64,000 nt of DNA from positions 1 through 64,000 of the forward strand of contig JAGQVX010000003.1 of the NCBI GenBank assembly GCA_020437755.1. Reading direction: 5' to 3'. The notes under the pieces were generated by a model. That model did no database searches. It worked only from the letters and a program-made list of their open reading frames with translations, and was not told the DNA's origin. Made by a program: the position numbers and the translations under genes. Source of the DNA: Flavobacteriales bacterium. GTDB taxonomy: Bacteria; Bacteroidota; Bacteroidia; Flavobacteriales_D; Sanyastnellaceae. Positions 1 to 64,000 of the stretch are shown here, in pieces. Each line of letters starts with the position of its first letter. The first letter of the stretch is position 1.

Positions 1-1
1 C

Positions 2-1849
2 TACGTGGAAATGGAGTTTGGTACCGGTTGTCTCAAAGTGACTCCGGCCCACGATGCCAACGACTTTATGTTGGGACAGAAACACAATCTGCTTACCATC
101 AACATGATGAATGCCGACGGGACACTTAGTGAAGCGGCCGGTCATTATATTGGGGAAGATCGATTCGACGTACGGAAGAAAATAGAAGGGGATCTCGACG
201 CTGCAGGTGCGCTCGTGAAGATTGAGGATTATCCCAACAAAGTGGGGTATTCTGAACGAACCGATGTGGTCATTGAACCTCGCTTATCGATGCAATGGTG
301 GGTTGACATGAAAGAGCTGAGTGAGCCGGCATTGGAGAACGTCATGAATGACAACATTAAGTTCCATCCTTCGAAGTTCAAGAATACCTATAAGCATTGG
401 ATGGAAAACATCAAGGACTGGTGTATTAGTCGACAGCTTTGGTGGGGGCATCGTATTCCTGCGTTTTATTACGGTGAAGGGGATGACGACTTTGTGGTTG
501 CGAAATCGGAGTCTGAAGCCCTTGAGTTGGCGCGTGTGAAGTCGGGAAATCCCCATTTGGCGAATGCCGACCTGAAGCAAGACGAAGACGTACTCGATAC
601 CTGGTTCTCATCATGGTTATGGCCTATCTCAGTGTTCGATGGCTTCTATTCATCTGAAGAAGTTGACTATTACTATCCGACAAATGATTTGGTAACTGCG
701 CCGGAAATCATGTTTTTCTGGGTGGCGAGAATGATTATTGCCGGATACGAATACCGGGGAGAATTGCCGTTCCGAAATGTGTACTACACAGGTATTGTAC
801 GCGATAAGCAGGGACGAAAAATGTCAAAGTCCCTCGGAAACTCTCCCGATCCTATTGAACTCATGAAAGAATATGGGGCCGATGGAGTACGCGTGGGCAT
901 GTTGCTTACTAGTCCGGCGGGCAATGACCTGCCTTTCGATGCCAAGCTTTGTGAGCAGGGACGCAATTTTGCGAACAAAATATGGAATGCATTCCGATTG
1001 GTTCAGGGTTGGACCGTTGAAGACAAACCCGCATCACCGGCTGCATTGAAGGGAATTGAATGGTTCGACTCTCAATTGAGTAGAACCATAGCTTCCCTGA
1101 ATGAGAACTACGACCAATTCCGAATTTCTGACGCGTTAATGACCACTTACAAGCTCATTTGGGATGATTTCTGTGCGTGGTACCTGGAAATGGTAAAACC
1201 ACCTTACGGGGAGTCCATTTCGCGTGAGGCGTATGAATGCACGGTGGATTATTTTGAGCGTGTCTTGAAATTAATTCATCCTTTCATGCCATTCCTATCT
1301 GAAGAAGTGTGGCAATATCTCCGTGAACGCAAGTCGCCTCAGGATTCAATTGTTTTGGCACAATGGCCAAATGCTGAAGCACCCAACGACTCCGTTTTGC
1401 ACGGATTTGAGCAGGCCAGTGAGGTGGTGAGCAACATCCGTACAATTCGCACTAACAACAATATTCCCAATAAGCAAGGATTGGAGTTGGCGGTGAAGGT
1501 GAATAAAGGTTTGGATGAGTCCTATGATGCCGTAATTCAGCACCTGTGCAATGTATCTTCCATTCAGAAGGTGGATGCAGCGCAGGAGAATGCGTTTTCG
1601 TTCATTGTAAAGGGCAATGAGTACTTTGTTCCTTTTGGTGAAAATGTGGACGTGGAGAGCGAGAAGGAAAAGTTGCAGAAGGAATTGGAGTATGCTATCG
1701 GCTTACTGAATATTGTTGAGAAGAAATTGTCCAACGAGCGATTTGTCAACAATGCTCCGGAGGCGGTTGTTGCTTCGGAGAAGAAAAAGCAAGATGACAC
1801 TCGGGAGAAAATCAAGATTTTAGAGGAAAAGCTCAGCAGCTTGAACTGA
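2..1849 (+). CDS. valS: Valine--tRNA ligase, 3' part (5' end outside window)
   Basis: This class I aminoacyl-tRNA synthetase charges tRNA-Val with valine in the cytoplasm. The reading frame is open to the left edge, so the HIGH motif and most of the catalytic core lie outside. The visible 615 residues start in the CP1 editing domain (GTGCLKVTPAHDANDF). They continue through the KMSKS loop (KMSKSLGN, near residue 275) and the anticodon-binding helical domain, and end in the C-terminal coiled coil typical of ValS (LQKELEYAIGLLNIVEKKLS). The gene ends at TGA 1847-1849, 79 bp before ppk1. Identification is secure; only the N-terminus is missing. Confidence 0.97.
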   Translation, partial: YVEMEFGTGCLKVTPAHDANDFMLGQKHNLLTINMMNADGTLSEAAGHYIGEDRFDVRKKIEGDLDAAGALVKIEDYPNKVGYSERTDVVIEPRLSMQWWVDMKELSEPALENVMNDNIKFHPSKFKNTYKHWMENIKDWCISRQLWWGHRIPAFYYGEGDDDFVVAKSESEALELARVKSGNPHLANADLKQDEDVLDTWFSSWLWPISVFDGFYSSEEVDYYYPTNDLVTAPEIMFFWVARMIIAGYEYRGELPFRNVYYTGIVRDKQGRKMSKSLGNSPDPIELMKEYGADGVRVGMLLTSPAGNDLPFDAKLCEQGRNFANKIWNAFRLVQGWTVEDKPASPAALKGIEWFDSQLSRTIASLNENYDQFRISDALMTTYKLIWDDFCAWYLEMVKPPYGESISREAYECTVDYFERVLKLIHPFMPFLSEEVWQYLRERKSPQDSIVLAQWPNAEAPNDSVLHGFEQASEVVSNIRTIRTNNNIPNKQGLELAVKVNKGLDESYDAVIQHLCNVSSIQKVDAAQENAFSFIVKGNEYFVPFGENVDVESEKEKLQKELEYAIGLLNIVEKKLSNERFVNNAPEAVVASEKKKQDDTREKIKILEEKLSSLN

Positions 1850-1904
1850 TCCGCAGATCGGCAAAGCTTAACATTGATTTCTCATTAATTAGCTTGTGTA
1901 GGAG

Positions 1905-1912
1905 TATTTTTG
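1905..1912 (+). promoter_or_regulatory. Promoter -7 box for ppk1
   Basis: TATTTTTG matches the Bacteroidota -7 consensus TAnnTTTG and lies 16 bp before the ppk1 start codon. No clear TTG is seen at the usual 17-23 bp upstream, so only the -7 half is supported. Confidence 0.5.
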
Positions 1913-1928
1913 CCGAAACTCACACCGG

Positions 1929-3989
1929 ATGGGTCGGACATCTCCGAAGTTTATCAATAGGGAAATCAGTTGGCTGGCATTCAATAAGCGCGTACTTCAG
2001 GAAGCGCAGGATACCTCTGTGCCATTGATTGAACGACTCCGTTTTTTGGGGATTTTCTCCAACAATCTGGATGAATTTTTCCGTGTTCGTGTGGCTACGC
2101 TCACCCGCATGCTGGCGCTTGGAGTAAGCGGACAAATGATTCAGGATGACAATCCGGCCGATGTATTGAAGGATATCTACAGTCAAAACAAAGGACTTCA
2201 GAAGGCCTTCGACCTGATCCTTGCAGATCTTGAGACCGAATTGGAAAAGGAGCAAATCCATGTCTATCAGCTTGGTGAGGAACTTTCTCTAGAGCAACAA
2301 GAATTTGTAACCGACTATTTTGCGAATCAAATTCGTCCGGTACTTGTGCCAATTATGGTGCGCAAGAAACAGCGGTTTCCGTCGTTGAAAGACACTTCTA
2401 TCTATCTGGCTATTCGTTTGCTTATTGGTGGTAAGTCAAGCCCTAACTATGCGCTGGTAGAAATACCCTCCAATTTGAAGCGCTTTGTACGCATTCCCGA
2501 TGTGGGTTCAACACATCACGTGATGTTTATCGACGACATCATCCGCATGCACCTCAAGAACATCTTTTCCATTTTCGATGTGGATGAAGCCGACGCGTAC
2601 ACCATCAAAGTAACCCGTGATGCAGAGCTTGACCTTGAGGATGATATATCAGTCAGCATCATCGAAAACATGTCGAAAAGTGTTGACAAACGCAAGAAGG
2701 GGAGTTACGTTCGCTTCTTGTACGACGAAGCCATGCCCGACGACATGCGCGAGTTTATGGCCGAAAAGCTAGGGATCAAAGACCGGGGAAATCAAATTCC
2801 GGGTGGGCGTTATCACAACAAGAAGAATTTTATGTCGTTTCCCGACTTTGGAAGGAAGGACTTGATTTTTCCGAGACTTACACCACTGGATCATCCGCAA
2901 TTGAAGAATAAGCGCAGCATTATTCAGCAAATTCTGAAAAAGGACATCCTGCTGAACTACCCGTATCAGAAGTTTACTTACATCATTGACCTCTTGCGGG
3001 AGGCGGCCATTGATCCGCAGGTAAGAAGTATTCGCATCAACTTGTATCGTGTAGCGGCCAATTCTCAGGTGATTAATGCCTTGATCAGCGCAGCACAGAA
3101 CGGAAAGAAGGTTATTGTGATTATTGAGTTGCAGGCGCGATTTGACGAAAGCAACAATATTCATTGGAGTAATGTGCTGCAGGAAGGAGGTGTTAAGGTT
3201 CACTTTTCATCCAACGACCTGAAAGTACATTCCAAGTTGATCTTGATTTCAAGGAAGAAAGAAGCGCAAACCATTAGGCTCGCTCATATTGGCACCGGTA
3301 ATTTCCATGAAGGCACGGCGCGTGTGTATGGAGATACTTCCTTGTTGACGGCCGATCCTAAGATTTGCGCCGAAGTAAAGAAAGTATTTGACTTGTTTGA
3401 GCGCAGCATGGTGCGCCCAACGTTCCGACATTTAATTGTATCACCTTTCAACACACGCAGGAAGTTTGGCGCGCTGATCGATCAGGAGATCAGAAATGCA
3501 AAGGCAGGTAAGGAAGCCTGGATTGTCATTAAGCTAAACAACCTTGTGGATAGGGTCATGATTCGAAAGCTGTACAAAGCATCCATGTCGGGCGTTAAGA
3601 TTCGTTTGATTATTCGCGGGATTTGCTCCTTGGTTCCCGGAATGAAAGGGTATAGTGAGAATATCGAGGTGGTGTCGATTGTTGGTCGGTTCCTGGAGCA
3701 CTCACGCATTCTTTCATTTGCGAATGCCGGAGAACCCCTATATTATATTTCCAGTGCCGACTGGATGGGCAGAAACCTGGATCGAAGGATAGAAGTGAGT
3801 GTTCCGGTGCTGGATCCGTCATTGAAGCAGGAGTTAAAGGACTATTTGGATTTACAGCTAGCGGATAATGTGAAGTCCCGGGTTGTGGATCTGGAACTCA
3901 CCAATGCGCACAAATCGGAGGGGCGAAAGGAATCGGCTATAAATAGTCAAGAACTTTTGTATCGACACTACGAAGCAAATCTGAAATAG
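1929..3989 (+). CDS. ppk1: Polyphosphate kinase 1
   Basis: PPK1 reversibly transfers the gamma phosphate of ATP to inorganic polyphosphate. The 686-residue length is normal for the family. The N-terminal domain opens with FINREISWLAFNKRVLQEA, and the two C-terminal phospholipase-D-like domains follow. The autophosphorylated histidine should be that of LKVHSKLILISRK (about residue 430), followed by the family signature AHIGTGNFHEGTARVYGD. The second HKD-like region is around SSADWMGRNLDRRIEV. The downstream ppx gene begins 20 bp after the stop, so synthesis and breakdown of polyphosphate are probably co-transcribed, a common pairing. Confidence 0.97.
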   Translation: MGRTSPKFINREISWLAFNKRVLQEAQDTSVPLIERLRFLGIFSNNLDEFFRVRVATLTRMLALGVSGQMIQDDNPADVLKDIYSQNKGLQKAFDLILADLETELEKEQIHVYQLGEELSLEQQEFVTDYFANQIRPVLVPIMVRKKQRFPSLKDTSIYLAIRLLIGGKSSPNYALVEIPSNLKRFVRIPDVGSTHHVMFIDDIIRMHLKNIFSIFDVDEADAYTIKVTRDAELDLEDDISVSIIENMSKSVDKRKKGSYVRFLYDEAMPDDMREFMAEKLGIKDRGNQIPGGRYHNKKNFMSFPDFGRKDLIFPRLTPLDHPQLKNKRSIIQQILKKDILLNYPYQKFTYIIDLLREAAIDPQVRSIRINLYRVAANSQVINALISAAQNGKKVIVIIELQARFDESNNIHWSNVLQEGGVKVHFSSNDLKVHSKLILISRKKEAQTIRLAHIGTGNFHEGTARVYGDTSLLTADPKICAEVKKVFDLFERSMVRPTFRHLIVSPFNTRRKFGALIDQEIRNAKAGKEAWIVIKLNNLVDRVMIRKLYKASMSGVKIRLIIRGICSLVPGMKGYSENIEVVSIVGRFLEHSRILSFANAGEPLYYISSADWMGRNLDRRIEVSVPVLDPSLKQELKDYLDLQLADNVKSRVVDLELTNAHKSEGRKESAINSQELLYRHYEANLK

Positions 3990-4009
3990 GTTAACTTGTC
4001 GCTCCAAGC

Positions 4010-4894
4010 ATGAAGTTTGCGGCGATAGATATTGGGTCGAATGCGGTAAGGCTGCTCATTGAGGAGGCTGTGCCAGGGAAGAAGTCATTTGAAATCCACA
4101 AGATTTCGCTGAACCGCGTGCCTATTCGATTGGGCGAAGATGTATTCACCAAGGGTAAGATTTCCGAAAAAAAGAAGGTACAATTGGTAAAGGCAATGAA
4201 GGCCTTTTGGTACCTGATGGACGTGCATGATATTGAGAATTATCGCGCGTGTGCCACAAGTGCGATGCGAGAGGCTTCCAATGGCGAGCAGATCATTAAG
4301 TATATTCTGAAAAAAGCTAATATCCGCATCGATACCATTGATGGGGATCAGGAGGCCGATATTATTTTCTCCAATTTCAAACGACAACATATTGACCTTA
4401 CGGGAAACTACCTCTACATTGATGTTGGGGGTGGAAGTACTGAGGTGACATTGATCAAGCACGGAGAACGTGTTACTTCTAAGTCGTTCCGTATCGGAAC
4501 GGTTAGGATGTTGAAGGAGAAAGTTTCCAAAAAGCACTGGGTGGCAGCACGGCATTGGATTCAGGAACTTGCATCGAAAGAAGATCACCTGATAGGTATC
4601 GGCACCGGTGGGAACATCAACAGGATATTCAAAGAAGCCGGTAAGAAGAGCTACGAGCGAATTACCAGTGAAGAAATCGAACACGTTTATGAATTCATCG
4701 GATCGTTTTCATTTCGAGATCGCATAACCAAACTAGGCCTGAAACCCGACCGGGCAGATGTTATCCTGCCGGCAGCAGAGATCTATTACAACTTTATGCG
4801 ATTTGCGGATGTTGAAGAGCTCATCGTGCCGCGCATCGGACTCGCTGATGGTATGATTCTGGGAATGGTGGAAGATTGGATGAGTTCTCGATAG
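4010..4894 (+). CDS. ppx: Exopolyphosphatase / Ppx-GppA family phosphatase
   Basis: Members release phosphate from polyphosphate ends or hydrolyse pppGpp. The 294-residue protein has the short two-domain form common in Bacteroidota. It carries the ASKHA ATPase-like motifs AIDIGSNAVRLLIEE at the N-terminus and YIDVGGGSTEVTL near residue 140, and GIGTGGNINR near 200. The C-terminal HD domain of long Ppx proteins is absent. It directly follows ppk1, which supports a role in polyphosphate turnover rather than only pppGpp hydrolysis, although sequence alone does not separate the two. Confidence 0.9.
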   Translation: MKFAAIDIGSNAVRLLIEEAVPGKKSFEIHKISLNRVPIRLGEDVFTKGKISEKKKVQLVKAMKAFWYLMDVHDIENYRACATSAMREASNGEQIIKYILKKANIRIDTIDGDQEADIIFSNFKRQHIDLTGNYLYIDVGGGSTEVTLIKHGERVTSKSFRIGTVRMLKEKVSKKHWVAARHWIQELASKEDHLIGIGTGGNINRIFKEAGKKSYERITSEEIEHVYEFIGSFSFRDRITKLGLKPDRADVILPAAEIYYNFMRFADVEELIVPRIGLADGMILGMVEDWMSSR

Positions 4895-4914
4895 CCGCGA
4901 GACATAACAATGCC

Positions 4915-4944
4915 TTGAACATTGATCTAGTATACGTATCTTTG
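4915..4944 (+). promoter_or_regulatory. Promoter of the toxin-antitoxin operon
   Basis: TTG at 4915-4917 is followed after exactly 19 bp by TATCTTTG at 4937-4944, a full match to the Bacteroidota consensus TTG-N17-23-TAnnTTTG. The antitoxin ATG is 16 bp downstream. The module therefore has its own promoter and does not depend on read-through from ppx. Confidence 0.75.
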
Positions 4945-4960
4945 ATAAAAAGACACGTGT

Positions 4961-5212
4961 ATGAATGCGAAGTTGACCCTTACCATTGAAAAGTCGGTTA
5001 TTGAAAGGGCTAAGGACTATGCCCAAAAGTCGGGAAGGAGTCTATCGGACTTAATCCAGTCTTATCTGGAAAGGCTCACGACTCCGTACGAGCCAAGAGA
5101 GGAGGAGATTCCTGAGGAATTCAATGAATTGTTTGGCAGCGTCCCGCTTACGAATGATTTAAATGTAAAAGATGAGATTCGAGATATTATGAGGAAAAAG
5201 TACAATCAATGA
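4961..5212 (+). CDS. Antitoxin, DUF6364-like (ribbon-helix-helix type)
   Basis: This small 83-residue protein is the likely antitoxin of the PIN toxin that follows. The N-terminal stretch KLTLTIEKSVIERAKDYAQK, then SGRSLSDLIQSYLERL, has the strand-helix-helix pattern of RHH DNA-binding antitoxins and resembles DUF6364 proteins paired with PIN toxins in Bacteroidota. The acidic C-terminal half (EEEIPEEFNELFG) would be the toxin-neutralising part. Its stop overlaps the next start as ATGA (5209-5212), so translation is coupled. Family assignment is by pattern recognition. Confidence 0.8.
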   Translation: MNAKLTLTIEKSVIERAKDYAQKSGRSLSDLIQSYLERLTTPYEPREEEIPEEFNELFGSVPLTNDLNVKDEIRDIMRKKYNQ

Positions 5213-5610
5213 AGAAGTACTTTTTAGATACCAATATCATTCTTGATTTTTTGGCCAATCGAGAACCATTTGGGCAGCAGGCACTTAAGGTATTTAATCA
5301 GGCAAGGCTTGAAAAGGTAGAGCTATGGACCTCAGATAATTCGATTACTACTACATATTATATCATCAGTAAACATATTAGCGAATCGGAAGCGCGCAAC
5401 AAGATTTCTTCACTGCTCAACTACGTGCGTATTCAGCCAATCACGAAGAACGAGCTGATCTTGGCTCTGCATTCACCATTCAAGGATTTCGAAGATGCCG
5501 TACAACACTATTGCGCAGCATCAATCGAAGGAATAGATGGTATTATTACGCGAAACATGAGGGACTATAAACACAGCGTCCTGAATGTATTAGGGCCGGA
5601 AGAACTGTGA
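5209..5610 (+). CDS. PIN-domain toxin (VapC-like ribonuclease)
   Basis: PIN-domain toxins are Mg-dependent RNases that block translation, often by cutting tRNA or rRNA. The 133-residue protein has the N-terminal acidic motif FLDTNIILDFLANREPF (Asp7 and Asp13). The C-terminal motif GIDGIITRNMRDYKHS supplies the later acidic residue and the conserved T-x-N. Length fits a single PIN domain. It overlaps the antitoxin by 4 bp. Toxic activity is inferred from family and gene pairing. Confidence 0.87.
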   Translation: MKKYFLDTNIILDFLANREPFGQQALKVFNQARLEKVELWTSDNSITTTYYIISKHISESEARNKISSLLNYVRIQPITKNELILALHSPFKDFEDAVQHYCAASIEGIDGIITRNMRDYKHSVLNVLGPEEL

Positions 5611-5658
5611 TGAGAATCAGTTTGTCATGCCAAGGAAAACATAATGGTCTTAAGAAGC

Positions 5659-6612
5659 CTATTCCTGCTCTCCATTCTTTACAACGCTCATTCCCTTCCC
5701 GTTCAATGCTTTGAGCATAATAGTAGGGTAGTCGGTGATGATGTCGTAAACACCCAGGTCGATCAAACGGAACATTTCCGCTTCGTCATTAACGGTCCAT
5801 GCCGTTTTAATCATACCGTCGACCGCAGGTGAATGCGCTGTGGACGCGTCCCATAAATGTGATTCCAGGCTAACTCCGTACGGACTGAAGTTGAGTTTTT
5901 TCAGTTGAGCCTCCAGGGGTTCTTTCTTCTCAGAGAGAAAGACCAATTTCGCTTCCGGAAGCACCGCGTGGAGTTGGTTGAGGAGACGGTAATCAAAACT
6001 TTGAATAGTGGTGTAGTTGCTGATCGAAAGTGTCAGGTATTTTCTCAGGAATGCTTTTGCGTACACTTCAGGAGTAGGATGATAAACACCATCGCCTTTA
6101 AGGGTGCTTTTAATCTCAATATTGAAGAAGGGTACAGGTTTGTTTTTCTTTTTGCAGTGATCCCTAACAGCTGCTACGACTTCTGAGAGTGTAGGTTTGT
6201 GCGTGGTGACCCGGGTCTGATCAGGGTATTTGGGGTGGCGCAAGGTGCCGCAAGGATAGCTTTGAATCTCTTCGGTAGTCATCTCAAACAGATTCAGTAC
6301 GAACTGTTCTTCTTTGCCAATTGGGGATCCATCCGGATGGACAACAATTTGCATATTCATCCAAGGCTCATGCGAAACGATAAGCTCTCCGTCTGAACTG
6401 AGGACTACATCCAGTTCCAGTGTTGATACCCCTGCATCAATGGCACGTAAAAAGGCGGGAATGGTGTTCTCCGGCATCTCTCCTCGACAGCCCCTATGGC
6501 CTTGCAAGGTGATGGGATGATCAGATTGATGTGTAGTGGATTCCTCTTTCATTTGACAACCGGAAGCCAAGATAACACAAAGAAATGCACCGAGGAAGTA
6601 GAGTTTGTTCAT
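5659..6612 (-). CDS. Glycerophosphodiester phosphodiesterase, lipoprotein
   Basis: The enzyme hydrolyses glycerophosphodiesters, or related phosphodiesters, to glycerol-3-phosphate and an alcohol. The start is placed at the Met that gives MNKLYFLGAFLCVILASGC, a normal SPII signal with lipobox ASGC; an upstream Met at 6648 would add 12 residues before the signal. Catalytic motifs are present: GHRG, PENTIPAF, ELDV and SHEP, with later IEIK and TDYP elements. The mature protein should be anchored in a membrane facing the periplasm or surface. The gene ends about 50 bp from the convergent PIN toxin. Confidence 0.9.
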   Translation of the reverse strand: MNKLYFLGAFLCVILASGCQMKEESTTHQSDHPITLQGHRGCRGEMPENTIPAFLRAIDAGVSTLELDVVLSSDGELIVSHEPWMNMQIVVHPDGSPIGKEEQFVLNLFEMTTEEIQSYPCGTLRHPKYPDQTRVTTHKPTLSEVVAAVRDHCKKKNKPVPFFNIEIKSTLKGDGVYHPTPEVYAKAFLRKYLTLSISNYTTIQSFDYRLLNQLHAVLPEAKLVFLSEKKEPLEAQLKKLNFSPYGVSLESHLWDASTAHSPAVDGMIKTAWTVNDEAEMFRLIDLGVYDIITDYPTIMLKALNGKGMSVVKNGEQE

Positions 6613-6633
6613 ATTCAAAAGGATGCTATATGA

Positions 6634-6660
6634 AAAGAGCGGTCTCAAGACCGCCCTTTA
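6634..6660 (-). terminator. Rho-independent terminator after the TlpA-like gene
   Basis: GCGGTCT (6639-6645) and AGACCGC (6648-6654) form a 7-bp perfect stem with extra A-T pairs at the base. Read leftward, the stem is followed by CTCTTTTC. It sits just past the stop at 6663 and just before the next leftward gene. Confidence 0.7.
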
Positions 6661-6662
6661 CA

Positions 6663-8102
6663 TTATTTGAGGTTTTGATTCAGATAGTCTCTAACGTTGA
6701 AAATGCGTTCGGGTTTCAGAACAATTTCACGTTCACTGTTCAGCAGGAATAAAGTGGGCGTTGAACTTACTCTGTAGTCTTTAGCCACAGGCGAATCCCA
6801 TCCATTCAGTTGAGAAACGTTGGGCCATACAACACCCTTTTCCTCTGATGCTTTAACCCAAGCCGAACGCTGGGTATCAACACTCACTCCAATGATTTCA
6901 AAGCCCTTGCTCTTGTACTGGTCGTAAACCGTTTTAAGTACAGGTATTTCCTGCTCACATTTGTGGCACCAGCTCGACCAGAACATCACCAGGGTGTACT
7001 TGTTTTTACTCACTATCGACTCCAGGTTGATAGCCTTTCCATCGATTGAAGTAATGGTAAAGTCTGGAGGTGTAGCATTGAGCTGCAGATTTCGAACTCC
7101 TTTTGCACGCATTTTCATTTCTTCAGCGTAGTCCCCGCTTCCACAGTTCTCACCATAAACATAATTGTCCATAATATACACGCACATGTCTTCTTTGCCA
7201 GAAGTATAGAAACCTTCTAACATGGTCAATACCACGTAGCTGCGAACACGATCATTTTCTTCAGCATATTGTGCGATCAGGTCGATGGCATTTAAAAAGC
7301 CCGACTCAGTTCCACCGCTGAATGAACGCATGTAGTCTTGAATGCGATCTGCGATGATTGGAGTGTGAATCAACGACTCATCATTAAAATCGATATCATC
7401 CCAATACTTGTTTTTATCGTTTTTATAAGGGATTTGCTTCCATGACATAACCTTTGCCAGAAATGTGCCCGGATATTGCTGGATGAGGCTTTGTTGCAGC
7501 TGGGTGAGCTTGCGATCCTCTTCTTCGATCATCTGTTCGAACTTGGCCTTCATGGGGCTGTTTTTCGAACTGTTGCGAAACTCCTTCTTGGCTTGTTCTG
7601 CGGCTTTTTCCGATGTGTGGTACTTTGCCCATCCTTCATTCTCTTTGGAGTTAACAGCGTATAAACTTCCATCCAGTCGGGCGCTACGGAATCCAATCTC
7701 CACGTTCTTCTCAGTGGGGTTAAGGATGATGCCCATCATGTTTTGTGAGTTGTTGAGGGCAATCATGTAAAATCCGGCTTCGTACGTTTTTTCAGGGAAG
7801 GCAAATCCTCCATTTTCGACTGTGGTACTGTCAATGAGGAAATGTTGCTTGCCTTCAGTTTCATAGAGGTAGACCTTTCCACGCGCACCGTTGGCATCGA
7901 TTTTACCTGAAAGTGTTATGGGTCCGCTTGGAATGCTTTTGTTCTCTTCGTTGATTCCATTGACAAAGCTTAACGTTTCTACTGCGGCTTCTGTCTGGTT
8001 GGAAACAACTTGTTCCTGATCTTTTACGGGAGCATCAGTTGATCCGCAAGACATTAGGATCAGTGATGTTGCTGTTGCAAACAATACGTTCTGAATCATC
8101 AT
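6663..8102 (-). CDS. TlpA-like thiol:disulfide oxidoreductase lipoprotein with DUF4369-like N-domain
   Basis: This probable periplasmic or outer-membrane-anchored thiol redox protein has 479 residues. An SPII signal ends in LILMSC. It is followed by a DUF4369-like beta domain (roughly residues 50-150), a helical middle segment, and a C-terminal thioredoxin/AhpC-TSA domain whose active site is FWSSWCHKCEQE (CHKC, about residue 375). The cis-proline region is SSTPTLFLL. Proteins of this build are common in Bacteroidota and are thought to reduce exported cysteines, but the partner is unknown. A terminator follows the gene, so it is probably expressed alone. Confidence 0.88.
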   Translation of the reverse strand: MMIQNVLFATATSLILMSCGSTDAPVKDQEQVVSNQTEAAVETLSFVNGINEENKSIPSGPITLSGKIDANGARGKVYLYETEGKQHFLIDSTTVENGGFAFPEKTYEAGFYMIALNNSQNMMGIILNPTEKNVEIGFRSARLDGSLYAVNSKENEGWAKYHTSEKAAEQAKKEFRNSSKNSPMKAKFEQMIEEEDRKLTQLQQSLIQQYPGTFLAKVMSWKQIPYKNDKNKYWDDIDFNDESLIHTPIIADRIQDYMRSFSGGTESGFLNAIDLIAQYAEENDRVRSYVVLTMLEGFYTSGKEDMCVYIMDNYVYGENCGSGDYAEEMKMRAKGVRNLQLNATPPDFTITSIDGKAINLESIVSKNKYTLVMFWSSWCHKCEQEIPVLKTVYDQYKSKGFEIIGVSVDTQRSAWVKASEEKGVVWPNVSQLNGWDSPVAKDYRVSSTPTLFLLNSEREIVLKPERIFNVRDYLNQNLK

Positions 8103-8130
8103 TTTCTAGCTCGTTTCAATTAACCGAACG

Positions 8131-8138
8131 CAAATATA
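8131..8138 (-). promoter_or_regulatory. Promoter -7 box for the TlpA-like gene
   Basis: Read on the minus strand the bases are TATATTTG, an exact TAnnTTTG match, 28 bp before the ATG at 8102. No good -33 TTG was found at standard spacing. Confidence 0.5.
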
Positions 8139-8208
8139 CTCAAATGCCCCGCCAAGGTGGGGTGATTAACACTTTCTTAAAAATTCCGACCTGAGGTGGC
8201 CCGGTTAA

Positions 8209-8223
8209 CATTTGCCGAATGGC
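8209..8223 (+). repeat. CATTTG mini-hairpin, intergenic copy (stem GCC/GGC)
   Basis: CATTTGCCGAATGGC. The stem GCC/GGC is complementary and differs from the common GGC/GCC form. It lies 9 bp beyond the stop of the leftward permease gene. Confidence 0.7.
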
Positions 8224-8231
8224 AGACTTTG

Positions 8232-9485
8232 CTACTCACTGCGCAACGCTTCAATAGGATCGAGCGCCGCGGCTTTACGGGCCGGGTAGTAACCTGAAGC
8301 GATGCTGGTGAGCAGACACAATATAACGCCCACGACGATCCACAGCCAGGGAATGACGAAGGACGTTTCAAGTATATAGCTGGCGATGTTTCCCGCGAAA
8401 ATGCCGAATAATATGCCGAGGATTCCACCAAGTTGACCAATGACGATGGATTCAACCAGGAACTGCATTTTGATTATCCTGCTGCTGGCACCTAATGCTT
8501 TTCGAATGCCAATTTCACGTGTGCGCTCGGCCACCGAGACCAGCATAATATTCATAAGCCCAATGCCGGCACCAAGAAGTGTGAGCAGACCCACAATAAG
8601 CGTGAACCAACTTACCTGGCTCAGCAAATCGGTGAGCATTTCTGCGGTGCTATCGCTTTTTTCGATTTCAAAAGATTCCTCGCCGCCAATGGGATCGTGA
8701 CGGATTACGCGTAGAAGCCCCTGCGCTTCGCTAATGGCCTTGTCGAGTTGCTTGGCGTCTTTCACCAGCACGTTGATACTGTAGCTGGTGTTGTTGGACG
8801 CGAAGTTCTTTTTTAGGTTGGAGAGTGGAATAATGCACTGATTGTCATTGGAGAATCCAATGCTTGCACCTTTGGGCTCGAGCGTGCCTACCACTACATA
8901 TTTATAGTCGCCGATGTACACCACGCGATCAAGAGGATTTTCGAATTCTGAGAATAGGTCTGAGACCACATCCGCGCCAAGAAGGACTACATTGGTTCCA
9001 TTTTCGAGGTCCACACGAGTGAGATTCCTTCCTTCCTGAATTTTGTACCCGCTGATATCCATGTAGTTTTCGTCGCCCCCGATCACGCGAATATTGGGAT
9101 TGGTCTTTTCTGATCCGAACTGAACCGTTCCGGTAAACGTCCCCATGGCAGAGATGGAAGGGATAGCATCAAACTCATATTCTTCCGCGAATTGAGTGGC
9201 TTGATGATAGTCGATGGCGTCATAAGCTTTTGCCCTCACCCCGTGGCGTCCTCCGCTGTTTCGCGAGTTTTTGGCATACACCGAAAAGGTGTTGGAGCCC
9301 AGCACCGTAAATTCCTCCTGAACTTTGTTTTTTAGGGCTTCGGCAGCGGTGTTGATCAAAATAAGCGCACTGATTCCCAGCATAATCATCGCAACGGTAA
9401 TCAGGGTTTTGAGCATCTGGCTGCGAATGGAGCGCAGTGCTACCCTGATGTTTTCCGTGATTAAATGATTGGGGCTTTTGGACAT
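8232..9485 (-). CDS. ABC transporter permease, MacB/FtsX family
   Basis: This 417-residue inner-membrane permease has the MacB topology. One N-terminal membrane helix (LITVAMIMLGISALILIN) is followed by a large periplasmic MacB-PCD domain (about residues 45-270) and three C-terminal helices in an FtsX domain. The cytoplasmic motif SVAERTREIGIRKALGAS and the ending ALDPIEALRSE are typical. Such permeases transmit force from a cytoplasmic ATPase to export lipoproteins, peptides or antibiotics. No ATPase gene is adjacent, so the partner must be elsewhere. The start codon is inside a CATTTG mini-hairpin. Confidence 0.93.
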   Translation of the reverse strand: MSKSPNHLITENIRVALRSIRSQMLKTLITVAMIMLGISALILINTAAEALKNKVQEEFTVLGSNTFSVYAKNSRNSGGRHGVRAKAYDAIDYHQATQFAEEYEFDAIPSISAMGTFTGTVQFGSEKTNPNIRVIGGDENYMDISGYKIQEGRNLTRVDLENGTNVVLLGADVVSDLFSEFENPLDRVVYIGDYKYVVVGTLEPKGASIGFSNDNQCIIPLSNLKKNFASNNTSYSINVLVKDAKQLDKAISEAQGLLRVIRHDPIGGEESFEIEKSDSTAEMLTDLLSQVSWFTLIVGLLTLLGAGIGLMNIMLVSVAERTREIGIRKALGASSRIIKMQFLVESIVIGQLGGILGILFGIFAGNIASYILETSFVIPWLWIVVGVILCLLTSIASGYYPARKAAALDPIEALRSE

Positions 9486-9495
9486 TCGTCAAATG
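9481..9495 (-). repeat. CATTTG mini-hairpin at a start codon (stem GAC/GTC)
   Basis: On the minus strand this reads CATTTGACGAATGTC. The ATG inside the 3' arm region (9485-9483) is the start of the MacB-like permease, so the element spans the translation start. Confidence 0.7.
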
Positions 9496-9496
9496 T

Positions 9497-10297
9497 TTAC
9501 AGCGTTTCCAGCAGTTCGAGAAGATGGTCGATGGGAATGATCGAAGCCAGTCCGGAGTTTTCTTCAAATGTAATGCGCGGCCTGCGTGTTTGTTGGCTCA
9601 CGGCTGTGTCACGGTAGGGGATGTACGAGCGAACTACTCCAATAAGCGCAGATTTCTTGTTTTGAACCGTGCCATGAACCGAGACAGCGTCGGGTTTTGC
9701 GAATACCGGTCCGCCGCTATTTCCCGGAAATACAAAAACATCACAAAGGAAATCCTGCTTATGGCCATCATAAGAATCTCTAATGCGTGCAATGGAACCG
9801 GAGCGCAGAATGACATACTGCTTATCCTCGTCCAGGATGCCCATGGGATAGCCAAGGGCGAAAACGCCGTCGCCTTCGGATATGCCATTCTCTTGCATTT
9901 GGGGCAAGGTCAGTGCGTGCTCATCCGAACGAATGAAAAAAGTCTTTGCTCCCTGTTCGCCGATGGCTTTCATGTTCAATTCCAGGACCGCCAAATCGAT
10001 TTTAGGGTCGGAATGGCCTTTCCATTTGAATTTACCCGGCTCGTTTTGAAGTGTGATGGGCAGGTCGATAGCCTTTTCTTGTTGGCGTGGGTTAAACCGG
10101 AGGAACATTTGGTTGAGTGAACCAAAAACATGCTTGTTGGATACAAGGAATACCCGGTATTTCTTTTGGCCTTGTGCCGTGGTTTCAATAAACTGACCGA
10201 ATAAGAATCCGGTGCCTACCCAGCGCTTGGTATTGTCAGGGCCCGGCTTGCCAATAGCCACTACTGCATCAAATACGTTCGGGTGAATCAGAGCCAT
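9497..10297 (-). CDS. Trypsin-like serine protease (S1/Do-like fold), cytosolic
   Basis: The 266-residue protein has a chymotrypsin-fold triad: His in VSNKHVFG (about residue 56), Asp in PKIDLAVLEL (about 100), and Ser in FPGNSGGPVF (about 195). There is no signal peptide and no PDZ domain, which sets it apart from DegP/HtrA; it begins directly with MALIHPNVFDAVVAIGKP. The substrate is unknown. It lies 11 bp upstream of the MacB-like permease on the same strand and may be co-transcribed with it. Confidence 0.85.
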   Translation of the reverse strand: MALIHPNVFDAVVAIGKPGPDNTKRWVGTGFLFGQFIETTAQGQKKYRVFLVSNKHVFGSLNQMFLRFNPRQQEKAIDLPITLQNEPGKFKWKGHSDPKIDLAVLELNMKAIGEQGAKTFFIRSDEHALTLPQMQENGISEGDGVFALGYPMGILDEDKQYVILRSGSIARIRDSYDGHKQDFLCDVFVFPGNSGGPVFAKPDAVSVHGTVQNKKSALIGVVRSYIPYRDTAVSQQTRRPRITFEENSGLASIIPIDHLLELLETL

Positions 10298-10312
10298 GAG
10301 AAGGATTTAGGG

Positions 10313-10320
10313 CAAATATA
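10313..10320 (-). promoter_or_regulatory. Promoter -7 box for the serine protease
   Basis: The minus-strand bases TATATTTG match TAnnTTTG exactly and end 15 bp before the ATG at 10297. A TTC rather than TTG stands 19 bp upstream. Confidence 0.5.
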
Positions 10321-10559
10321 TGGGTTAAGGCGATGCGGAGAAGTCAATTAATCTTAAGTCGGGACTTGATGGATGAATGGCTTCGAAATTGGCGCAAGGG
10401 ATGAGGATAAAGCTGCACAGGTGGTAAATCGTCCGGAACGTGAACAAAGCAATGGTTTTGTGGAAATGTAAACTCCAATATCGCCCTGTTTTGAAGATTT
10501 ATATCGTATTTTCGCGCGAGATTTCAACGAGTTAAGAACCGCAAAAAACACGACACAAC

Positions 10560-12830
10560 ATGGCATTTGACATAGCAATGATCAAAGAGGTTTATGAGCG
10601 TATGCCGGGACGAATTGAACGGGCCCGTCAAATCCTCAATAAGCCACTCACACTTTCGGAGAAAATCCTTTACACACACCTTTGGCAGGGAGATCCCTCC
10701 GAGGCCTATACCCGTGGTGGGTCATATGTGGATTTTGCGCCGGATAGAGTTGCTATGCAAGACGCCACAGCTCAAATGGCTTTGTTGCAGTTCATGCAGG
10801 CCGGTCGTGCGAAAACAGCTGTTCCATCTACTGTGCATTGTGATCACTTGATTCAGGCTCGTGTTGGAGCGGATACCGATTTGCAGGAGTCGATCAACAA
10901 GAACAATGAAGTCTTCAATTTTCTGGAATCGGTTTCCAATAAGTATGGAATCGGTTTCTGGAAGCCAGGTGCGGGAATTATCCACCAGGTGGTTCTGGAG
11001 AACTATGCCTTTCCGGGAGGTATGATGATAGGAACCGATAGCCACACGGTGAACGCCGGAGGACTGGGCATGGTTGCAATTGGAGTAGGAGGAGCAGATG
11101 CTGTAGATGTTATGGCAGGTATGGCCTGGGAGCTTAAGTTTCCGAAACTGATTGGGGTAAAGCTTACAGGAAAGCTCAATGGCTGGGCATCCGCCAAAGA
11201 TGTTATCCTTAAAGTGGCAGGAATCCTCACCGTCAAGGGTGGAACCGGCTGCATCGTTGAATATTTTGGCGACGGTGCTGAGGCTTTATCGTGCACCGGA
11301 AAGGGAACCATTTGCAACATGGGTGCAGAGATCGGAGCCACCACTTCGACGTTTGGCTACGACGACAGCATGGCTCGATACCTGAGGTCGACAGGTCGTC
11401 CTGATGTAGCTGAAGCTGCCGATGCGGTGCGTGAACACCTTACCGGAGACGCAGAAGTATACGCGCATCCGGAGAAGTACTTCGATCAGGTGATTGAAAT
11501 CAATTTGTCAGACCTGGAGCCGCACCTGAACGGACCGTTTTCACCGGATATTGCTACTCCTATTTCGGAAATGGCTGAGCGCGCGCGCAAGGAGGGATGG
11601 CCACTGAAAGTCGAGTACGGACTTATTGGTTCATGTACCAACTCGTCGTACGAGGATATCAGCCGTTCGGCGAGTATTGCAGAATCGGCGCTTGAGCAAG
11701 GCATTGTTCCTAAAGCTCAACTCACCATCACTCCGGGATCGGAGCAGGTACGTTATACGATAGAACGCGATGGGTTTATTGATACGTTCGATAAGCTGGG
11801 CGCCAGCGTCTTTGCCAACGCATGTGGACCATGTATTGGTCAGTGGGCTCGAAGCGGGGCGGAGAAACAAGAAAAAAACACCATTGTGCATTCGTTCAAT
11901 CGAAACTTTGCGAAACGCGCTGATGGTAACCCAAATACCCACGCATTTGTGGGATCACCCGAATTGGTAACGGCTCTTGCCATTGCCGGAGATTTGGGAT
12001 TCAATCCAATGAAGGACAAGCTGGTCAACAGCAAAGGAGAAGAGGTTATGCTCAAAGAGCCTGCGGGATTGGAATTGCCTGCTCAAGGCTTTGCCGTTGA
12101 GGATCGCGGATACCAGGAGCCGGCTGCTGATGGCTCGGGTGTTGTGGTGCATGTGAAGGAAGGTTCTGAGCGCTTGCAATTGCTTACCCCTTTTGACGCA
12201 TGGGACGGAAAGAATATCACAGGTGCTCGACTTTTGATTAAAGCACAAGGCAAATGCACAACCGACCACATTTCGATGGCCGGACCGTGGTTGCGTTACC
12301 GTGGTCACCTCGACAATATTTCAAACAATACCCTTACCGGAGCGGTGAATGCCTTTAATGGTGAGACCAATTCGGTGAAAAATCAACTTACCGGAGGTTA
12401 CGGTGAAGTTCCTGCTACGCAGCGTGAATACAAAGCGGCAGGTATCCCAACCATTGTAGTGGGAGACCATAACTACGGTGAAGGATCTTCTCGTGAGCAC
12501 GCAGCTATGCAGCCTCGTCACCTGGGTATTCGTGCTGTATTGGTAAAATCTTTTGCTCGAATCCATGAGACCAATCTCAAGAAGCAAGGAATGCTGGGAT
12601 TGACTTTCCAAAACGAAAGTGATTACGACAAAATCAAGGAGGACGATACCATCAACTTCCTTGATCTCGATGCGTTTGCGCCGGGAAAACCATTGAACAT
12701 TGAGTTTGTGCATGCCGATGGTTCGAAGGATGTGATTGTTGCCAATCACACGTACAACGAGCAGCAAATCGAGTGGTTCAAGGCCGGTGGTGCGTTGAAT
12801 CTGATTCGTATGGGTCTGGCAAAAGGCTAA
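10560..12830 (+). CDS. acn: Aconitate hydratase (mitochondrial-type)
   Basis: Aconitase interconverts citrate and isocitrate in the TCA cycle using a [4Fe-4S] cluster. The 756-residue length and the opening [21 protein letters not shown] match the mitochondrial-type branch found in Bacteroidota. Cluster cysteines are in [10 protein letters not shown] and in ACGPCIGQW. The substrate-binding region [21 protein letters not shown] and the C-terminal swivel motif [14 protein letters not shown] are intact. The 262 bp upstream contain no gene and no recognisable RNA. Isocitrate dehydrogenase is encoded separately near 54 kb. Confidence 0.97.
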
Positions 12831-12932
12831 GTCGCTGCACATAATTGTACTCCCTCTCCTTAATGGGAGGATGGGGGATCATGACAGATGATGGATTCAG
12901 TCAATGGATTCGATCGCATTAATTATCCATGA

Positions 12933-13655
12933 ATGAAAAGGTTCAATGGAAAGTCGGCCGCTGCCATAGTAGTGCTGATTTTCTTATTGGTCGTTCTGGC
13001 ACTCACTAAAAAGTATTGGTGGACCATGGTTGATTCTGATCCAGGAAAAAGCGCCGGTGAATCTGCGCTCGAAAGTGGGGTCGGTGATGCTCATTCCCGA
13101 TTGATGCTTGCGTTGCGTGCATTAGGGTACGGAGATTCGCTACCGGGCAAGATCATGCTGGTTGCCTTTAAAGAGGAGCGGGTGCTTCAAGTATATGTCA
13201 AAGATGTGAAGGGCGTTCGCTTGCTGAAGGCGTATCCGTTCACGGCCTATAGTGGAATACTGGGCCCCAAGTTGAAGGAGGGGGATAAACAAATTCCCGA
13301 AGGTATTTATGAGGTGGAGTACTTGAATCCGAATAGCAAGTATCATCTGTCGATGAAAATCGACTATCCGAATGCCTTTGATAAATCGAAAACCACGTTT
13401 TCGGACTACGCCGATATGGGAGGAGATATTTTCATTCACGGAAAGGCGGCCACTATTGGATGCATTCCCATTGGCGATGAGGCGATTGAAGAAGTGTATT
13501 TACTCACTCAGCACGCTTTGAAGCATGGTGTGAGAGTCATCATCAGTCCTCGGGATTTTCGAGTGAATTCTCAGTATCCTGTCATTGAGGGGATTCTATG
13601 GGAAGAGGAACTGTATGACTCACTGGTTGAAGTGTTGCGGGAAATTCCATATTGA
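12933..13655 (+). CDS. L,D-transpeptidase family protein (YkuD domain)
   Basis: YkuD enzymes form or exchange peptide cross-links in peptidoglycan through an active-site cysteine. This 240-residue protein has an N-terminal signal/anchor helix (AAIVVLIFLLVVLALTKKYW). The catalytic signature is FIHGKAATIGCIPIGDEAI near residue 168, with the conserved His and Cys. It belongs to the short variant annotated as murein L,D-transpeptidase catalytic-domain proteins. It stands alone between aconitase and a small membrane protein; specificity cannot be told from the sequence. Confidence 0.88.
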   Translation: MKRFNGKSAAAIVVLIFLLVVLALTKKYWWTMVDSDPGKSAGESALESGVGDAHSRLMLALRALGYGDSLPGKIMLVAFKEERVLQVYVKDVKGVRLLKAYPFTAYSGILGPKLKEGDKQIPEGIYEVEYLNPNSKYHLSMKIDYPNAFDKSKTTFSDYADMGGDIFIHGKAATIGCIPIGDEAIEEVYLLTQHALKHGVRVIISPRDFRVNSQYPVIEGILWEEELYDSLVEVLREIPY

Positions 13656-13725
13656 TTTGTGGTGTGACACATGGATTGATAATCCTATCTTGACTGGCAT
13701 ATAAACACCAAAACACAAACTTCTT

Positions 13726-14211
13726 ATGAGGAAAGTCGCCAAATTAATAAGTCAGCTAGGATATGCATTCCTGTTGTTAGGTGTTGTGGGAAATGCGATA
13801 TCGTTTTTCGCCGGAAGATTACATAACCTCGCTGAGTCCTTGTTTGGAAGTACAGTCATTTTGATTGGAGCCATCTCTACCTATTGGTATATGGCTCACG
13901 TTGAAGGTCAATTGGATGGTGCAAGAATAAAAGACGACGTCCTCGATGAGATCGTGGTGAAGAAAAAAGTAGGAATAAAACCCTTCTATCGGAGCTTGGG
14001 ACTGGCCATGCTTATTACGGGCTTCTGTTTGACGGCAATGGGATTTATTACGCTTCTGGTAGGTGTTAGAATGGCTAATGGTCAGCAGCACTATGGAATG
14101 TTTATCGTTGCGCTTACTTTTCTCCTGATCGGTTTGGCGCCAATCGTTTATTGGATTCTTTCGCGAAAGGCGCTAAAACAAGGCATTGTAGAGGAAAGTG
14201 GTACATTCTAA
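13726..14211 (+). CDS. Small four-helix membrane protein, unknown function
   Basis: The 161-residue protein is not assignable to a family by eye. Four hydrophobic segments are visible: around residues 9-28 (LGYAFLLLGVVGNAISFFAG), 38-56, 88-112 (LGLAMLITGFCLTAMGFITLL) and 120-146. A charged loop lies between the second and third. It begins with an ATG 70 bp after the L,D-transpeptidase stop. A near-consensus -7 box (TATCTTGA) lies upstream. It may be an accessory membrane protein, but no partner is indicated. Confidence 0.75.
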   Translation: MRKVAKLISQLGYAFLLLGVVGNAISFFAGRLHNLAESLFGSTVILIGAISTYWYMAHVEGQLDGARIKDDVLDEIVVKKKVGIKPFYRSLGLAMLITGFCLTAMGFITLLVGVRMANGQQHYGMFIVALTFLLIGLAPIVYWILSRKALKQGIVEESGTF

Positions 14212-14338
14212 GCAGGCATAGACTGCGTGAATTTTATATTTTGTCGGTAACCGAACTTTGCCAGTCAGAAATGATTTTTTCCGCGAGGAAACACGTTTAT
14301 ATAACCATTGAGTATTGCATATCGAAATTGTGATAGCC

Positions 14339-15139
14339 ATGAAAAATTCGAAATTCAACTATATCCTACTATCCATTGGCATCACCTTGATGATTGGTTC
14401 GTGTAAAAAGGATGAACCTACTGCTCCTGAAACTAATTTTACTTCGGATTGGGAGTTGCTGTGGGCTGATGAATTTGAAGGTGATTCGGTAGATACGGAG
14501 GCATGGATTATTTATGATACACCAAAGGATATCACTTCGCGCACCGGACGGCCTGAAAATTTGCGGATTGAAAATGGAATCTTGATCATGGAATTGCACG
14601 AGGAACTGCACAACGGGATGCAGTTCACCGGATCCGAAATTGCATCCAAGGAATTCACGTTATACGGCAGGTATGAATGTCGAGCTAAACTGCCTCAGGC
14701 TCCGCGCGCTTGGTGCGCGTTTTGGACGCTAGGGGATTTTGGTGGATACGGTGCATGGCCCTTGTGTGGTGAGGTGGATATTCTCGAATACTGGGGGTAC
14801 AATGATTTGTCGTGGTACACCAATATTCACACAGCCTATTCCAATTGGCAAAACAACGTTGATCGTGACAATCACTATCGCATGTCAACTTCGGAAGATC
14901 TTGATGCGTTCCATGTTTATGCTATGGAATGGTATCCGGATCGCCTGGAGTTCTTTGTGGATGATGTGGCATACTGGACTTACTATAAGATCGACGATAA
15001 CCCCATAACCTGGCCATTTGATCAGCATATGCAAGTGTTGTTCATGATGTACGCAGCTCCCAACTGGGTGGGTACTGATGAAGATCTGCCCTCACAGTTT
15101 CAAGTAGATTACGTGAGGGTTTATGGACCTCCTCAATAG
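14339..15139 (+). CDS. Glycoside hydrolase family 16 lipoprotein
   Basis: GH16 enzymes cut beta-1,3 or beta-1,4 glucans and galactans with retention. The start chosen gives MKNSKFNYILLSIGITLMIGSCKK, an SPII signal with lipobox IGSC; an in-frame Met at 14315 would add 8 unneeded residues. The domain opens with WELLWADEFEGDSVDTEAW, and the catalytic signature is GEVDILEYWGYN, with both Glu residues and the central Asp present. It lies outside the main glucan locus, with no sugar genes nearby. The substrate (laminarin, agar or other) cannot be fixed from sequence. Confidence 0.9.
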   Translation: MKNSKFNYILLSIGITLMIGSCKKDEPTAPETNFTSDWELLWADEFEGDSVDTEAWIIYDTPKDITSRTGRPENLRIENGILIMELHEELHNGMQFTGSEIASKEFTLYGRYECRAKLPQAPRAWCAFWTLGDFGGYGAWPLCGEVDILEYWGYNDLSWYTNIHTAYSNWQNNVDRDNHYRMSTSEDLDAFHVYAMEWYPDRLEFFVDDVAYWTYYKIDDNPITWPFDQHMQVLFMMYAAPNWVGTDEDLPSQFQVDYVRVYGPPQ

Positions 15140-15188
15140 GGCTCTTTCTATTGATGGTATATGGCTATTTATTGGAGAATGGATTAAC

Positions 15189-15203
15189 CATTTGCTGAAT
15201 AGC
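15189..15203 (+). repeat. CATTTG mini-hairpin, intergenic copy (stem GCT/AGC)
   Basis: CATTTGCTGAATAGC lies between two convergent genes. The same stem variant recurs on the other strand at 52676-52690. Confidence 0.7.
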
Positions 15204-15256
15204 AGAGCAAAAAAAAGGAGGACAAACCGCCCCCCTTTACTAATCTATTCTCAACG

Positions 15257-15889
15257 TCAGAACTGAAATCCAAAATAAATCCGGAATCGCTGAAAGTCTT
15301 TGAGGCCCGGTTTTTCGGCTTCTGAGCTGCGGAATCCCACTTTGCCCATGGTCGATTCCACACCTATCAGCAGCGTGTCATAGCGGTATTTCGCTCCGAA
15401 AGCATACAAGGGCACCCCTGAGTAAGCCAACCCTTCTTCGAGTCCTTGCGAGAACCCAAAGGACCAAATTGGATCCACATTGGCATACACTGATACGTCC
15501 ATTTCCGGCGCCAGATTCACGGTAACCTGTGGTCCGATTTTCAATAGATGCCACTCCACAATCCCGGTGAGTGTGCTATCGGTCATTTTTCGGTAGTAAT
15601 TGGCCTGCAGCCAATTGGCATTCAACCCAACCCGGAAGTTTTTCATGGGATCACCAACGTAGAAATTGTTGGTAAGCTCCACACCAAATCCGGTGCCCTG
15701 ATTGAATCCATCGAGATTTACACCTCCAATAGGTACCCCGAATGTAACGGCAAAGCTATTGTTCACCGATCTGGGGTCCTTTTCGGTGTCATGAACAGCA
15801 GTTTCGTTTACAGCGGTCTGCGTGTTTTGAGCAAAAGTAGAGTAGGAGAAAGCAGCAGCCAGAATTACAAGAAGTGATTTCTTCATCAT
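15257..15889 (-). CDS. Outer-membrane beta-barrel protein, unknown
   Basis: The 210-residue protein has an SPI signal (MMKKSLLVILAAAFSYSTFAQ) and a body of alternating amphipathic strands. It ends in FRIYFGFQF, the aromatic C-terminus expected of an outer-membrane barrel of about eight strands. The start is placed at MMKK because the upstream in-frame extension (to 16042) lacks any signal character and would bury the signal peptide. No specific family is recognised. It converges with the GH16 gene across a 117-bp gap with a weak imperfect hairpin. Confidence 0.75.
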   Translation of the reverse strand: MMKKSLLVILAAAFSYSTFAQNTQTAVNETAVHDTEKDPRSVNNSFAVTFGVPIGGVNLDGFNQGTGFGVELTNNFYVGDPMKNFRVGLNANWLQANYYRKMTDSTLTGIVEWHLLKIGPQVTVNLAPEMDVSVYANVDPIWSFGFSQGLEEGLAYSGVPLYAFGAKYRYDTLLIGVESTMGKVGFRSSEAEKPGLKDFQRFRIYFGFQF

Positions 15890-16099
15890 GTGCGTTTTAA
15901 GATTCATAACAACCGCCGCATGATTTACCTGTTGAGCCTTTTCATCGATACGAAACGTATTCTTCCCGAATCCAGGGTACCAACAACGCGACGGACGGGT
16001 AAAAGACACCGGTTGTTGGAAAGGTTGCACCATTTTCGTCAATTGTGAATTAAACCTACGGCGAAAATGGGCTTATCTTGCGGCCTGGTGAGTCAAGAA

Positions 16100-16768
16100 A
16101 TGAACACTCGGATATGCAAGGATATTGTGCCCTTGACTGTCAATTGCCATGATCAGCAGTTGGTATTGGATCCGTATTGCGGCGTGCACTGGGTGGAACA
16201 AAATACACTCATTGTTTCGGATCTTCATTTGGGGAAATCGGCTCATTTCCGCAAGTATGGGTTACCACTTCCCGGAGCGGTAGGGGATAATAATATGTGG
16301 AATCTGTCCATTTTACTCGATCGTTATCGTCCGCAAAGGGTTTTGTTCTTGGGTGACCTCTTTCACAGTGAGCACAATCATGAATGGGAGCAGTTTCTGG
16401 ATTTACTGGGCAACTATCAGCAATGCCAATGGCTTTTGGTGAAAGGTAACCATGATGTACTGGATACTCATCTGTATGAGTCGGGGGTGTTGCAAGTTGT
16501 GAATACGTTGCAAGACGGACCATTCTACTTTGCGCATGATCCCGAGGAATTGGACAAAGAGCAAGGTTATGGAATGGCGGGGCACATTCATCCTTGTGTT
16601 CGGTTAATGGGCAAAGCCAATCAGAGTTTGCGTTTGAAGTGCTTTTGGTTCAATGATGATTTCGCTCTTTTACCTGCATTTGGAACTTTTACAGGAAGTC
16701 ACCGCATCAAGCCAAAACGAACCGATAGGGTGTACGTGATCACGGATACGTCGGTCAGGAAGGTCTAA
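16100..16768 (+). CDS. pdeM: Ligase-associated DNA damage response endonuclease PdeM
   Basis: This calcineurin-like metallophosphoesterase is of the PdeM type, often encoded with a DNA ligase and an exonuclease; those partners are not adjacent here. Metal-binding motifs are SDLHLGKSAHFR, LFLGDLFHSEHNH, VKGNHD and MAGHIHP. The start at 16100 gives 222 residues, the usual length. A Met at 16067 would add 11 residues of poor similarity. The family label rests on the SDLHLGK plus GHxHP pattern and size. Confidence 0.85.
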   Translation: MNTRICKDIVPLTVNCHDQQLVLDPYCGVHWVEQNTLIVSDLHLGKSAHFRKYGLPLPGAVGDNNMWNLSILLDRYRPQRVLFLGDLFHSEHNHEWEQFLDLLGNYQQCQWLLVKGNHDVLDTHLYESGVLQVVNTLQDGPFYFAHDPEELDKEQGYGMAGHIHPCVRLMGKANQSLRLKCFWFNDDFALLPAFGTFTGSHRIKPKRTDRVYVITDTSVRKV

Positions 16769-16790
16769 AACAAAGGGGATTCCACGGCTG

Positions 16791-17177
16791 CTAAGGCTTG
16801 AGTTTTTTCTCGGAAATCAGTTGTCCACGTACATATTTGTACTCAACAATAGGTTGGCCGTTCTCGTTGTAGTCGTACATCGTTCCGTTTTCAAGCCCAC
16901 GCTCGTAGTACTCAATGGATTTGATGTTGCCATTTTCCCAGTAATATTTCCACTCGCCGTGTTCTTTGCCGTTAAGGTAGCTACCGGAGTAGTCAAGTTG
17001 GCCATTGTCGTAGTACAACTCTTCCTTCACCTTTACCTGGTCTGGTCCGCTGGTATAGACCACAACATAGGGTTTTCCATCGGGCCATTTGCGCAACACA
17101 TGTTGCTGCAAATCCACATCCTGCAGGCTCATTGGAAGCAGGAAAAACAGGTGGACGAAAAGGAGCTTTTTAGGCAT
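16791..17177 (-). CDS. MORN-like / YwqK-family repeat protein, exported
   Basis: The 128-residue protein begins with a signal (MPKKLLFVHLFFLLPMSLQ), then about three tandem copies of the YwqK/MORN-variant repeat, with the pattern YYDNGQL-x-GSYLNGKEHGEWKYY. These beta-hairpin repeats are frequent in Bacteroidota secreted proteins and have no enzymatic role by themselves. The upstream open frame to 17438 lacks coding character and was excluded. The gene is divergent from the ECF sigma factor, with 141 bp between starts. Confidence 0.75.
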   Translation of the reverse strand: MPKKLLFVHLFFLLPMSLQDVDLQQHVLRKWPDGKPYVVVYTSGPDQVKVKEELYYDNGQLDYSGSYLNGKEHGEWKYYWENGNIKSIEYYERGLENGTMYDYNENGQPIVEYKYVRGQLISEKKLKP

Positions 17178-17318
17178 CGGGTGTAAGTATTCTATCGGCT
17201 TGTACGGAGTAGTGTCCAAATGGTTATGTAGGAATAATCTGTTCTTATTTGCCGTTACCTTTTTTGAAACCTGCATTATAACGTCGAAACCAAGCTGATT
17301 CTGGAAAATCATCGCAAT

Positions 17319-17852
17319 TTGACTGAAAAGGAGCTGATTGAGCGCGCTCAGCACGACCGGCGGGCCTTCGGAGTGATCTATGAAGCTCATTTTGAAGGTT
17401 TGTTCCGGTTTGTACTCAAGCGTGTTTCCGATCGACAACTGACATCCGATTTAGTGTCGCAAACATTCGTGAAAGCCATGCTGAGCCTGAATACTTACAC
17501 GTATACGGGCGTGCCTATTAAAGCATGGCTGTACCGCATAGCGATCAATGAGGTCAATATGTACTTTCGTGAGAATAAACGTGTGCACCATGTTCAGCTT
17601 TCGGAATCGTTGATTTCCGGGCTGTCACAGGAATTGGAAGAAAGCGGCATTCGCCAAATGCAATTCGAGCGTGTCGTAGCTTCACTCAACACGCTCGAAG
17701 AACAGGAGGTACTGCTTATTGAACTTCGATTTTTCGAAGGGATGCGATTCCGGGAGATGGCTGAAGTTTTGGGAAGTTCTGAAGACGCGGTTAAAATGAA
17801 GACACACCGTGTGCTGAAGCGCTTAAAATCCGTTATTTTGACGCAGGGATGA
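17319..17852 (+). CDS. ECF-type RNA polymerase sigma factor
   Basis: The 177-residue sigma-70-family factor has region 2 (ARAFGVIYEAHFEGLFRFVLKRV through KAWLYRIAINEVNMYFRENKR). Region 4 runs from LEEQEVLLIELRFFEGMRFREMAEVLGSSEDAVKMKTHRVLKRL. The start is TTG at 17319, since no ATG is available in frame near the conserved N-terminus. The stop overlaps the next start as ATGA, so the small membrane protein after it is translationally coupled and is a candidate regulator. Residues around 112 are encoded within a CATTTG mini-hairpin. Confidence 0.92.
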   Translation: MTEKELIERAQHDRRAFGVIYEAHFEGLFRFVLKRVSDRQLTSDLVSQTFVKAMLSLNTYTYTGVPIKAWLYRIAINEVNMYFRENKRVHHVQLSESLISGLSQELEESGIRQMQFERVVASLNTLEEQEVLLIELRFFEGMRFREMAEVLGSSEDAVKMKTHRVLKRLKSVILTQG

Positions 17853-18106
17853 GGAAGTTTGAAGCAGGTAAAAATCAGGATAGTCCTTCAAAGGAGGAGA
17901 TTGATCAGCACCGTGATTTCGGTAAGGTACTGACCAATTATGAGGAAACCTTGTCTCGTTTGCATAAGAAACCCCTCTATAAAGACCCACGAGCATTTCT
18001 GGTTTTGGTCGTTTTTCTGTTGCTGTTATACCTGTTGATTAAAGCCGGCAGCCAGGAAGCACATCATGATGATTCCACCCCTCAGGATACCACTGTTGTG
18101 AGATAG
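17849..18106 (+). CDS. Small single-pass membrane protein coupled to the ECF sigma factor
   Basis: The 85-residue protein has a charged, mostly helical cytoplasmic part (residues 1-47), one membrane helix (AFLVLVVFLLLLYLLIKAG) and a short acidic external tail. By position and 4-bp overlap it may act as an anti-sigma-like partner, but it lacks a recognisable zinc-binding anti-sigma motif. Function is inferred from context only. Confidence 0.7.
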   Translation: MRKFEAGKNQDSPSKEEIDQHRDFGKVLTNYEETLSRLHKKPLYKDPRAFLVLVVFLLLLYLLIKAGSQEAHHDDSTPQDTTVVR

Positions 18107-18162
18107 CAGATGTAACATTTACGCATGGTTTGCGTATATTTAGGTAACCTAATCTGACCAAA

Positions 18163-19641
18163 TTGCTACTACGCCACGCAACATACCTGCAAGCGGTATG
18201 GCTATGCCTTACCATTCAGTCGCTTGCCCAGTTACCTCAAGTCGGGGTGCTCATAGATCCCGAACTTATCAATCAAGATATTCAGCTCCTGCGCGAAGTA
18301 TTGCACGAGTCTCATCCCGGATATTCGGCGTTTTGCCCGGAGTCCCGACTCGACAGCATGTTTGCCGAAGCGCGTGTAGAAGAGGCGTGCAGTCCGCGGG
18401 ATTTATACATCACGGCTGCACGATTAATCGACGAGATCGGTGATGGTCACACCAATTTGTATTTTACGGAAGATGTATCCGATCAACTATTGAATCATAA
18501 ACGGTTTTTTCCGTTTACGCTTCTTTTTGCCCAGGGAAGGGCCTATGTCAATCACAATTTCTCCGAACATGAGTACTTGCCGAGAGGAAGCGAGATTGTT
18601 TCCATCAATGGCGTGCCGATGGAGGAGATTGTGGATGAACTAACGGTGTTTATTACCTGTGACGGAAGACCTCGCGAAGCCGAACTTCGACAATTGGAAG
18701 GACAGTTCTGGTGGTTTTACGCCTTGAGGTTTGGATTCAGAAACACCTTTTCGATTGCCTACCGTGAAGCCATGTCAGATCCGGCCATACCGCCAAAATT
18801 GCTCTTGGCTTCTGCGATTGGGTATAATGATCGGTTTGATTTACTGCAGGAAGTGTATGGATTTGGTGACGAGGCAGCAGAACCCTTTGAGTTTACGATT
18901 GACAATGACTATGGTGTTCTTACCATACGCCAGTTTCACGGTATTTCACGTATGCGGTATGAAGCTTTTCTGAATCGTTGTTTTGCGGAGCTGAACACCA
19001 GGCGGATATCCTCTTTGATTATTGATATTCGTGAGAATGGAGGCGGCCGTGAGGGGTTTGAAAATCTGTTGTTTTCGCATTTAGAGAATGACTTGAGCAA
19101 CAAATACCGGACGGTGGAAATGATCAATGTCAAGTCGCAGTACTATGCGTATATGGATCACCCAATACGCAACAGGTTCAAAGATATGCTATACCGCACA
19201 TTCGAGTTCAAAACCGGAGAGGGAACTTATTGTCGTAAAGAGCGATTTGGCAGAACCCTTGAACCAACCAACGATGTATACCGCGGTGATGTGTACATTC
19301 TCATAAGTGGAGAAGTGTTCAGCAGTGGAGCGGACTTTGCGTCATTGGCCAAATCCTATGGTACCCGCTGTACATTGATCGGTGGAGAAACCCTTGGCGG
19401 GGCGGTGGCTAACAACAGCGGATATTTTTACCGCTTCATTCTTCCCAATACCGGCCTTGTTGTTGAAGTTCCCAGGGTTCGTTTTGAACTGGATATAGAT
19501 GATCAGCCAGTTGATCATGGAGTTATTCCCGACGTGGAAATTGAGGTGAGTCAGGAAGATCTGGTGCGCGGAACTGATCCCCTGATAGGGGCAGCACATC
19601 AATTAATTCATGCCCGTGCTGCGGTTGCAAGAAAGGAATGA
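18163..19641 (+). CDS. S41-family (C-terminal processing-like) peptidase, secreted
   Basis: The 492-residue protein has a signal peptide (AVWLCLTIQSLAQ) and the S41 core. The core motifs are SLIIDIRENGGGREGFENLL, then VYILISGEVFSSGADFASLAK, with the nucleophilic serine in FSSGADF, and LIGGETLGGAVAN. A tricorn/PDZ-like segment with GDGHTNLYF precedes the core. The start is TTG at 18163; the frame is closed 18 bp upstream and no ATG occurs before the signal. Substrates are unknown; such proteins in Bacteroidota are often periplasmic or lipoprotein-like proteases. Confidence 0.85.
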   Translation: MLLRHATYLQAVWLCLTIQSLAQLPQVGVLIDPELINQDIQLLREVLHESHPGYSAFCPESRLDSMFAEARVEEACSPRDLYITAARLIDEIGDGHTNLYFTEDVSDQLLNHKRFFPFTLLFAQGRAYVNHNFSEHEYLPRGSEIVSINGVPMEEIVDELTVFITCDGRPREAELRQLEGQFWWFYALRFGFRNTFSIAYREAMSDPAIPPKLLLASAIGYNDRFDLLQEVYGFGDEAAEPFEFTIDNDYGVLTIRQFHGISRMRYEAFLNRCFAELNTRRISSLIIDIRENGGGREGFENLLFSHLENDLSNKYRTVEMINVKSQYYAYMDHPIRNRFKDMLYRTFEFKTGEGTYCRKERFGRTLEPTNDVYRGDVYILISGEVFSSGADFASLAKSYGTRCTLIGGETLGGAVANNSGYFYRFILPNTGLVVEVPRVRFELDIDDQPVDHGVIPDVEIEVSQEDLVRGTDPLIGAAHQLIHARAAVARKE

Positions 19642-19709
19642 ATTTTAACCTTTATCCCGGGTCGAAATAGAGGGTGGAGTATTATCTTCGGATCATTAAA
19701 TTCGAAGAC

Positions 19710-20966
19710 ATGAGATCACTTGTTACGTTTCTGTTTGCATTTGCCCTTGTGGCCGCAATTGCTCAAGACCAAACCTACAACGTCTTGTTTGTTGGTAATT
19801 CCTATATCTATACCAACGACCTTCCAACCGTATTTGAGCAGGTTGCTGCCGGTAAATCGAATTCGGCAATTACTGCCGGGAGTACCTTGGCGAGTTACAC
19901 GTTTGAGCTCCATACACAAAATGGTGATACGCAAGACCTGCTGCACAACGGCTCGTGGGATTATGTGATTCTGCAGGAACAAAGTCAGATGCCGGCGTTT
20001 CCTGATAATCAGGTGCAGGCAGATGTTTTTCCTTATGCGAAGCAACTCGTGGATACAGCGCGTTTTTACAATGAATGCTCCATGCCGGTATTTCTTATGA
20101 CCTGGGGGCGAATTGATGGCGATCAGGACAATTGTGCTGCGTGGCCACCGGTATGTACGTACGATGGAATGCAGGACCTTTTGACCGAGCGATATCAGGA
20201 AATGGCGTTCATGAACAACTGCTGGACGGCTCCCGTGGGGGAAGCCTGGCGTCAGGTGCGTGATGAGACGAATGATGAGATATTATTGTATTCCAACGAC
20301 GGTTCTCATCCGAGTGCGGCAGGAACGTATTTAATGGCTTGCGTGCTTTACACCATGCTCTATGATGACAGTCCGGTAGGGTGCACCTACACCGGCGGAC
20401 TGGACGCAGAAACGGCTCAGTATCTTCAGACTGTTGCAGGTTCGGTGGTTCAGGGTGATGAGGAAGCTTGGAATTACTATCCGGTGGTTTATGGGGAGTT
20501 GGACTTCGTTTATCAGCCGCCGTTTCACAGCGTTACTACCCACTTGTCGTATTGGGCAGATAGCATGACGGTTACGATTAATGGTAATGAGTACGTCTTT
20601 GAAGATGGTGATGTCAATGCATTGCAATTCGCCGATGGGACCTACACGTACGAAATGGTTGTTCACTCGGAATGTGGTGATGAAACCTTCGTGGATGAGT
20701 TGGTTGTAGGTAATGGTTCGGCGGTGAATGATGAGACTCGTGACTCGTTCAATGTATTTCCCAATCCAACCTCAGAACAGGTCTATACTTCGGGTGTTGC
20801 GTTGGGGGCTCCTTTCGTGTTATACAACAATGTTGGTATCGTCGTGAATGAAGGTAACTACGGACGGGAAGGCATATCGGTGCGAGATGTTGCTCCGGGT
20901 ACCTATTTCCTGGCGCTTCAAGTTGAAGGCGCGTGGATTACCCGACCGATAATCGTGAAACGGTAA
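19710..20966 (+). CDS. SGNH-hydrolase-like secreted protein with T9SS sorting domain
   Basis: The 418-residue protein begins with a signal (MRSLVTFLFAFALVAAIAQ). Its first domain looks like an SGNH/GDSL-type hydrolase: block I is VLFVGNSYIYTND, and the late catalytic block is NDGSHPSAAGTYL, with Asp and His in place. An Asp-rich beta region follows. The final 75 residues, from FNVFPNPTSEQ to the end RPIIVKR, form a T9SS type A sorting domain. The enzyme should be secreted or surface-attached; an esterase acting on polysaccharide acetyl groups is possible but unproven. Confidence 0.8.
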   Translation: MRSLVTFLFAFALVAAIAQDQTYNVLFVGNSYIYTNDLPTVFEQVAAGKSNSAITAGSTLASYTFELHTQNGDTQDLLHNGSWDYVILQEQSQMPAFPDNQVQADVFPYAKQLVDTARFYNECSMPVFLMTWGRIDGDQDNCAAWPPVCTYDGMQDLLTERYQEMAFMNNCWTAPVGEAWRQVRDETNDEILLYSNDGSHPSAAGTYLMACVLYTMLYDDSPVGCTYTGGLDAETAQYLQTVAGSVVQGDEEAWNYYPVVYGELDFVYQPPFHSVTTHLSYWADSMTVTINGNEYVFEDGDVNALQFADGTYTYEMVVHSECGDETFVDELVVGNGSAVNDETRDSFNVFPNPTSEQVYTSGVALGAPFVLYNNVGIVVNEGNYGREGISVRDVAPGTYFLALQVEGAWITRPIIVKR

Positions 20967-20969
20967 CGC

Positions 20970-21491
20970 TTAAATCCCTACCTCCAGATTGCCTGAGAGC
21001 GGCAAGATAGCTCCGGCTGGTGATCCGTTGAAAGACTCCTGAACACTCAGCGTGAACGAAGCTTTTTCTGTTCCACCGAAGAAGGCCGGTGAGATGTTTA
21101 CATTCCCCAAAACGGGAACGAACTCACGAATCTGCACATTGGGATCGTTGTAGTTGACCTCTTGAATCCATACATCGATGTGCTGGCTCAACAAGATGTC
21201 AAAGTACTGATGATGCACCGAGTCGGTTTCAATAATCATGTTGAGGTGGTGCGGTTCCGATTCTCCTTCAGAGGCTATATCAGCCGTAATGTAGTATCGG
21301 CGGCCGAATGCATTGTCTTCCGCAGGTTGAAGGTACTCCGCCATGAGCAGTTCGTGCTGATCGCCAAACCAGCTTACTTTTCCGCATTCACATTGATACA
21401 CAGGATTGATGAACTCTTCCGACTTCTTACATCCTGCAATGGTGATTGTTGCTGCAATCAGCGAGATCCAAATGATTCCGGTCTTTTTCAT
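20970..21491 (-). CDS. Lipoprotein of unknown function
   Basis: The 173-residue lipoprotein has the signal MKKTGIIWISLIAATITIAGC followed by KKSEE. The remainder is beta-rich, with one CxC pair (YQCECGK). No family was recognised. It converges on the SGNH-like gene with a 3-bp gap and follows the NamZ-like gene on the same strand by about 23 bp, so it is probably co-transcribed with it. Confidence 0.7.
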   Translation of the reverse strand: MKKTGIIWISLIAATITIAGCKKSEEFINPVYQCECGKVSWFGDQHELLMAEYLQPAEDNAFGRRYYITADIASEGESEPHHLNMIIETDSVHHQYFDILLSQHIDVWIQEVNYNDPNVQIREFVPVLGNVNISPAFFGGTEKASFTLSVQESFNGSPAGAILPLSGNLEVGI

Positions 21492-21514
21492 GGCCATGAT
21501 TTGAGGGCCTGAAA

Positions 21515-22720
21515 TTACTCAAAATCGGAGTAGAGAAGATATTTACGTCTCAGCTTTTTAAACTTTTCGACGTCATCCTTCCATTCCAAACGAATTTCTT
21601 CGGCCGATTTTCCGGCAATAATGGCCTTGCGCAGGCGGTCGGTACCTGCAAGTTTGTCAAAGAATTCGGGTCGGGAAAAGAGTGCTTCACTTCCCAGTTC
21701 TTCATTCATTCCTATGAGCCATTCGAGGTAAAGTTGACCTTTGCCCGTAAAGTAAAAGTTGCCGAATTCAGTGAGGTCATGGCCGTAGCACGTTTCACCC
21801 TGGTGCTTTGGGTTTTCTGAAACACCCGCGATACTTTGAGGGATAAATGCATATTTGGCCTTGTGCCCGGGATGCCCAATGACCTGGAAAGGCAATTCAG
21901 TACCTCGCCCTACGCTCACCGAAGTACCTTCAAAAAGGCATAGCGATGGATACAAATAGATGGCAGTCATATTGGGCAAATTGGGAGATGGCGCGATGGG
22001 AAGCGTGTACAAATCAAGATGCGCATAGTTGACACATGCCACAACACTCAAATCACAGGTGCGCCCACCTTCGAGCCAGCCTTCGCCATTGATCATGCGA
22101 GCCAATTCACCTATAGTCATCCCGTGTACAATAGGAATGGGATGCATGCCCACGAACGATTTGTATTTGGGTTGCAGCACCGGACCATCGACATAAAACC
22201 CATTGGGATTGGGTCGATCGAGGACAATAACCTTTTTGTTGTTTTCAGCCGCTGCTTCCATCACGTAATGCAAGGTGGAGATGTAGGTGTAGAATCGTGC
22301 ACCCACATCCTGGATGTCGAAAATGATGATGTCAACATCGGCAAGTTGAGGGGCTGTGGGTTTCTTATTGGATCCATACAGTGAAACGATGGGTAGTCCG
22401 GTTTTTTCATCGATTCCCGACTTGATGTGGGCACCGGCTTCGGCATCTCCGCGGAATCCGTGCTCCGGTGCGAATACTTTGACTACGTTGACGTGGAGAG
22501 CGAGTAAGGTATCCACCAAATGGGTTTCGCCAACCACGGACGTTGGGTTGGCGACGATAGCCACTTTTCGGTTTTGAAGCTGGGGCAAATAGGAGTTCAA
22601 ACGTTCGGCACCCACAACGATGTTATCATTTGGCCTTGTGCCCAAAACTTCTGCAGGTAGTTGAGCGGAAAGGGAAAACGTAAGGAGTAAAGCTGCAGCC
22701 AGCAGATGGAAGTATTTCAT
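21515..22720 (-). CDS. namZ: DUF1343 protein, exo-beta-N-acetylmuramidase NamZ-type
   Basis: DUF1343 proteins (NamZ, GH171) release N-acetylmuramic acid from the ends of peptidoglycan fragments. The 401-residue protein has a signal peptide (LLAAALLLTFSLSAQ) and the family motifs VAIVANPTSVVG, FAPEHGFRGDAEAG, FDIQDVGARFYTYI and VLDRPNPNG. The C-terminal half includes FEGTSVSVGRGTELPFQ. It would act in the periplasm in wall recycling or scavenging. It carries two CTTGT-loop hairpins and one GGAT-loop hairpin in its coding sequence. Confidence 0.9.
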   Translation of the reverse strand: MKYFHLLAAALLLTFSLSAQLPAEVLGTRPNDNIVVGAERLNSYLPQLQNRKVAIVANPTSVVGETHLVDTLLALHVNVVKVFAPEHGFRGDAEAGAHIKSGIDEKTGLPIVSLYGSNKKPTAPQLADVDIIIFDIQDVGARFYTYISTLHYVMEAAAENNKKVIVLDRPNPNGFYVDGPVLQPKYKSFVGMHPIPIVHGMTIGELARMINGEGWLEGGRTCDLSVVACVNYAHLDLYTLPIAPSPNLPNMTAIYLYPSLCLFEGTSVSVGRGTELPFQVIGHPGHKAKYAFIPQSIAGVSENPKHQGETCYGHDLTEFGNFYFTGKGQLYLEWLIGMNEELGSEALFSRPEFFDKLAGTDRLRKAIIAGKSAEEIRLEWKDDVEKFKKLRRKYLLYSDFE

Positions 22721-22761
22721 GTCTCAAACTGAACAATAATTGTGCAAATATCAAAGACATC

Positions 22762-24306
22762 GTGAAACTCAGCGCATATATTTGTGGCCATAAGTTGAAT
22801 GTTACGGCTTTCATAGCGCGCCGATTAATTGGCGGAGACGGCAATCGTTTATCGCGACCCATTGTGGTGATCGCCATGATTGCCATTGCCCTGGGTATGG
22901 CGCTGATGATTGTTGCTCTGAGCGTTCTTAGGGGCTTCCAGCAGGAGATTAAGCAGAAAATTGTGGGCTTTGGAGCTCATATACAAGTGGTATCCTCAGA
23001 AGATAACTTTTCCAAGGAATCGGTACGCATGGAATACAGTGAGGCATTGTCCGACTCCCTGCGGGATATTCCCGGAGTGACCCATGTTCAGCGCTTCGCA
23101 CTCATGCCGGGAATATTGGAAACCGAGACTATTGAAGGCGTTGTGGTAAAGGGTATTGCCGACGACTATTCATGGGAGTTCTTAGCCGACAAGCTTGTTG
23201 AAGGCGTGGGACTGAATGATACCTCTCTTCATCATGATCAGTACATGATGATTTCAGCTCGCCTGGCTTCCCGATTGGAGATAGGGGTGGGGGACCGGCT
23301 CACATTGTATTTGATTCAAAGTGAAGAGGATATTCGTCCGCGGGTTTTTAGGATATGTGGCTTGTTTGACACCGGACTGGAAGAGTATGACCGGAAGTAT
23401 GTGTTTATACCCATTGGTCATATACAGCGAGCTAACCAATGGGGACTTGAAGCGCAAATGAAGCTCGATACAACATGTGTGGGCGGGTATTTACTGACGG
23501 GACTGGCATTTGGCGGAGATGGTAGGTTTGACTACGACTGGAGTGTGGATGACTGGTATGGTGAAGGTCCTCACAGGCTTTGTGTGGATCGCGATACGAC
23601 CATACGCCTCATTGTTTCAGATCATCGGGAAACGCTGGCCGACACCGCCTGGATGAGGATTGCTACACAGGGGGGGGAGCAGGAAGGCTGTTGTCAAGAG
23701 ATTACTTACGATCTCACAACTTCAGGATCGTCCTATGGAAATTATGTGGGGGGATACGAAGTATTTATCTCTGATTTCGATCGATTGGAAGCCATCGATG
23801 AAGCAGTTTATCACGCCATCCCGTTTTTTACACAAACGCGACATGTGAAAGACATGAATCCGGAGATTTTCAATTGGCTGGAGATGTTGGATTTGAATGT
23901 CTACATCATAATCGGACTTATGATTTTTATTGCTGTAGTGAATATGACCTCGGCATTGTTGATCATCATTCTGGAACGCACGCAGATGATAGGCATGCTA
24001 AAGGCTCTGGGGGCTACAGACGTCACTGTTTTGGGCGTCTTTTTGCGTCAGGCTGCGCTTGTGATCGGCATGGGTTTGCTGGCAGGTAATTTATTCGGAA
24101 TCGGTTTGTGTTGGGCTCAGCAGCGATTTGGTTGGGTCACACTTGATCCGGCGACATACTTCGTGGATCGGGCACCCATTCTCATAGAACCCGGCTATAT
24201 TTTGATGCTCGACCTTTTTACCTTACTGGTTTGTCTGATTTTCCTGATTCTTCCAGGGCTTTACGTGTCACGCATTACGCCTATTCGAGCCATTCGGTTT
24301 GACTGA
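22762..24306 (+). CDS. ABC transporter permease, LolC/LolE-like FtsX family
   Basis: The 514-residue inner-membrane protein resembles lipoprotein-releasing permeases. The N-terminus reads FIARRLIGG, followed by a first membrane helix near residue 40 and a large periplasmic domain from about 70 to 370. Three C-terminal helices surround the motif LIIILERTQMIGMLKALGATD. The periplasmic part is longer than in typical LolE, with a Cys-containing insert around residues 230-315. The start is GTG at 22762. It diverges from the NamZ-type gene over 41 bp. No ATPase gene is adjacent. Confidence 0.88.
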   Translation: MKLSAYICGHKLNVTAFIARRLIGGDGNRLSRPIVVIAMIAIALGMALMIVALSVLRGFQQEIKQKIVGFGAHIQVVSSEDNFSKESVRMEYSEALSDSLRDIPGVTHVQRFALMPGILETETIEGVVVKGIADDYSWEFLADKLVEGVGLNDTSLHHDQYMMISARLASRLEIGVGDRLTLYLIQSEEDIRPRVFRICGLFDTGLEEYDRKYVFIPIGHIQRANQWGLEAQMKLDTTCVGGYLLTGLAFGGDGRFDYDWSVDDWYGEGPHRLCVDRDTTIRLIVSDHRETLADTAWMRIATQGGEQEGCCQEITYDLTTSGSSYGNYVGGYEVFISDFDRLEAIDEAVYHAIPFFTQTRHVKDMNPEIFNWLEMLDLNVYIIIGLMIFIAVVNMTSALLIIILERTQMIGMLKALGATDVTVLGVFLRQAALVIGMGLLAGNLFGIGLCWAQQRFGWVTLDPATYFVDRAPILIEPGYILMLDLFTLLVCLIFLILPGLYVSRITPIRAIRFD

Positions 24307-24311
24307 TACAC

Positions 24312-24326
24312 CATTTGGCGAATGCC
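24312..24326 (+). repeat. CATTTG mini-hairpin, intergenic copy (stem GGC/GCC)
   Basis: CATTTGGCGAATGCC begins 6 bp after the stop of the permease gene. This is the commonest stem and loop form. Confidence 0.7.
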
Positions 24327-24420
24327 GGCTTTTTCTCAACCAATTCTCGCTGCCCAACATGCATACAGGGCAATTCAGGCACTCATTTAAGGGGTACATC
24401 GGGAATTGACGTAAAAAGGA

Positions 24421-24428
24421 TAATTTTG
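24421..24428 (+). promoter_or_regulatory. Promoter -7 box for the PLP beta-synthase
   Basis: TAATTTTG matches TAnnTTTG and ends 15 bp before the ATG at 24444. This also argues against the longer open frame that begins at 24315. Confidence 0.55.
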
Positions 24429-24443
24429 CCGCAAATTACACGC

Positions 24444-25805
24444 ATGAAAGTCTACAACAACATCCTGGAGACCATAGGGAATACCCCAATGATCAAACTC
24501 AATAAAATTGCGGATGACATTCCCGGAACCATCCTGGCAAAGGTTGAATATTTCAATCCCGGTAACTCCGTGAAGGATCGTATGGCCCTCAAGATGATTG
24601 AAGAAGCGGAAGCATCCGGCAAATTGAAACCGGGTGGAACCGTGATTGAGTGTACATCGGGAAATACCGGAATGGGGTTGGCTTTAGCGTGTATAGTAAG
24701 AGGATACAAGTTGATTTGTACTTCTAACGACAAGCAATCAAAGGAGAAGTTTGACGTATTGCGTGCGCTGGGATCGGAGGTTGTCGTTTGTCCCACGGCC
24801 GTGGCACCCGATCATCCGGATTCATACTATTCAGTAGCCCGCAGATTGAGTGAGGAGATTCCCAATTCATTTTGGGTGAATCAGTATGATAACCTGGCTA
24901 ATCGGGAAGCGCATTATGAGCAGACAGGTCCTGAAATTTGGGATCAGACCGAAGGTAAGATCACGCACTTTGTGGTGGGAGTCGGAACCGGAGGAACCAT
25001 CTCGGGCGTTGGAAAATACCTCAAAGAGAAGAACCCGGATATTCAGATTTGGGGAGCAGATACCTATGGTTCGGTTTTTAAAAAGTACCATGAAACGGGC
25101 GTTTTCGATGAAACCGAGATCTATCCGTACATCACGGAAGGAATTGGTGAAGATATTCTTCCGGCCAACGTGGATTTCGACATTATTGATCATTTTGAAA
25201 AGGTAACCGACAAGGACGGAGCATTGGTGACGCGTGAATTGGCGCGCAAAGAAGGCTTGTTTCTTGGTAACTCAGCAGGTTCAGCATTTCAGGTCATTCG
25301 ACAAATGAAGGATCAGCTCAACGAAGATTCCGTTGTAGTCGTGTTGTTTCATGATCATGGAAGTCGGTATGTAGGCAAGATTTACAACGATGATTGGATG
25401 AAGGATCGTGGGTTTTTGACTCCGGAGCGTAAGGTTGCTCGTGATTTGATCGCTGATCATATCGACAAGCCTTTGGTGACATGCACCCCCGGTGAGTTGG
25501 TGAGTCATGTGGTTGGTAAGATGAGGCAATACAACATTTCACAGGTGCCGGTAGTAGCCAATGGAGCATTTGTGGGCACAGTAGACGAGCGCGTCCTGGT
25601 TCAGAAAATTTGCGATTCCAAGGATGTAATTGACGCCAAAATTGATAGCATCATGGCCGGGCCGCTACCTATGGTTGACGAGAAAGAGCCTATTAACCAG
25701 GTATCGGCACGCTTGAATCAGGACACTCCTGCAGTGTTGGTGAAACTTGCGGATGGAACACATCACATCATTACCCGCCAGGATGTGATTTCAGCCATGA
25801 GTTAA
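24444..25805 (+). CDS. PLP-dependent cysteine synthase / cystathionine beta-synthase with CBS domains
   Basis: This fold-type II PLP enzyme condenses serine, or an activated serine, with sulfide or homocysteine. The start gives MKVYNNILETIGNTPMIKLNK and 453 residues. The PLP lysine is in PGNSVKDRMALKM, the substrate loop is TSGNTGMGLA, and the phosphate-binding loop is GVGTGGTISG. The C-terminal 120 residues form a CBS-domain pair (KMRQYNISQVPVV... and IMAGPLPMVDEKEPINQV), as in cystathionine beta-synthase. Which acceptor is used cannot be read from the sequence. Confidence 0.92.
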   Translation: MKVYNNILETIGNTPMIKLNKIADDIPGTILAKVEYFNPGNSVKDRMALKMIEEAEASGKLKPGGTVIECTSGNTGMGLALACIVRGYKLICTSNDKQSKEKFDVLRALGSEVVVCPTAVAPDHPDSYYSVARRLSEEIPNSFWVNQYDNLANREAHYEQTGPEIWDQTEGKITHFVVGVGTGGTISGVGKYLKEKNPDIQIWGADTYGSVFKKYHETGVFDETEIYPYITEGIGEDILPANVDFDIIDHFEKVTDKDGALVTRELARKEGLFLGNSAGSAFQVIRQMKDQLNEDSVVVVLFHDHGSRYVGKIYNDDWMKDRGFLTPERKVARDLIADHIDKPLVTCTPGELVSHVVGKMRQYNISQVPVVANGAFVGTVDERVLVQKICDSKDVIDAKIDSIMAGPLPMVDEKEPINQVSARLNQDTPAVLVKLADGTHHIITRQDVISAMS

Positions 25806-25831
25806 AGAAGGCACTTCATGGGGGCGCCCCT

Positions 25832-26572
25832 GTGAATTCAGATAATTCAGTTAAGTTTGTCGCGAAATTTTCGAACGTGGTAGAAGCACACTTACAAAAG
25901 TATTTCTCTTTCGCATTTTCGATTGATTGTGTCGTATTCGGATTTGACGGCAATGATTTGAAGGTGCTGCTCATCGAACGTGGCGAAGATCCGTTTAATG
26001 GGTATTGGGCACTTCCGGGTGACCTGGTTGCCCCTGATGAGGATCTCGAAGTATCGGTGAACCGTGTGCTGAAGGAGTTGACCGGATTGAGCAATCTGTA
26101 TTTCGAACAGGTGGAGACTTTTGGTGAAGTTGATCGCCATCCGCTTGGGCGTGTGTTGACAACCGGGTATTATACACTGGTTAAGATCAGCGACTATCAA
26201 TTGAATCCATCTTCATTTGCATCTGAAGCGCGATGGTTTAAGGTGAGTGACGCCGTGAATTTGGCTTTTGACCACAACAAGATTCTGGACTCTTGTGTTT
26301 CCCGCCTTCAAAAATCAGTACGTACCCGACCTATTGGTTTTGAGCTGTTGCCTCCCAGCTTCACCCTGACGGAACTTCAAGGGCTTTATGAAGCTATATT
26401 GAACATCAAGCTGGACATTAGAAATTTCCGAAAAAAGATTTTGCAAATGCACTTTTTGAAGGAAACCGGCAATCTGCAGGAAAACGTTTCTCACCGACCC
26501 GCAAAGCTCTACCAGTTTGATGAAGAGCAGTACAACTTGCTCAAGAGTAAGGGCTTCAATTTCGAGGTTTGA
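25832..26572 (+). CDS. Nudix-type transcriptional regulator (NrtR/AraR-like)
   Basis: The protein has a Nudix fold followed by a winged-helix domain (about residues 150-225), the layout of NrtR-like regulators. In Bacteroidota several of these sense sugars and control sugar-use genes. The Nudix box region (GDLVAPDEDLE then NRVLKELTGL) has lost two of the acidic residues of REUxEE, so pyrophosphatase activity is unlikely. The GTG start at 25832 is questionable: an exact -7 box lies at 25852-25859, inside the frame, and a GTG at 25877 would give a better-fitting N-terminus (VEAHLQKYFSFAFSIDC). It precedes the sugar symporter and is the best candidate for the locus regulator. Confidence 0.85.
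   Translation: MNSDNSVKFVAKFSNVVEAHLQKYFSFAFSIDCVVFGFDGNDLKVLLIERGEDPFNGYWALPGDLVAPDEDLEVSVNRVLKELTGLSNLYFEQVETFGEVDRHPLGRVLTTGYYTLVKISDYQLNPSSFASEARWFKVSDAVNLAFDHNKILDSCVSRLQKSVRTRPIGFELLPPSFTLTELQGLYEAILNIKLDIRNFRKKILQMHFLKETGNLQENVSHRPAKLYQFDEEQYNLLKSKGFNFEV
25852..25859 (+). promoter_or_regulatory. Possible promoter -7 box for the Nudix regulator
   Basis: TAAGTTTG matches TAnnTTTG and lies 17 bp before the alternative GTG start at 25877. If used, translation must begin downstream of 25832. Confidence 0.4.
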
Positions 26573-26657
26573 TTTCACCAAATTTTGTTTCTCCGATAAT
26601 TTTATACACCTTAGCGTAAAATTCACAATAACTATTTGTTGGTTTTAGGTTAAGGGT

Positions 26658-28296
26658 ATGAATCTGTCCACTTTAGATATCACCATTCTGTGTGTGTACT
26701 CCGCAGTGATCTTGTCAATTGGATTATATGTTTCCCGCCGCAAGAAAGGCGTGGAGGCGGATTCAACTTCTTACTTTCTAGCGGGAAAATCGCTTCCCTG
26801 GTGGGCAGTGGGAGCTTCCCTCATAGCTGCCAATATCTCGGCTGAGCAGTTCATAGGAATGTCGGGATCCGGTTTCGCTATTGGGTTAGCGATAGCCTCT
26901 TATGAATGGATGGCGGCCATCACTCTGTTGTTGGTTGGGAAATACTTCTTACCTATTTTCATCGAAAAAGGATTGTACACGATTCCTGAATTTTTGGAGA
27001 AGCGCTACAATGCTCAGGTCAAGTCTATTCTAGCTGTCTTTTGGGTAGCCTTATTCATTTTTGTCAACCTGACTTCGGTGCTTTATTTGGGGGGAACTGC
27101 CCTGGATACCATAATGGGATCGGGAGACGGTTCATTGGTGGGCTACAGTATTGTTGGATTGGCCTTGTTCACCGCAGCATATTCCTTGTGGGGGGGGCTT
27201 TCCTCGGTTGCCTGGACGGATGTGGTACAGGTAGTGCTGCTTGTGGTTGGGGGATTGGTGACTTCGGGAATTGCATTGTATCATGTGTCTCCCGACCATT
27301 CTGTGATTGGCGGATTGAACTACATCTGGCAGCAAGTCCCCGACAAGTTTGAAATGATCCTTGATTCCAGTCATCCGGAGTACAGTAATCTTCCCGGAAT
27401 TGCCGTTTTGGTAGGCGGAATGTGGATAGCGAATATTTACTATTGGGGGTTCAATCAGTACATCATTCAGCGAACCTTTGCGGCGAAGAGTTTGGCCGAG
27501 TCGCAAAAAGGGATTGCATTTGCAGCATTGCTTAAAATGATCATTCCACTGATTGTGGTTGTTCCCGGAATTATTGCTTTTGTCATGTTCAGGGACAATC
27601 CGGATGTAGCCGCGCAATTTACCCTGGCCGATGGCAGTGTTGCCAATGATAAGGCCTACCCCTGGTTGATTTCTACGTTTGTGCCCGCCGGACTGAAAGG
27701 TTTGGTGTTGGCGGCTTTGGCGGCTGCCATTGTGTCATCTTTGGCTTCAATGGTGAATAGCACGTCCACCATATTTACGATGGACATTTACAAGCCGTTG
27801 ATCAACAAGAATGCATCGGAATCACGGTTGGTTAGTACCGGTCGTATTACGGGTGTTGTCGCGCTGTTGATTGCGGTGTTGGTAGCTCCTTTGCTAGGGG
27901 GTATTCCTCAGGCTTTCCAATACATTCAAGAGTACACTGGGATTGTAAGTCCGGGAATCCTGGCGATTTTTATGCTCGGATTGTTCTGGAAGAAGGCAAC
28001 GGCAAGGTCGGCAGTGATTGGCGCACTCTCGTCGATACCCATCGCACTTTACCTGAAAGTTGCTCCCAAAGGATGGTCTGATTTGGCCATCTTTCCCGTG
28101 GATGCACCAAATGGGTATCACCTTCTTATTGACGGTAGCGGTTATGTTGTTGGTTTCGAAGCTTGAAGGCCGTGGTGCTGATGATGAGAAGGGGATCGAG
28201 CTCAAGAAAGATATGTTCAGAACAACAAGTTCATTCAATGTAATGGCTTTTGCCGTTATGATCATGGTTGTTGCACTCTATTCGATTTTCTGGTAG
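26658..28296 (+). CDS. Sodium/sugar symporter (SSS family), frameshifted
   Basis: This solute:sodium symporter would import the sugar released by the locus. The first 480 residues show many membrane helices and SSS features (YFLAGKSLPWWAVGASLIAANISAEQFIGMSGSGFA; AAALAAAIVSSLASMVNSTSTIFTMD). Near 28092-28100 (CTTTCCCGTG) the frame shifts: frame one ends at TGA 28166. The natural continuation, starting WMHQMGITFLLTVAVMLLVSKL, is in the +1 frame and ends at 28296. Removing one C of CCC restores an intact protein of about 545 residues. It may be a sequencing error, a recent mutation, or a slippery site. The next gene starts at the final G of its stop. Confidence 0.85.
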
Positions 28297-30194
28297 TGAG
28301 AAAAATCCTGCTTTACATAGCATTCCTCTCAAGTGTCCAGGTGGTTGCTCAAACCACTGAGGTGAAGCCTTTCCCCTTGCAGGGATTTAACATTAGCGGG
28401 AACTACAGATTTTACGCGCAACATCGATATTTTACGGACCCGTACGCGTTTCAGGTGGTAGATGGGGATCCGGTGTATTTGCAAGAGCGCAGCATACTTA
28501 TTGGCGATGCTACACAGCTTCCCGAATTAACACTTAATATCTCCGGTAATCCAACCCCTCGAACTTCTTTTGGAACCGATTTGGTTGTGTGGAATCAGAA
28601 TACAGGGGGATTCGATTATTACAGGAATCTGCAGCTTGGCGTGAATTTGTATGGATCGTTTTCCACGCCTCTTGCCAACTTCTCGATTAAGGCCGGTGGA
28701 ATTCATTGGCATAGCATGACTGCGTTTACCATGATGTCGTTTGCGGGGTACAACCGATACAGCATATTTGAGCGCAACCCCTGGGATCCGATCTATCGAG
28801 ATGTTGATCGAAGATATAAGGATTATTACACCAAAGGAGCTATTTCTCAGGATACCCGTTGGGCACAACAGGCTGTGCAAGGGGTGCTATTGGACATAAC
28901 GGAATTGCCACTGGGTCTGGCGGTCAATTTGGTGTACGGAAAGACTCAAAATGCCGGATCGGCATTTATTCAGCAGACAAGCGATCCATTGGCAGATTCA
29001 ACGTCGGGTTCGTTTATACAGTTTTTCGATAATACGATTCCGAACAATGCGTACGCGGGCCGACTTATAAAGACAATAGGTTCCCATAGGGTGAGTTTCA
29101 ATACGTTCAACCGCATTTCTTATTCCGATGCCAAAGCAACGGAGCGCATAGAGAATCATGTATATACCCTGGAAGGGGTCTTTGAAGGGCAGAAGATTAG
29201 CGTTCAGGGCGAGTTTGGATTCGCCCGATATTCCGATGTGATTCAGGATCCGGGTTATGGAGAATTGGCGACTGTGAAGGTAAAATTGCACAAGAAGTTG
29301 ATTGGTTTGCCGCTGGAGATTCACGCGTTCCGGATCAGTCCGAATGCAGTAAACAACAATGGGGAGTTTGTGAATACAGCGATTACAGAACTGCCTTCGG
29401 CGGCAGCAGGAAGTACCACCATTATTGGAGCGAATGGTGTATTGACTCAAACCGGAAGTGCAATGCTGGGGATTGGACAGATGGCCAATAATCGACAAGG
29501 GTTGAACTTGAATACCGATATCCAGATTCAAAAGCTAAAAGTCATTTTAGGTTGGGGCGTTGCGAAGGAAATTGAAAGATTGGGGAATAAAATTACCTAC
29601 GGACATACCATCAACGGTCTGACCATGTCGAGATTCTGGAGGTGGTCGTTTCCTTCCAATGTGGGTCCGTATTCAAGGACGAGTGTCTTGTACCGTGGCG
29701 TTTTTGAAACGGTGGAACTCACCGATCTTGGCGATAATGGGGATGTAGTTCACGACAAATACTTCAACAATATTGAGGCACAGGTGAAGTACAGCTTCAA
29801 CCTGTTTGGCAAGCCTTGGTACCTCTTTTATTTGGGAGCGTACAATTCAGCTCAACCTAAATTTTCAGCGATTACTGTGTTCAACGAGGATGCGTATATC
29901 CGTCTGTATTCGCACCAGGTGGAAAACTACTATCACGTGCATCCCAAATGGGTAATTGCCCAATATTTCGGCTATGAGCGCGTAGTGGCCAATTACAGCA
30001 CCCTCGTGGACCTGCAGTCGAAGCGTCCGCGCAACCAGGAAGGGGTCGCTGTTGGGCTGGGACTGGATTATCAAATGGCAAAAAATACATTCCTCTTTGT
30101 GAGGCACCGCTACTTCCGGTTTGAAGACCGGAGCTATGAACTGGACCGGTTTGCCGGACATGAGACAACGGTGGAAATCAAAATTAATTTCTGA
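28296..30194 (+). CDS. Outer-membrane beta-barrel protein, 632 aa, unknown family
   Basis: The protein has a signal (MRKILLYIAFLSSVQVVAQ), then a long series of alternating beta strands, and ends in TTVEIKINF with a terminal Phe, the outer-membrane barrel signature. There is no plug domain or TonB box, so it is not SusC-like. It starts at GTG overlapping the symporter stop (TAGTG) and ends overlapping the next gene (TGATG). In this context it is a candidate glucan or oligosaccharide porin. I do not recognise a named family. Confidence 0.8.
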   Translation: MRKILLYIAFLSSVQVVAQTTEVKPFPLQGFNISGNYRFYAQHRYFTDPYAFQVVDGDPVYLQERSILIGDATQLPELTLNISGNPTPRTSFGTDLVVWNQNTGGFDYYRNLQLGVNLYGSFSTPLANFSIKAGGIHWHSMTAFTMMSFAGYNRYSIFERNPWDPIYRDVDRRYKDYYTKGAISQDTRWAQQAVQGVLLDITELPLGLAVNLVYGKTQNAGSAFIQQTSDPLADSTSGSFIQFFDNTIPNNAYAGRLIKTIGSHRVSFNTFNRISYSDAKATERIENHVYTLEGVFEGQKISVQGEFGFARYSDVIQDPGYGELATVKVKLHKKLIGLPLEIHAFRISPNAVNNNGEFVNTAITELPSAAAGSTTIIGANGVLTQTGSAMLGIGQMANNRQGLNLNTDIQIQKLKVILGWGVAKEIERLGNKITYGHTINGLTMSRFWRWSFPSNVGPYSRTSVLYRGVFETVELTDLGDNGDVVHDKYFNNIEAQVKYSFNLFGKPWYLFYLGAYNSAQPKFSAITVFNEDAYIRLYSHQVENYYHVHPKWVIAQYFGYERVVANYSTLVDLQSKRPRNQEGVAVGLGLDYQMAKNTFLFVRHRYFRFEDRSYELDRFAGHETTVEIKINF

Positions 30195-31909
30195 TGGCAA
30201 AGTACCTGAGCATAGTCATCCTTGTGCTGATCTCCGCGGTTTCAGTGGGTCAGCAGCGCAAATTCCAGATCAATGGAAGTGCGCGGGGATACTACTTTGA
30301 CAATGATCTGGATATTGACGATCAGCTGGATTCAATCACGACCCGTAAGGCCAATTATGGCCATACCTTGATGGATCTCGCGGTGAGTGTTTTTCCGGAG
30401 AAGAATACAGAGATCATCGGCACATTCCGTATTCGCAATGAGCTCGGTGGATTTTGGGGAGCGGGAACTTCGTTTTTGGTGCGGCAGCTCACCCTGCGCG
30501 GGGTTGCCGGAGGGGTGGTGCGTTATGAATTGGGAGATATTGATTTGAAGTTGACACCATACACCTTGCACAACTTTGAAGAAGAGGGAATGGTGAACGA
30601 GGCTGATGTATTTGCCCTTAGAAGAGATATTGTGCATTATGATATGTTCTACAATGCCGGTAACACGTGGCGCATGCAAGGGGCTAATGTTGGTTTCGGG
30701 CTGAATTTTAGCAGGCTGATCGATCAAATCAACGTTAAAGCTTTTATCACCCGACAACGCATGACTGATGGGCTAGCAGTGCCCGAACGGTTGTACGGAG
30801 GAGGAACTCTTCAATTGGTTCAAAGTGAACAGTTTAATCTTAGTGTGAACAGCGTTAATATTTTCGATCTGAAAGAAACGATTCCGGATAGTATTCAGTT
30901 CAAGAACAGTGTGCACTCTATGCATTTGGCGTATGCCAAGCACCTTGCGCCAGAATGGAAAGGTGGCGTCGAAGGAGAGGCCGGATTCAGCGAAACGCGC
31001 TACATCAACTACTCTGATACGCGGGCTCCGGAGCAGATGGGGGATTGGTTTTATGATGTTGGTTTGAATCTCCAAAGTCAACCCAATGGAATTCGTATCA
31101 AGCTGGGGTACAAAGATATAGGTGCTGATTTTCTGTCGCCCGGAGCTCAGACCAAACGCATCAATTATGAGAAGTACCCCGGAGTATTCCAGCAAATCAC
31201 CAATGATGCTATTGGACGACCGATGAGCTATTCCGACGTGATTAGTGGAGCTGCGGAAACGAGTGTGCGCATTTCAGAAGAGCTGCTCGTTTACAATCCG
31301 GCGTATGATAATGCCACGCCCTATGGCGCGGCTACTCCCAATCGTAGAGGTACCTACCTGAATGTTGTGCGTGAAGATACGGTGGGATTTCGCGAGATTT
31401 TTGTGGAGGCCGCATACCTGACACAATCGAGAGGAACGGGGACCCTGCAGAAAAAGAAATTCATTGTTTTCAAGGCAGGGGCAGATGTATACTTTAATGA
31501 TTGGATGGGGTGGAAGAACGATTTGAAAATGGATCTGGGTGTTCGGTTTGAAAATACCTCACGCAGCGGCGAGGCTTATGAAACCATTACGCTTAACAGT
31601 ACCATGGTTGACGCCGGACTGACCTGGGAATTTGTATCCAATTTTGATGTAATGCTCGGAGCGAAGATGCTGATGGCCGATGGTAATGCGTTTGTAGATC
31701 TCCGCAATCGCTACAACACGATAGAGAACTTTGCTATTGCCGATGTGAGTTTTACAGAGAATCTGTATGCTGCCGGATTGCGCTACCGATTTAACGAACG
31801 AAATGCTGTGTCGGCCCACTACCAAATGTTCAATATTGTGCACGCCGATGCACAATTGGTTGATTATGGGATTACTCAATTCAGCTTTTTACTTAGCTTA
31901 AAATTTTGA
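30194..31909 (+). CDS. Second outer-membrane beta-barrel protein, 571 aa, unknown family
   Basis: A signal peptide (YLSIVILVLISAVSVGQ) precedes a strand-rich body ending in QFSFLLSLKF, again a barrel-type terminus. It lacks TonB-dependent receptor features. Coupled by a 1-bp overlap to the preceding barrel and by a 2-bp gap to the following lipoprotein, it is part of the same operon. The pair may work together as transporter and partner, in the place usually held by SusC/SusD; this is inference from position. Confidence 0.8.
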   Translation: MAKYLSIVILVLISAVSVGQQRKFQINGSARGYYFDNDLDIDDQLDSITTRKANYGHTLMDLAVSVFPEKNTEIIGTFRIRNELGGFWGAGTSFLVRQLTLRGVAGGVVRYELGDIDLKLTPYTLHNFEEEGMVNEADVFALRRDIVHYDMFYNAGNTWRMQGANVGFGLNFSRLIDQINVKAFITRQRMTDGLAVPERLYGGGTLQLVQSEQFNLSVNSVNIFDLKETIPDSIQFKNSVHSMHLAYAKHLAPEWKGGVEGEAGFSETRYINYSDTRAPEQMGDWFYDVGLNLQSQPNGIRIKLGYKDIGADFLSPGAQTKRINYEKYPGVFQQITNDAIGRPMSYSDVISGAAETSVRISEELLVYNPAYDNATPYGAATPNRRGTYLNVVREDTVGFREIFVEAAYLTQSRGTGTLQKKKFIVFKAGADVYFNDWMGWKNDLKMDLGVRFENTSRSGEAYETITLNSTMVDAGLTWEFVSNFDVMLGAKMLMADGNAFVDLRNRYNTIENFAIADVSFTENLYAAGLRYRFNERNAVSAHYQMFNIVHADAQLVDYGITQFSFLLSLKF

Positions 31910-31911
31910 TA

Positions 31912-32913
31912 ATGAGGACTTTCGGAATATACATAATGCTTGCTTTGCTGGCTGTATCCTGCCGCAAGGAAGACGAAACCGCCATTGATGGTCCGGATCT
32001 GAATGACTTGTTTGGTCCATTCTCCATCGTTGAAGAAATTAAAATTAGCCACCAAACGGTGAATTTCCCCGTTGATGGCAACGTATTTTATAGTGGTGAA
32101 TTGTCAAAAAACACCACCTGGGAAATCAGCATCACCGGAGCCTCAACCGGGGCGCAACGCACGATTACCGGGTTTGACCGTATCCTTTCCATCGAGAATA
32201 CCGCATGGAACGGCGGGGCTACTAATTTCCCCGGTTTCGGTTTGGAAGATGCTTATATCGAACTGGTATTTCCCGACGAACCGGAAGCTCCGATCATCAG
32301 AGACACGGTAACCATTGCGGGCACCAAAATCGATGATGGGTATTTCATTACCGGATTCGAAGAGGGCCTTGGTTCGAATTGGACCGTTTTCAATCAAACT
32401 ACTGTCGCGGGTTCTATCCAATGTGGTTCAGGCGAAGCGGCCAAGGGCAATTGCCTGTATAGTTTTGCCGGAGCAGTGCCCTGGGACTGGGCCATCGGTT
32501 CGGTCATGATTCGCCCTGATGAAGGCACATTTGGGCTTCCGGCATCGGCGTCCAACCTGTTTTTCAATATGGGCTTCAAGGCCATAGAAAACTACGGCCC
32601 CACTAATTCGTTCATACTCTTCTGGTTTGATGAGGACGATAATGGAGACGGCGTTTTTGATGAAAACACCGAGGATCGATTTACATACGAGTACTGGTCA
32701 ACCGGAAATCAGTGGGATCTGATCAGCATTCTGTACAGCAGTCTGAAAACCGATGCAGAAGGCAATCCGGTGGAAACTGCTGGAAACGGGTTGCCCGAGC
32801 CTGCCAAACTCGTGTCGATCAACGTCTTTTTCCTGGCCAATCCCGACAATGGCTTTTCCGAAGCACAGGTGGATCATTTGATTTTCACAACCAATTCTCC
32901 CTATACCCCTTGA
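31912..32913 (+). CDS. Surface lipoprotein, putative glycan-binding
   Basis: The 333-residue lipoprotein has the signal MRTFGIYIMLALLAVSC followed by RKEDE. An Ig-like N-terminal domain (KISHQTVNFPVDGNVFYSG) is followed by a jelly-roll-like domain with GFEEGLGSNW and later a Trp/Asn-rich segment. The layout resembles surface glycan-binding proteins of carbohydrate loci, but no family is assigned. The ATG at 31912 is preferred over an in-frame TTG at 31906. Its TGA overlaps the TTG start of the next gene. Confidence 0.75.
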   Translation: MRTFGIYIMLALLAVSCRKEDETAIDGPDLNDLFGPFSIVEEIKISHQTVNFPVDGNVFYSGELSKNTTWEISITGASTGAQRTITGFDRILSIENTAWNGGATNFPGFGLEDAYIELVFPDEPEAPIIRDTVTIAGTKIDDGYFITGFEEGLGSNWTVFNQTTVAGSIQCGSGEAAKGNCLYSFAGAVPWDWAIGSVMIRPDEGTFGLPASASNLFFNMGFKAIENYGPTNSFILFWFDEDDNGDGVFDENTEDRFTYEYWSTGNQWDLISILYSSLKTDAEGNPVETAGNGLPEPAKLVSINVFFLANPDNGFSEAQVDHLIFTTNSPYTP

Positions 32914-34046
32914 GATATTTGGCATACATAGCGTTTGGTGCATTCGTGCTCGCCGGTTGTGGAGTTTCGTTCCAATCCGGTCCGCTGTACGACGCCTACG
33001 AAGAACCTCCCGCATCACAGCAAATGGATGCCGTGATTTTTGAAGATGCCGTGGGAACCATGTGGAATTCCCTGGCCGATTGTGGTGATTTTGAGGTTGT
33101 GCATGATAGGGTACATTCAGGCTCCAGCGCCATACGCCTGTCGTGGAATAAAGGAAATTGCGAATGGATCGGTTTCGGCAATAGTTTTTCCAACTGGACG
33201 CCTACGGATATGTCGCAAATCCGTCATAATCTGGCACTTACCTTCTATGTGCGTTCAACCGACAAGCCGGTGAATGCGATTCCGATTGTGGCATGTATGG
33301 AAGATGCCGGGGGTGGGGGGAGTTACCATTTTATGGATGCGTCAAAGTATCTTGTCGGCCTCACCATTGATTCTACATGGAAGCAAATGATCGTGCCACT
33401 GTGGGATTTTCCAATTATCGAAGAAGAAGTTGATATTTCAGCCATTCGGCAAATGCAATTCCAGCTGGAAGGTTCGGGATCGTTTTATCTCGACGATATC
33501 AGGTTGATTCCGTACAGCAAGGAAGAATACGCAGCCATGCGGGAAGAAGTGGAAGGCATGAAGCCAAATGGTTCTCCACAGCAAACAATCTATCGACCTG
33601 AGCACTTCAAGGAAGATGCCTGGGGCACGGCGAACACAGACTGTCACCAACTTCAGCAAATCAATTCCAACGGTTCTGCGCAAATTAAATGGACCATAAA
33701 CGAACCGGTTTGCGATTGGGCAAAATGGGGAATCAACTGGAATGGTTGGTACGCTGTTAATATGCGAGGCGCTGATGCTTCATCGCAGTTGAGTTTTGAG
33801 TTCAAGTCGGTCAAAGGAGCTTCCTTTTCGGTATACCTTGAGGACTTTGCCGGACATTCATGCGAAGTGATGAGTATTGACGGTACATCGCAGACTGGAG
33901 TAGAATGGCAGCATATTGAGATTCCCCTGTCTACCCTTCCGTTGAAGGAGAAGGGCATAGCACTCGACCGTGTGAAGCAACTGTATTTTGTTGGCGAACA
34001 AGCAGGAGAAGTATGGATCAGAACCATAAAACTGAAACAGTTATGA
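32910..34046 (+). CDS. Lipoprotein with two CBM-like beta-sandwich domains
   Basis: The start is TTG at 32910, giving LRYLAYIAFGAFVLAGC, an SPII signal; the longer frame upstream overlaps the preceding gene by 200 bp and was rejected. Two similar jelly-roll halves follow: IFEDAVGTMWNSLADCGDF... ending SGSFYLDDIRLIPY, and HFKEDAWGTANTDCHQL... ending VGEQAGEVWIRTIKL. Both have the WIGFGNSF/WAKWGINWNGW aromatic pattern of CBM11-like glucan-binding modules. It is probably a cell-surface beta-glucan binder. The stop overlaps the GH3 start as ATGA. Confidence 0.75.
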   Translation: MRYLAYIAFGAFVLAGCGVSFQSGPLYDAYEEPPASQQMDAVIFEDAVGTMWNSLADCGDFEVVHDRVHSGSSAIRLSWNKGNCEWIGFGNSFSNWTPTDMSQIRHNLALTFYVRSTDKPVNAIPIVACMEDAGGGGSYHFMDASKYLVGLTIDSTWKQMIVPLWDFPIIEEEVDISAIRQMQFQLEGSGSFYLDDIRLIPYSKEEYAAMREEVEGMKPNGSPQQTIYRPEHFKEDAWGTANTDCHQLQQINSNGSAQIKWTINEPVCDWAKWGINWNGWYAVNMRGADASSQLSFEFKSVKGASFSVYLEDFAGHSCEVMSIDGTSQTGVEWQHIEIPLSTLPLKEKGIALDRVKQLYFVGEQAGEVWIRTIKLKQL

Positions 34047-36304
34047 GGACAACCCATTGGTTAGGCATCCTATTTGGCGTATGCCTGATACTTACCTCAT
34101 GCAGCGGCGAGAAAACGACGTCAAGAGCGACTACACCACAAGATCCTCAGATTGAAGAGATACTTGCCGGGATGACCATTGAGCAGAAAGTGGGGCAAAT
34201 GACACAAATCAATATCGATGTCATTTCCGTGGGTGAGATTTACAACCTGGAAGAACCCCATCGACTCGATTCCATCAAACTGGACTCGGCAATCAAGCAT
34301 TATTTCGTGGGTTCAATACTGAACGTTGGAGGCCACACCTACACGCGGGAGCATTGGCAGGAGCTTATTACGCAAATCCAAACCAAAGCCACCGAGGAAG
34401 GCAATCACATACCTGTTATTTACGGAATTGACGCCATTCATGGTGTGAACTATACGGTAGACGGGACGCTTTTCCCGCAGCAAATCGGTCAGGCAGCCAC
34501 CTGGAACCCTGAATTGGTGCAGAAAGCCGCATCTATTACGGCTTATGAATGCAGGGCAAGTGGGATTCCGTGGAATTTTTCTCCGGTGTTGGATCTTGGC
34601 CGACAACCGCTGTGGTCGCGATTTTTTGAAACCTATGGTGAAGATGTTCACCTCGCGCGTTCTATGACTCGTGCCGTAATTAATGGTTATCAGGGAGAAC
34701 CGGGAGATCCGGTCAAAGTAGCGGCTTGTATGAAACACTTCCTGGGATACAGCATGCCTTTGTCGGGCAAGGACCGTACCCCGGCCTGGATTCCCGAGCG
34801 CCAACTGCGTGAATATTTTCTACCAACGTTTCAGGAGGCAATTGATCAGGGAGCTCTTACCGTAATGATCAACTCAGGCGAGGTCAATGGAATTCCGGTG
34901 CATGCTGATCCTGACATACTCACCAAGTTGCTGCGACATGAGTTGGGATTTAAAGGGATCGCCCTTACAGATTGGGAAGACATCATCAAGCTCTACCGCG
35001 ATCACAAGGTGGCCAAAGACATGCGCGAGGCTGTGAAGATCGCTATTGACGCAGGAATTGATATGAGCATGACTCCCAACGATTATACCTTTAATGAAGC
35101 GTTGATCGACCTGGTGAAAAGCGGTGAAATCTCTGAGGAACGGCTCAACGAGTCATGTAGAAGAATTCTATGGGTCAAGAAACAAATGGGGCTTTTTGAC
35201 CATCCGATTCCTGACTTCGATGACTATCCGCTTTTCGCTTCTCAGGCGCACCGCGATGCCGCGCGACTAACCGCTGAGGAATCGCTTACGCTATTGAAGA
35301 ATGATGATCAGGTGTTGCCTCTTGATTCGGGGGTTTCGGTATTGGTGTGTGGTCCGTCGGCCAACTCACTCAATGTACTCAATGGTGCCTGGACCCACAC
35401 TTGGCAGGGTAGGGATGAGCAATACAATACCGGCGATGCCCTCACAATTGTGGAAGCTATCCGCAAGCATCATGTTTCCGGAACCGTTGATTATGCTGCG
35501 GGTTCGACGATTTATCAACCCGTTGACCTACCGGAGCTCATGGAAAAAGCCGATCGTGCCGATGTCATTGTCGTATGCCTCGGTGAAGAGCCATCTACTG
35601 AGAAACCCGGAGATATTGATGCCCTTGAACTTCCGATTGTTCAACGTGATTTATTGCGTTATCTGGCGGCAAAGGATAAACCCATCGTAGCCTTCTGTGC
35701 GTTTAATCGTCCGTTGATTATGAACGATTTTGAAGTGTTCGTGGACGCCATTGTTTACGGTTATCTCCCTGGTGATCAAGGTGGTGAGGCATTCGCCAAA
35801 TGCATTTTCGGTGAGATCAATCCGTCGGGTAAGTTGCCATTCACATACCCACGCTACCCGGCATCACTAGTGCCATACGACCATAAGTACACTGAGACGC
35901 TGGACATTCATTTTGGCAGGGAAGCGTTCAACCCGCAATGGGAATTTGGTTTTGGGTTAAGCTATTCCACCTTTGAGTATTCAGATTTGCGTCTTGACCG
36001 CACTGTCTATGGTGTTCAGGATACGATTCACGTCATGGTTGACCTCGCTAATGCTTCGGATATTCGGGGAAAGGAAGTTGTGCAAGTGTATATCACGGAT
36101 GAAGTAGCGCGAATCACACCGAGCGTAAAGCGGTTGAGAGGTTTTACTAAGGTAGATCTCGCCGGTGGAGAGAAAACCTCGATTGAAATTGATGTACCGG
36201 TACGAGAACTTGCATTTGTTGACGTAGATAACAAGTGGGTGGTTGAGCCGGGAGTATTCACTGTACATGTTGACACGCTACAGATTCCACTGGAAGTGAA
36301 ATGA
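34043..36304 (+). CDS. Glycoside hydrolase family 3 beta-glucosidase, lipoprotein
   Basis: GH3 enzymes remove glucose from the non-reducing end of beta-glucan oligosaccharides. The start at 34043 gives an SPII signal (LGILFGVCLILTSC). The N-terminal TIM barrel has MTIEQKVGQMTQIN, IPVIYGIDAIHGVNYT and KHFLGYSMP; the nucleophile Asp is in GIALTDWEDI. The C-terminal alpha/beta sandwich follows (TAEESLTLLKNDDQVLPL; IVVCLGEEPSTEKPGD), and an FnIII-like domain ends the protein. The length of 753 residues is normal. The protein likely works at the periplasmic side of the outer membrane, feeding glucose to the symporter. Confidence 0.94.
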   Translation: MRTTHWLGILFGVCLILTSCSGEKTTSRATTPQDPQIEEILAGMTIEQKVGQMTQINIDVISVGEIYNLEEPHRLDSIKLDSAIKHYFVGSILNVGGHTYTREHWQELITQIQTKATEEGNHIPVIYGIDAIHGVNYTVDGTLFPQQIGQAATWNPELVQKAASITAYECRASGIPWNFSPVLDLGRQPLWSRFFETYGEDVHLARSMTRAVINGYQGEPGDPVKVAACMKHFLGYSMPLSGKDRTPAWIPERQLREYFLPTFQEAIDQGALTVMINSGEVNGIPVHADPDILTKLLRHELGFKGIALTDWEDIIKLYRDHKVAKDMREAVKIAIDAGIDMSMTPNDYTFNEALIDLVKSGEISEERLNESCRRILWVKKQMGLFDHPIPDFDDYPLFASQAHRDAARLTAEESLTLLKNDDQVLPLDSGVSVLVCGPSANSLNVLNGAWTHTWQGRDEQYNTGDALTIVEAIRKHHVSGTVDYAAGSTIYQPVDLPELMEKADRADVIVVCLGEEPSTEKPGDIDALELPIVQRDLLRYLAAKDKPIVAFCAFNRPLIMNDFEVFVDAIVYGYLPGDQGGEAFAKCIFGEINPSGKLPFTYPRYPASLVPYDHKYTETLDIHFGREAFNPQWEFGFGLSYSTFEYSDLRLDRTVYGVQDTIHVMVDLANASDIRGKEVVQVYITDEVARITPSVKRLRGFTKVDLAGGEKTSIEIDVPVRELAFVDVDNKWVVEPGVFTVHVDTLQIPLEVK

Positions 36305-36336
36305 TTTGCATACAAGCATTAAACCTATTAAATTTG
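36305..36336 (+). promoter_or_regulatory. Promoter of the T9SS protein / GH16 operon
   Basis: TTTG at 36305-36308 is followed after 20 bp by TAAATTTG at 36329-36336. Both halves fit the Bacteroidota consensus. The ATG is 38 bp further on, and a near copy of the ATTGT-N7-ACAAT palindrome lies between. Confidence 0.75.
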
Positions 36337-36340
36337 ACTA

Positions 36341-36357
36341 ATTGTCAAAAACACAGT
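36341..36357 (+). promoter_or_regulatory. Near-match operator ATTGT-N7-ACAGT
   Basis: ATTGT, seven bases, then ACAGT: one mismatch to the palindrome found before zwf and between the repeat proteins. It sits 4 bp past the -7 box, where a repressor could block transcription. Confidence 0.45.
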
Positions 36358-36374
36358 AAGATAATAAACAGGAT

Positions 36375-37694
36375 ATGAATAAGGTCATTTTGTATGTGGG
36401 AACAGCGTTGTTCGGTTTGTTCGCTTTCCCCGCGAACGCTCAAATGATTTGGGATGATTTTGATAATCCCGAATTGATCATCTATGACTATTTCGATGGA
36501 GTAGGTTTCGATCAGGGATATGCCAATCCGTCAACTTCGGGTATTAATTCTTCGGCAATTTGCGCACAATACAATCGAAATCCGGGCGTATTGTACGATG
36601 TGATTGTAATCAATCCCGCCGGTGGTACTCAAATGAATGATTTGTCGGGATATGTCGATGGTTCGCAAAATATGACCGTTAAAGTATATAGTCCGGCGGC
36701 CGGAATTACGGTTCAAATAACGTTGGAAGACAACAACATTGCTGGTCCTACCAACTACCCATCGGGTCGCCACAGTGAGTATCAGGCTACTACTTCGGTT
36801 GCCAATGAATGGGAAACTTTGACGTTTGAACTGACCAACCAACCTGATTTGTCCATTACCAATACGCAGACCAACCAACTGGTATTGTTGTTTGATCCGG
36901 GTTCCCTGACCAACACGGTTTTTCTTTTCGATGACCTGATGGGGCCCGAATTTACCAACCCTTGTGATGGAGTTACACCGGATCCTGCAATAGGAGACGA
37001 TTTTGAATGTCAGCGCAATGTGTCGTACAACTTCGTGAACGGTACGCTCGGACTCGAAGCCAATCCGGCACCCGATGCGGTGAATGGTTCGGACGGATGT
37101 GCGCGATTTACGAAGTTCATTCCACCTACTAATGATGGTGCTTTTGGAGGAGACTTGAGTTTTCCTTTCAGCTCATCTACCTTCTCCACAGCGGCAATAG
37201 ACTTGTACAGTCCTGCCGGCGCTCAGGAGTTTATTATCATCTTCCAGGATGCTACCAACAATGACGTGGCTCAAACGAACGTGCTCACGGCGGCATCGGC
37301 CGGTTGGGTAACCTATGAGGCCGACCTGGGATTGGTATCTTCGGGAACAACCATTGCGAAATACGTGCTCCTGCTCAACCCGGCAACGGATACAGAAGAT
37401 TACATTTTTCTGGACAACTTCCGATTTGGCGTAGGATCAATCAACGTGGAAGAAGGTCAGGTTCAACGTATTGAAGTATATCCGGTGCCCGTTGCGGACC
37501 AATTCAACATTGGAACTCCTCTCAGCAACGCCACTATTGAGGTACGCGATATGAAAGGCAGCCTTGTGTGGTCGCAAAGTCAAGTTACATCGTCAAACTG
37601 TGTTGTAGATAGTTCTACCTGGACAGAAGGTGTTTATATGTTGACTGTTCGACAGGACAATGGTGATGTACTCATTCGTAAAATTGTCAAGTAG
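36375..37694 (+). CDS. Secreted CBM-like protein with T9SS sorting domain
   Basis: The 439-residue protein has a signal (MNKVILYVGTALFGLFAFPANAQ), then two jelly-roll domains of similar layout: WDDFDNPELIIYDYFDG... ending FLFDDLMGPEF, and IGDDFECQRNVSYNFVNG... ending FLDNFRFGVG. A T9SS type A C-terminal domain closes the protein (IEVYPVPVADQFNIGTPL ... LIRKIVK). It has no catalytic motif and is likely a secreted or surface glucan-binding protein. It opens the second transcription unit of the locus and is followed closely by GH16. Confidence 0.8.
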   Translation: MNKVILYVGTALFGLFAFPANAQMIWDDFDNPELIIYDYFDGVGFDQGYANPSTSGINSSAICAQYNRNPGVLYDVIVINPAGGTQMNDLSGYVDGSQNMTVKVYSPAAGITVQITLEDNNIAGPTNYPSGRHSEYQATTSVANEWETLTFELTNQPDLSITNTQTNQLVLLFDPGSLTNTVFLFDDLMGPEFTNPCDGVTPDPAIGDDFECQRNVSYNFVNGTLGLEANPAPDAVNGSDGCARFTKFIPPTNDGAFGGDLSFPFSSSTFSTAAIDLYSPAGAQEFIIIFQDATNNDVAQTNVLTAASAGWVTYEADLGLVSSGTTIAKYVLLLNPATDTEDYIFLDNFRFGVGSINVEEGQVQRIEVYPVPVADQFNIGTPLSNATIEVRDMKGSLVWSQSQVTSSNCVVDSSTWTEGVYMLTVRQDNGDVLIRKIVK

Positions 37695-37698
37695 TCCG

Positions 37699-38511
37699 TT
37701 GAAATTCAGATCATCCATATCCATTTCTGTTGTGGCCCTGCTGGTTTTGACTTTGGCAGGTTGCAAGCAAAGTGATCCTGTTGAAGGGGAACTCTTTCTC
37801 GTGTGGTCCGATGAATTTGATGGTACAGAATTGGACGACAACAAGTGGGAGGCTATGATTGGTGATGGTTCCAATTATGGACTTTGGCTTTGGGGAAACA
37901 ATGAAGAACAGTACTATCGAGCGGAGAATGCCACGGTTTCGGGAGGATATCTGAAGATTAAGGCACAGGCACAGGAGTTTGGCGGACAGGATTATACCTC
38001 TGCCCGGATTCGAACAAAGGAGAAAGGAGATTTTAAGTATGGCCGTGTTGAAGCTTCCATTCGCATGGATGCTGTTGGTGGTCTGTGGCATGCGTTCTGG
38101 ATGCTCCCCACAGATGCGGTGGCGTCGTGGCCCGTTAGCGGTGAAATTGATATCATGGAATATGTGGGAAATCAGCCCGATGAGGTGTTGACTACGCTGC
38201 ATTTTGCCGATCAGTTTGGTAACCACCAGTACGAAGGTGAACCTCATGCCTTTGTCAATCAGAACGACTTTCATGAATTTGCCATGGAGTGGGATGAGAA
38301 CGAAATCGTGTGGTTCATAGATGATGAAAAAGTATACACCTTGTTTCGTCCGCAAATCGCTACCTGGCCCTTTGATGCCCAGTTTCATATTTTGCTCAAT
38401 GTCGCAGTGGGTGGAAATTTGGGAGGTGAAGTCAACCAAGCGGCCTTATCGGTTCCTCGCTACATGTATGTGGACTATGTGCGGGTTTATCAACGTCAGC
38501 AAGAATCTTGA
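37699..38511 (+). CDS. Glycoside hydrolase family 16 lipoprotein (laminarinase-like)
   Basis: This endo-beta-glucanase of the GH16 fold has the catalytic signature GEIDIMEYVGN intact. It is preceded by FLVWSDEFDGTELDDNKWE and by NNEEQYYRAENA, the pattern of the beta-1,3-glucanase branch. The TTG at 37699 gives an ideal SPII signal (SISISVVALLVLTLAGC) and a 4-bp gap to the upstream stop; an ATG at 37660 would overlap the previous gene by 35 bp. It should cut laminarin-type glucan at the cell surface. Substrate is inferred from branch pattern and neighbours. Confidence 0.9.
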   Translation: MKFRSSISISVVALLVLTLAGCKQSDPVEGELFLVWSDEFDGTELDDNKWEAMIGDGSNYGLWLWGNNEEQYYRAENATVSGGYLKIKAQAQEFGGQDYTSARIRTKEKGDFKYGRVEASIRMDAVGGLWHAFWMLPTDAVASWPVSGEIDIMEYVGNQPDEVLTTLHFADQFGNHQYEGEPHAFVNQNDFHEFAMEWDENEIVWFIDDEKVYTLFRPQIATWPFDAQFHILLNVAVGGNLGGEVNQAALSVPRYMYVDYVRVYQRQQES

Positions 38512-38514
38512 TCA

Positions 38515-39792
38515 ATGAACATTTGGAAGACATATGGATGTTGGTTCGCAATGGTTTTGCTCTCGGTTTCGGGGAGTGCAGGATCGCATGTTGAGGTGAT
38601 CCAAACTGAGACCGGGTATCAATTGTTGTACAACGGTGAGCCCTATTTCGTCAAAGGCGCGGGAGGAACCGTTGAGATGGATGTGCTGAAGAACTATGGC
38701 GGCAACTCCATTCGCACCTGGGGTGTTATGGACAATACCGATGAAATTCTAGATGAAGCATTACGTCACGGACTCACAGTGACCTTCGGTATATGGATGG
38801 GGCAGGAAAGGCAAGGATTTGATTATTCCAATAAAGGGGCAATTGAGGCACAAGTAGAGTATTTCAGATCCATCGTTCGAAAGTATAAAGATCATCCTGC
38901 CATCCTCGTTTGGGGCGTGGGCAACGAAGTTGATCTCGACTACACCAATTTCGATGTATGGATGTATCTCGAAGAATTGTGCAAGATGATTAAAGAAGAG
39001 GATCCCAATCATCCCACAATGACCGTTACTGCCGGATTGGATGTAGCTGAGGTTAAGCTCATACAGAAGTTTGTCCCCAGCGTCGATATTTTAGGTGTTA
39101 ATACCTACGGAGATATCTCCTACCTGCCCGAAGCCATGCGCTCTTACGGATGGACCAAGCCATACATGGTTACCGAATGGGGTCCCTATGGCTGGTGGGA
39201 GGTTGAACGCACAAATTGGGGGGCATCCATTGAGCAAACCAGCACAAGCAAAGCAGAAACATACGATGTGAGCATGAAGGCCATTCTCTCGGATCCACAA
39301 AATTGCCTGGGATCGTATGTCTTTTTGTGGGGGCAGAAACAAGAACACACCTCAACCTGGTTTGGCTTATTTACCGAGGATGGTCAGGAAACAGGAGCCA
39401 TGGATGTTCTGTGTAAAGCATGGACCGGAGAGTTGCCAGAAAATACGGCACCACGAATGACCGTTTTTTCGCTGGACGGTAAGTCGGCCTATGATAATAT
39501 CACTGTAAAATCGGGTCAGTCAATGATTGGAAATGCCCGGGTGATGGATGATCAGGACGATACCATTGTTTACACATGGCAGGTTATTCCCGAAAGCACG
39601 GACAAGAAAACAGGGGGGGATGCGGAACGCGCACCCAAACCTGTGAAAGGCGTGTTTTCGCGCGATTCTAAACTCAAGGACTCCGTTTCATTCGTAGTTC
39701 AGGAGCCGGGGCAGTACAGGTTGTTTCTGTTTGCTTCGGACGGAAAAGGTAAAGTGGCAACAGGGAATATACCCTTTAAAGTAGTAGAGTGA
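38515..39792 (+). CDS. Clan-A (TIM-barrel) glycosidase, secreted
   Basis: The 425-residue protein has a signal (FAMVLLSVSGSAGS), then a GH2/GH5-like TIM barrel: YFVKGAGGTVEMDVLKNYGGNSIRTW, acid/base Glu in LVWGVGNEVDLD, and nucleophile Glu in YMVTEWGPYGWWEV. A C-terminal beta-sandwich (about residues 305-425) resembles an Ig/FnIII domain. Clan-A families differ mainly outside these motifs, so the exact GH number is open. Context suggests a glucanase or glucosidase that helps degrade beta-glucan. It is linked to the kinase by a GTGA overlap. Confidence 0.82.
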   Translation: MNIWKTYGCWFAMVLLSVSGSAGSHVEVIQTETGYQLLYNGEPYFVKGAGGTVEMDVLKNYGGNSIRTWGVMDNTDEILDEALRHGLTVTFGIWMGQERQGFDYSNKGAIEAQVEYFRSIVRKYKDHPAILVWGVGNEVDLDYTNFDVWMYLEELCKMIKEEDPNHPTMTVTAGLDVAEVKLIQKFVPSVDILGVNTYGDISYLPEAMRSYGWTKPYMVTEWGPYGWWEVERTNWGASIEQTSTSKAETYDVSMKAILSDPQNCLGSYVFLWGQKQEHTSTWFGLFTEDGQETGAMDVLCKAWTGELPENTAPRMTVFSLDGKSAYDNITVKSGQSMIGNARVMDDQDDTIVYTWQVIPESTDKKTGGDAERAPKPVKGVFSRDSKLKDSVSFVVQEPGQYRLFLFASDGKGKVATGNIPFKVVE

Positions 39793-40667
39793 AAGGATAC
39801 AGAATAATAGCAGATAGCGGATCAACGAAGACCGATTGGGTAATCACACATCACAATCAATCAATTGTTGGTAAGGTTCATACCATGGGGTTCAATCCCT
39901 ATTTTCAAACCACAGAGTTCATTCGCTCTGAGGTGCAAAAGGGCTTCGAAACTGCAGGTTTCGACAGGGAAAGTGTGAGTGAAATACACTTTTATGGCGC
40001 GGGCTGTTCCTCTATGGAGAAGAGTTTAATTGTGGAGAAAGCCCTCGCAGGGGCATTCCCCAATGCTGAAATTCACGTGGATCACGACCTGATCGCAGCG
40101 GCGAGAGCTACATTGGGAACGCATGACGGCATTGCCTGCATTCTCGGAACAGGTGCCAATAGTTGCGTGTGGCAAGGGGGCAAGGTAGTTCACAACATTC
40201 CGTCTCATGGCTATATTTTCGGTGATGAAGGAAGTGGGTCCTACCTGGGTATTCGGCTGGTGAAACTCTACGTGGAAAACAGACTCGACCGGGAACTGAC
40301 CGGGCAGTTTGAAGATATGTTCCGACTTTCTCGTGAGGAAATCATCAATAAAACCTACCGTGAGCCCAATCCGAATGTTTTCCTGGCATCCTTTGCTTCG
40401 TTCTTTTCAGGTCGGATTCAACACCCCATATTGGAGCAAATCATGCGCACCGGATTTGAAGATTTCTTCAAAATCCGGGTAGCACTCTATCCCAATTTTC
40501 AATCGTATCCACTGGGATTCGTCGGGTCAATTGCCTTTTACTACCGCAACATTCTTGAGGAAGTGGCCGATCAATACGGAATGAAGATCCATAAGTTCAC
40601 CAAGTGTCCGATCGATGACCTTGTTGAGTTTCATATCAAGAATCCTACGGCCCATCTTATTGATTAA
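39789..40667 (+). CDS. BadF/BadG-type ATPase sugar kinase (GlcNAc-kinase family)
   Basis: This 292-residue ASKHA-fold kinase has ADSGSTKTDWVI (phosphate 1), ACILGTGANSCVW (phosphate 2) and GYIFGDEGSGSYLG (adenosine region), as in N-acetylglucosamine kinases of Bacteroidota. The GTG start overlaps the glycosidase stop. It is followed by zwf, pgl, edd and eda, which use glucose-6-phosphate, and no other kinase is present, so it may serve as glucokinase here. That is inference; GlcNAc remains possible. Confidence 0.85.
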   Translation: MKGYRIIADSGSTKTDWVITHHNQSIVGKVHTMGFNPYFQTTEFIRSEVQKGFETAGFDRESVSEIHFYGAGCSSMEKSLIVEKALAGAFPNAEIHVDHDLIAAARATLGTHDGIACILGTGANSCVWQGGKVVHNIPSHGYIFGDEGSGSYLGIRLVKLYVENRLDRELTGQFEDMFRLSREEIINKTYREPNPNVFLASFASFFSGRIQHPILEQIMRTGFEDFFKIRVALYPNFQSYPLGFVGSIAFYYRNILEEVADQYGMKIHKFTKCPIDDLVEFHIKNPTAHLID

Positions 40668-40741
40668 CAGTGACTATGCTTAACTTTAGTAGCTGGATAG
40701 CGTATACTATTCGGCAGTCTCAGCTTGCAGTTAAAAAAGAA

Positions 40742-40758
40742 ATTGTAAAAAATACAAT
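40742..40758 (+). promoter_or_regulatory. Operator palindrome ATTGT-N7-ACAAT before zwf
   Basis: ATTGT AAAAAAT ACAAT is a perfect 17-bp palindrome with a 7-bp spacer. It covers the -33 TTG (40743-40745) of the zwf promoter, so a bound regulator would compete with RNA polymerase. Confidence 0.65.
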
Positions 40759-40774
40759 AAGTTACTTATCTTTG
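40743..40774 (+). promoter_or_regulatory. Promoter of the zwf-pgl-edd-eda operon
   Basis: TTG (40743-40745), 21 bp, then TATCTTTG (40767-40774), matching the Bacteroidota consensus. The ATG of zwf is 15 bp downstream. The 122-bp gap after the kinase stop also supports a separate transcription start. Confidence 0.75.
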
Positions 40775-40789
40775 AGTTAATCATAGAAT

Positions 40790-42274
40790 ATGTCGTTCAA
40801 ATCATTCTCTCTAGTCATTTTTGGTGGAGACGGGGATCTCGCCCTGCGAAAGATATTTCCTGCGATCTACTACCGGATTAAAGACAAACAAATCAGTGCA
40901 GGAAATCAAGTGCTGGCTGTGTCCCGGACAGAAATGGACACCGATACATTCATGGCTTTGGTTGTTTCACACCTCCAAAAGCATATCGAGAATTTGGACG
41001 CAGAAGCGCTGGAAATCTTTACTTCCATGATTTCCTTCATTAGTGCCGATCTTACAAAAGCAGAAGACTATGTGCCCATAAAAAAAGCGTTGGAAGAAGC
41101 AGCGTTGAGTCAGACGTTGTTTTATTACTCCACACCTTCTTCTTTATTCGGTACCATTTCGAGGTTGCTTCATGCCAATTCAATTCTCAACGATTCTTCC
41201 AAGGTTATTCTGGAAAAACCACTGGGTCTCGATTTGAACTCTTTTGAAGAGATTAATACGGAATTATCGAGGTACTTCGCGGAGCCTCAGATGTATCGCA
41301 TCGACCACTACCTCGGAAAGGAAACGGTACAAAACCTCATGGTGCTGCGCTTTGCCAACCACTTGTTTGAATTGGCCTGGAATGCGCAAAACATTGATAA
41401 CGTCCAAATAACTGTGGCTGAGTCGATTGGTGTAGAGAAACGAAAGGAGTTCTATGATGCATGCGGGGCGTTGAAGGATATGGTACAAAACCATTTGCTG
41501 CAGTTGCTTTGTCTGGTGGCTATGGAACCCCCGGCTACCCTCACGGCCGACAATGTACGCGATGAAAAGCTCAAGGTGCTGAAGTCGTTGCGCACGTACA
41601 ATCCGGGCAACGTACGCAAGTGGACCGTCAAAGGACAATACGCGCGAGGAGAGGTAGCCGATCAGCAGGTCAATTCATACCAGGAAGACATTGGTTCGTA
41701 CGACTCATCTACCGAGACTTTTGTGGCTCTGCGAACGTATATTGACAACTGGCGATGGGCGGGTGTGCCGTTCTATCTGCGCACCGGTAAGCGCTTGGAA
41801 AAAAGGTATTCCGAAATCGTCATTAACTTCAAAAGAGTACCGCACAATGTATTCCCTGCGGGCCCGAAAATCGATCGGAATAAGTTGATTATTCGCCTGC
41901 AACCTGAAGAGCATATCGAACTGGTGCAAATGGCAAAAACTCCCGGACCTGGTGGTTATCGCTACGAACCGGTGTCACTGAAACTCGATTTTATCGACAG
42001 CTTCGACCGGCGGTTCCCGGAGGCTTACGAGCGCCTGTTGATGGATGTGGTGCGCGGCAATCAAACGCTCTTTATGCGCGCCGATGAAGTGCGGGCTTCC
42101 TGGAAATGGATCCATTCCATTACCGATAGCTGGAACAAAACCAGTCAGGAAGTGGTGCTCTATAAATCCGGTTCAAAAGGTCCCGGCGATAAAGTGATGG
42201 AGCCCGGGGATGAGTGGTACGAATCTAAAAATGGCCATGACGCAAAGAAAGTTTCTAAGTTCTTCGGAACTTGA
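40790..42274 (+). CDS. zwf: Glucose-6-phosphate 1-dehydrogenase
   Basis: Zwf oxidises glucose-6-phosphate to 6-phosphogluconolactone with NAD(P)+. The 494-residue protein has the nucleotide-binding start VIFGGDGDLALRKIFPAIY and the active-site signature YRIDHYLGKETVQN. It also has conserved EKPLGLDL and PFYLRTGKRL. It is the first gene of a four-gene Entner-Doudoroff operon and overlaps pgl by 44 bp. Coenzyme preference cannot be decided here. Confidence 0.97.
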   Translation: MSFKSFSLVIFGGDGDLALRKIFPAIYYRIKDKQISAGNQVLAVSRTEMDTDTFMALVVSHLQKHIENLDAEALEIFTSMISFISADLTKAEDYVPIKKALEEAALSQTLFYYSTPSSLFGTISRLLHANSILNDSSKVILEKPLGLDLNSFEEINTELSRYFAEPQMYRIDHYLGKETVQNLMVLRFANHLFELAWNAQNIDNVQITVAESIGVEKRKEFYDACGALKDMVQNHLLQLLCLVAMEPPATLTADNVRDEKLKVLKSLRTYNPGNVRKWTVKGQYARGEVADQQVNSYQEDIGSYDSSTETFVALRTYIDNWRWAGVPFYLRTGKRLEKRYSEIVINFKRVPHNVFPAGPKIDRNKLIIRLQPEEHIELVQMAKTPGPGGYRYEPVSLKLDFIDSFDRRFPEAYERLLMDVVRGNQTLFMRADEVRASWKWIHSITDSWNKTSQEVVLYKSGSKGPGDKVMEPGDEWYESKNGHDAKKVSKFFGT

Positions 42275-42926
42275 TCAGGCATTCGCCAAATGGATAACCG
42301 ACACTCTAAGCGCTGCTATAGTTGCCGGAGAGGAACCCGTGATCTTGTTTTCGGGAGGGTCCACACCGGCAGGATTGCTGAAACTCCTTGCAAAATCTAC
42401 CCTTACATGGACCCGAGTAAAGGTGGGCCTTGTTGACGATCGGATGGTACCCCTTTCCAGTGAGTTTTCTAACGGTCGGATGATTCAAACCCTTTTGATC
42501 GATGCCCTTCCGGAGTCCAACCGTCCACGATTCATGAACCTGGTGACTCACCCGTACAATGCTTCCAACAATTTGGCGCATGCCATAAAATCAGCCCAAG
42601 AATACGGCACCCCGTGTATTACCATATTAGGAATGGGCGCGGATGGACATTTTGCATCCTTATTTCCGGGGGACGATGCCTCAACACGGGCGCTGAAAGA
42701 GATCGTTACCGAGGCTGTTCTATACACGCAGGCACCTTCCAACCCGCGTTTCCGCATATCACACTCATGGGCCTATCTTAAAAAATCGAAACATTTGATG
42801 CTCCATTTTACGGGTGTGGAAAAAATGCATTTATTGGAAGAACATGAGCAGCGGGAACCAAAACTCCCCATCGATTATTTAGTAGAAGACACTCAAGTAA
42901 GTCCGGTTTTATATTGGGCACCTTAA
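42231..42926 (+). CDS. pgl: 6-Phosphogluconolactonase
   Basis: Pgl hydrolyses 6-phosphogluconolactone to 6-phosphogluconate. The 231-residue protein shows FSGGSTPAGLLKLLAK near the N-terminus and LGMGADGHFASLFPGDDAST in the middle, the two family motifs. The start at ATG 42231 lies inside the end of zwf; ATG 42237 is equally possible. Two CATTTG mini-hairpins fall in its coding region (42278 and 42570). It ends 9 bp before edd. Confidence 0.93.
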   Translation: MAMTQRKFLSSSELDQAFAKWITDTLSAAIVAGEEPVILFSGGSTPAGLLKLLAKSTLTWTRVKVGLVDDRMVPLSSEFSNGRMIQTLLIDALPESNRPRFMNLVTHPYNASNNLAHAIKSAQEYGTPCITILGMGADGHFASLFPGDDASTRALKEIVTEAVLYTQAPSNPRFRISHSWAYLKKSKHLMLHFTGVEKMHLLEEHEQREPKLPIDYLVEDTQVSPVLYWAP

Positions 42927-42935
42927 ATTGGCACT

Positions 42936-44732
42936 ATGAATCGCACAGTCCAGGAAGTTACACAACGCATTATTGATCGCAGCAAGGCTAAACGCGAAGC
43001 TTACCTCAGCCTCATGCAAAGGCAGGAAGAAGATACCCGGTCACGGTCGGTACTATCATGCGGTAATCTGGCTCACGCGTTCGCGGCCTGCAACCTCACG
43101 GAAAAGGAACGACTTTCGGAGAATGCCGTTGCTAATTTGGCCATTGTTTCGGCCTACAACGATATGCTTTCGGCCCATAAAACGTACGAAAACTATCCGG
43201 ATCAGATTCGACAAACTGCCCTTGAAAATGGAGCTGTTGCCCAGTTTGCCGGCGGAGTGCCTGCCATGTGCGATGGCGTGACACAAGGTCAAACGGGAAT
43301 GGAACTATCCCTCCTCAGCCGGGAAGTTATTGCTCTTTCTACTGCAGTTGCCCTGTCACACAACATGTTTGACGGAGTTATGTGTCTGGGGATCTGCGAC
43401 AAAATCGTACCGGGACTCTTGATGGGAGCGTTGAAATTTGGGCACTTGCCTACCATTTTTATTCCGGGAGGCCCCATGAAATCGGGGATTACCAATGATG
43501 AGAAAGCCGCTATTCGCGAACGATTTGCCAATGGCGAAATAGGTCGCGAGGAGTTGTTGAAAGGCGAGTCGGCATCTTATCATTCCGTCGGTACATGTAC
43601 CTTTTACGGCACGGCCAACAGCAACCAGATGCTCATGGAAATCATGGGGCTCCACCTTCCGGGTTCATCGTTTGTGAATCCTGATACACCACTGCGCCAT
43701 GCACTTACCGATGAGGCCGTAAAACAACTCATTCATAACACGCGTGCCGAATCAAGGATGCCCCTCTATAAAGTATTTGATGAAAGGACGCTGGTCAACG
43801 GCATTGTAGGGCTTCTGGCTACCGGAGGCTCTACCAACCATACTCTGCACTTGGTAGCAATAGCGCGTTGCGCGGGTATGCATCTGGAGTGGCAGGACAT
43901 CAGCGACTTGTCGGCCGTGATTCCTTCCATTACAAAGGTCTATCCCAATGGAAAGGCCGATGTAAATCATTTCCATGCTGCCGGAGGAATGCCATTCGTA
44001 ATACGCACCTTGTTGGATCAAGGTCTCCTGCATCGCGATGTGAACACTGTGGTGGGCTTTGGTCTTGACCTATATACGCGGGAACCTGTATTGAACAGTG
44101 GTCATCTTGAGTTCCGACAAGGCGCGGAAGTATCTCTTGATGATTCGGTTATTCGTCCGGCAAACAATCCGTTTGATGCCGAAGGGGGAATCAAAGTTAT
44201 CCACGGTGATCTGGGGGTGGGTATCGTAAAAGTATCCGCTGTCTCATCTGATCATCGGGTAGTAGAAGCGCCCGCGGTGGTGTTTGAAGATCAGGATGAT
44301 TTGATCCGGGCCTTTAAAGCTGGGAAGCTCAATCGCGACTTTATAGCTGTGGTTCGCTATCAGGGGCCACAAGCGAAGGGCATGCCTGAGTTGCACAAGT
44401 TGACGCCCACGCTCAGCATTCTGCAACATAATGGTTACCGGGTAGCGTTGGTTACCGACGGACGAATGTCGGGCGCTTCGGGCAAGGTCCCGGCAGCCAT
44501 ACATATCAGTCCGGAAGCCCTGTGTGGCGGTGCAATCGGACTAATTCAAGACGGTGATATGCTTCGGCTGGACTGCAATTCGGGAGAATTGTTGTGGTTG
44601 AATAAAGAAGAAGCAGGCATGCGCCAAATGGAAGCCCCCACATCAGAGCAGGCAGGTTGTGGAAGAGAGTTGTTCGATCCTTTGAGACGACAGTTATCTG
44701 CAAGTGATCAAGGGGCAACATTATTTGATTAA
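42936..44732 (+). CDS. edd: Phosphogluconate dehydratase
   Basis: Edd converts 6-phosphogluconate to 2-keto-3-deoxy-6-phosphogluconate using a [4Fe-4S] cluster. The 598-residue protein carries [37 protein letters not shown] and [13 protein letters not shown], which hold the cluster and Mg ligands, and the C-terminal [22 protein letters not shown]. It is clearly Edd rather than the related IlvD by length and motif context. It sits between pgl and eda. Confidence 0.96.
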
Positions 44733-44736
44733 AACG

Positions 44737-45303
44737 ATGAACGAACAGTTTGGAATACGCGAGATCCTTACAAATCACCCCATTGTTCCGGTGTGTGTTG
44801 AGGATGACCCGGCTAGAATTGAACGGGTAATGGAGAAGCTTGAAGCTTCAGGCATTCACTGTATTGAAATCACCTTACGTTCGGCAGGGGCTTTTGAAGT
44901 TATTCAGAAGGCACTGGAGGTTCGAAATGAGGGCTTTTCAATTGGCGTTGGAACCATTATTTCTTCAGAGCAAGTGGAACGCTGCGCCACTTTAGGGGTG
45001 GATTTCATGGTTTCTCCCGGACTGACATCGCATTTGGCGGATGCCTTTAAAATGGCCAAAGTTCCTTTCTTGCCCGGAGTAATGACGTCTTCCGAAATCA
45101 TTGCAGGGCTTGAATACGGATTGGATACATTCAAGTTGTTTCCTTTCAATTTAGCCGGCGGAGAAAAAGCACTACAGACGTACGGCAGCGTATTTCCCCA
45201 TGTAAAATTTTGCCCCACCGGAGGAGTGAATCAGGAAATTGCCGAGCGCATTCTGCAAGCACAGAACGTTATTGCCGTAGGAGGAACCTGGATGTTGAAG
45301 TAA
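44737..45303 (+). CDS. eda: 2-Dehydro-3-deoxy-phosphogluconate aldolase
   Basis: Eda splits KDPG into pyruvate and glyceraldehyde-3-phosphate through a Schiff-base lysine. The start gives MNEQFGIREILTNHPIVPV, 4 bp after the edd stop; an in-frame GTG at 44704 would overlap edd. Motifs include IEITLRSAGAFEVI, VGVGTIISSEQ, FMVSPGLTSHLADAF and the lysine in DTFKLFPFNLAGG. The 188-residue size is slightly short but complete. It is the last gene of the operon and converges with the secreted GH16. Confidence 0.95.
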   Translation: MNEQFGIREILTNHPIVPVCVEDDPARIERVMEKLEASGIHCIEITLRSAGAFEVIQKALEVRNEGFSIGVGTIISSEQVERCATLGVDFMVSPGLTSHLADAFKMAKVPFLPGVMTSSEIIAGLEYGLDTFKLFPFNLAGGEKALQTYGSVFPHVKFCPTGGVNQEIAERILQAQNVIAVGGTWMLK

Positions 45304-45308
45304 AGACG

Positions 45309-46316
45309 CTATTCGCGCACAAAAGACTGCCGCGCATCACCCACCTGAACCTGGTAAACTCCGGGAGGAAGGGAAGACGTATCCAAAAGCACATGATCCG
45401 GACCCACCGCCTGCGCAATGGTGTCGCCAAGGAGTGCTTGTCCAAGCAAATCATGAATAGAAATTGATTTCTTGCTGCAGTCCTCGCACGTAATATGGAG
45501 CCGGTTTTTAGCCGGATTTGGGAACATGTTGAACTCAGCTTGTTCGATTTCCATTGATGCCGACGGAACATCGGTAGAGTACACCCGCACATAATCTACC
45601 TGCATCTGCGCCGGAAAAACGGTGCAATCATCCGGATAACCCGGCCAATCACCTCCAACGGCCAAATTGAGAATAATGTAGAAAGGTTCATGAAACTCGG
45701 AGGTGCCATTGATTCCATTGGCAATATTCATTTCATTGAATTGCTGTCCGTCGATGAACCACTTGATGCTGTTTTCATCCCACTCAATGCTGTACACGTG
45801 AAAATCGCCGGGATACATATTCACTGAATTTCCGTAGTACACGTGCCCAAAATTGTCCCAATGTCCAGTGCCGTGAACCGTCCACTCGTTGTTGATGTGT
45901 TCCATAATATCAATTTCGCCGCACATAGGCCACGAAACCTGGTCAATATTACTCCCCAGCATCCAGAACGCCGGCCAAAGTCCTTGCCCCATTGGGAATT
46001 GTAGTCGGGCTTCTATTTTCCCGTATTGAATATCAAACAAACCCTTGGTAATGATTTTTCCGGAAGTGTAGCTGTTTCCGGCCACTTGTTCTTCACGGGC
46101 TTCAATAGTAAGCATACCATTGTCAAAACTCAGGTTAGTGCCCGGGGTGTAGTATTGCCATTCATTGTTGCCCCAGCCCCAGCCGCCGACGTCGTTTTGC
46201 CATTTGGTGCCGTCAAGAGAAGGACCATCGAATTCATCCGACCAAATCAAATTATACTGACCATAAGTGGTCGTGAAAGTTAGAATAAGCAGGAACTGGA
46301 GAAGAATTGATTTCAT
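45309..46316 (-). CDS. Secreted GH16 glucanase with T9SS sorting domain
   Basis: The 335-residue enzyme has a signal (SILLQFLLILTFTTTYGQ), then a GH16 domain starting NLIWSDEFDGPSLDGTKWQ. It has the glucanase-type NNEWQYYTPG and the catalytic signature GEIDIMEHINN. After residue 255 comes a T9SS type A sorting domain (FNMFPNPAKNRLHI ... QSFVRE). It would be exported for extracellular attack on beta-1,3-glucan, complementing the lipoprotein GH16 of the same locus. It ends 5 bp from eda on the opposite strand. Confidence 0.93.
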   Translation of the reverse strand: MKSILLQFLLILTFTTTYGQYNLIWSDEFDGPSLDGTKWQNDVGGWGWGNNEWQYYTPGTNLSFDNGMLTIEAREEQVAGNSYTSGKIITKGLFDIQYGKIEARLQFPMGQGLWPAFWMLGSNIDQVSWPMCGEIDIMEHINNEWTVHGTGHWDNFGHVYYGNSVNMYPGDFHVYSIEWDENSIKWFIDGQQFNEMNIANGINGTSEFHEPFYIILNLAVGGDWPGYPDDCTVFPAQMQVDYVRVYSTDVPSASMEIEQAEFNMFPNPAKNRLHITCEDCSKKSISIHDLLGQALLGDTIAQAVGPDHVLLDTSSLPPGVYQVQVGDARQSFVRE

Positions 46317-46323
46317 CAGAGTG

Positions 46324-46362
46324 AAAAAATAAGGCAGGAGGGAGGATTAATGCCCTCCTGCC
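46324..46362 (-). terminator. Rho-independent terminator after the six-repeat protein
   Basis: GGCAGGAGGG (46333-46342) pairs fully with CCCTCCTGCC (46353-46362). Read leftward, the 10-bp stem is followed by TTATTTTTTC. It lies between the repeat gene and the secreted GH16, so these are probably separate transcripts. Confidence 0.8.
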
Positions 46363-46377
46363 GATTGAATCTGATAC

Positions 46378-48705
46378 TTATCGTATCGAGATTGACTGAA
46401 TTGCTTGTTTGGTACTGCCGTTGGCCACGAGAACGTACATTCCCGGAGACACTCCACTTATGTCGAGTTGAGCAGTAGTGTTGTTGGTGGCTTCAGACAA
46501 GACAGCGTTGCCGAGCATGTCATAAACGATCACATCAATAATGGTTTCTTGAGCCTGAAGGGTGATGATCTCATCAGCCGGATTTGGGAACACATTAATA
46601 AGTGCGGTGGTTTCGGCTACAAAGTCAGGAACACACTCCGTACACTGATTGTAAGTTATGTCCAATTGACCATCGCCAATGATCCAAAGTCGTGAAGCAT
46701 ACGTTGCATAGTCTGTAACCGGTGCACAATCGCCTCCATTTTGCATAGCCTCAATCAGGTTTTCCTGAACATCATTGACCACCAGAAGGAATTCGAGTGA
46801 ATCCGAAGGTGCTGGAGATATGTTGAATGTCCATGTGCCGTCTCCGTTGTCAGTAGCTTGTGGTCCGAGCTGCGGATCCCAGTTCCAGATTGGTCCGGTG
46901 AGGTTCACTTCCGTAACTCCCGGAGTGCAGATCTCAGCCACAATGGTAATATCCGGATACGAACAAGGCACACAACGGTCGAACGCAATGCCGTCTACAT
47001 CACCATCTCCAACTACCCACAGTCGATTGGCGTACGAAAAGTAGTCGGTAATAGGTGCGCAATCGCCGCCATTTTGCATATCCGCAATCAAATTCTCCTG
47101 AACGCCGTCTACAACAAATAGATATTCCATGTTTTCGGTTGGGGCAGGTGAAAGAGTCACTGTCCAGGTACCGTCGCCATTGTCTGATGCAAACGGACCG
47201 CCGGCAGGATCCCAGCCCCAGAAAGGACCGGTCATGCGCACTTCGGATGCTGTCTCACAAACTTCGATGGTCAGGTTCAATACCTCCACATCGCAAGCCT
47301 CACACTGTCCGAAGGTATTGCTAATGTTGTAGCCGTCGGTGGTCAACCACTGACGGTTAGCATACGTTGAGTAGTCCGTAAGAGGAGCACAATCTCCGCC
47401 ATTCACCATTGCGCTGATCAGATCCTCTTGCACGCCGTCAACAACCAACAGGTACTCCATGTTTTCCGTTGGGGCTGGAGTGAATGTAAAGGTCCAGGTA
47501 CCATCGCCATTATCGTTTGCGACCGGACCTCCGGCTGGATCCCAGCCCCACCAAGGGCCTGTGAGTCGAACTTCAGTTGCACCTTCGCATACTTCGGTAG
47601 TTATCATAAGGTCTTGTGCTTCCTGTTCACAAGCGTCGCACTGACCGAATGTGTTGGAAATCGTGTAAGAGTCGGTTGTGAGCCATTGACGATTCGCGTA
47701 GGTCGAAAAGTCTGTGATCGGAGCACATGTTCCTCCGTCTTGCATAGCCGCTATCAAATTTTCCTGTACACCATCTACAACCAGCAGATATTCCATATTC
47801 TCAGTCGGAGCAGGAGCGAGCGTGAATGTCCATGTTCCGTCTCCATTGTCGGAAGCTACGGGCCCACCTGCAGGATCCCAGCCCCACCAAGGGCCTGTCA
47901 TGCGCACTTCGGTTGCGCCGTCACACACTTCTGTAGTGATAATGAGATCGGTTGGTTCAACGGTACAACTGGTACATTGTCCGTAGGTGTTCGAAAGAAT
48001 CAAAGGATCGGTAGTCACCCATTGACGATTAGCATACGTGCTGTAGTCTGTGAGTGGAGCACATGTGCCACCGTTTTGCATTTCGGCAATCAGGTTTTCC
48101 TGAACGCCATCAGCTACAATCAGGTATTCCATGTCTTCGGTTGGAGCAGGAGCGAACGTAAATGTCCAGGTGCCATCGCCATTATCGGTAGCAGCCGGAC
48201 CGCCGGCCGGGTCCCAGCCCCACCAGGGCCCTGTCATGCGAACCTCAGCTACATCAGCACATACTTCTGTTGTGATGATCAAATCCGTTCCGGCTTCGCA
48301 AGCTGTGCATTGACCGTAAGTATTGGTAATGACAAGCGGATCGGTGGTCAACCACTGGCGATTGGCATATGTCGAATAGTCCGTAATGGGCGCGCAGTCG
48401 CCGCCATTTTGCATGGCGGGAATAAGGTTCTCGTTGACGCCGTCAAGTACAAGCAGGTACTCCATGTTTTCAGTAGGCGCCGGATCCAAGGTGAAGGTCC
48501 AGGTTCCATCTCCGTTGTCGGCTGCCACCGGACCACCATTTGGGTTCCATCCCCACCATGGACCGGTCATCCGCACAACAGATGCTTGTTCACATATTTC
48601 TGCAACGACAATCAATGCGTTGCCAGATTGCTGAGCCTTGGATTGAATGGGCGATACCGTACCGAGGATCAGCCCAAAAAATACGAGTGTCAACAGTTTT
48701 TTCAT
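46378..48705 (-). CDS. Secreted six-repeat CBM-like protein with T9SS sorting domain
   Basis: The 775-residue protein starts MKKLLTLVFFGLILGTV with a signal ending SKAQ. Six tandem repeats of about 110 residues follow, then a T9SS type A domain (INVFPNPADEIITLQ ... IQSISIR). Each repeat has the order EVC-x-ATEVRMTGPWWGWDP, DNGDGTWTFTL, PAPTENMEYLLVVDGVQENL, CAP-TDYSTYANRQW and TYGQC-x-C, so four cysteines per repeat. The core recalls glycogen-binding-like (CBM48/E-set) beta sandwiches; the rest is not a family I know. Repeat 6 is the most diverged. A longer frame to 48969 has no signal. Confidence 0.85.
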   Translation of the reverse strand: MKKLLTLVFFGLILGTVSPIQSKAQQSGNALIVVAEICEQASVVRMTGPWWGWNPNGGPVAADNGDGTWTFTLDPAPTENMEYLLVLDGVNENLIPAMQNGGDCAPITDYSTYANRQWLTTDPLVITNTYGQCTACEAGTDLIITTEVCADVAEVRMTGPWWGWDPAGGPAATDNGDGTWTFTFAPAPTEDMEYLIVADGVQENLIAEMQNGGTCAPLTDYSTYANRQWVTTDPLILSNTYGQCTSCTVEPTDLIITTEVCDGATEVRMTGPWWGWDPAGGPVASDNGDGTWTFTLAPAPTENMEYLLVVDGVQENLIAAMQDGGTCAPITDFSTYANRQWLTTDSYTISNTFGQCDACEQEAQDLMITTEVCEGATEVRLTGPWWGWDPAGGPVANDNGDGTWTFTFTPAPTENMEYLLVVDGVQEDLISAMVNGGDCAPLTDYSTYANRQWLTTDGYNISNTFGQCEACDVEVLNLTIEVCETASEVRMTGPFWGWDPAGGPFASDNGDGTWTVTLSPAPTENMEYLFVVDGVQENLIADMQNGGDCAPITDYFSYANRLWVVGDGDVDGIAFDRCVPCSYPDITIVAEICTPGVTEVNLTGPIWNWDPQLGPQATDNGDGTWTFNISPAPSDSLEFLLVVNDVQENLIEAMQNGGDCAPVTDYATYASRLWIIGDGQLDITYNQCTECVPDFVAETTALINVFPNPADEIITLQAQETIIDVIVYDMLGNAVLSEATNNTTAQLDISGVSPGMYVLVANGSTKQAIQSISIR
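46633..48615 (-). repeat. Six tandem coding repeats of about 330 bp
   Basis: The period is about 330 bp (110 codons). Copies are highly similar at the protein level around RMTGPWWGWDP and YANRQW, but silent positions differ, so the array has been kept by selection and is not freshly duplicated. The same unit recurs in the divergent gene. Confidence 0.85.
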
Positions 48706-48732
48706 CGAAATGAATTTTAATGATTTGGGCAT

Positions 48733-48749
48733 ATTGTATACTTTACAAT
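48733..48749 (+). promoter_or_regulatory. Operator palindrome ATTGT-N7-ACAAT, copy A
   Basis: A perfect palindrome lies 28 bp upstream of the six-repeat protein start. The spacer is ATACTTT. Confidence 0.6.
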
Positions 48750-48864
48750 AATACGAATTCCCCTGAAATGGAGAAATCAGGATTATGAACACTCTTGAAG
48801 ACCTTATTAACTGTGCGGCATGCAACTGAAATGCACATGTCGCGAATTGAGCTGAATCCCGCAA

Positions 48865-48890
48865 AGGATTTTTCGTCGTGGAAAAATCTT
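48865..48890. other. Hairpin in the divergent intergenic region
   Basis: GATTTTTC (48867-48874) pairs with GAAAAATC (48881-48888) around the loop GTCGTG, with one wobble and one A-T pair extending it. It lies between operator copies A and B. It may be a terminator-like or regulatory structure; there is no open frame here. Confidence 0.4.
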
Positions 48891-48901
48891 CCTGTGTAGA
48901 A

Positions 48902-48918
48902 ATTGTAATTTTAACAAT
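48902..48918 (+). promoter_or_regulatory. Operator palindrome ATTGT-N7-ACAAT, copy B
   Basis: A perfect palindrome with spacer AATTTTA, 12 bp before copy C, on the side of the four-repeat protein. Confidence 0.6.
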
Positions 48919-48929
48919 AAGATTGTAAT

Positions 48930-48946
48930 ATTGTTCTGGATACAAT
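48930..48946 (+). promoter_or_regulatory. Operator palindrome ATTGT-N7-ACAAT, copy C
   Basis: A perfect palindrome with spacer TCTGGAT; two more pairs extend it to ATATTGT...ACAATAT. Centre-to-centre distance from copy B is 28 bp, close to three helical turns, so two dimers could bind the same face. Confidence 0.6.
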
Positions 48947-48984
48947 ATCCCCTTATTACTGTATGTCAACTATATATAAGTATC

Positions 48985-51186
48985 ATGAAACCAAAATTAT
49001 TTACAATTTGTTTGACCTTGTTGGCTGCTTTTGGACTTTCACTCGAAAGTGCTTCAGTTGATTTAGTCAATCTTACGTTCGACGATGCTTCTTCAACTTC
49101 AGCATGGTCTGAAGTCGCAGACGCTGTTCTTCCAGAGGCCGTTTTGGCCTGGAATGCCGCCGGTGTGACTACCGGTGCACTTGATATTTCGGGAACCAAT
49201 TCCGGAGCATCAGGAAAGGCCTATATATTCGAGTATCTCGATACAGGGCTGGATTATCAGGGTTCTTCCAACGTTACCCTGACCTTTGATATTAAGGTAT
49301 CAGCACCCCTTAACGGAGCGGCTGTTCACCTGCAAAATGAGTTCCCGGGCCTGGGAACGGTCAATACCTTTGATCTCCAGACTATGGGAATCAATGAGTC
49401 TACCTGGACTACATTGTCATTCAACTTCTCAGGAGTTGGAGCGGGCAACATTTTCCGAATGCACTTCAATATTGCAGCCGGCGCATTCGTCGGTGCTGGA
49501 GGTGGCCTGCTCATCGATAACATTGTCCTCAGTGGTGACGGTACCGGCGGTGGCGGCGGAGGAGCTCTTCTCGTAAATGTAGAAGTGTGCGACCCTGCTA
49601 CCGAAGTACGTATGACAGGCCCTTGGTGGGGCTGGGATCCTGCGGGTGGTCCTATTGCCGTAGATAACGGTGATGGTACGTGGACCTTTACCTTGGATCC
49701 TGCGCCAACAGCTACTATGGAATACCTCATTGTAGTGGATGGTGTTCAGGAAAACCTGATCACCGAAATGCAAAACGGCGGTACTTGTGCCCCCATTACA
49801 GACTTCGCAACTTATGCGAATCGTCAGTGGCTCACCAGCGATCCTCTCACGGTTAACATCGTGTATGGCCTGTGCGGAAACTGTGCCGGTATTGATGAAT
49901 TGATCATTACTACTGAAGTGTGTGACCCCGCTACTGAAGTGCGAATGACCGGTCCATGGTGGGGCTGGGACCCTGCGGGTGGACCCATTGCCGTTGACAA
50001 CGGAAACGGAACGTGGACATTTACCTTGTCGCCCGCTCCAACTGCCGACATGGAATACCTCCTCGTAGTAGATGGCGTTCAGGAAAACCTCGTTGCTGAA
50101 ATGCAAAATGGCGGTACGTGTGCGCCAATTACGGATTTCGCTACATACGCCAATCGTCAGTGGCTCACTACGGATCCTTTGACCATCAACAATACCTACG
50201 GTCAATGCGGCGTGTGTAACCCTCCTGCCGATCTGATCATGACTACTGAAGTGTGCGTAGCTGCTTCAGAAGTACGAATGACCGGTCCATGGTGGGGCTG
50301 GGATCCTGCCGGTGGTCCGGTAGCTGCCGACAACGGTGATGGCACCTGGACTTTCACATTCTCGCCAGCACCTACTGAAAACATGGAATACCTTCTGGTA
50401 GTAGATGGTGTTCAGGAAAACCTGGTTGTCGAAATGCAGAACGGTGGTACATGTGCTCCACTTACCGACTACTCAACCTATGCTAACCGTCAGTGGTTGC
50501 TTACCGATGGATACAACGTGTCAAATACATACGGACAATGTTCGGCTTGTGTGACCGCTTCTGATTTGATCATTGTGACTGAAGTTTGCACCTCGGCAAC
50601 CGAGGTTCGCATGACTGGTCCATGGTGGGGCTGGGATCCAGCCGGAGGTCCGGTTGCAACCGATAACGGCGATGGAACATGGACGTTTACCCTTTCACCT
50701 GCACCTACTGAAAACATGGAGTACCTCCTCGTAGTTGACGGTGTTCAGGAGAACCTCGTTGCGGAAATGCAAAATGGTGGAACCTGCGCTCCAATTACTG
50801 ATTTTGGAACCTATGCCAACCGCCAGTGGTTGCTTACCGATGGTTACATGATCAACAACACCTACGGAAGCTGTTCAGGCTGTGACTGTCTGGCTGATAC
50901 CGATGAGGATGGATTGACCGACTGTGACGAGATCGATATCTACATGACCGATCCAAACGACCCGGATAGTGATAACGACGGACTTACAGATGGATTGGAA
51001 GTGAACGTTTCCGGAACTGACCCGAATCTCGTTGATACCGATAACAACGGTTGTGATGACCCAACAGAATTCAGTCAGGCATGTCCAGGACAACAGACAT
51101 GTGCTGGTGATTTCAATGAAGATGGAATTGTAAATAGCGCGGATTTGCTTTTGTTCCTTGGAACATTCGGCAATACCTGCAATTAG
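48985..51186 (+). CDS. Secreted four-repeat CBM-like protein with TSP3 and dockerin-like tail
   Basis: The 733-residue protein has a signal (MKPKLFTICLTLLAAFGLSLE), a CBM-like jelly roll (residues 25-190, LVNLTFDDASSTSAW ... GGLLIDNIVLSG) and a Gly-rich linker. Then come four copies of the same 110-residue repeat found in the divergent gene. The end has calcium-type thrombospondin-3 repeats (DTDEDGLTDCDE, DPDSDNDGLTDG, DTDNNGCDD) and one dockerin-like motif (GDFNEDGIVNSADLLLFLG). No T9SS domain is visible, so its export or anchoring route differs from its partner. Confidence 0.83.
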   Translation: MKPKLFTICLTLLAAFGLSLESASVDLVNLTFDDASSTSAWSEVADAVLPEAVLAWNAAGVTTGALDISGTNSGASGKAYIFEYLDTGLDYQGSSNVTLTFDIKVSAPLNGAAVHLQNEFPGLGTVNTFDLQTMGINESTWTTLSFNFSGVGAGNIFRMHFNIAAGAFVGAGGGLLIDNIVLSGDGTGGGGGGALLVNVEVCDPATEVRMTGPWWGWDPAGGPIAVDNGDGTWTFTLDPAPTATMEYLIVVDGVQENLITEMQNGGTCAPITDFATYANRQWLTSDPLTVNIVYGLCGNCAGIDELIITTEVCDPATEVRMTGPWWGWDPAGGPIAVDNGNGTWTFTLSPAPTADMEYLLVVDGVQENLVAEMQNGGTCAPITDFATYANRQWLTTDPLTINNTYGQCGVCNPPADLIMTTEVCVAASEVRMTGPWWGWDPAGGPVAADNGDGTWTFTFSPAPTENMEYLLVVDGVQENLVVEMQNGGTCAPLTDYSTYANRQWLLTDGYNVSNTYGQCSACVTASDLIIVTEVCTSATEVRMTGPWWGWDPAGGPVATDNGDGTWTFTLSPAPTENMEYLLVVDGVQENLVAEMQNGGTCAPITDFGTYANRQWLLTDGYMINNTYGSCSGCDCLADTDEDGLTDCDEIDIYMTDPNDPDSDNDGLTDGLEVNVSGTDPNLVDTDNNGCDDPTEFSQACPGQQTCAGDFNEDGIVNSADLLLFLGTFGNTCN
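49564..50880 (+). repeat. Four tandem coding repeats of about 331 bp
   Basis: Units begin near 49567, 49900, 50230 and 50563. They are the same domain as in the leftward neighbour, so the two genes form a long imperfect inverted repeat centred on the 279-bp intergenic region. Confidence 0.85.
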
Positions 51187-51210
51187 GCAATTGGATAACT
51201 GATACGCAAA

Positions 51211-51240
51211 AACGGCCTCCATTGGAGGCCGTTTTTTTTT
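51211..51240 (+). terminator. Rho-independent terminator after the four-repeat protein
   Basis: ACGGCCTCC and GGAGGCCGT form a 9-bp perfect stem with a 3-base loop (ATT), followed by a run of nine T. This is one of the clearest terminators in the window. Confidence 0.9.
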
Positions 51241-51317
51241 ATGGTGTGAATCCGATTATTCTTTCAGTAGTAATGACTGTAGCGTGCAGACCCTTCAAAA
51301 ACTTATGAAGGTCAATC

Positions 51318-52565
51318 CTATTTGGCGAATGCCATAAAAGTATCACGAATAATAGCCACACACTCCATGAGCTGGGCTTCGGTCATGACCAGGGGAGGAG
51401 CAAAGCGAATAATATTGCCATGCGTAGGCTTCGCGATCAATCCATTGTCTTTCATTGCAACACACAAATCCCAGGCGGTACTGCTGTCGGGCGTGTCGTT
51501 GATAATCACGGCATTCAAAAGTCCCTTCCCACGCACCAGCTGAATCAGTGGACATTCCGATTTGAGCTTGTTCATCTCATCCCGAAATAACCCCCCAAGA
51601 CGTTCAGCATTCTCAGCAAGTCGCTCATCCCGGATTACTTCAAGTGCAGCAATTGCCACTTCTCCGGCTACAGGATTTCCACCGAAAGTAGATCCATGTT
51701 CTCCGGGCTTGATGACCATCATCACTTCATTGTCGGCAAGAACTGCAGATACCGGATAAGCGCCCCCACTGAGGGCTTTACCCAAAATCAGGATATCAGG
51801 ACGAACATTTTCATGTTGTGTGCAAAGCAGCTTGCCGGTTCGAGCAATTCCCGTTTGTACCTCGTCGGCCAGGAAGAGGACATTCTTTTCCTTACACAGT
51901 TGAGCTGCCGCACTCAAATACCCATCCGATGGAACATTTACTCCGGCTTCCCCTTGAATAGGTTCAACGAGGAAACCTGCAACATTTGGATCTTCCAATG
52001 CCTTACTCAATGCATCGAGATCGTTGTACGGGATGATTTCAAATCCGGGTGTATAGGGTCCAAAACGCGAGTTGCTGTCAGGATCGGTGCTAAATGAAAT
52101 GATTGTCGTAGTTCTCCCGTGAAAATTACCTTCACAGGTGATGATCTTGGCAGCATTCGGAGCCACTCCCTTCTTGTCATACGCCCAACGCCGACAAATT
52201 TTAATGGCTGTCTCAACGGCCTCTGCTCCAGTGTTCATGGGCAGCACCTTGTCGTAGCCGAAATAATCGGTGACAAATTGCTCGTACTTGCCCAGCACAC
52301 TGTTGTAAAACGCTCGCGAAGTCAAAGTGAGTTTTCGCGTCTGTTCGATCATCGCATTCACGATCTTTGGATGGCAATGTCCCTGGTTTACAGCTGAATA
52401 GGCTGATAAGAAGTCATAGTACTTTTTCCCCTCAAGATCCCACACATACACACCTTCTCCGCGGTCAAGAACTACGGGTAAGGGGTGGTAATTGTGCGCC
52501 CCGTATTCGTTTTCCATTCTCATGGCCTCCTGAGAAGTCAGCCGGTTTTCCATCACATCGTGCAT
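51318..52565 (-). CDS. rocD: Ornithine--oxo-acid aminotransferase
   Basis: This PLP enzyme transfers the delta-amino group of ornithine to 2-oxoglutarate, giving glutamate semialdehyde for proline or glutamate. The 415-residue protein has [26 protein letters not shown], characteristic of OAT. The PLP lysine is in [17 protein letters not shown], with [14 protein letters not shown] before it. The final codons lie in a CATTTG-type mini-hairpin (51319-51333). It is a single gene with its own -7 box. Confidence 0.95.
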
Positions 52566-52590
52566 TTCTGAAGTTTTTTAATCCGAGTAG

Positions 52591-52598
52591 CAAAGGTA
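52591..52598 (-). promoter_or_regulatory. Promoter -7 box for rocD
   Basis: The minus-strand bases TACCTTTG match TAnnTTTG, 25 bp before the ATG at 52565. The -33 half is not clear. Confidence 0.5.
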
Positions 52599-52675
52599 TT
52601 GAAATCCCAACTAAAGGGAAGGAGGGTGCATGGCTATTCTTTGTGGCTATCTTCCCTTCCTATTCTGGTTTTTTT

Positions 52676-52690
52676 GCTATTCAGCAAATG
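52676..52690 (-). repeat. CATTTG mini-hairpin, intergenic copy (stem GCT/AGC)
   Basis: On the minus strand this reads CATTTGCTGAATAGC, identical to the 15189 copy. It lies between rocD and the end of the acetyltransferase gene. Confidence 0.7.
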
Positions 52691-52719
52691 GGGTGCCTGT
52701 CCATGGATTCGCACTGCAG

Positions 52720-53352
52720 TCAGGCGAAGCGCACTTCGCTTATCCATTTGCCGGATGGCTGAAACACGTTGAATTCTTCCCTTCTTATCCGATAATATAC
52801 CGAGGGCTCACCTCCGCACGGACCTTCTTTGTAATACGTCATGCCTATGCGTTTCATGACCTCGAAAGACGCTTTGTTCTGTGGGAATGCGCGGGCAATG
52901 ATTTCCTTGAATTGGAAATGATTGAAGGCAGTCGCCAAACAAGCATAAGAGGCTTCCGTAGCATAACCGTTTCCCCACTCGCTGCGCAAAAAGCGGTAGC
53001 CGAGATCAATAAAATCTTCTTCCTCATGATACTTGAGACCACACCAACCCAGCGGTTTTTTAAGGTCTGTTAGCTCAACCAACCACCGGCCAAATCCGTG
53101 TTTCACGAAGTGATCATACGACTTGACAAAAAGTTGGGCCTCCTCCAATGAACAAAAATTATGTTCACCTGTATATAACATGACTTCAGGGTCATTATTA
53201 AGATGAAACAGGAATGAAGCGTCTTCTTCATGCCATTCTCTCAAGGTCAGACGATGGGTATAAATGTGCAAGGTATTGAGATTCAATGGGTGTGCTAAAG
53301 GAAGCAAAAAATTGTTGACCGTTTTGTGACTTTGCAAAAAAGACCACGTCAT
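52720..53352 (-). CDS. GNAT acetyltransferase, RimJ/RimL type
   Basis: The 210-residue protein has the RimJ/L pattern: THRLTLREWHEEDASFLFHLNNDP, then DLGYRFLRSEWGNGYATEA (acetyl-CoA loop) and RAFPQNKASFEVMKRIGM. The ATG at 53352 is used; a GTG at 53373 would add 7 residues. These enzymes acetylate N-termini, antibiotics or metabolites; the substrate here is unknown. A CATTTG mini-hairpin with GGAT loop lies in the last codons (52745-52759). Confidence 0.87.
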   Translation of the reverse strand: MTWSFLQSHKTVNNFLLPLAHPLNLNTLHIYTHRLTLREWHEEDASFLFHLNNDPEVMLYTGEHNFCSLEEAQLFVKSYDHFVKHGFGRWLVELTDLKKPLGWCGLKYHEEEDFIDLGYRFLRSEWGNGYATEASYACLATAFNHFQFKEIIARAFPQNKASFEVMKRIGMTYYKEGPCGGEPSVYYRIRREEFNVFQPSGKWISEVRFA

Positions 53353-53406
53353 AACTTGCGTGGATACGACCACAATATGACCAAATACGGCCTTGCTGCC
53401 GTGAAT

Positions 53407-53487
53407 AAGAATGTGCGGGGAAAATGTGGCTAGACATTTACAAAAGGTTCACTGAAGGGAGAGATCAGTGAATGCCCCGCACATTTT
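53407..53487 (+). ncRNA. Candidate structured RNA: three-way junction upstream of ndk
   Basis: Three nested stems fit one fold. P1 is AATGTGCGGGG (53410-53420) with CCCCGCACATT (53475-53485), 11 pairs. P2 is AAATGT/ACATTT (53422-53427, 53434-53439) with loop GGCTAG. P3 is TTCACTGA/TCAGTGAA (53448-53455, 53465-53472) with a 9-base loop. Joining strands are 1, 8 and 2 bases. A T-rich stretch follows on the plus strand. There is no open frame. It could be an sRNA, a leader of the leftward acetyltransferase, or a DNA-level element; the strand is a guess. Confidence 0.5.
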
Positions 53488-53550
53488 ACTTTTCTTCCTT
53501 TTATTTCCAAATTCCCCTGCTTCTGCCTTTCCAGACTTTTCACTTATTTG

Positions 53551-53558
53551 TACTTTTG
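53551..53558 (+). promoter_or_regulatory. Promoter -7 box for ndk
   Basis: TACTTTTG matches TAnnTTTG and ends 29 bp before the ATG of ndk. It lies downstream of the three-way junction, so that structure is not in the ndk leader made from this promoter. Confidence 0.55.
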
Positions 53559-53587
53559 CGCCTCAATTTTCGAACACCAATAATACC

Positions 53588-54010
53588 ATGGCTGGAAACA
53601 AGACATTTACCATGATCAAGCCGGATGCAACAGGCGCTGGTCATACCGGAAAAATTATCGACAAAATCATTGAAGCAGGATTCAGCTTCAAGGCGATGAA
53701 GTGGACTCAACTTACCACTGCCGATGCTCAACAATTCTACTTGGTTCACAAAGATCGTCCGTTCTACGGCGAACTCGTGGAGTACATGACTTCAGGACCT
53801 ATCGTTGCTGCGATTCTTGAGAAAGACAATGCAGTTGCTTCATTCCGCGAATTAATCGGCGCTACCAATCCGGCAGAAGCTGCTGAAGGTACTATCCGAA
53901 AAATGTTTGCTACGTCCATTGCTGCAAATGCCGTTCACGGTTCCGACAGCGATGAGAATGCTGCTATTGAAGGAAGCTTCTTCTTCTCGCAGCGCGAGCG
54001 CACATTGTAA
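53588..54010 (+). CDS. ndk: Nucleoside diphosphate kinase
   Basis: Ndk transfers gamma phosphates among nucleoside triphosphates through a phosphohistidine. The start at ATG 53588 gives [14 protein letters not shown] and 140 residues, the normal size; a longer frame to 53468 is not conserved. The active-site histidine is in [14 protein letters not shown]. The N-terminal KPDAT and the loop with GPIVAAIL are as expected. icd follows after 55 bp with no terminator. Confidence 0.96.
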
Positions 54011-54065
54011 TTCCGATTTGTTTACCGGGAAGCTGTGACTGTTCGCACTTCCGCAATTCGTTGAA

Positions 54066-55289
54066 ATGGAAAAAATCAAAGTAGACAACCCCGTCGTAGA
54101 ACTGGACGGTGATGAAATGACACGTGTCATTTGGCAGTTCATCAAAGACAAGCTTATCCTTCCATATCTGGATTTGGACATCAAGTACTACGACCTCGGA
54201 ATGGAGAGTCGGGATAAATCTGACGATCAGATTACCATTGATGCCGCTGAAGCCATCAAGAAGTATAGCGTTGGTATCAAGTGTGCCACTATTACTCCTG
54301 ATGAGGCGCGTGTTACTGAGTTTGGTTTGAAGAAAATGTGGCGTTCGCCAAATGGTACCATCCGTAACATTGTGGGTGGAACCGTTTTCCGTGAGCCCAT
54401 CATTATGAAGAACGTGCCTCGTTTGGTTCCGGGATGGACGCAGCCAATCTGCATTGGTCGTCACGCCTTCGGTGATCAATACAAAGCTACCGATGTAGTT
54501 GTGAAAGGTAAGGGTAAACTGACCATGACCTTTGAAGGAGAAGACGGACAAACGCAAAGCTGGGAGGTTTACAACTTCAAAGGGGATGGCGTGGCCATGA
54601 GTATGTACAATACCGATGAGTCTATCTTTGGATTTGCACGCTCATGTTTCAACCAGGCGCTTTCGAAAGGATGGCCATTGTACTTGTCCACCAAGAACAC
54701 TATCCTCAAAGCATACGATGGTCGTTTCAAGGATATTTTCCAGGAAGTCTATGAAAACGAATTCCAGGCGAAATTTGAAGCAGCTGGTCTGACCTATGAA
54801 CATCGCCTTATCGATGATATGGTAGCCGCCGCTTTGAAGTGGAATGGCGGATTTGTATGGGCATGTAAGAACTACGATGGCGACGTACAATCCGACACAG
54901 TGGCTCAAGGATTCGGATCACTTGGTTTGATGACTTCGACTCTTGTAACTCCCGACGGTAAAACCATGGAAGCTGAAGCTGCGCACGGAACGGTAACACG
55001 TCACTTTCGCCAGCATCAGCAAGGTAAAAAGACCAGCACCAACCCGATTGCAAGTATTTTTGCCTGGACTCGAGGTTTGGACTTCCGGGGGAAACTGGAC
55101 AACAATCAACCGCTGCGCGACTTCTGCCATACACTAGAACGTGTATGCATCGATACCGTGGAGAGTGGTAAGATGACCAAAGACCTCGCATTGCTTATTC
55201 ATGGCAAACAAATGACGGAGGAACATTGGCTCACTACCGAGGAATTCCTGGATGAACTCGACAAAGGATTGAAAGCGCGCATGGCATAA
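54066..55289 (+). CDS. icd: Isocitrate dehydrogenase (NADP+), eukaryote-like type
   Basis: This enzyme oxidises isocitrate to 2-oxoglutarate in the TCA cycle. The 407-residue homodimeric type is closest to eukaryotic NADP-IDH. Evidence is [24 protein letters not shown] at the N-terminus, [22 protein letters not shown] at the substrate site, and [20 protein letters not shown] at the cofactor site. It complements the aconitase at 10.5 kb. A clear terminator follows. Confidence 0.96.
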
Positions 55290-55317
55290 TCCAACGCGCT
55301 ATCCATTAAAGAATAGT

Positions 55318-55347
55318 AAAAGGGCTGCCCATTAGGTAGCCCTTTTT
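55318..55347 (+). terminator. Rho-independent terminator after icd
   Basis: AGGGCT (55321-55326) pairs with AGCCCT (55338-55343), extended by A-T pairs on both sides, and is followed by TTTTT. Confidence 0.8.
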
Positions 55348-55406
55348 CATGCTCATCACATCGACCAGATAACAATCATTAACGCGAGATATCAAGTTGG
55401 TTCATA

Positions 55407-55414
55407 TAGATTTG
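55407..55414 (+). promoter_or_regulatory. Promoter -7 box only 4 bp from a start codon
   Basis: TAGATTTG matches TAnnTTTG and ends 4 bp before the ATG at 55419. If it is used, the transcript would start at or next to the ATG and be leaderless. Confidence 0.4.
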
Positions 55415-55418
55415 AAGC

Positions 55419-56531
55419 ATGAAGTTGATCACACAACTATTCTTCTGTTTGGCATTTCTCTCATGCTGTCCGGGACCCGAAGGCGCAGTCAACGCGGCAC
55501 CCACGCACGGAGAAAACACGGATCCAACACGTGAGTTTGAGCCTTGGCACTCGGTGAGTTCAGCCTTTTGCGACCGCGATAGTACATTGTGGTTCCTCAC
55601 CAATCATGAAGGTCTGTACAGCTATAAAGATGGACAGTTTGTCCATTTCAACGAGAAAAGTGGTTTGCATACTTCGGTGGTGAGGTGCATGGCACAAGAC
55701 CGGTCAGGAGCTTATTGGTTGGGAACCGACAAAGGGTTGAGCCGCATGCAAGATGGCAGCTTCGAACATTTCGCTATTCCTTGGGATGGCAATGAAAATC
55801 TCTGGGGAGAAGGGATGAACGCCAATTTGGTGTTGTCTTTGGCCTGCGATCATAAAGGCAAGATGTGGTTGGGTACCTGGGGCAATGGAGCGTTTTGTTT
55901 CGACCCACTCGTTCGGAATTCCGGAGGAGAATTGGTTTTTGAGGCGTTTCTGCAAGAAAGGGGAAGTACGTATGGTGAGGAACAAAGTCATCGAAATGTA
56001 ATCCAGAGAATGCTATGTGATTCCCAAGGGGAAATGTGGTTCACATCCATGAGCCACGATGGTATTGCGCGATTTGATGGCAGTGAGTGGACGCATTTCG
56101 ACATGTTGGATGGCTTAAGTGATGACATGGCATTTTGCATCTATGCAGATTCCCAAGACCGAATTTGGTGCGGTATGTTGGGAAATCGTCAGGGAGCGTT
56201 GGATTGTTTGGTGGACGGACAAATTATCAACCTGAATGCAGCCAATGGATTGTGTAGCTCCAACATTACCACCATTCACGAAGATAGGAATGGAGACTTC
56301 TGGCTCGGAAGCCATCGCGGTGAACTTTGCGTGCTTCATCAGGACGCTGAAAAGGCTCCCTCTCAATGGCAGGCTCTTCCTTTCACGGATGAACACGGGC
56401 ACACCTATGAGCAAATTTCTTTTGTTCAAGATGACACCTTGGGCAATATCTGGTTCGGTGGCGGAGGAGGGCAGTTGTTCCGTTGGGATGGTTCTTCAAT
56501 CACGAACTTCACCCAGAAACAAAATCCATAA
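55419..56531 (+). CDS. Beta-propeller (two-component-regulator propeller-like) lipoprotein
   Basis: The 370-residue lipoprotein has a signal ending LAFLSC. Multiple Reg_prop-type blades follow, with the recurring pattern W-F/L-GT-x-GL-x-D/Y-x-DG-x-F: TLWFLTNHEGLYSYKDGQFVHF, AYWLGTDKGLSRMQDGSFEHF, KMWLGTWGNGAFCF, EMWFTSMSHDGIARFDGSEW, DFWLGSHRGELCVL and IWFGGGGGQLFRWDG. Such propellers form the sensor part of hybrid two-component systems, but no histidine kinase or membrane domain follows here. The ligand is unknown. Confidence 0.85.
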   Translation: MKLITQLFFCLAFLSCCPGPEGAVNAAPTHGENTDPTREFEPWHSVSSAFCDRDSTLWFLTNHEGLYSYKDGQFVHFNEKSGLHTSVVRCMAQDRSGAYWLGTDKGLSRMQDGSFEHFAIPWDGNENLWGEGMNANLVLSLACDHKGKMWLGTWGNGAFCFDPLVRNSGGELVFEAFLQERGSTYGEEQSHRNVIQRMLCDSQGEMWFTSMSHDGIARFDGSEWTHFDMLDGLSDDMAFCIYADSQDRIWCGMLGNRQGALDCLVDGQIINLNAANGLCSSNITTIHEDRNGDFWLGSHRGELCVLHQDAEKAPSQWQALPFTDEHGHTYEQISFVQDDTLGNIWFGGGGGQLFRWDGSSITNFTQKQNP

Positions 56532-56552
56532 ATTGTCGGAAAACTCTGTGTA

Positions 56553-57086
56553 GTGGATAAAGAAGCAATCATCCATCAATACGACTTCAATTTGGCGTAT
56601 GCCAGAGAATTGATATTTGACGTTAGCGATGAACAGATGACGGTAATTCCGGCTATCGGATTGGAAAATCATCCGGCCTTTACACTGGGGCATCTTGTTG
56701 CGGGAAGTGCTGATTTGAACAGGGACCTCGGCGGTGAATTCTCTATTCCCGAAGGATGGGACGCGTTATTTGTACGCGTGGGTCCGGGAGATCCCCGCTT
56801 GCCGAACCTGGATAGGGATTACCCTTCAAAAGTGGAATTGCTGGAGGAACTTCACCGTCAGCATGAACGCGTTAAAAACCACCTTAGGCTCGCTTCAGAG
56901 AACGAGTTGGCTCAACCCATTACCTGGCGGTTTAGCACTTACATGCCAACCTTGGGCGAAGTGGTTATGTTCATGTGCGTAAATCACGAAGCCATGCACC
57001 TTGGTCAACTTGCCGCCTGGAGGCGCGCTATGGGGTTCAATTCGGCTCTTGCCCGTGTAAAGCACAATTCCCGCCCATATCATTAA
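56553..57086 (+). CDS. DinB-like four-helix metalloprotein
   Basis: The 177-residue protein has the DinB/DfsB fold with three metal-binding histidines, seen in ENHPAFTLGHLVAGS and VNHEAMHLGQLAAWRR. These proteins include thiol-dependent S-transferases; the reaction here is unknown. The GTG start at 56553 gives the expected N-terminus (DKEAIIHQYDFNLAYARELI). A CATTTG-type mini-hairpin (AATTTGGCGTATGCC) encodes NLAYA at 56589-56603. The Crp-like regulator follows after 16 bp. Confidence 0.83.
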   Translation: MDKEAIIHQYDFNLAYARELIFDVSDEQMTVIPAIGLENHPAFTLGHLVAGSADLNRDLGGEFSIPEGWDALFVRVGPGDPRLPNLDRDYPSKVELLEELHRQHERVKNHLRLASENELAQPITWRFSTYMPTLGEVVMFMCVNHEAMHLGQLAAWRRAMGFNSALARVKHNSRPYH

Positions 57087-57102
57087 CTTTACCTGCTGCA
57101 CC

Positions 57103-57702
57103 ATGTCCGAAACAAACCCAGCTCGTGCCATACTCATAGAATTTCTTCAGTCGTTTCCCCAACTGAGTCAACCGGCGGTACAGGCACTGTCCGAAATGAT
57201 TCCTGTTATCGCTCCTTCAAAAGGTACGGTTTTGTTATTGGAAGGGCAGGTGCCGGAGGAGTGCTACTTTGTACTCAAAGGTTTGGTGAGACAATACGTG
57301 ATAGACGACGGCGATGAACGAACGTTGAAGTTTTATACGGAATCCAATGGCACAGTTTCATCAGTTCATTATACCGATCAGTCACCTTCCACGTTCAACC
57401 TGATTTGCGAAGAAGACTGCTTGATCATTGCCGGAAATATGGAAATCGATGCCCGGCACATGGAGCAGTTCCCCGAGTTGGGACTCATTGTAAAGCACAT
57501 GCTCGAATCGGAATTAAACGACACTAGATCCCGATTCACGCAGTTTGTCCAAGCCAGTCCGGAAGAGCGTTACCTGCATTTTCTTCAGCATCGGAAAGAC
57601 GTACACAACCGTGTGCCTCTGCATCAGATTGCGAGCTACCTCGGGATGACTCCGGAGTCACTTAGCCGCATCAGGAAGCGAATTGTCTCTTCTCCGCAAT
57701 AA
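57103..57702 (+). CDS. Crp/Fnr-family transcriptional regulator
   Basis: The 199-residue protein has a cyclic-nucleotide-binding-like beta roll (LLLEGQVPEECYFVLKGLVRQYVIDDGDERTLKFY). It lacks the full PRAAT cAMP-binding motif, so its effector is open. The C-terminal winged helix is APEERYLHFLQHRKDV-like with VPLHQIASYLGMTPESLSRIRKRI as the recognition helix. Its 3' end overlaps the convergent DUF4386 gene by 32 bp. Confidence 0.88.
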   Translation: MSETNPARAILIEFLQSFPQLSQPAVQALSEMIPVIAPSKGTVLLLEGQVPEECYFVLKGLVRQYVIDDGDERTLKFYTESNGTVSSVHYTDQSPSTFNLICEEDCLIIAGNMEIDARHMEQFPELGLIVKHMLESELNDTRSRFTQFVQASPEERYLHFLQHRKDVHNRVPLHQIASYLGMTPESLSRIRKRIVSSPQ

Positions 57703-58366
57703 TCTCTTTGCCACCTTTCGCCAAAAGCCAAATTGCCAATCCAAGCTCCCCAAGTATCATGGGAAGCAGGAATCCCATTTCTACGTCTGCCCGGTAGTGC
57801 TCATAATCTGCTATGAACAAATCTGCAACGTTGCTGATGAAGTACCCTGTTCCGGCAAGAAACAACAGAACGGATAACGTCTTAAGCACGACACTTGAAT
57901 TCCACACAAGTCGGGCAAGGAGCAAAAGGTGTACTCCAAACAGAATCAGTCCGGCATGCCACGTTTGTTCGAATTGGTGCAGTTTTTCAAAAATGAACAT
58001 GCTGTTTGTACCCCCTTCCATATTGAAAAGGATCTGAACTAAGGGGACAATTGCCACAGCGAGAACTGTGGAATAGGCCAGCCGCATAATACCCATAACT
58101 GATGCCCTCATTTTGTGAGAACCCATATAGAAACGATACAACCCCCACGATGCAATGAGGTCGCAGATCAGAATGATGCACCATCCCAGCACGCCCAGGA
58201 GGTAGGCGGAGCTTTGCTGCAGAACTGCATGATCCAGTTCCTTATAATCCATGGTAAAAAGGGAATCAAACAAGCCTCCCATCGTGGCTCCTGCAACAAG
58301 AGCCATGAGTACAATGGAAATTCCGGATAAAAGAGCCATTTTACGAGTAGTATTCATTGAGTTCAT
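57671..58366 (-). CDS. DUF4386 family membrane protein
   Basis: The 231-residue protein has about six membrane helices (KMALLSGISIVLMALVAGATMGG; YLLGVLGWCIILICDLIAS; AYSTVLAVAIVPLVQILF; AGLILFGVHLLLLARL; TLSVLLFLAGTGYFI; and LPMILGELGLAIWLLAKG). This pattern, with the short cytoplasmic MGSHKM loop, fits DUF4386. Function is not known. The ATG at 58366 is used; the frame continues to a TTG at 58381. It overlaps the Crp-like gene tail to tail. Confidence 0.8.
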   Translation of the reverse strand: MNSMNTTRKMALLSGISIVLMALVAGATMGGLFDSLFTMDYKELDHAVLQQSSAYLLGVLGWCIILICDLIASWGLYRFYMGSHKMRASVMGIMRLAYSTVLAVAIVPLVQILFNMEGGTNSMFIFEKLHQFEQTWHAGLILFGVHLLLLARLVWNSSVVLKTLSVLLFLAGTGYFISNVADLFIADYEHYRADVEMGFLLPMILGELGLAIWLLAKGGKEIIAEKRQFAS

Positions 58367-58391
58367 GGTGTGATTTTTCAATTTGATGAAG

Positions 58392-58399
58392 CAAAATTA
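58392..58399 (-). promoter_or_regulatory. Promoter -7 box for the DUF4386 gene
   Basis: The minus-strand bases TAATTTTG match TAnnTTTG, 25 bp before the ATG at 58366. Confidence 0.5.
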
Positions 58400-58550
58400 T
58401 AGGGAGCTCATCGGTCCAGACCTTGACTTTAGGTAAGAAATTCAAATTGGAAAGCAATGCTTATGTTTCAGATAGCAATCCTATTCATGTATGCAACTGG
58501 CTTGTTTTCATGCGATAGGATTTGGTCAAAACCGCGTAGTTTGGGTGGTA

Positions 58551-59021
58551 ATGCTGTTTCGCGAAGCTCATACGAACGATATTCCGCAAATCCAGTCTGT
58601 CCGACGCTCGGTGAAAGAGAACGTCCTCACCAATCATGCATTGGTCACCGATGAGCATTGCCGACAATTCATCAATGAGCGCGGCAAAGGTTGGGTTTGC
58701 CTAATCCATAGCCAGGTAGTTGGGTTTTCGATTGTGGACCTCGAGTTGAACAACGTTTGGGCCCTCTTTGTCCATCCCGATTGGGAAAAGAAGGGTATTG
58801 GCCGCGTCCTTCATGACGTGATGGTGGACTGGTACTTCGAGAATTCTGAGGTAGATTTATGGCTCGGAACGTCACCCAAAACGCGAGCTGAAGTCTTTTA
58901 CAGGATTTCAGGATGGGAAGAACATGGAATGCATGGTGATGATGAAATCAAGTTGGTCATGACTCAATCCAGGTGGCTCGAAAAACGTTCAAGAGTTCGT
59001 GGCACAAGGCCAAATGGCTAA
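58551..59021 (+). CDS. GNAT-family N-acetyltransferase
   Basis: The 156-residue protein starts MLFREAHTNDIPQIQSVRRSVKEN. It carries the GNAT acetyl-CoA loop VHPDWEKKGIGRVLHDVM preceded by the beta-4 strand VWALF, and the late KTRAEVFYRISGWEEHG. The substrate is unknown. The upstream extension to 58491 lacks similarity. A CTTGT-loop hairpin (59001-59016) occupies the last codons. Confidence 0.85.
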   Translation: MLFREAHTNDIPQIQSVRRSVKENVLTNHALVTDEHCRQFINERGKGWVCLIHSQVVGFSIVDLELNNVWALFVHPDWEKKGIGRVLHDVMVDWYFENSEVDLWLGTSPKTRAEVFYRISGWEEHGMHGDDEIKLVMTQSRWLEKRSRVRGTRPNG

Positions 59022-59045
59022 CCAATCCACGAAATCCATTTTCCG

Positions 59046-60185
59046 CTAACCGGCGTTTCCGAAGTAGGACAGGAAGAGTAAAAGGTCAGCCACATTGACC
59101 ATGCTGTCGTCGTTTAAATCGGTGGCGCAATCCACATCACAACCAATAGTACCTAGTAGCATAAGGAGATCGACCGTATCTACCACTCCGTCCCCATTGT
59201 AATCCCCCGCAACTTGAACGATTTCATCAAAACTGAACTCCACAAAAGTCAGACTCGTCGCTCCAACATACACGTAATAAACCTGACCGGCTTCAGCGGT
59301 GAAAACAATTTCCGTGTCATTCACGTCACAGGGATATAGCAGAGAACACAAACCCGTTTGAGTCGCAGCGTCCACTGCTATAGACATTGCGCCATCACAA
59401 CTATTCCCTTCGGCAGTAAGGATATTGATAAAACTCGTTCCTTCCGTTCCACACGTACTCAGGACCACCTCCGACCCACTGCCGGTGAATTTATACCAAA
59501 CCCCCTCATGCGAAGGGATGAGGCACTCTGACAAAACTGCCGGGAAGTAATAATCGGTGAGGCAATACATGGATATGCTGTGGGAGAAGCCGGGGTATAG
59601 GCTGTAAGCATTTGCACAAGTTGTATTGCCTTCAGCACAGGTGCACTCAAATGTACAGCTACCATCATCAACGGTCGCTTCAGGGTCGTAGTTGCAATTG
59701 AACGGATCGGTACAACCCAACACTCCACATGTAACCTCAAGTGAGTAGTTCCCACAAGTTTCCGGATCGTAGTTATGTACGAAAAAATAGAGATCGGTGT
59801 TAGGTGGAATCGTCGCAAGGGTACTGATTGAGGCGGCGCAGGTTCCTGTGATGAGCGGACAGCAAGCCAATTCAACTTTGTCCTCACAGCCCATTCCGGA
59901 AGTACTCAGAAAAATGGTCAAGGCCATCGGAGTTTCGTCGGGATTCAATAGTTCAAAAGATACTTCTTCACAAGCTCCGCTGTTGAAGTGATACCAGGTT
60001 CCATAAGGAGTTTCGCCATTGGGCGTACAAAGATCGACAGGGTCGGCAGCGGCATTGCACAGGGTTCCGGATTCAACGCTACCGGCTACGAGATCAATAG
60101 CACTTTCGCATTCGTCATTGATGATAAATTGAGCCGGAAACGAAGCCGTGATGAGCAGGGTAAAGGTTACAAGAATCAATCGCAT
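59046..60185 (-). CDS. Secreted Cys-rich protein with dockerin-like C-terminus
   Basis: The 379-residue protein has a signal (LILVTFTLLITASFPAQ), then two beta-sandwich parts with paired cysteines (NDECESAIDLVAG and NTTCANAYSLYPG). Between them lies a GCTDPFNCNYDPEATVDDGSC element, common in large secreted proteins of Bacteroidota. The end has two EF-hand-like dockerin motifs: GDYNGDGVVDTVDLLMLLG and DLNDDSMVNVADLLLFL. No T9SS domain is visible. The tail is the same type as in the four-repeat protein. Confidence 0.8.
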   Translation of the reverse strand: MRLILVTFTLLITASFPAQFIINDECESAIDLVAGSVESGTLCNAAADPVDLCTPNGETPYGTWYHFNSGACEEVSFELLNPDETPMALTIFLSTSGMGCEDKVELACCPLITGTCAASISTLATIPPNTDLYFFVHNYDPETCGNYSLEVTCGVLGCTDPFNCNYDPEATVDDGSCTFECTCAEGNTTCANAYSLYPGFSHSISMYCLTDYYFPAVLSECLIPSHEGVWYKFTGSGSEVVLSTCGTEGTSFINILTAEGNSCDGAMSIAVDAATQTGLCSLLYPCDVNDTEIVFTAEAGQVYYVYVGATSLTFVEFSFDEIVQVAGDYNGDGVVDTVDLLMLLGTIGCDVDCATDLNDDSMVNVADLLLFLSYFGNAG

Positions 60186-60313
60186 ACTGAGGTAGTTAAA
60201 GTATTGTGAAAGTAAGAAAATGAACTGACAATCGGAAGGTTCAGCATTAAATAAAATCTAGATTTTCCACGCTAGATCCACACCGTGGTGGGGCTTAAAT
60301 TAGGGTGATTTCT

Positions 60314-60328
60314 CATTTGGCGCATGCC
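60314..60328 (+). repeat. CATTTG mini-hairpin at a stop codon (loop GCAT)
   Basis: CATTTGGCGCATGCC, ending on the last base of the stop codon of the leftward helicase gene. Confidence 0.7.
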
Positions 60329-61770
60329 TATGCAAAAAAATCGTCGTGGAAATTGACCAGATAGAGGCGAGATTGCGCCCGGGTGACTGCGGTGTAGAGC
60401 CACCGCAAGAAGGAAAGGTCCAGCATGTCTTCCGTCACGAATCCCTGCTCCACAAACACTACCGGCCATTGTCCGCCTTGCGCTTTGTGGCAAGTCACGG
60501 CATAGGCAAACTTCACCTGCAGCGCATTGTAGTAGGGGTCTTTCATAATGGCTCTATGAATCAACCGGCGATCACCTAGATGTATGTAGTTTTCAGCTAC
60601 ATAATGATACAACGCTTTCATCTGTCCGGCTTCCAGGCTTGGGCCGTCGCTATGTAAAGTGTCGAGCAAGATCCTGGCTTCGAAAGAGGGTAAATTATCA
60701 TAGTCGGTCAGTCTGAGTTCTACGGTGGCAAACCGAAATCCCCAAATTTCTTCCGTACGCACTACTTTAAGAACTTCCGCTATGTCGCCGTTGGCAATAA
60801 ATCCGGCTACTTTTTGCTGGTCTTCTTCAAGCCAGAAGTAATTGTTGCGTACAATCATGAGGTAGTCGCCGGCATTGATTTCCTCCTCCTGCCACAATAT
60901 TCGATGGCGTATTTGCTGATTGAATAAATTGGCTCGTTTATTCGAGCGCGTAATGGTTACAACCGATTCGATACCATTCCTGCCAATTTCGTCATCAAGG
61001 TATTCCTGAAGCTCTCCGCCTTCTATGCGGAATACATCGTCAAACGAAGCTGCAGTGAGATGCGGAAAAGCATCACTTTGCTCCAGTTGTTGATCGCGAA
61101 TTGCCGTGGCATTGTGCAGGATTCCTGAATCAGTGGCCTGGCGCAGAACTTCGGTCAGACTGATTTCGGCCGCCGTGAGAAAGTAGGACTTGCGCAGGTG
61201 ATCCAGTTTGAGTGCCGGACTCATATCCGTTCCCACCGGGGGGAGCTGCGCGGAATCACCAATGAGCAATAGGCGACAGTTGTCGCCGGAAAATACAAAT
61301 TCGATCAGATCGTCGAGCAGACTACGAAACTCAAAGTCGCCTTGTGACACCCCTCCTTCACCAATCATCGACGCTTCATCCACAATGAACAGGGCATTTT
61401 TCAGCTTGTTGGCTGTCATGCTGAAGGCCATGCCCCCGTCGGCTGTGGTTTTTTGCTGGTAGATGTACTTGTGTATTGTGAAGGCCTGCTGACCACTATA
61501 GCTACCCAGGATTTTGGCTGCTCTACCTGTTGGAGCGAGGAGTACCGCTCGTTCTTTCAGCTCTTTGAAGGCATCAACAACAGCCTTTACACTTGTAGTT
61601 TTTCCCGTTCCTGCGTAACCCTTAAGCAATAGCGTACAACGGGGCATGCTGCTGTTCATCATGCGGTCGAGCGCAAGGAAGAAGCGCCGTTGCCCATCAG
61701 TGGGCTGGAAAGCGAAGTGATCCAGTAAATATGCTTCGAGTGTCTTCAATAGGTGTTGATTGACAGGCAA
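60328..61770 (-). CDS. RecD2/Pif1-like ATP-dependent DNA helicase
   Basis: This superfamily 1 helicase of 480 residues has Walker A LLLKGYAGTGKTTSVKAV, then LLAPTGRAAKILG, Walker B ALFIVDEASM and GDSAQLPPVG (motif III). The UvrD_C_2 domain follows, with FAYAVTCHKAQGGQWPVVFV and LYTAVTRAQSRLYLV. It lacks the long N-terminal region of RecD2 and resembles the short AAA exonuclease-V-alpha-like helicases of Bacteroidota. It acts in DNA repair or recombination; its exact role is unknown. Confidence 0.9.
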   Translation of the reverse strand: MPVNQHLLKTLEAYLLDHFAFQPTDGQRRFFLALDRMMNSSMPRCTLLLKGYAGTGKTTSVKAVVDAFKELKERAVLLAPTGRAAKILGSYSGQQAFTIHKYIYQQKTTADGGMAFSMTANKLKNALFIVDEASMIGEGGVSQGDFEFRSLLDDLIEFVFSGDNCRLLLIGDSAQLPPVGTDMSPALKLDHLRKSYFLTAAEISLTEVLRQATDSGILHNATAIRDQQLEQSDAFPHLTAASFDDVFRIEGGELQEYLDDEIGRNGIESVVTITRSNKRANLFNQQIRHRILWQEEEINAGDYLMIVRNNYFWLEEDQQKVAGFIANGDIAEVLKVVRTEEIWGFRFATVELRLTDYDNLPSFEARILLDTLHSDGPSLEAGQMKALYHYVAENYIHLGDRRLIHRAIMKDPYYNALQVKFAYAVTCHKAQGGQWPVVFVEQGFVTEDMLDLSFLRWLYTAVTRAQSRLYLVNFHDDFFA

Positions 61771-61870
61771 AAAAAAGGAAACTTTTTAGCAATTCCCCAT
61801 GCAATATGAACGGGATATTATCTTTCTATTTGTGGCCTTGAAGCGGCTCAAGGTCAATGAAAAAAAATTG

Positions 61871-61878
61871 TAGATTTG
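61871..61878 (+). promoter_or_regulatory. Promoter -7 box for the 298-aa membrane protein
   Basis: TAGATTTG matches TAnnTTTG, 31 bp before the ATG at 61910. No TTG at standard spacing was found. Confidence 0.5.
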
Positions 61879-61909
61879 TCGCTCTTATAAAGTAGAAAAA
61901 GCAATTCCT

Positions 61910-62806
61910 ATGAATCCGATTGTACAGGAAATCTTTAAGTATGTACTTGCTGCCATCTTTATTCTTCTGGGCTTTGCATTCCTCGGAATGTACCTGGGAG
62001 CATCAGAAATTGAAGCTCAGCCGAAAGGAATGCTTGTCGGCTCGCTATTCTTGCTTGTAGCAGGCATCTTGATTTTACCTTTTATCTCGGAACGCATCTC
62101 CGGAGGAGCCGCCAAAGCCATGTTGGTCGTTGGAGTCCTGGCCTCAGCCTATTTGGCGTATGCCGTATATGACTCCGTTACCAGCGAAATGACCTATCTC
62201 GAGACTCAGGAGCAGTACAATGCCCGCACCATTCAGCGTTTGGTAGATATTCGTGAAGCTGAAGAGGCCTACAACGACAAATACGGTCATTACACTAATA
62301 ACTTTGATGAACTCAAAACTTTTGTGCTTGAGCCAACTGTGGCTTTACCTTACCGCTCTGGTACCTTCCACGATTCATTACTTACAGACGGAGAACCTGA
62401 GGAATATTACCGTCGTGGCTTGGTAATCACCCGCGGTGAAGTGGATTCAGTCGCTTCTGTATTGGGAATGGCACCGGCCAAATTGGAAAAGCTAATTTCA
62501 GAAGATAAAGTAGGGTATAAAATTGTGGATACTACCTACGTTTCATTCTTCGAAAATCAGTGGGCAAACGAGATTCGTACCCGTAAAAAACTTCCCCCGA
62601 TTTCACTCGACTCTCTCGTTTATACTCCGGGTGGATATAAATTCCTCATCGATACCAGCTCCACCGAGATTGGTGGCGTGCGTGTGCCAACTATTGAAGT
62701 GAAAGACCCACATCCTTACGGACGTGATCATGCGTACCTGAAGAAGGATACGCTGATGTTCGGTTCCCTCATTGAAGCACACACCGATGGAAACTGGCGT
62801 GAGTAA
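61910..62806 (+). CDS. Membrane protein with three N-terminal helices and a soluble domain
   Basis: The 298-residue protein has three membrane segments (residues 8-30, 44-62 and 70-89), then a helical stretch (LETQEQYNARTIQRLVDIREAEEAYNDKYGHYTNNFDELK) reminiscent of the pilin/pseudopilin N-domain, and a mixed C-domain. No family is assigned. It overlaps the DUF3822 gene by 20 bp. The set with DUF3822 and rsmD appears in this order in many Bacteroidota, from memory. The helix AYLAYAVY is encoded by a mini-hairpin copy (62150-62164). Confidence 0.75.
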   Translation: MNPIVQEIFKYVLAAIFILLGFAFLGMYLGASEIEAQPKGMLVGSLFLLVAGILILPFISERISGGAAKAMLVVGVLASAYLAYAVYDSVTSEMTYLETQEQYNARTIQRLVDIREAEEAYNDKYGHYTNNFDELKTFVLEPTVALPYRSGTFHDSLLTDGEPEEYYRRGLVITRGEVDSVASVLGMAPAKLEKLISEDKVGYKIVDTTYVSFFENQWANEIRTRKKLPPISLDSLVYTPGGYKFLIDTSSTEIGGVRVPTIEVKDPHPYGRDHAYLKKDTLMFGSLIEAHTDGNWRE

Positions 62807-63641
62807 ATCCTCGGCCGAATTCCGGGATAAAACATATCAACTTTCTGAATCGAATGCCTGTCATCTGTCGGTGCAGGTAGATCGCGATGCCTTCAGCTAC
62901 TCCATAACCGAAGCCGATTCGGGTGTTGTGCGTGCCGTGTACCGTTATACGGGGGTGGGAAATCCACTGGAGTCCAGCTGGAAGGAGAGTCTCCGCGATA
63001 TTGAAGATCTTCAGCAGGAATACCGCAGCGCTGTCATCGCAGTGAATCACGTTCCCTTCGTACTACTGCCCGCCTCTCTGGATGAAGAAGTGGGGAGTGA
63101 GGAGGTGTTCAAAGCTAATTTTAACTCAGATCCGGCCAATCTGTGCACCGCAGTTGTGACCGAAGGAAAAATCAATATTGCCTTTGATATGCCGCCCGGA
63201 CTGGATGAGGAGTTTCATTTGAGACAACCCTATGCCATTGTGACCCATTCCGGAGCCATGATGATTCGGAGTATTCTGCAAAGACACCGATTTTCCAAAG
63301 GAACAACTTGTTATCTCAACATTACCGAAAGCGCAATGGAAGTGGTTGTACTGAAAGACAACCGACTGGAATTGTACAATTGGTTTCCTTATCTCACCCG
63401 AAATGATGTGTTGTACCATCTCGTGAATATTGCAAGTCAGTTGGGATTTGATCCCGGACTTACTCCTGTTCACATCACCGGTATCGTTGACTCGGGAGAC
63501 GAGACTTTTGAGCTGCTTAAGACCTATTGGCCCAAACTGAGTTTGCTCTATTCGCTGGACTCAGTGAAGCTTTCGCTTGGTTTGCATGGAGTACGTAAGC
63601 CCTATTTTTCATCATTGTTCAACTTGTTTGCATGCGTGTAA
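62787..63641 (+). CDS. DUF3822 family protein
   Basis: The 284-residue protein has an ASKHA-like pattern (LSVQVDRDAFSYSIT; CYLNITESAMEVVVLKDNRLELYNWF; VHITGIVDSGDETFELLK). DUF3822 proteins are Bacteroidota-specific, and their role is unknown; they are usually next to rsmD. The start at ATG 62787 is chosen over 62772. The stop overlaps the rsmD start region by 10 bp, so the two are coupled. Confidence 0.85.
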   Translation: METGVSKSSAEFRDKTYQLSESNACHLSVQVDRDAFSYSITEADSGVVRAVYRYTGVGNPLESSWKESLRDIEDLQQEYRSAVIAVNHVPFVLLPASLDEEVGSEEVFKANFNSDPANLCTAVVTEGKINIAFDMPPGLDEEFHLRQPYAIVTHSGAMMIRSILQRHRFSKGTTCYLNITESAMEVVVLKDNRLELYNWFPYLTRNDVLYHLVNIASQLGFDPGLTPVHITGIVDSGDETFELLKTYWPKLSLLYSLDSVKLSLGLHGVRKPYFSSLFNLFACV

Positions 63642-64000
63642 TAGGCGGACAACTCAGGGGACGAAGATTTACGCCGCCCAAGTCTTTTTCCGGTCGGCCT
63701 ACTACTGATTTTGCGCGGGAAAGCTTGTTCAATATCCTTCACCATCAAATGGATATGGAAGGCCTTAAAGTCCTGGATCTTTTCGGAGGCACAGGCTCTG
63801 TCACCTACGAATTTGCCTCCCGTGGGGCAGCTTCGGTGCTGAGTGTCGAGAAAGATCGAAAAGCCTCCCGCTTCATCAAGCAAACCATATCAGATTTTCA
63901 AATTGAAGATATCGCAGATGTCATTGCTGCCGATGTGTTCGGATTGATGGGAAACAATATTGGTAGCTACGATATTATTTTTGCAGATCCACCTTTTGAA
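63632..64000 (+). CDS. rsmD: 16S rRNA (guanine(966)-N(2))-methyltransferase, 5' part (runs off the window)
   Basis: RsmD methylates G966 of 16S rRNA using S-adenosylmethionine. The first 123 codons are visible, open to the right edge. They begin MRVIGGQLRGRRFTPPKSF and SGRPTTDFARESLFNIL, then the SAM-binding motif VLDLFGGTGSVTYEFASRGA and VEKDRKA. The catalytic DPPF tetrad is in IIFADPPFE at the edge. Identity is clear; the 3' part lies outside. Confidence 0.95.
   Translation, partial: MRVIGGQLRGRRFTPPKSFSGRPTTDFARESLFNILHHQMDMEGLKVLDLFGGTGSVTYEFASRGAASVLSVEKDRKASRFIKQTISDFQIEDIADVIAADVFGLMGNNIGSYDIIFADPPFE

Follow-up and report, generated by a model that had tools for sequence, protein, structure and literature searches.

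A predicted AraR-like regulator with a degenerate Nudix box, its putative operators in a laminarin-type locus of a Flavobacteriales bacterium, and an association between its DNA-reading residues and operator bases

A regulator gene at one end of a carbohydrate locus of a Flavobacteriales bacterium encodes an NrtR-family protein that resembles AraR, and we consider it probable that this protein, with its dead Nudix box, acts as a repressor and sugar switch of a laminarin locus via TTAxTGT-N7-ACAxTAA operators, from which it would be released by free sugar. The locus lies in a stretch of 64,000 nucleotides (the window; Table 1). Family, dead box, operator positions and the association between protein residues and operator bases were read from sequence; binding itself, repression, substrate and effector are inferred. 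In the proposed mechanism, the Nudix domain would serve as a catalytically dead sugar sensor, and the regulator dimer would bind TTAxTGT-N7-ACAxTAA (x = T in the window), thereby repressing the symporter operon, the operon at 36375, zwf-pgl-edd-eda and two repeat-protein genes. Free sugar derived from laminarin, most likely glucose entering through a glucose-type symporter, would be bound by R50, R102 and H148, rotate the winged helices and free the DNA, as L-arabinose does in AraR of Bacteroides thetaiotaomicron (BtAraR). Residues 196 and 197 (BtAraR 179 and 180) would set the base that is read at operator position 7.

Table 1. Features of the regulator gene and its locus, with positions in the window; residue numbers are those of the long frame.
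Feature	Position	Strand	Basis or remark
Longest open frame of the regulator gene	begins GTG 25832, ends 26572	+	ORF list
-7-like box TAAGTTTG, inside the longest regulator frame	25852..25859	+	TAnnTTTG scan
Regulator gene, corrected start (likely)	25877..26572	+	GTG 25877, 231 aa
R50 = BtAraR R34 (sugar contact)	25979..25981	+	alignment
Degenerate Nudix box, residues 64-86	26021..26089	+	G->D64, E->V79, E->L83
R102 = BtAraR R86	26135-26137	+	alignment
H148 = BtAraR H131	26273-26275	+	alignment
NrtR_WHD winged helix	26336..26518	+	Pfam
Recognition-helix stretch D195-K201 (D-I-R-N-F-R-K)	26414..26434	+	alignment to BtAraR
Degenerate predicted operator TTAGCGT-aaaattc-ACAATAA, between regulator and symporter	26611..26631	+	
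SSF symporter, Na+/glucose-type	26658..28166	+	best solved relative 2xq2 (sodium/glucose cotransporter), E 3.7e-188
Four genes: no Pfam match; beta-barrel (outer-membrane), weak, below cut-off; no Pfam match; CBM30	28296..34046	+	
GH3, beta-glucosidase-type	34013..36304	+	Pfam
Predicted operator TAATTGT-caaaaac-ACAGTAA, 2 mismatches	36339..36359	+	21-bp scan
Secreted protein (sorting domain), GH16, GH2-C/clan-A-like hydrolase	36375..39792	+	Pfam
BadF-type sugar kinase	39789..40667	+	domain search
Predicted operator AAATTGT-aaaaaat-ACAATAA	40740..40760	+	
zwf, pgl, edd, eda (Entner-Doudoroff pathway)	40790..45303	+	Pfam
Second GH16	45309..46316	-	Pfam
Secreted tandem-repeat protein, CBM48-like among weak repeat matches	46378..48705	-	
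Predicted operator, 26 bp 5' of the repeat-protein gene on the minus strand (if this gene starts at ATG 48705)	48731..48751	+	
Predicted operator in divergent gap	48900..48920	+	
Predicted operator in divergent gap, upstream of the plus-strand repeat gene (if ATG 48985 is the start)	48928..48948	+	
Second repeat protein, same repeats as the 46378..48705 protein	48985..51186	+	

The open frame that an earlier note on this DNA assigned to the regulator is present in the ORF list, and the note's call for a corrected N-terminus, made because a -7 box falls inside the longest frame, holds. Matches of near homologues begin inside the long frame, at its residues 9-20 in one set and 14-16 in another, so that the in-frame GTG at 25877, which gives a start resembling those of the homologues, is taken as the likely start; one match that begins at residue 9 runs through a TAG, and two homologue rows that begin at residue 1 run past their own open-frame start. 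The promoter consensus used in the scans was TTG plus TAnnTTTG. The TAnnTTTG box lies inside the frame as claimed, but a TTG partner 17-23 bp 5' of it was not found, which leaves the predicted regulator promoter half-supported.

Three Pfam models match the regulator above their cut-offs: NrtR_WHD (96 bits, in agreement with the C-terminal winged helix noted earlier), AraR_C (60.7) and NUDIX (45.4). The protein thus has what places a regulator in the NrtR family, a Nudix-like N-terminal domain followed by the NrtR winged helix, together with an impaired catalytic motif, and it is the only match to NrtR_WHD in the whole genome. The box region reads D-L-V-A-P-D-E-D-L-E-V-S-V-N-R-V-L-K-E-L-T-G-L. 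Compared with the Nudix signature GX5EX7REUXEEXGU, as given in PMC4666351, E70, R78 and E82 are retained; the E after R is V79 and the second E of EE is L83, the two acidic replacements that had already been recognized, and the first G is lost in addition (D64). Since the alignment shows the same RVLxEL form in BtAraR, the dead box is shared with AraR and is no oddity of the window gene. BtAraR is also the closest solved relative (5bs6, E 9.1e-50), and when the AlphaFold model (mean pLDDT 94, built from 82 aligned sequences) is compared with the PDB, BtAraR chains occupy the first six ranks, followed by Shewanella NrtR. Closest solved relative, RVLxEL box and operator register all bear out the suggested likeness to NrtR-derived sugar regulators. 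Within the NrtR family the regulator resembles AraR without being AraR itself.

The BtAraR-DNA crystal described in PMC4666351 provides the register for the predicted operators. The crystal site is GTGT-N7-ACAC, in which K179 contacts G7 (Table 2 of that paper), R180 intercalates next to G7, and N181 and K184 read inner bases. Their equivalents in the window regulator are I196, R197, N198 and K201, respectively. The palindrome ATTGT-N7-ACAAT shares the N7 register with the crystal site, and its core differs at position 7 (G to T). The same source describes six DNA contacts (K179, R180, N181, K184, K204, R205) as conserved across AraR orthologues; the window protein has I196, R197, N198, K201, H221 and R222 at these places and differs at two of the six. 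The wing residues 204/205 were rejected as a cause of the base change, as H-R is found both with a G site (L048) and with a T site (L068).

Exact copies of ATTGT-N7-ACAAT are strongly enriched in the window (4 vs. 0.17 expected; none of 100 shuffles reaches 4), and with two mismatches the count is 40 vs. 46 by chance, i.e., without excess. Genome-wide, 11 exact sites were counted against 1 in the control. A genome-wide regulon was rejected, because ORFs of at least 90 aa contain six of the seven exact copies located elsewhere than in the window; the seventh (L004, at G000:C114:1549-1569) is intergenic, on a 4-kb contig. When up to two mismatches are allowed, the 21-bp form TTATTGT-N7-ACAATAA is found 25 times against 17 in the reversed control, so that degenerate matches elsewhere in the genome are mostly noise, and six of the 25 lie in gaps of the locus (26611, 36339, 40740, 48731, 48900 and 48928; four exact, the last three intergenic provided that the repeat-protein genes start at ATG 48705 and ATG 48985). 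An operator was looked for upstream of the window's own regulator gene and was not found; beside this gene there is no exact palindrome, only the degenerate site between regulator and symporter, counterparts of which (cttaGTGT-N7-ACAAtaag, ~685 bp past the regulator anchor) are present in L044/L129 (one contig of 76,723 bases), L130 and L133.

The regulator had been named the leading candidate to bind ATTGT-N7-ACAAT, and its predicted binding is now strongly supported by the crystal register, the upstream sites of relatives, the co-variation of helix residues and bases described below, and the location of four of the genome's five exact intergenic sites in the regulator's locus. Alternatively, the palindrome could be bound by an unlinked factor of the LacI, GntR or Crp type, with the Nudix protein regulating something else. 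Regulators are often unlinked, and the window gene has no exact operator upstream; in many relatives, however, sites do lie upstream of the regulator gene, and the site type tracks the helix residues of the adjacent NrtR-type gene, including the pair L134 and L135, which makes an unlinked factor very improbable. The 36339 site lies directly 3' of the -7 box of a predicted TTG-N20-TAAATTTG promoter (36306-36336), and at the predicted zwf promoter (40743-40774) both TTG and spacer are overlapped by the 40740 site. Such overlapping or abutting positions fit a repressor and speak against an activator working through the same operators, which we regard as improbable, even though the geometry at 48731-48948, where the promoter scan found no exact TAnnTTTG promoter, might allow activation.

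As stated in the earlier note, the symporter adjoins the regulator, which ends at 26572 while the symporter begins at 26658, and the absence of a second regulator from the locus fits the ORF lists (minimum length 110 aa for 24-42 kb and 150 aa beyond). Pfam searches covered part of the locus ORFs, and smaller genes fall outside the ORF lists. The combination of GH16, GH3 and symporter suggests laminarin, a beta-1,3-glucan, as the substrate, an assignment drawn from enzyme families. The third gene of the 28296..34046 group, one of those without a Pfam match, appears lipoprotein-like by reading. Between 46378 and 51186, two divergent secreted proteins consist, by reading, of near-identical tandem repeats of ~110 residues, with three predicted operators between them. 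The neighborhood was compared in 58 stretches from relatives (L043-L100), some of which overlap (e.g., L043 with L061 and L045 with L064). At least two of the symporter, the 28296-34046 proteins and the hydrolases recur beside the regulator in L043-L046, L051, L061, L064, L067-L078, L080 and L100, and Entner-Doudoroff genes occur in the regulator's own stretch in L051, L064, L066, L134 and L135; the full gene set of the window locus was not seen in the other stretches compared. The regulator of L100 (G049:C1:7446-8131) is split into two overlapping pieces by a frameshift or an assembly error, in a locus that is otherwise laminarin-type with a symporter 80% identical. Two laminarin-type regulator copies lie close to each other in L067 and are located on separate contigs in G071 and G078.

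For the effector, the pocket residues point to a sugar. In BtAraR, L-arabinose is held by R34, R86 and H131 (PMC4666351), and all three hydrogen-bonding residues are present in the window regulator (Table 1). The ADP-ribose phosphate contacts of Shewanella oneidensis NrtR (N43, K76 and R98; PMC4666351) correspond to E52, L83 and L105 and are not kept. Three retained AraR sugar residues together with the loss of the phosphate contacts favor a sugar. A classical NrtR that senses ADP-ribose or NAD was accordingly rejected on the pocket residues and on the NF050029 score: this model of an ADP-ribose-responsive repressor is the best NCBIfam match, but with 152.4 bits it stays far below its cut-off of 400. 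Sequence and fold are, moreover, nearer to AraR than to NrtR, and no NAD genes were noticed among the locus ORFs read, so that we give this reading almost no credence.

Which sugar is bound is a narrower question. From BtAraR to the window regulator, the pocket changes from F36 to E52, G48 to D64 and F49 to L65, perhaps giving a more polar pocket end, and almost all laminarin- and starch-type rows have G-D-L or G-N-L (L047 and L212 are among the exceptions). Because the glucose-type symporter presumably imports free sugar, glucose is the first guess and the favored effector. The same regulator and operators might instead respond to glucose-6-phosphate, gluconate, 6-phosphogluconate, KDPG or a laminari-oligosaccharide, which seems unlikely but deserves serious attention, as the whole Entner-Doudoroff branch is encoded in the locus, making its intermediates available, and as the pocket departs from that of AraR, among others at the three positions just named. 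On the other hand, none of 13 tabulated pocket positions has gained a new basic residue, the positions of the SoNrtR phosphate contacts are taken by E, L and L, and the G-[DN]-L signature is common to starch-linked paralogues, with glucose the presumable product of both kinds of locus.

The DNA-reading residues and the bases that they read appear to have changed together in relatives. Helix positions 179 and 180 are numbered as in BtAraR and correspond to residues 196 and 197 of the window protein. After inspection of TTGT relatives and their residues, GTGT was expected for proteins with K/R179-R180, and was then found. The second set comprised 60 loci of the same order chosen before their sites were inspected, some near-identical to first-set species and one (L129) on the same contig as first-set L044. 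Within 450 bp upstream, its KR regulators have 13 G sites, no T site alone, one A + T and 15 without a site (one stretch incomplete), and the other residue pairs 9 T, 0 G, 1 C and 21 without. The third set (41 loci) gave 25 G, 1 G+T and 5 without a site for KR, and 10 without a site for other pairs. When all sets are combined over 600 bp upstream, 76 of 153 rows have a single site type, with 53 G and 3 T for KR/RR and 20 T and 0 G for the others; the remaining 77 are without one and include two unscanned references. The earlier tree set, scanned over a wider region, gave 33 G for KR/RR, 3 T for KR (L093, L136 and L145), 33 T and 0 G for the others, and 43 rows without a site; this region included 640-900 bp past the anchor, so that some sites lie inside the next gene (e.g., L129), and the 33 G rows include BtAraR, whose G was set from the crystal. 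Both counts omit eight rows that are repeated places or broken genes (L043, L044, L045, L059 and its second piece, the second regulator of L067 and both pieces of L100).

When position 7 is left free in symmetric 21-bp sites, with the reversed pattern as control and ten further loci left out as superseded by longer stretches, the 12 TR/IR loci give T 23 and C 1 (control C4 A3 T2 G1), the 44 KG/KA loci T 83, C 4, A 2 and G 1 (control A4 T4 C2), the 89 KR/RR loci G 42, A 13, T 9 and C 1 (control T22 A16 G6 C6), and the 4 NR loci A 6 (control A2 T2 G1). The controls of T22 and A16 place T and A in KR loci at background, and the A excess in NR loci is small. Asymmetric sites outnumber symmetric ones in TR/IR (31 vs. 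24), KR/RR (82 vs. 65) and NR loci (13 vs. 6), and KG/KA loci have 17; most of these may be chance. A hybrid of one GTGT and one TTGT half, however, recurs in the regulator-symporter gap of IR/TR relatives, which is not what a strict code predicts. Near the KR regulators L137-L146, a convincing operator was not found. In L136 (G080), a KR regulator has a perfect ttttATGT-N7-ACATaaaa ~50 bp upstream of the anchor in place of GTGT. L048 and L049, at 47-50% identity, come from records named Algisphaera sp. and Acetofilamentum sp., either through a binning error or by transfer; in agreement with the KR residues of L048, a GTGT site lies 81 bp upstream in this relative.

Individual switches can be followed between close relatives. 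L134 (KR) has GTGT at 12939 near a repeat-protein gene and at 18704 by zwf; its near relative L135 (TR) has TTGT at 9112 by zwf and at 3541 after the regulator, and the site beside zwf (G or T) thus changes with residue 179 (Lys or Thr). The loci of the N179 starch-type regulators L187, L188, L215 and L247 contain TTAAYGT-N7-ACRTTAA-like sites; a mechanical palindrome scan of this group found nothing, and the degenerate site was first read by eye and then counted. Exact copies of it occur once in each of the four NR genomes (in G080 on another contig), as well as in G085, G100, G108 and G141, none of which yielded a whole N179 gene; in G108, an N179 gene fragment lies on the same contig as the site. 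A tree of the regulators requires the residue class to change 5 times and the site base 5 times, the site states of seven rows (L134, L066, L135 and the four NR rows) having been assigned by hand. Only 2 phylogenetically independent pairs were obtained (sign test p = 1), a number with which the test is incapable of significance. Independent changes are few, about five, and the residue/base counts carry no correction for kinship.

Many genomes encode a second, starch-linked regulator. In the L087 locus, this paralogue is accompanied by an alpha-amylase, GH65, a TonB-dependent receptor, a HAD hydrolase, PFK, Gap and a BadF kinase; other starch-type members were assigned by a BadF neighbor or by similarity alone. 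Laminarin and starch types were assigned by hand from match lists, the pocket and, for earlier rows, the tree, and the starch label requires 2 changes on the later tree and 1 on the earlier one. Residues 179/180 differ between the two copies in all 41 genomes in which both were compared, the pairs being, laminarin type first, KA/KR (24), KG/KR (12), TR/KR (1) and KR/NR (4); in G051, G071 and G078 one of two laminarin-type copies was used, and the laminarin-type copy of G027 was left out. Laminarin-type regulators on their own have KR (8), TR (5), KG (4), IR (3) or KA (3), and starch-type regulators on their own KR (14). We lean, with some reserve, toward a recognition code of two positions, in which K or R at 179 with R at 180 would read G7, I/T with R or K with G/A would read T, and N with R would read A, and which would keep the paralogous laminarin and starch regulators off each other's operators. 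In four genomes the case is swapped, with a laminarin-type KR and a starch-type NR. The starch-type regulator gene L210 (G004) has both GTGT and TTGT upstream, perhaps reflecting cross-control by the laminarin-type regulator.

Exact TATTGT-N7-ACAATA (T) and TAGTGT-N7-ACACTA (G) sites were also counted in 37 chosen genomes. Eight genomes in which only T-type regulators were found have 23 T (control 4) and 0 G (control 3); ten with both types have 40 T (control 1) and 8 G (control 2); eight in which a starch type but no laminarin type was found have 1 T (control 1) and 6 G (control 2); seven with a KR laminarin type, and no whole starch type found, have 5 T (control 5) and 25 G (control 2); and the four KR/NR genomes have 7 T (control 4) and 11 G (control 0). 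In addition, G062, G076, G085, G108, G129 and G141 encode a third NrtR-type paralogue that is more distant (32-36% to the L188 query) and in several of these genomes adjoins a GTGT-type palindrome. Because it lies beside some G sites of the KR-laminarin and KR/NR groups, these whole-genome counts were set aside as a clean test of the KR laminarin type, weakened as they are by the third paralogue's own sites.

Among characterized systems, AraR of B. thetaiotaomicron (BT0354; PDB 5bs6/5dd4/5ddg/5deq) is the nearest, with the same two domains, RVLxEL box, N7 register and TGT core, and a regulon that, according to PMC4666351, likewise couples a sugar transporter with hydrolases. The window system differs from it in the operator (G7 to T, with K179 to I) and in the pocket (GGF to GDL, F36 to E), and its locus combines beta-glucan with Entner-Doudoroff functions, linked arabinose genes being absent. 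XylR of the same species (BT0791) is described as a further sugar regulator of the NrtR family in this phylum (PMC3878776, PMC4666351) and differs in having a xylose regulon. NrtR of S. oneidensis (PDB 3gz5/3gz6) resembles the window regulator in fold and domain order, but controls an NAD regulon according to the published work and has the ADP-ribose phosphate contacts that the window regulator lacks. The starch-linked paralogue (e.g., L087) shares the family, the G-[DN]-L pocket in nearly every row and a BadF kinase in the locus, and differs by K179-R180 with GTGT operators (N179 in four genomes); a published characterization of it was not found in the mostly open-access literature searched.

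Laminarin ranks among the major carbon stores of marine algae. In the same mostly open-access literature, nothing was found on laminarin together with NrtR, or on an NrtR regulon with the Entner-Doudoroff pathway in Bacteroidetes, so that an NrtR-type laminarin regulator would be new as far as these searches reach. On Nudix regulators and laminarin, the one result was a plant paper, and on NrtR and maltose in Bacteroidetes it was PMC3878776. The novelty would lie in the laminarin/Entner-Doudoroff regulon and in the residue/base association with insulation of paralogues, the family itself being known. L134 and L135 provide natural matched controls for the change in specificity, and the association offers a cheap and direct handle on how a regulator family may change its DNA specificity without crosstalk. 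If the proposed mechanism is true, one protein and its operators would tie the capture of laminarin to the Entner-Doudoroff pathway.

Follow-up and report, generated by a model that had tools for sequence, protein, structure and literature searches.

Between a GNAT acetyltransferase gene and ndk, this Flavobacteriales genome carries a conserved structured element that we interpret, with a probability of roughly 0.7, as an ECF-sigma-dependent small RNA gene of about 140 nt belonging to an envelope-stress-type regulon. The RNA would be read from the plus strand, from 53357 to about 53500 of the window (the whole stretch of 64,000 nucleotides that was analysed), and made from its own ECF-type promoter. 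That the structure belongs to a real conserved RNA gene is close to certain. The RNA is a family missing from Rfam and previously uncatalogued. Sequence evidence covers its conservation, covariation, promoter motif, co-occurrence with a motif regulon and independence from ndk; what we infer in the model is transcription with its start and end, the sigma factor involved, the inducing stress and action in trans.

Fold and conserved anatomy

The first-pass annotation drew a three-way junction here, and the DNA at 53410–53485 does fold that way, with helices and joints where they had been placed. P1 has 11 contiguous pairs, its 5′ strand at 53410–53420 (AATGTGCGGGG) facing its 3′ strand at 53475–53485 (CCCCGCACATT); P2 has six (53422–53427 with 53434–53439) and P3 eight (53448–53455 with 53465–53472), all on the plus strand, and the joints are 1, 8 and 2 nt long, the sizes first reported. 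In the MFE structure P1 gains two outer pairs, one G-U and one A-U, and reaches 13. The MFE is −34.1 kcal/mol, versus −15.65 ± 2.76 in dinucleotide shuffles (z −6.68), and none of 200 shuffles matched it. The minus strand folds equally well (z −6.74). Folding alone therefore gives no strand, and direction needs other evidence. The T-rich tract noted at first pass is present on the plus strand 3′ of the structure, at 53484–53506, and together with P1 may form a terminator tail. The element has a copy number of one in its genome.

P1 and P3 prove to be held by compensatory changes across genera. In A5, a clean alignment of eight representatives, 89% of the cells of inner P1 and P3 are paired and 11 of the 14 pairs show two-sided changes. 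Inner P1 pairs covary, and all eight pairs of P3 have two-sided changes across genera. The covariation score of A5 is 0.605, versus 0.294 ± 0.040 for shuffles and at most 0.289 for slid controls. RNAalifold, unaided, arrives at the same helices. The outer P1 sequence varies by genus; a long closing stem is still found in most single folds, and the full-length stretch of G025 has an MFE structure without the conserved helices.

Two short sequences are nearly invariant among members, the P3 loop (G/U)GGAGAG and the motif GUGGCUA. The conserved apical loop lies at 53457–53464 (+) and reads GGGAGAGA, or UGGAGAGA in G001 and G081; GUGGCUA, at 53426–53432 (+), is identical in all eight representatives of A5. 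The three-way junction itself did not hold up as a conserved feature. P2 as drawn is kept only within the genus of the window, in two genomes; at its position there is another hairpin in genus g11, a marginal one in G016 and none in the others. Where this arm is open or different, only the sequence GUGGCUA stays. The conserved anatomy thus consists of an extended closing stem, a side that is left open and bears GUGGCUA, and a hairpin (P3) with a GGGAGAG heptaloop.

Distribution, promoter motif and predicted transcript limits

Homologues were reached by several independent routes, which supports a real RNA. Searching 60 relatives at the DNA level turned up a single clear homologue, which belongs to the genus of the window. 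The 5′ sides of ndk in relatives held diverged homologues from several genera, in which the stems differ, the loop GGGAGAGA is the same and GUGGCU is mostly the same. A covariance model built without P1 (R1) found more members among 114 genomes of the family, and a model that includes inner P1 (R2) was run over 399 genomes of the order. Strong R2 members (E ≤ 3e-14) occur in family f1 only, in genera g1, g2, g6, g12 and g16. By covariance models the RNA is present in 10 genomes of one family, with diverged forms in g11 and g18. The R2 match in g18 is weak; it and the g11 members linked to ndk reach 29–31 bits, and a search of small size gave E-values between 3e-6 and 1e-5. MAFFT alignments that included the long-P3 g11 members (A1–A3) placed the loop wrongly. 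Models were therefore built from alignable members, and g11 and g18 were scored afterwards. The 399 genomes of the order yielded no convincing R2 member outside f1, and in most genomes of the family the RNA was not found.

Species genomes of GTDB were also scanned for the promoter, GTGGCT and GGAGAG in that order, which returned 13 stretches. Eight come from Flavobacteriales/Cryomorphaceae MAGs; seven of these appear to be carriers found before, and the one new stretch, JAGYJM010000002, has the sequence found in G081. The five non-Flavobacteriales stretches are without the conserved hairpin and were rejected; roughly ten would be expected by chance. Weak model matches in f3, f9 and G060 (L161–L164) were likewise set aside, as they are without the structure and look like chance in coding sequence. 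In both g12 genomes (L061 and L062, 1501–1537), GTGGCTAAACTGAAA lies directly 5′ of a terminator-like hairpin, AAAGGTCTCC...GGAGACCTTTTCTTTT; this site is a weak model match, perhaps by chance. Two copies of TCTCTCCCTAGAAAATG, 177 bp apart, occur at G012:C1:959724-959917 (L205), and TCTCTCCCTAGTAAATG at G002:C33:6711. These sites are possibly a small repeat or paired leaders.

Upstream of the structure, at 53325–53350 (+), is TGTGACT-N15-CGTC, an exact motif whose −35 and −10 boxes have 15-nt spacing. It is very likely an ECF-type promoter, to judge from its sequence. TGAAAC-N16-CGTC is a promoter type of Bacillus sigma-M, and TGTGACY/CGTC boxes resemble ECF promoters. A study of F. psychrophilum recognised ECF promoters by their CGT −10 box (PMC9723704). 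Each of the 10 strong members has the exact TGTGACY-N15-CGTC upstream of the RNA, at 64–83 nt from GUGGCUA in the nine measured (the tenth, in G081, was seen separately). The rough chance of one such match in a 20-nt interval is about 1e-5 per sequence. Promoter spacers are unrelated between genera, and an A-rich stretch usually lies 5′ of the motif. Among the 13 matches in the window with two or fewer mismatches, the promoter of the RNA is the sole exact one. The diverged g11 and g18 members are without the exact promoter: G030 has a version with two mismatches, and none was seen in G011 and G034.

The orientation of the promoter assigns the RNA to the plus strand and predicts a start near 53357, some 7–8 nt past CGTC. 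The predicted 5′ part of the transcript (53357–53409, +) varies in sequence between genera and here contains a small hairpin by folding, at 53387–53402. The long P1 would close and stabilize the RNA, and the transcript would end at or just past it. In some genera P1 may double as an intrinsic terminator. A U-tract after P1 is clear in g2, g6, g12 (G012 and G031) and g11, and is absent in G016, G033 and G081; in G033 a second strong hairpin and its T-run lie further downstream. A simple terminator scan missed P1 and its T-tract because it accepts loops of 3–8 only.

The motif regulon and a candidate sigma locus

The promoter motif was counted in 60 genomes by its exact pattern only, and the reversed pattern served as control. 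Nine of the genomes carry both RNA and promoter; they have 51 motif sites versus 20 for the control, and the other 51 genomes have 24 versus 48. In this sample the carriers have 4–10 sites per genome and the non-carriers 0–3 (Fisher p 5e-6, or 1e-4 without the RNA's own site, the relatedness of carriers being uncorrected). Genes downstream of the motif include a YugP-type Zn peptidase in three genomes, MscL in two, and also an M48 lipoprotein peptidase, OmpA-type proteins and beta-barrel proteins. In seven genomes it precedes a secreted coiled-coil protein, whose ATG usually falls 22–30 nt past the motif. This protein has about 190–260 aa (L064, L065, L090, L095, L099, L106, L109), and the two members scanned had no Pfam match. 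It is probably the best marker gene of the regulon. The motif itself probably marks an envelope-stress regulon. Two genomes of another family, f8 (G053 and G059), have three motif sites each (for example TGTGACTTTTTCCGATGTCCACCGTC), and the RNA was not found there; this family may have the regulon without the RNA.

The motif also accompanies a gene for a large secreted protein (MRKLLC...) that diverges from an ECF sigma gene. This arrangement occurs in G000, G001, G002, G012 and G031 and spans genera g1, g2 and g12. A transmembrane anti-sigma-like gene follows the sigma gene in G000, G002 and G012, where sequence was read. At G000:C234 (L086 1–3026; L171), and in L169 and L170, the operon runs from the ECF sigma gene through the transmembrane anti-sigma-like gene to a surface/adhesin-like gene, and in G000 and G001 the initial codons of the sigma gene share their DNA with the motif, which is read from the other strand. 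Among the ECF genes of G000, the C234 gene is alone in having the motif nearby, whether exact or with one mismatch. In G006, G016, G025 and G033 no clear orthologous ECF operon was found beside the motif. On this gene arrangement, the C234-type sigma is the best candidate for the cognate factor of the RNA promoter. The genome has 23 Sigma70_r2 matches; one more ECF sigma gene with this domain (L134) lies in the window at 17376–17582, and the motif is not near it. Release of the sigma factor would lead to synthesis of the RNA alongside periplasmic and membrane quality-control proteins.

Alternatives, targets and known systems

ndk (NDK, PF00334) occupies 53588–54010 (+), with its ATG at 53588, and is a neighbour outside the RNA unit. 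On the other side is the divergent GNAT acetyltransferase gene (PF13302; 52720–53373, −), whose true start is probably nearer 53250–53295 because the domain begins at residue 41. Further off, 48931–51186 of the window encodes a large protein that looks secreted; it has four repeats that are nearly identical (EVRMTGPWWGWDPAGGP...) and, by eye, a thrombospondin/dockerin-like C-terminal part. The first-pass annotation offered a choice between a small RNA and a leader regulator, and of these the small RNA is the better guess. A cis-acting ndk leader, that is, a riboswitch or attenuator in which P1 and the U-tract gate transcription into ndk, would agree with the location of the RNA, directly 5′ of ndk and codirectional in most carriers, and with the T-tract that follows P1 in several genera. 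It is nevertheless improbable. G006 and G025 keep both RNA and promoter but have an FtsX/MacB-type permease gene in the place of ndk; G081 shares its upstream neighbour with G006, and there ndk follows the RNA. Since the downstream gene is swapped and the RNA kept, the RNA is independent of ndk, as read from gene order. Moreover, between the RNA and its ATG ndk has its own −7-type box, TACTTTTG (53551–53558, +), which was correctly placed downstream of the structure at first pass and is separate from the RNA promoter; TAnnTTTG is the consensus given for flavobacteria (PMC9723704). What is conserved, besides, is the loop of a hairpin plus an open motif, and no sign was seen of a conserved alternative pairing that could act as an antiterminator. 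That this is a diverged 6S RNA, or a housekeeping RNA of another kind, is very improbable. Being compact, conserved and single-copy would fit, but the proposed Infernal search of Rfam gave zero matches for the stretch at E ≤ 10, including 6S-Flavo (RF01685) and Flavo-1, and there was none anywhere in the window. Conservation here does not concern a long hairpin with a central bubble, as 6S has; the RNA was not found in most of the family, and an ECF-type promoter does not suit a housekeeping RNA. A search for 6S-Flavo in nine genomes found no match anywhere, with the controls silent too. Least credible is a chance or mobile palindrome (REP-like, a DNA cruciform or a decaying repeat): the stem is long and GC-rich and sits in an AT-rich gap between genes, which could suggest one, but REP-like elements have many copies per genome where this has one in its own, and from genus to genus it holds its position, shows compensatory changes and has a fixed promoter.

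For the small RNA, the likely contacts are GUGGCUA and the P3 loop GGGAGAG, either to other RNAs in the manner of MicA and RybB or to a protein. Action in trans through base pairing is about an even bet, by analogy, and is preferred over protein binding only because of the likeness to RybB and MicA. The complement of the loop, TCTCTCCC, occurs within 30 nt of an ATG 129 times in four genomes, versus 44 for the reversed pattern. Nearly all of the 112 distinct sites fall within reading frames or precede doubtful ones, and they have no gene in common. The excess is taken as an effect of composition or frame. The octamer complementary to the loop marks neither an evident group of start sites nor a target common to the four genomes. 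In G012 and G031 (L072, L112), TCTCTCCCCC, complementary to the loop GGGAGAGA, lies between the motif and the MRKLLC start; TCTCTCCC also stands before this sigma-adjacent gene in G012 and G031, and neither sequence was seen there in G002, G000 and G001. That loop and GUGGCUA bind a protein rather than mRNAs, as an RNP or a sponge, is rather unlikely. Two short near-invariant sequences on variable helices, and a loop complement without enrichment at target starts, would fit such binding, but gene context points to no partner and CsrA, the best-known partner of GGA loops, was found in 0 of 40 relatives searched, where the controls were detected. A CsrB/RsmZ-type CsrA sponge is rejected on this search of 40 relatives.

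Small RNAs that brake the synthesis of envelope proteins are standard in the enterobacterial sigma-E response. Bacteroidota have many ECF factors and few known sRNA mechanisms. A partial literature search, which is weak evidence, found no ECF-sigma-dependent sRNA reported for the phylum. Perhaps this is the first ECF envelope-stress sRNA of Bacteroidota, an independent analogue of MicA and RybB with the GGGAGAG heptaloop as contact site, a tentative proposal whose odds are somewhat short of even. If it is true, the RNA may be the RNA arm of a Bacteroidota stress response. RNA, promoter, regulon and candidate sigma locus together make the question of ECF-dependent sRNAs in Bacteroidota directly testable.

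RybB and MicA, sigma-E-dependent sRNAs of enterobacteria, reduce omp mRNAs during stress (PMC1804206). The likeness to them would be that of a small RNA within an ECF-sigma envelope-stress regulon. The differences are that no relation is detected via Rfam, that the promoter here is TGTGACY-N15-CGTC, and that the conserved sequences here lie in the loop of a hairpin and in an internal motif. Rfp18 of Flavobacterium psychrophilum is an independently transcribed, structured and genus-conserved flavobacterial sRNA, which the present RNA would resemble if transcribed as predicted; an ECF promoter is not reported for it in the available part of the source, and the two are compared by description (PMC9723704). 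SM6, an ECF promoter motif of F. psychrophilum, is described with a regulon of T9SS and Band-7 genes, and the available part of that description reports no small RNA. BatR of Bacteroides thetaiotaomicron resembles this RNA in being a Bacteroidota sRNA that acts on cell-surface genes, but it has a −7 promoter box and another architecture, in which the seed is freed by processing (PMC10861873).
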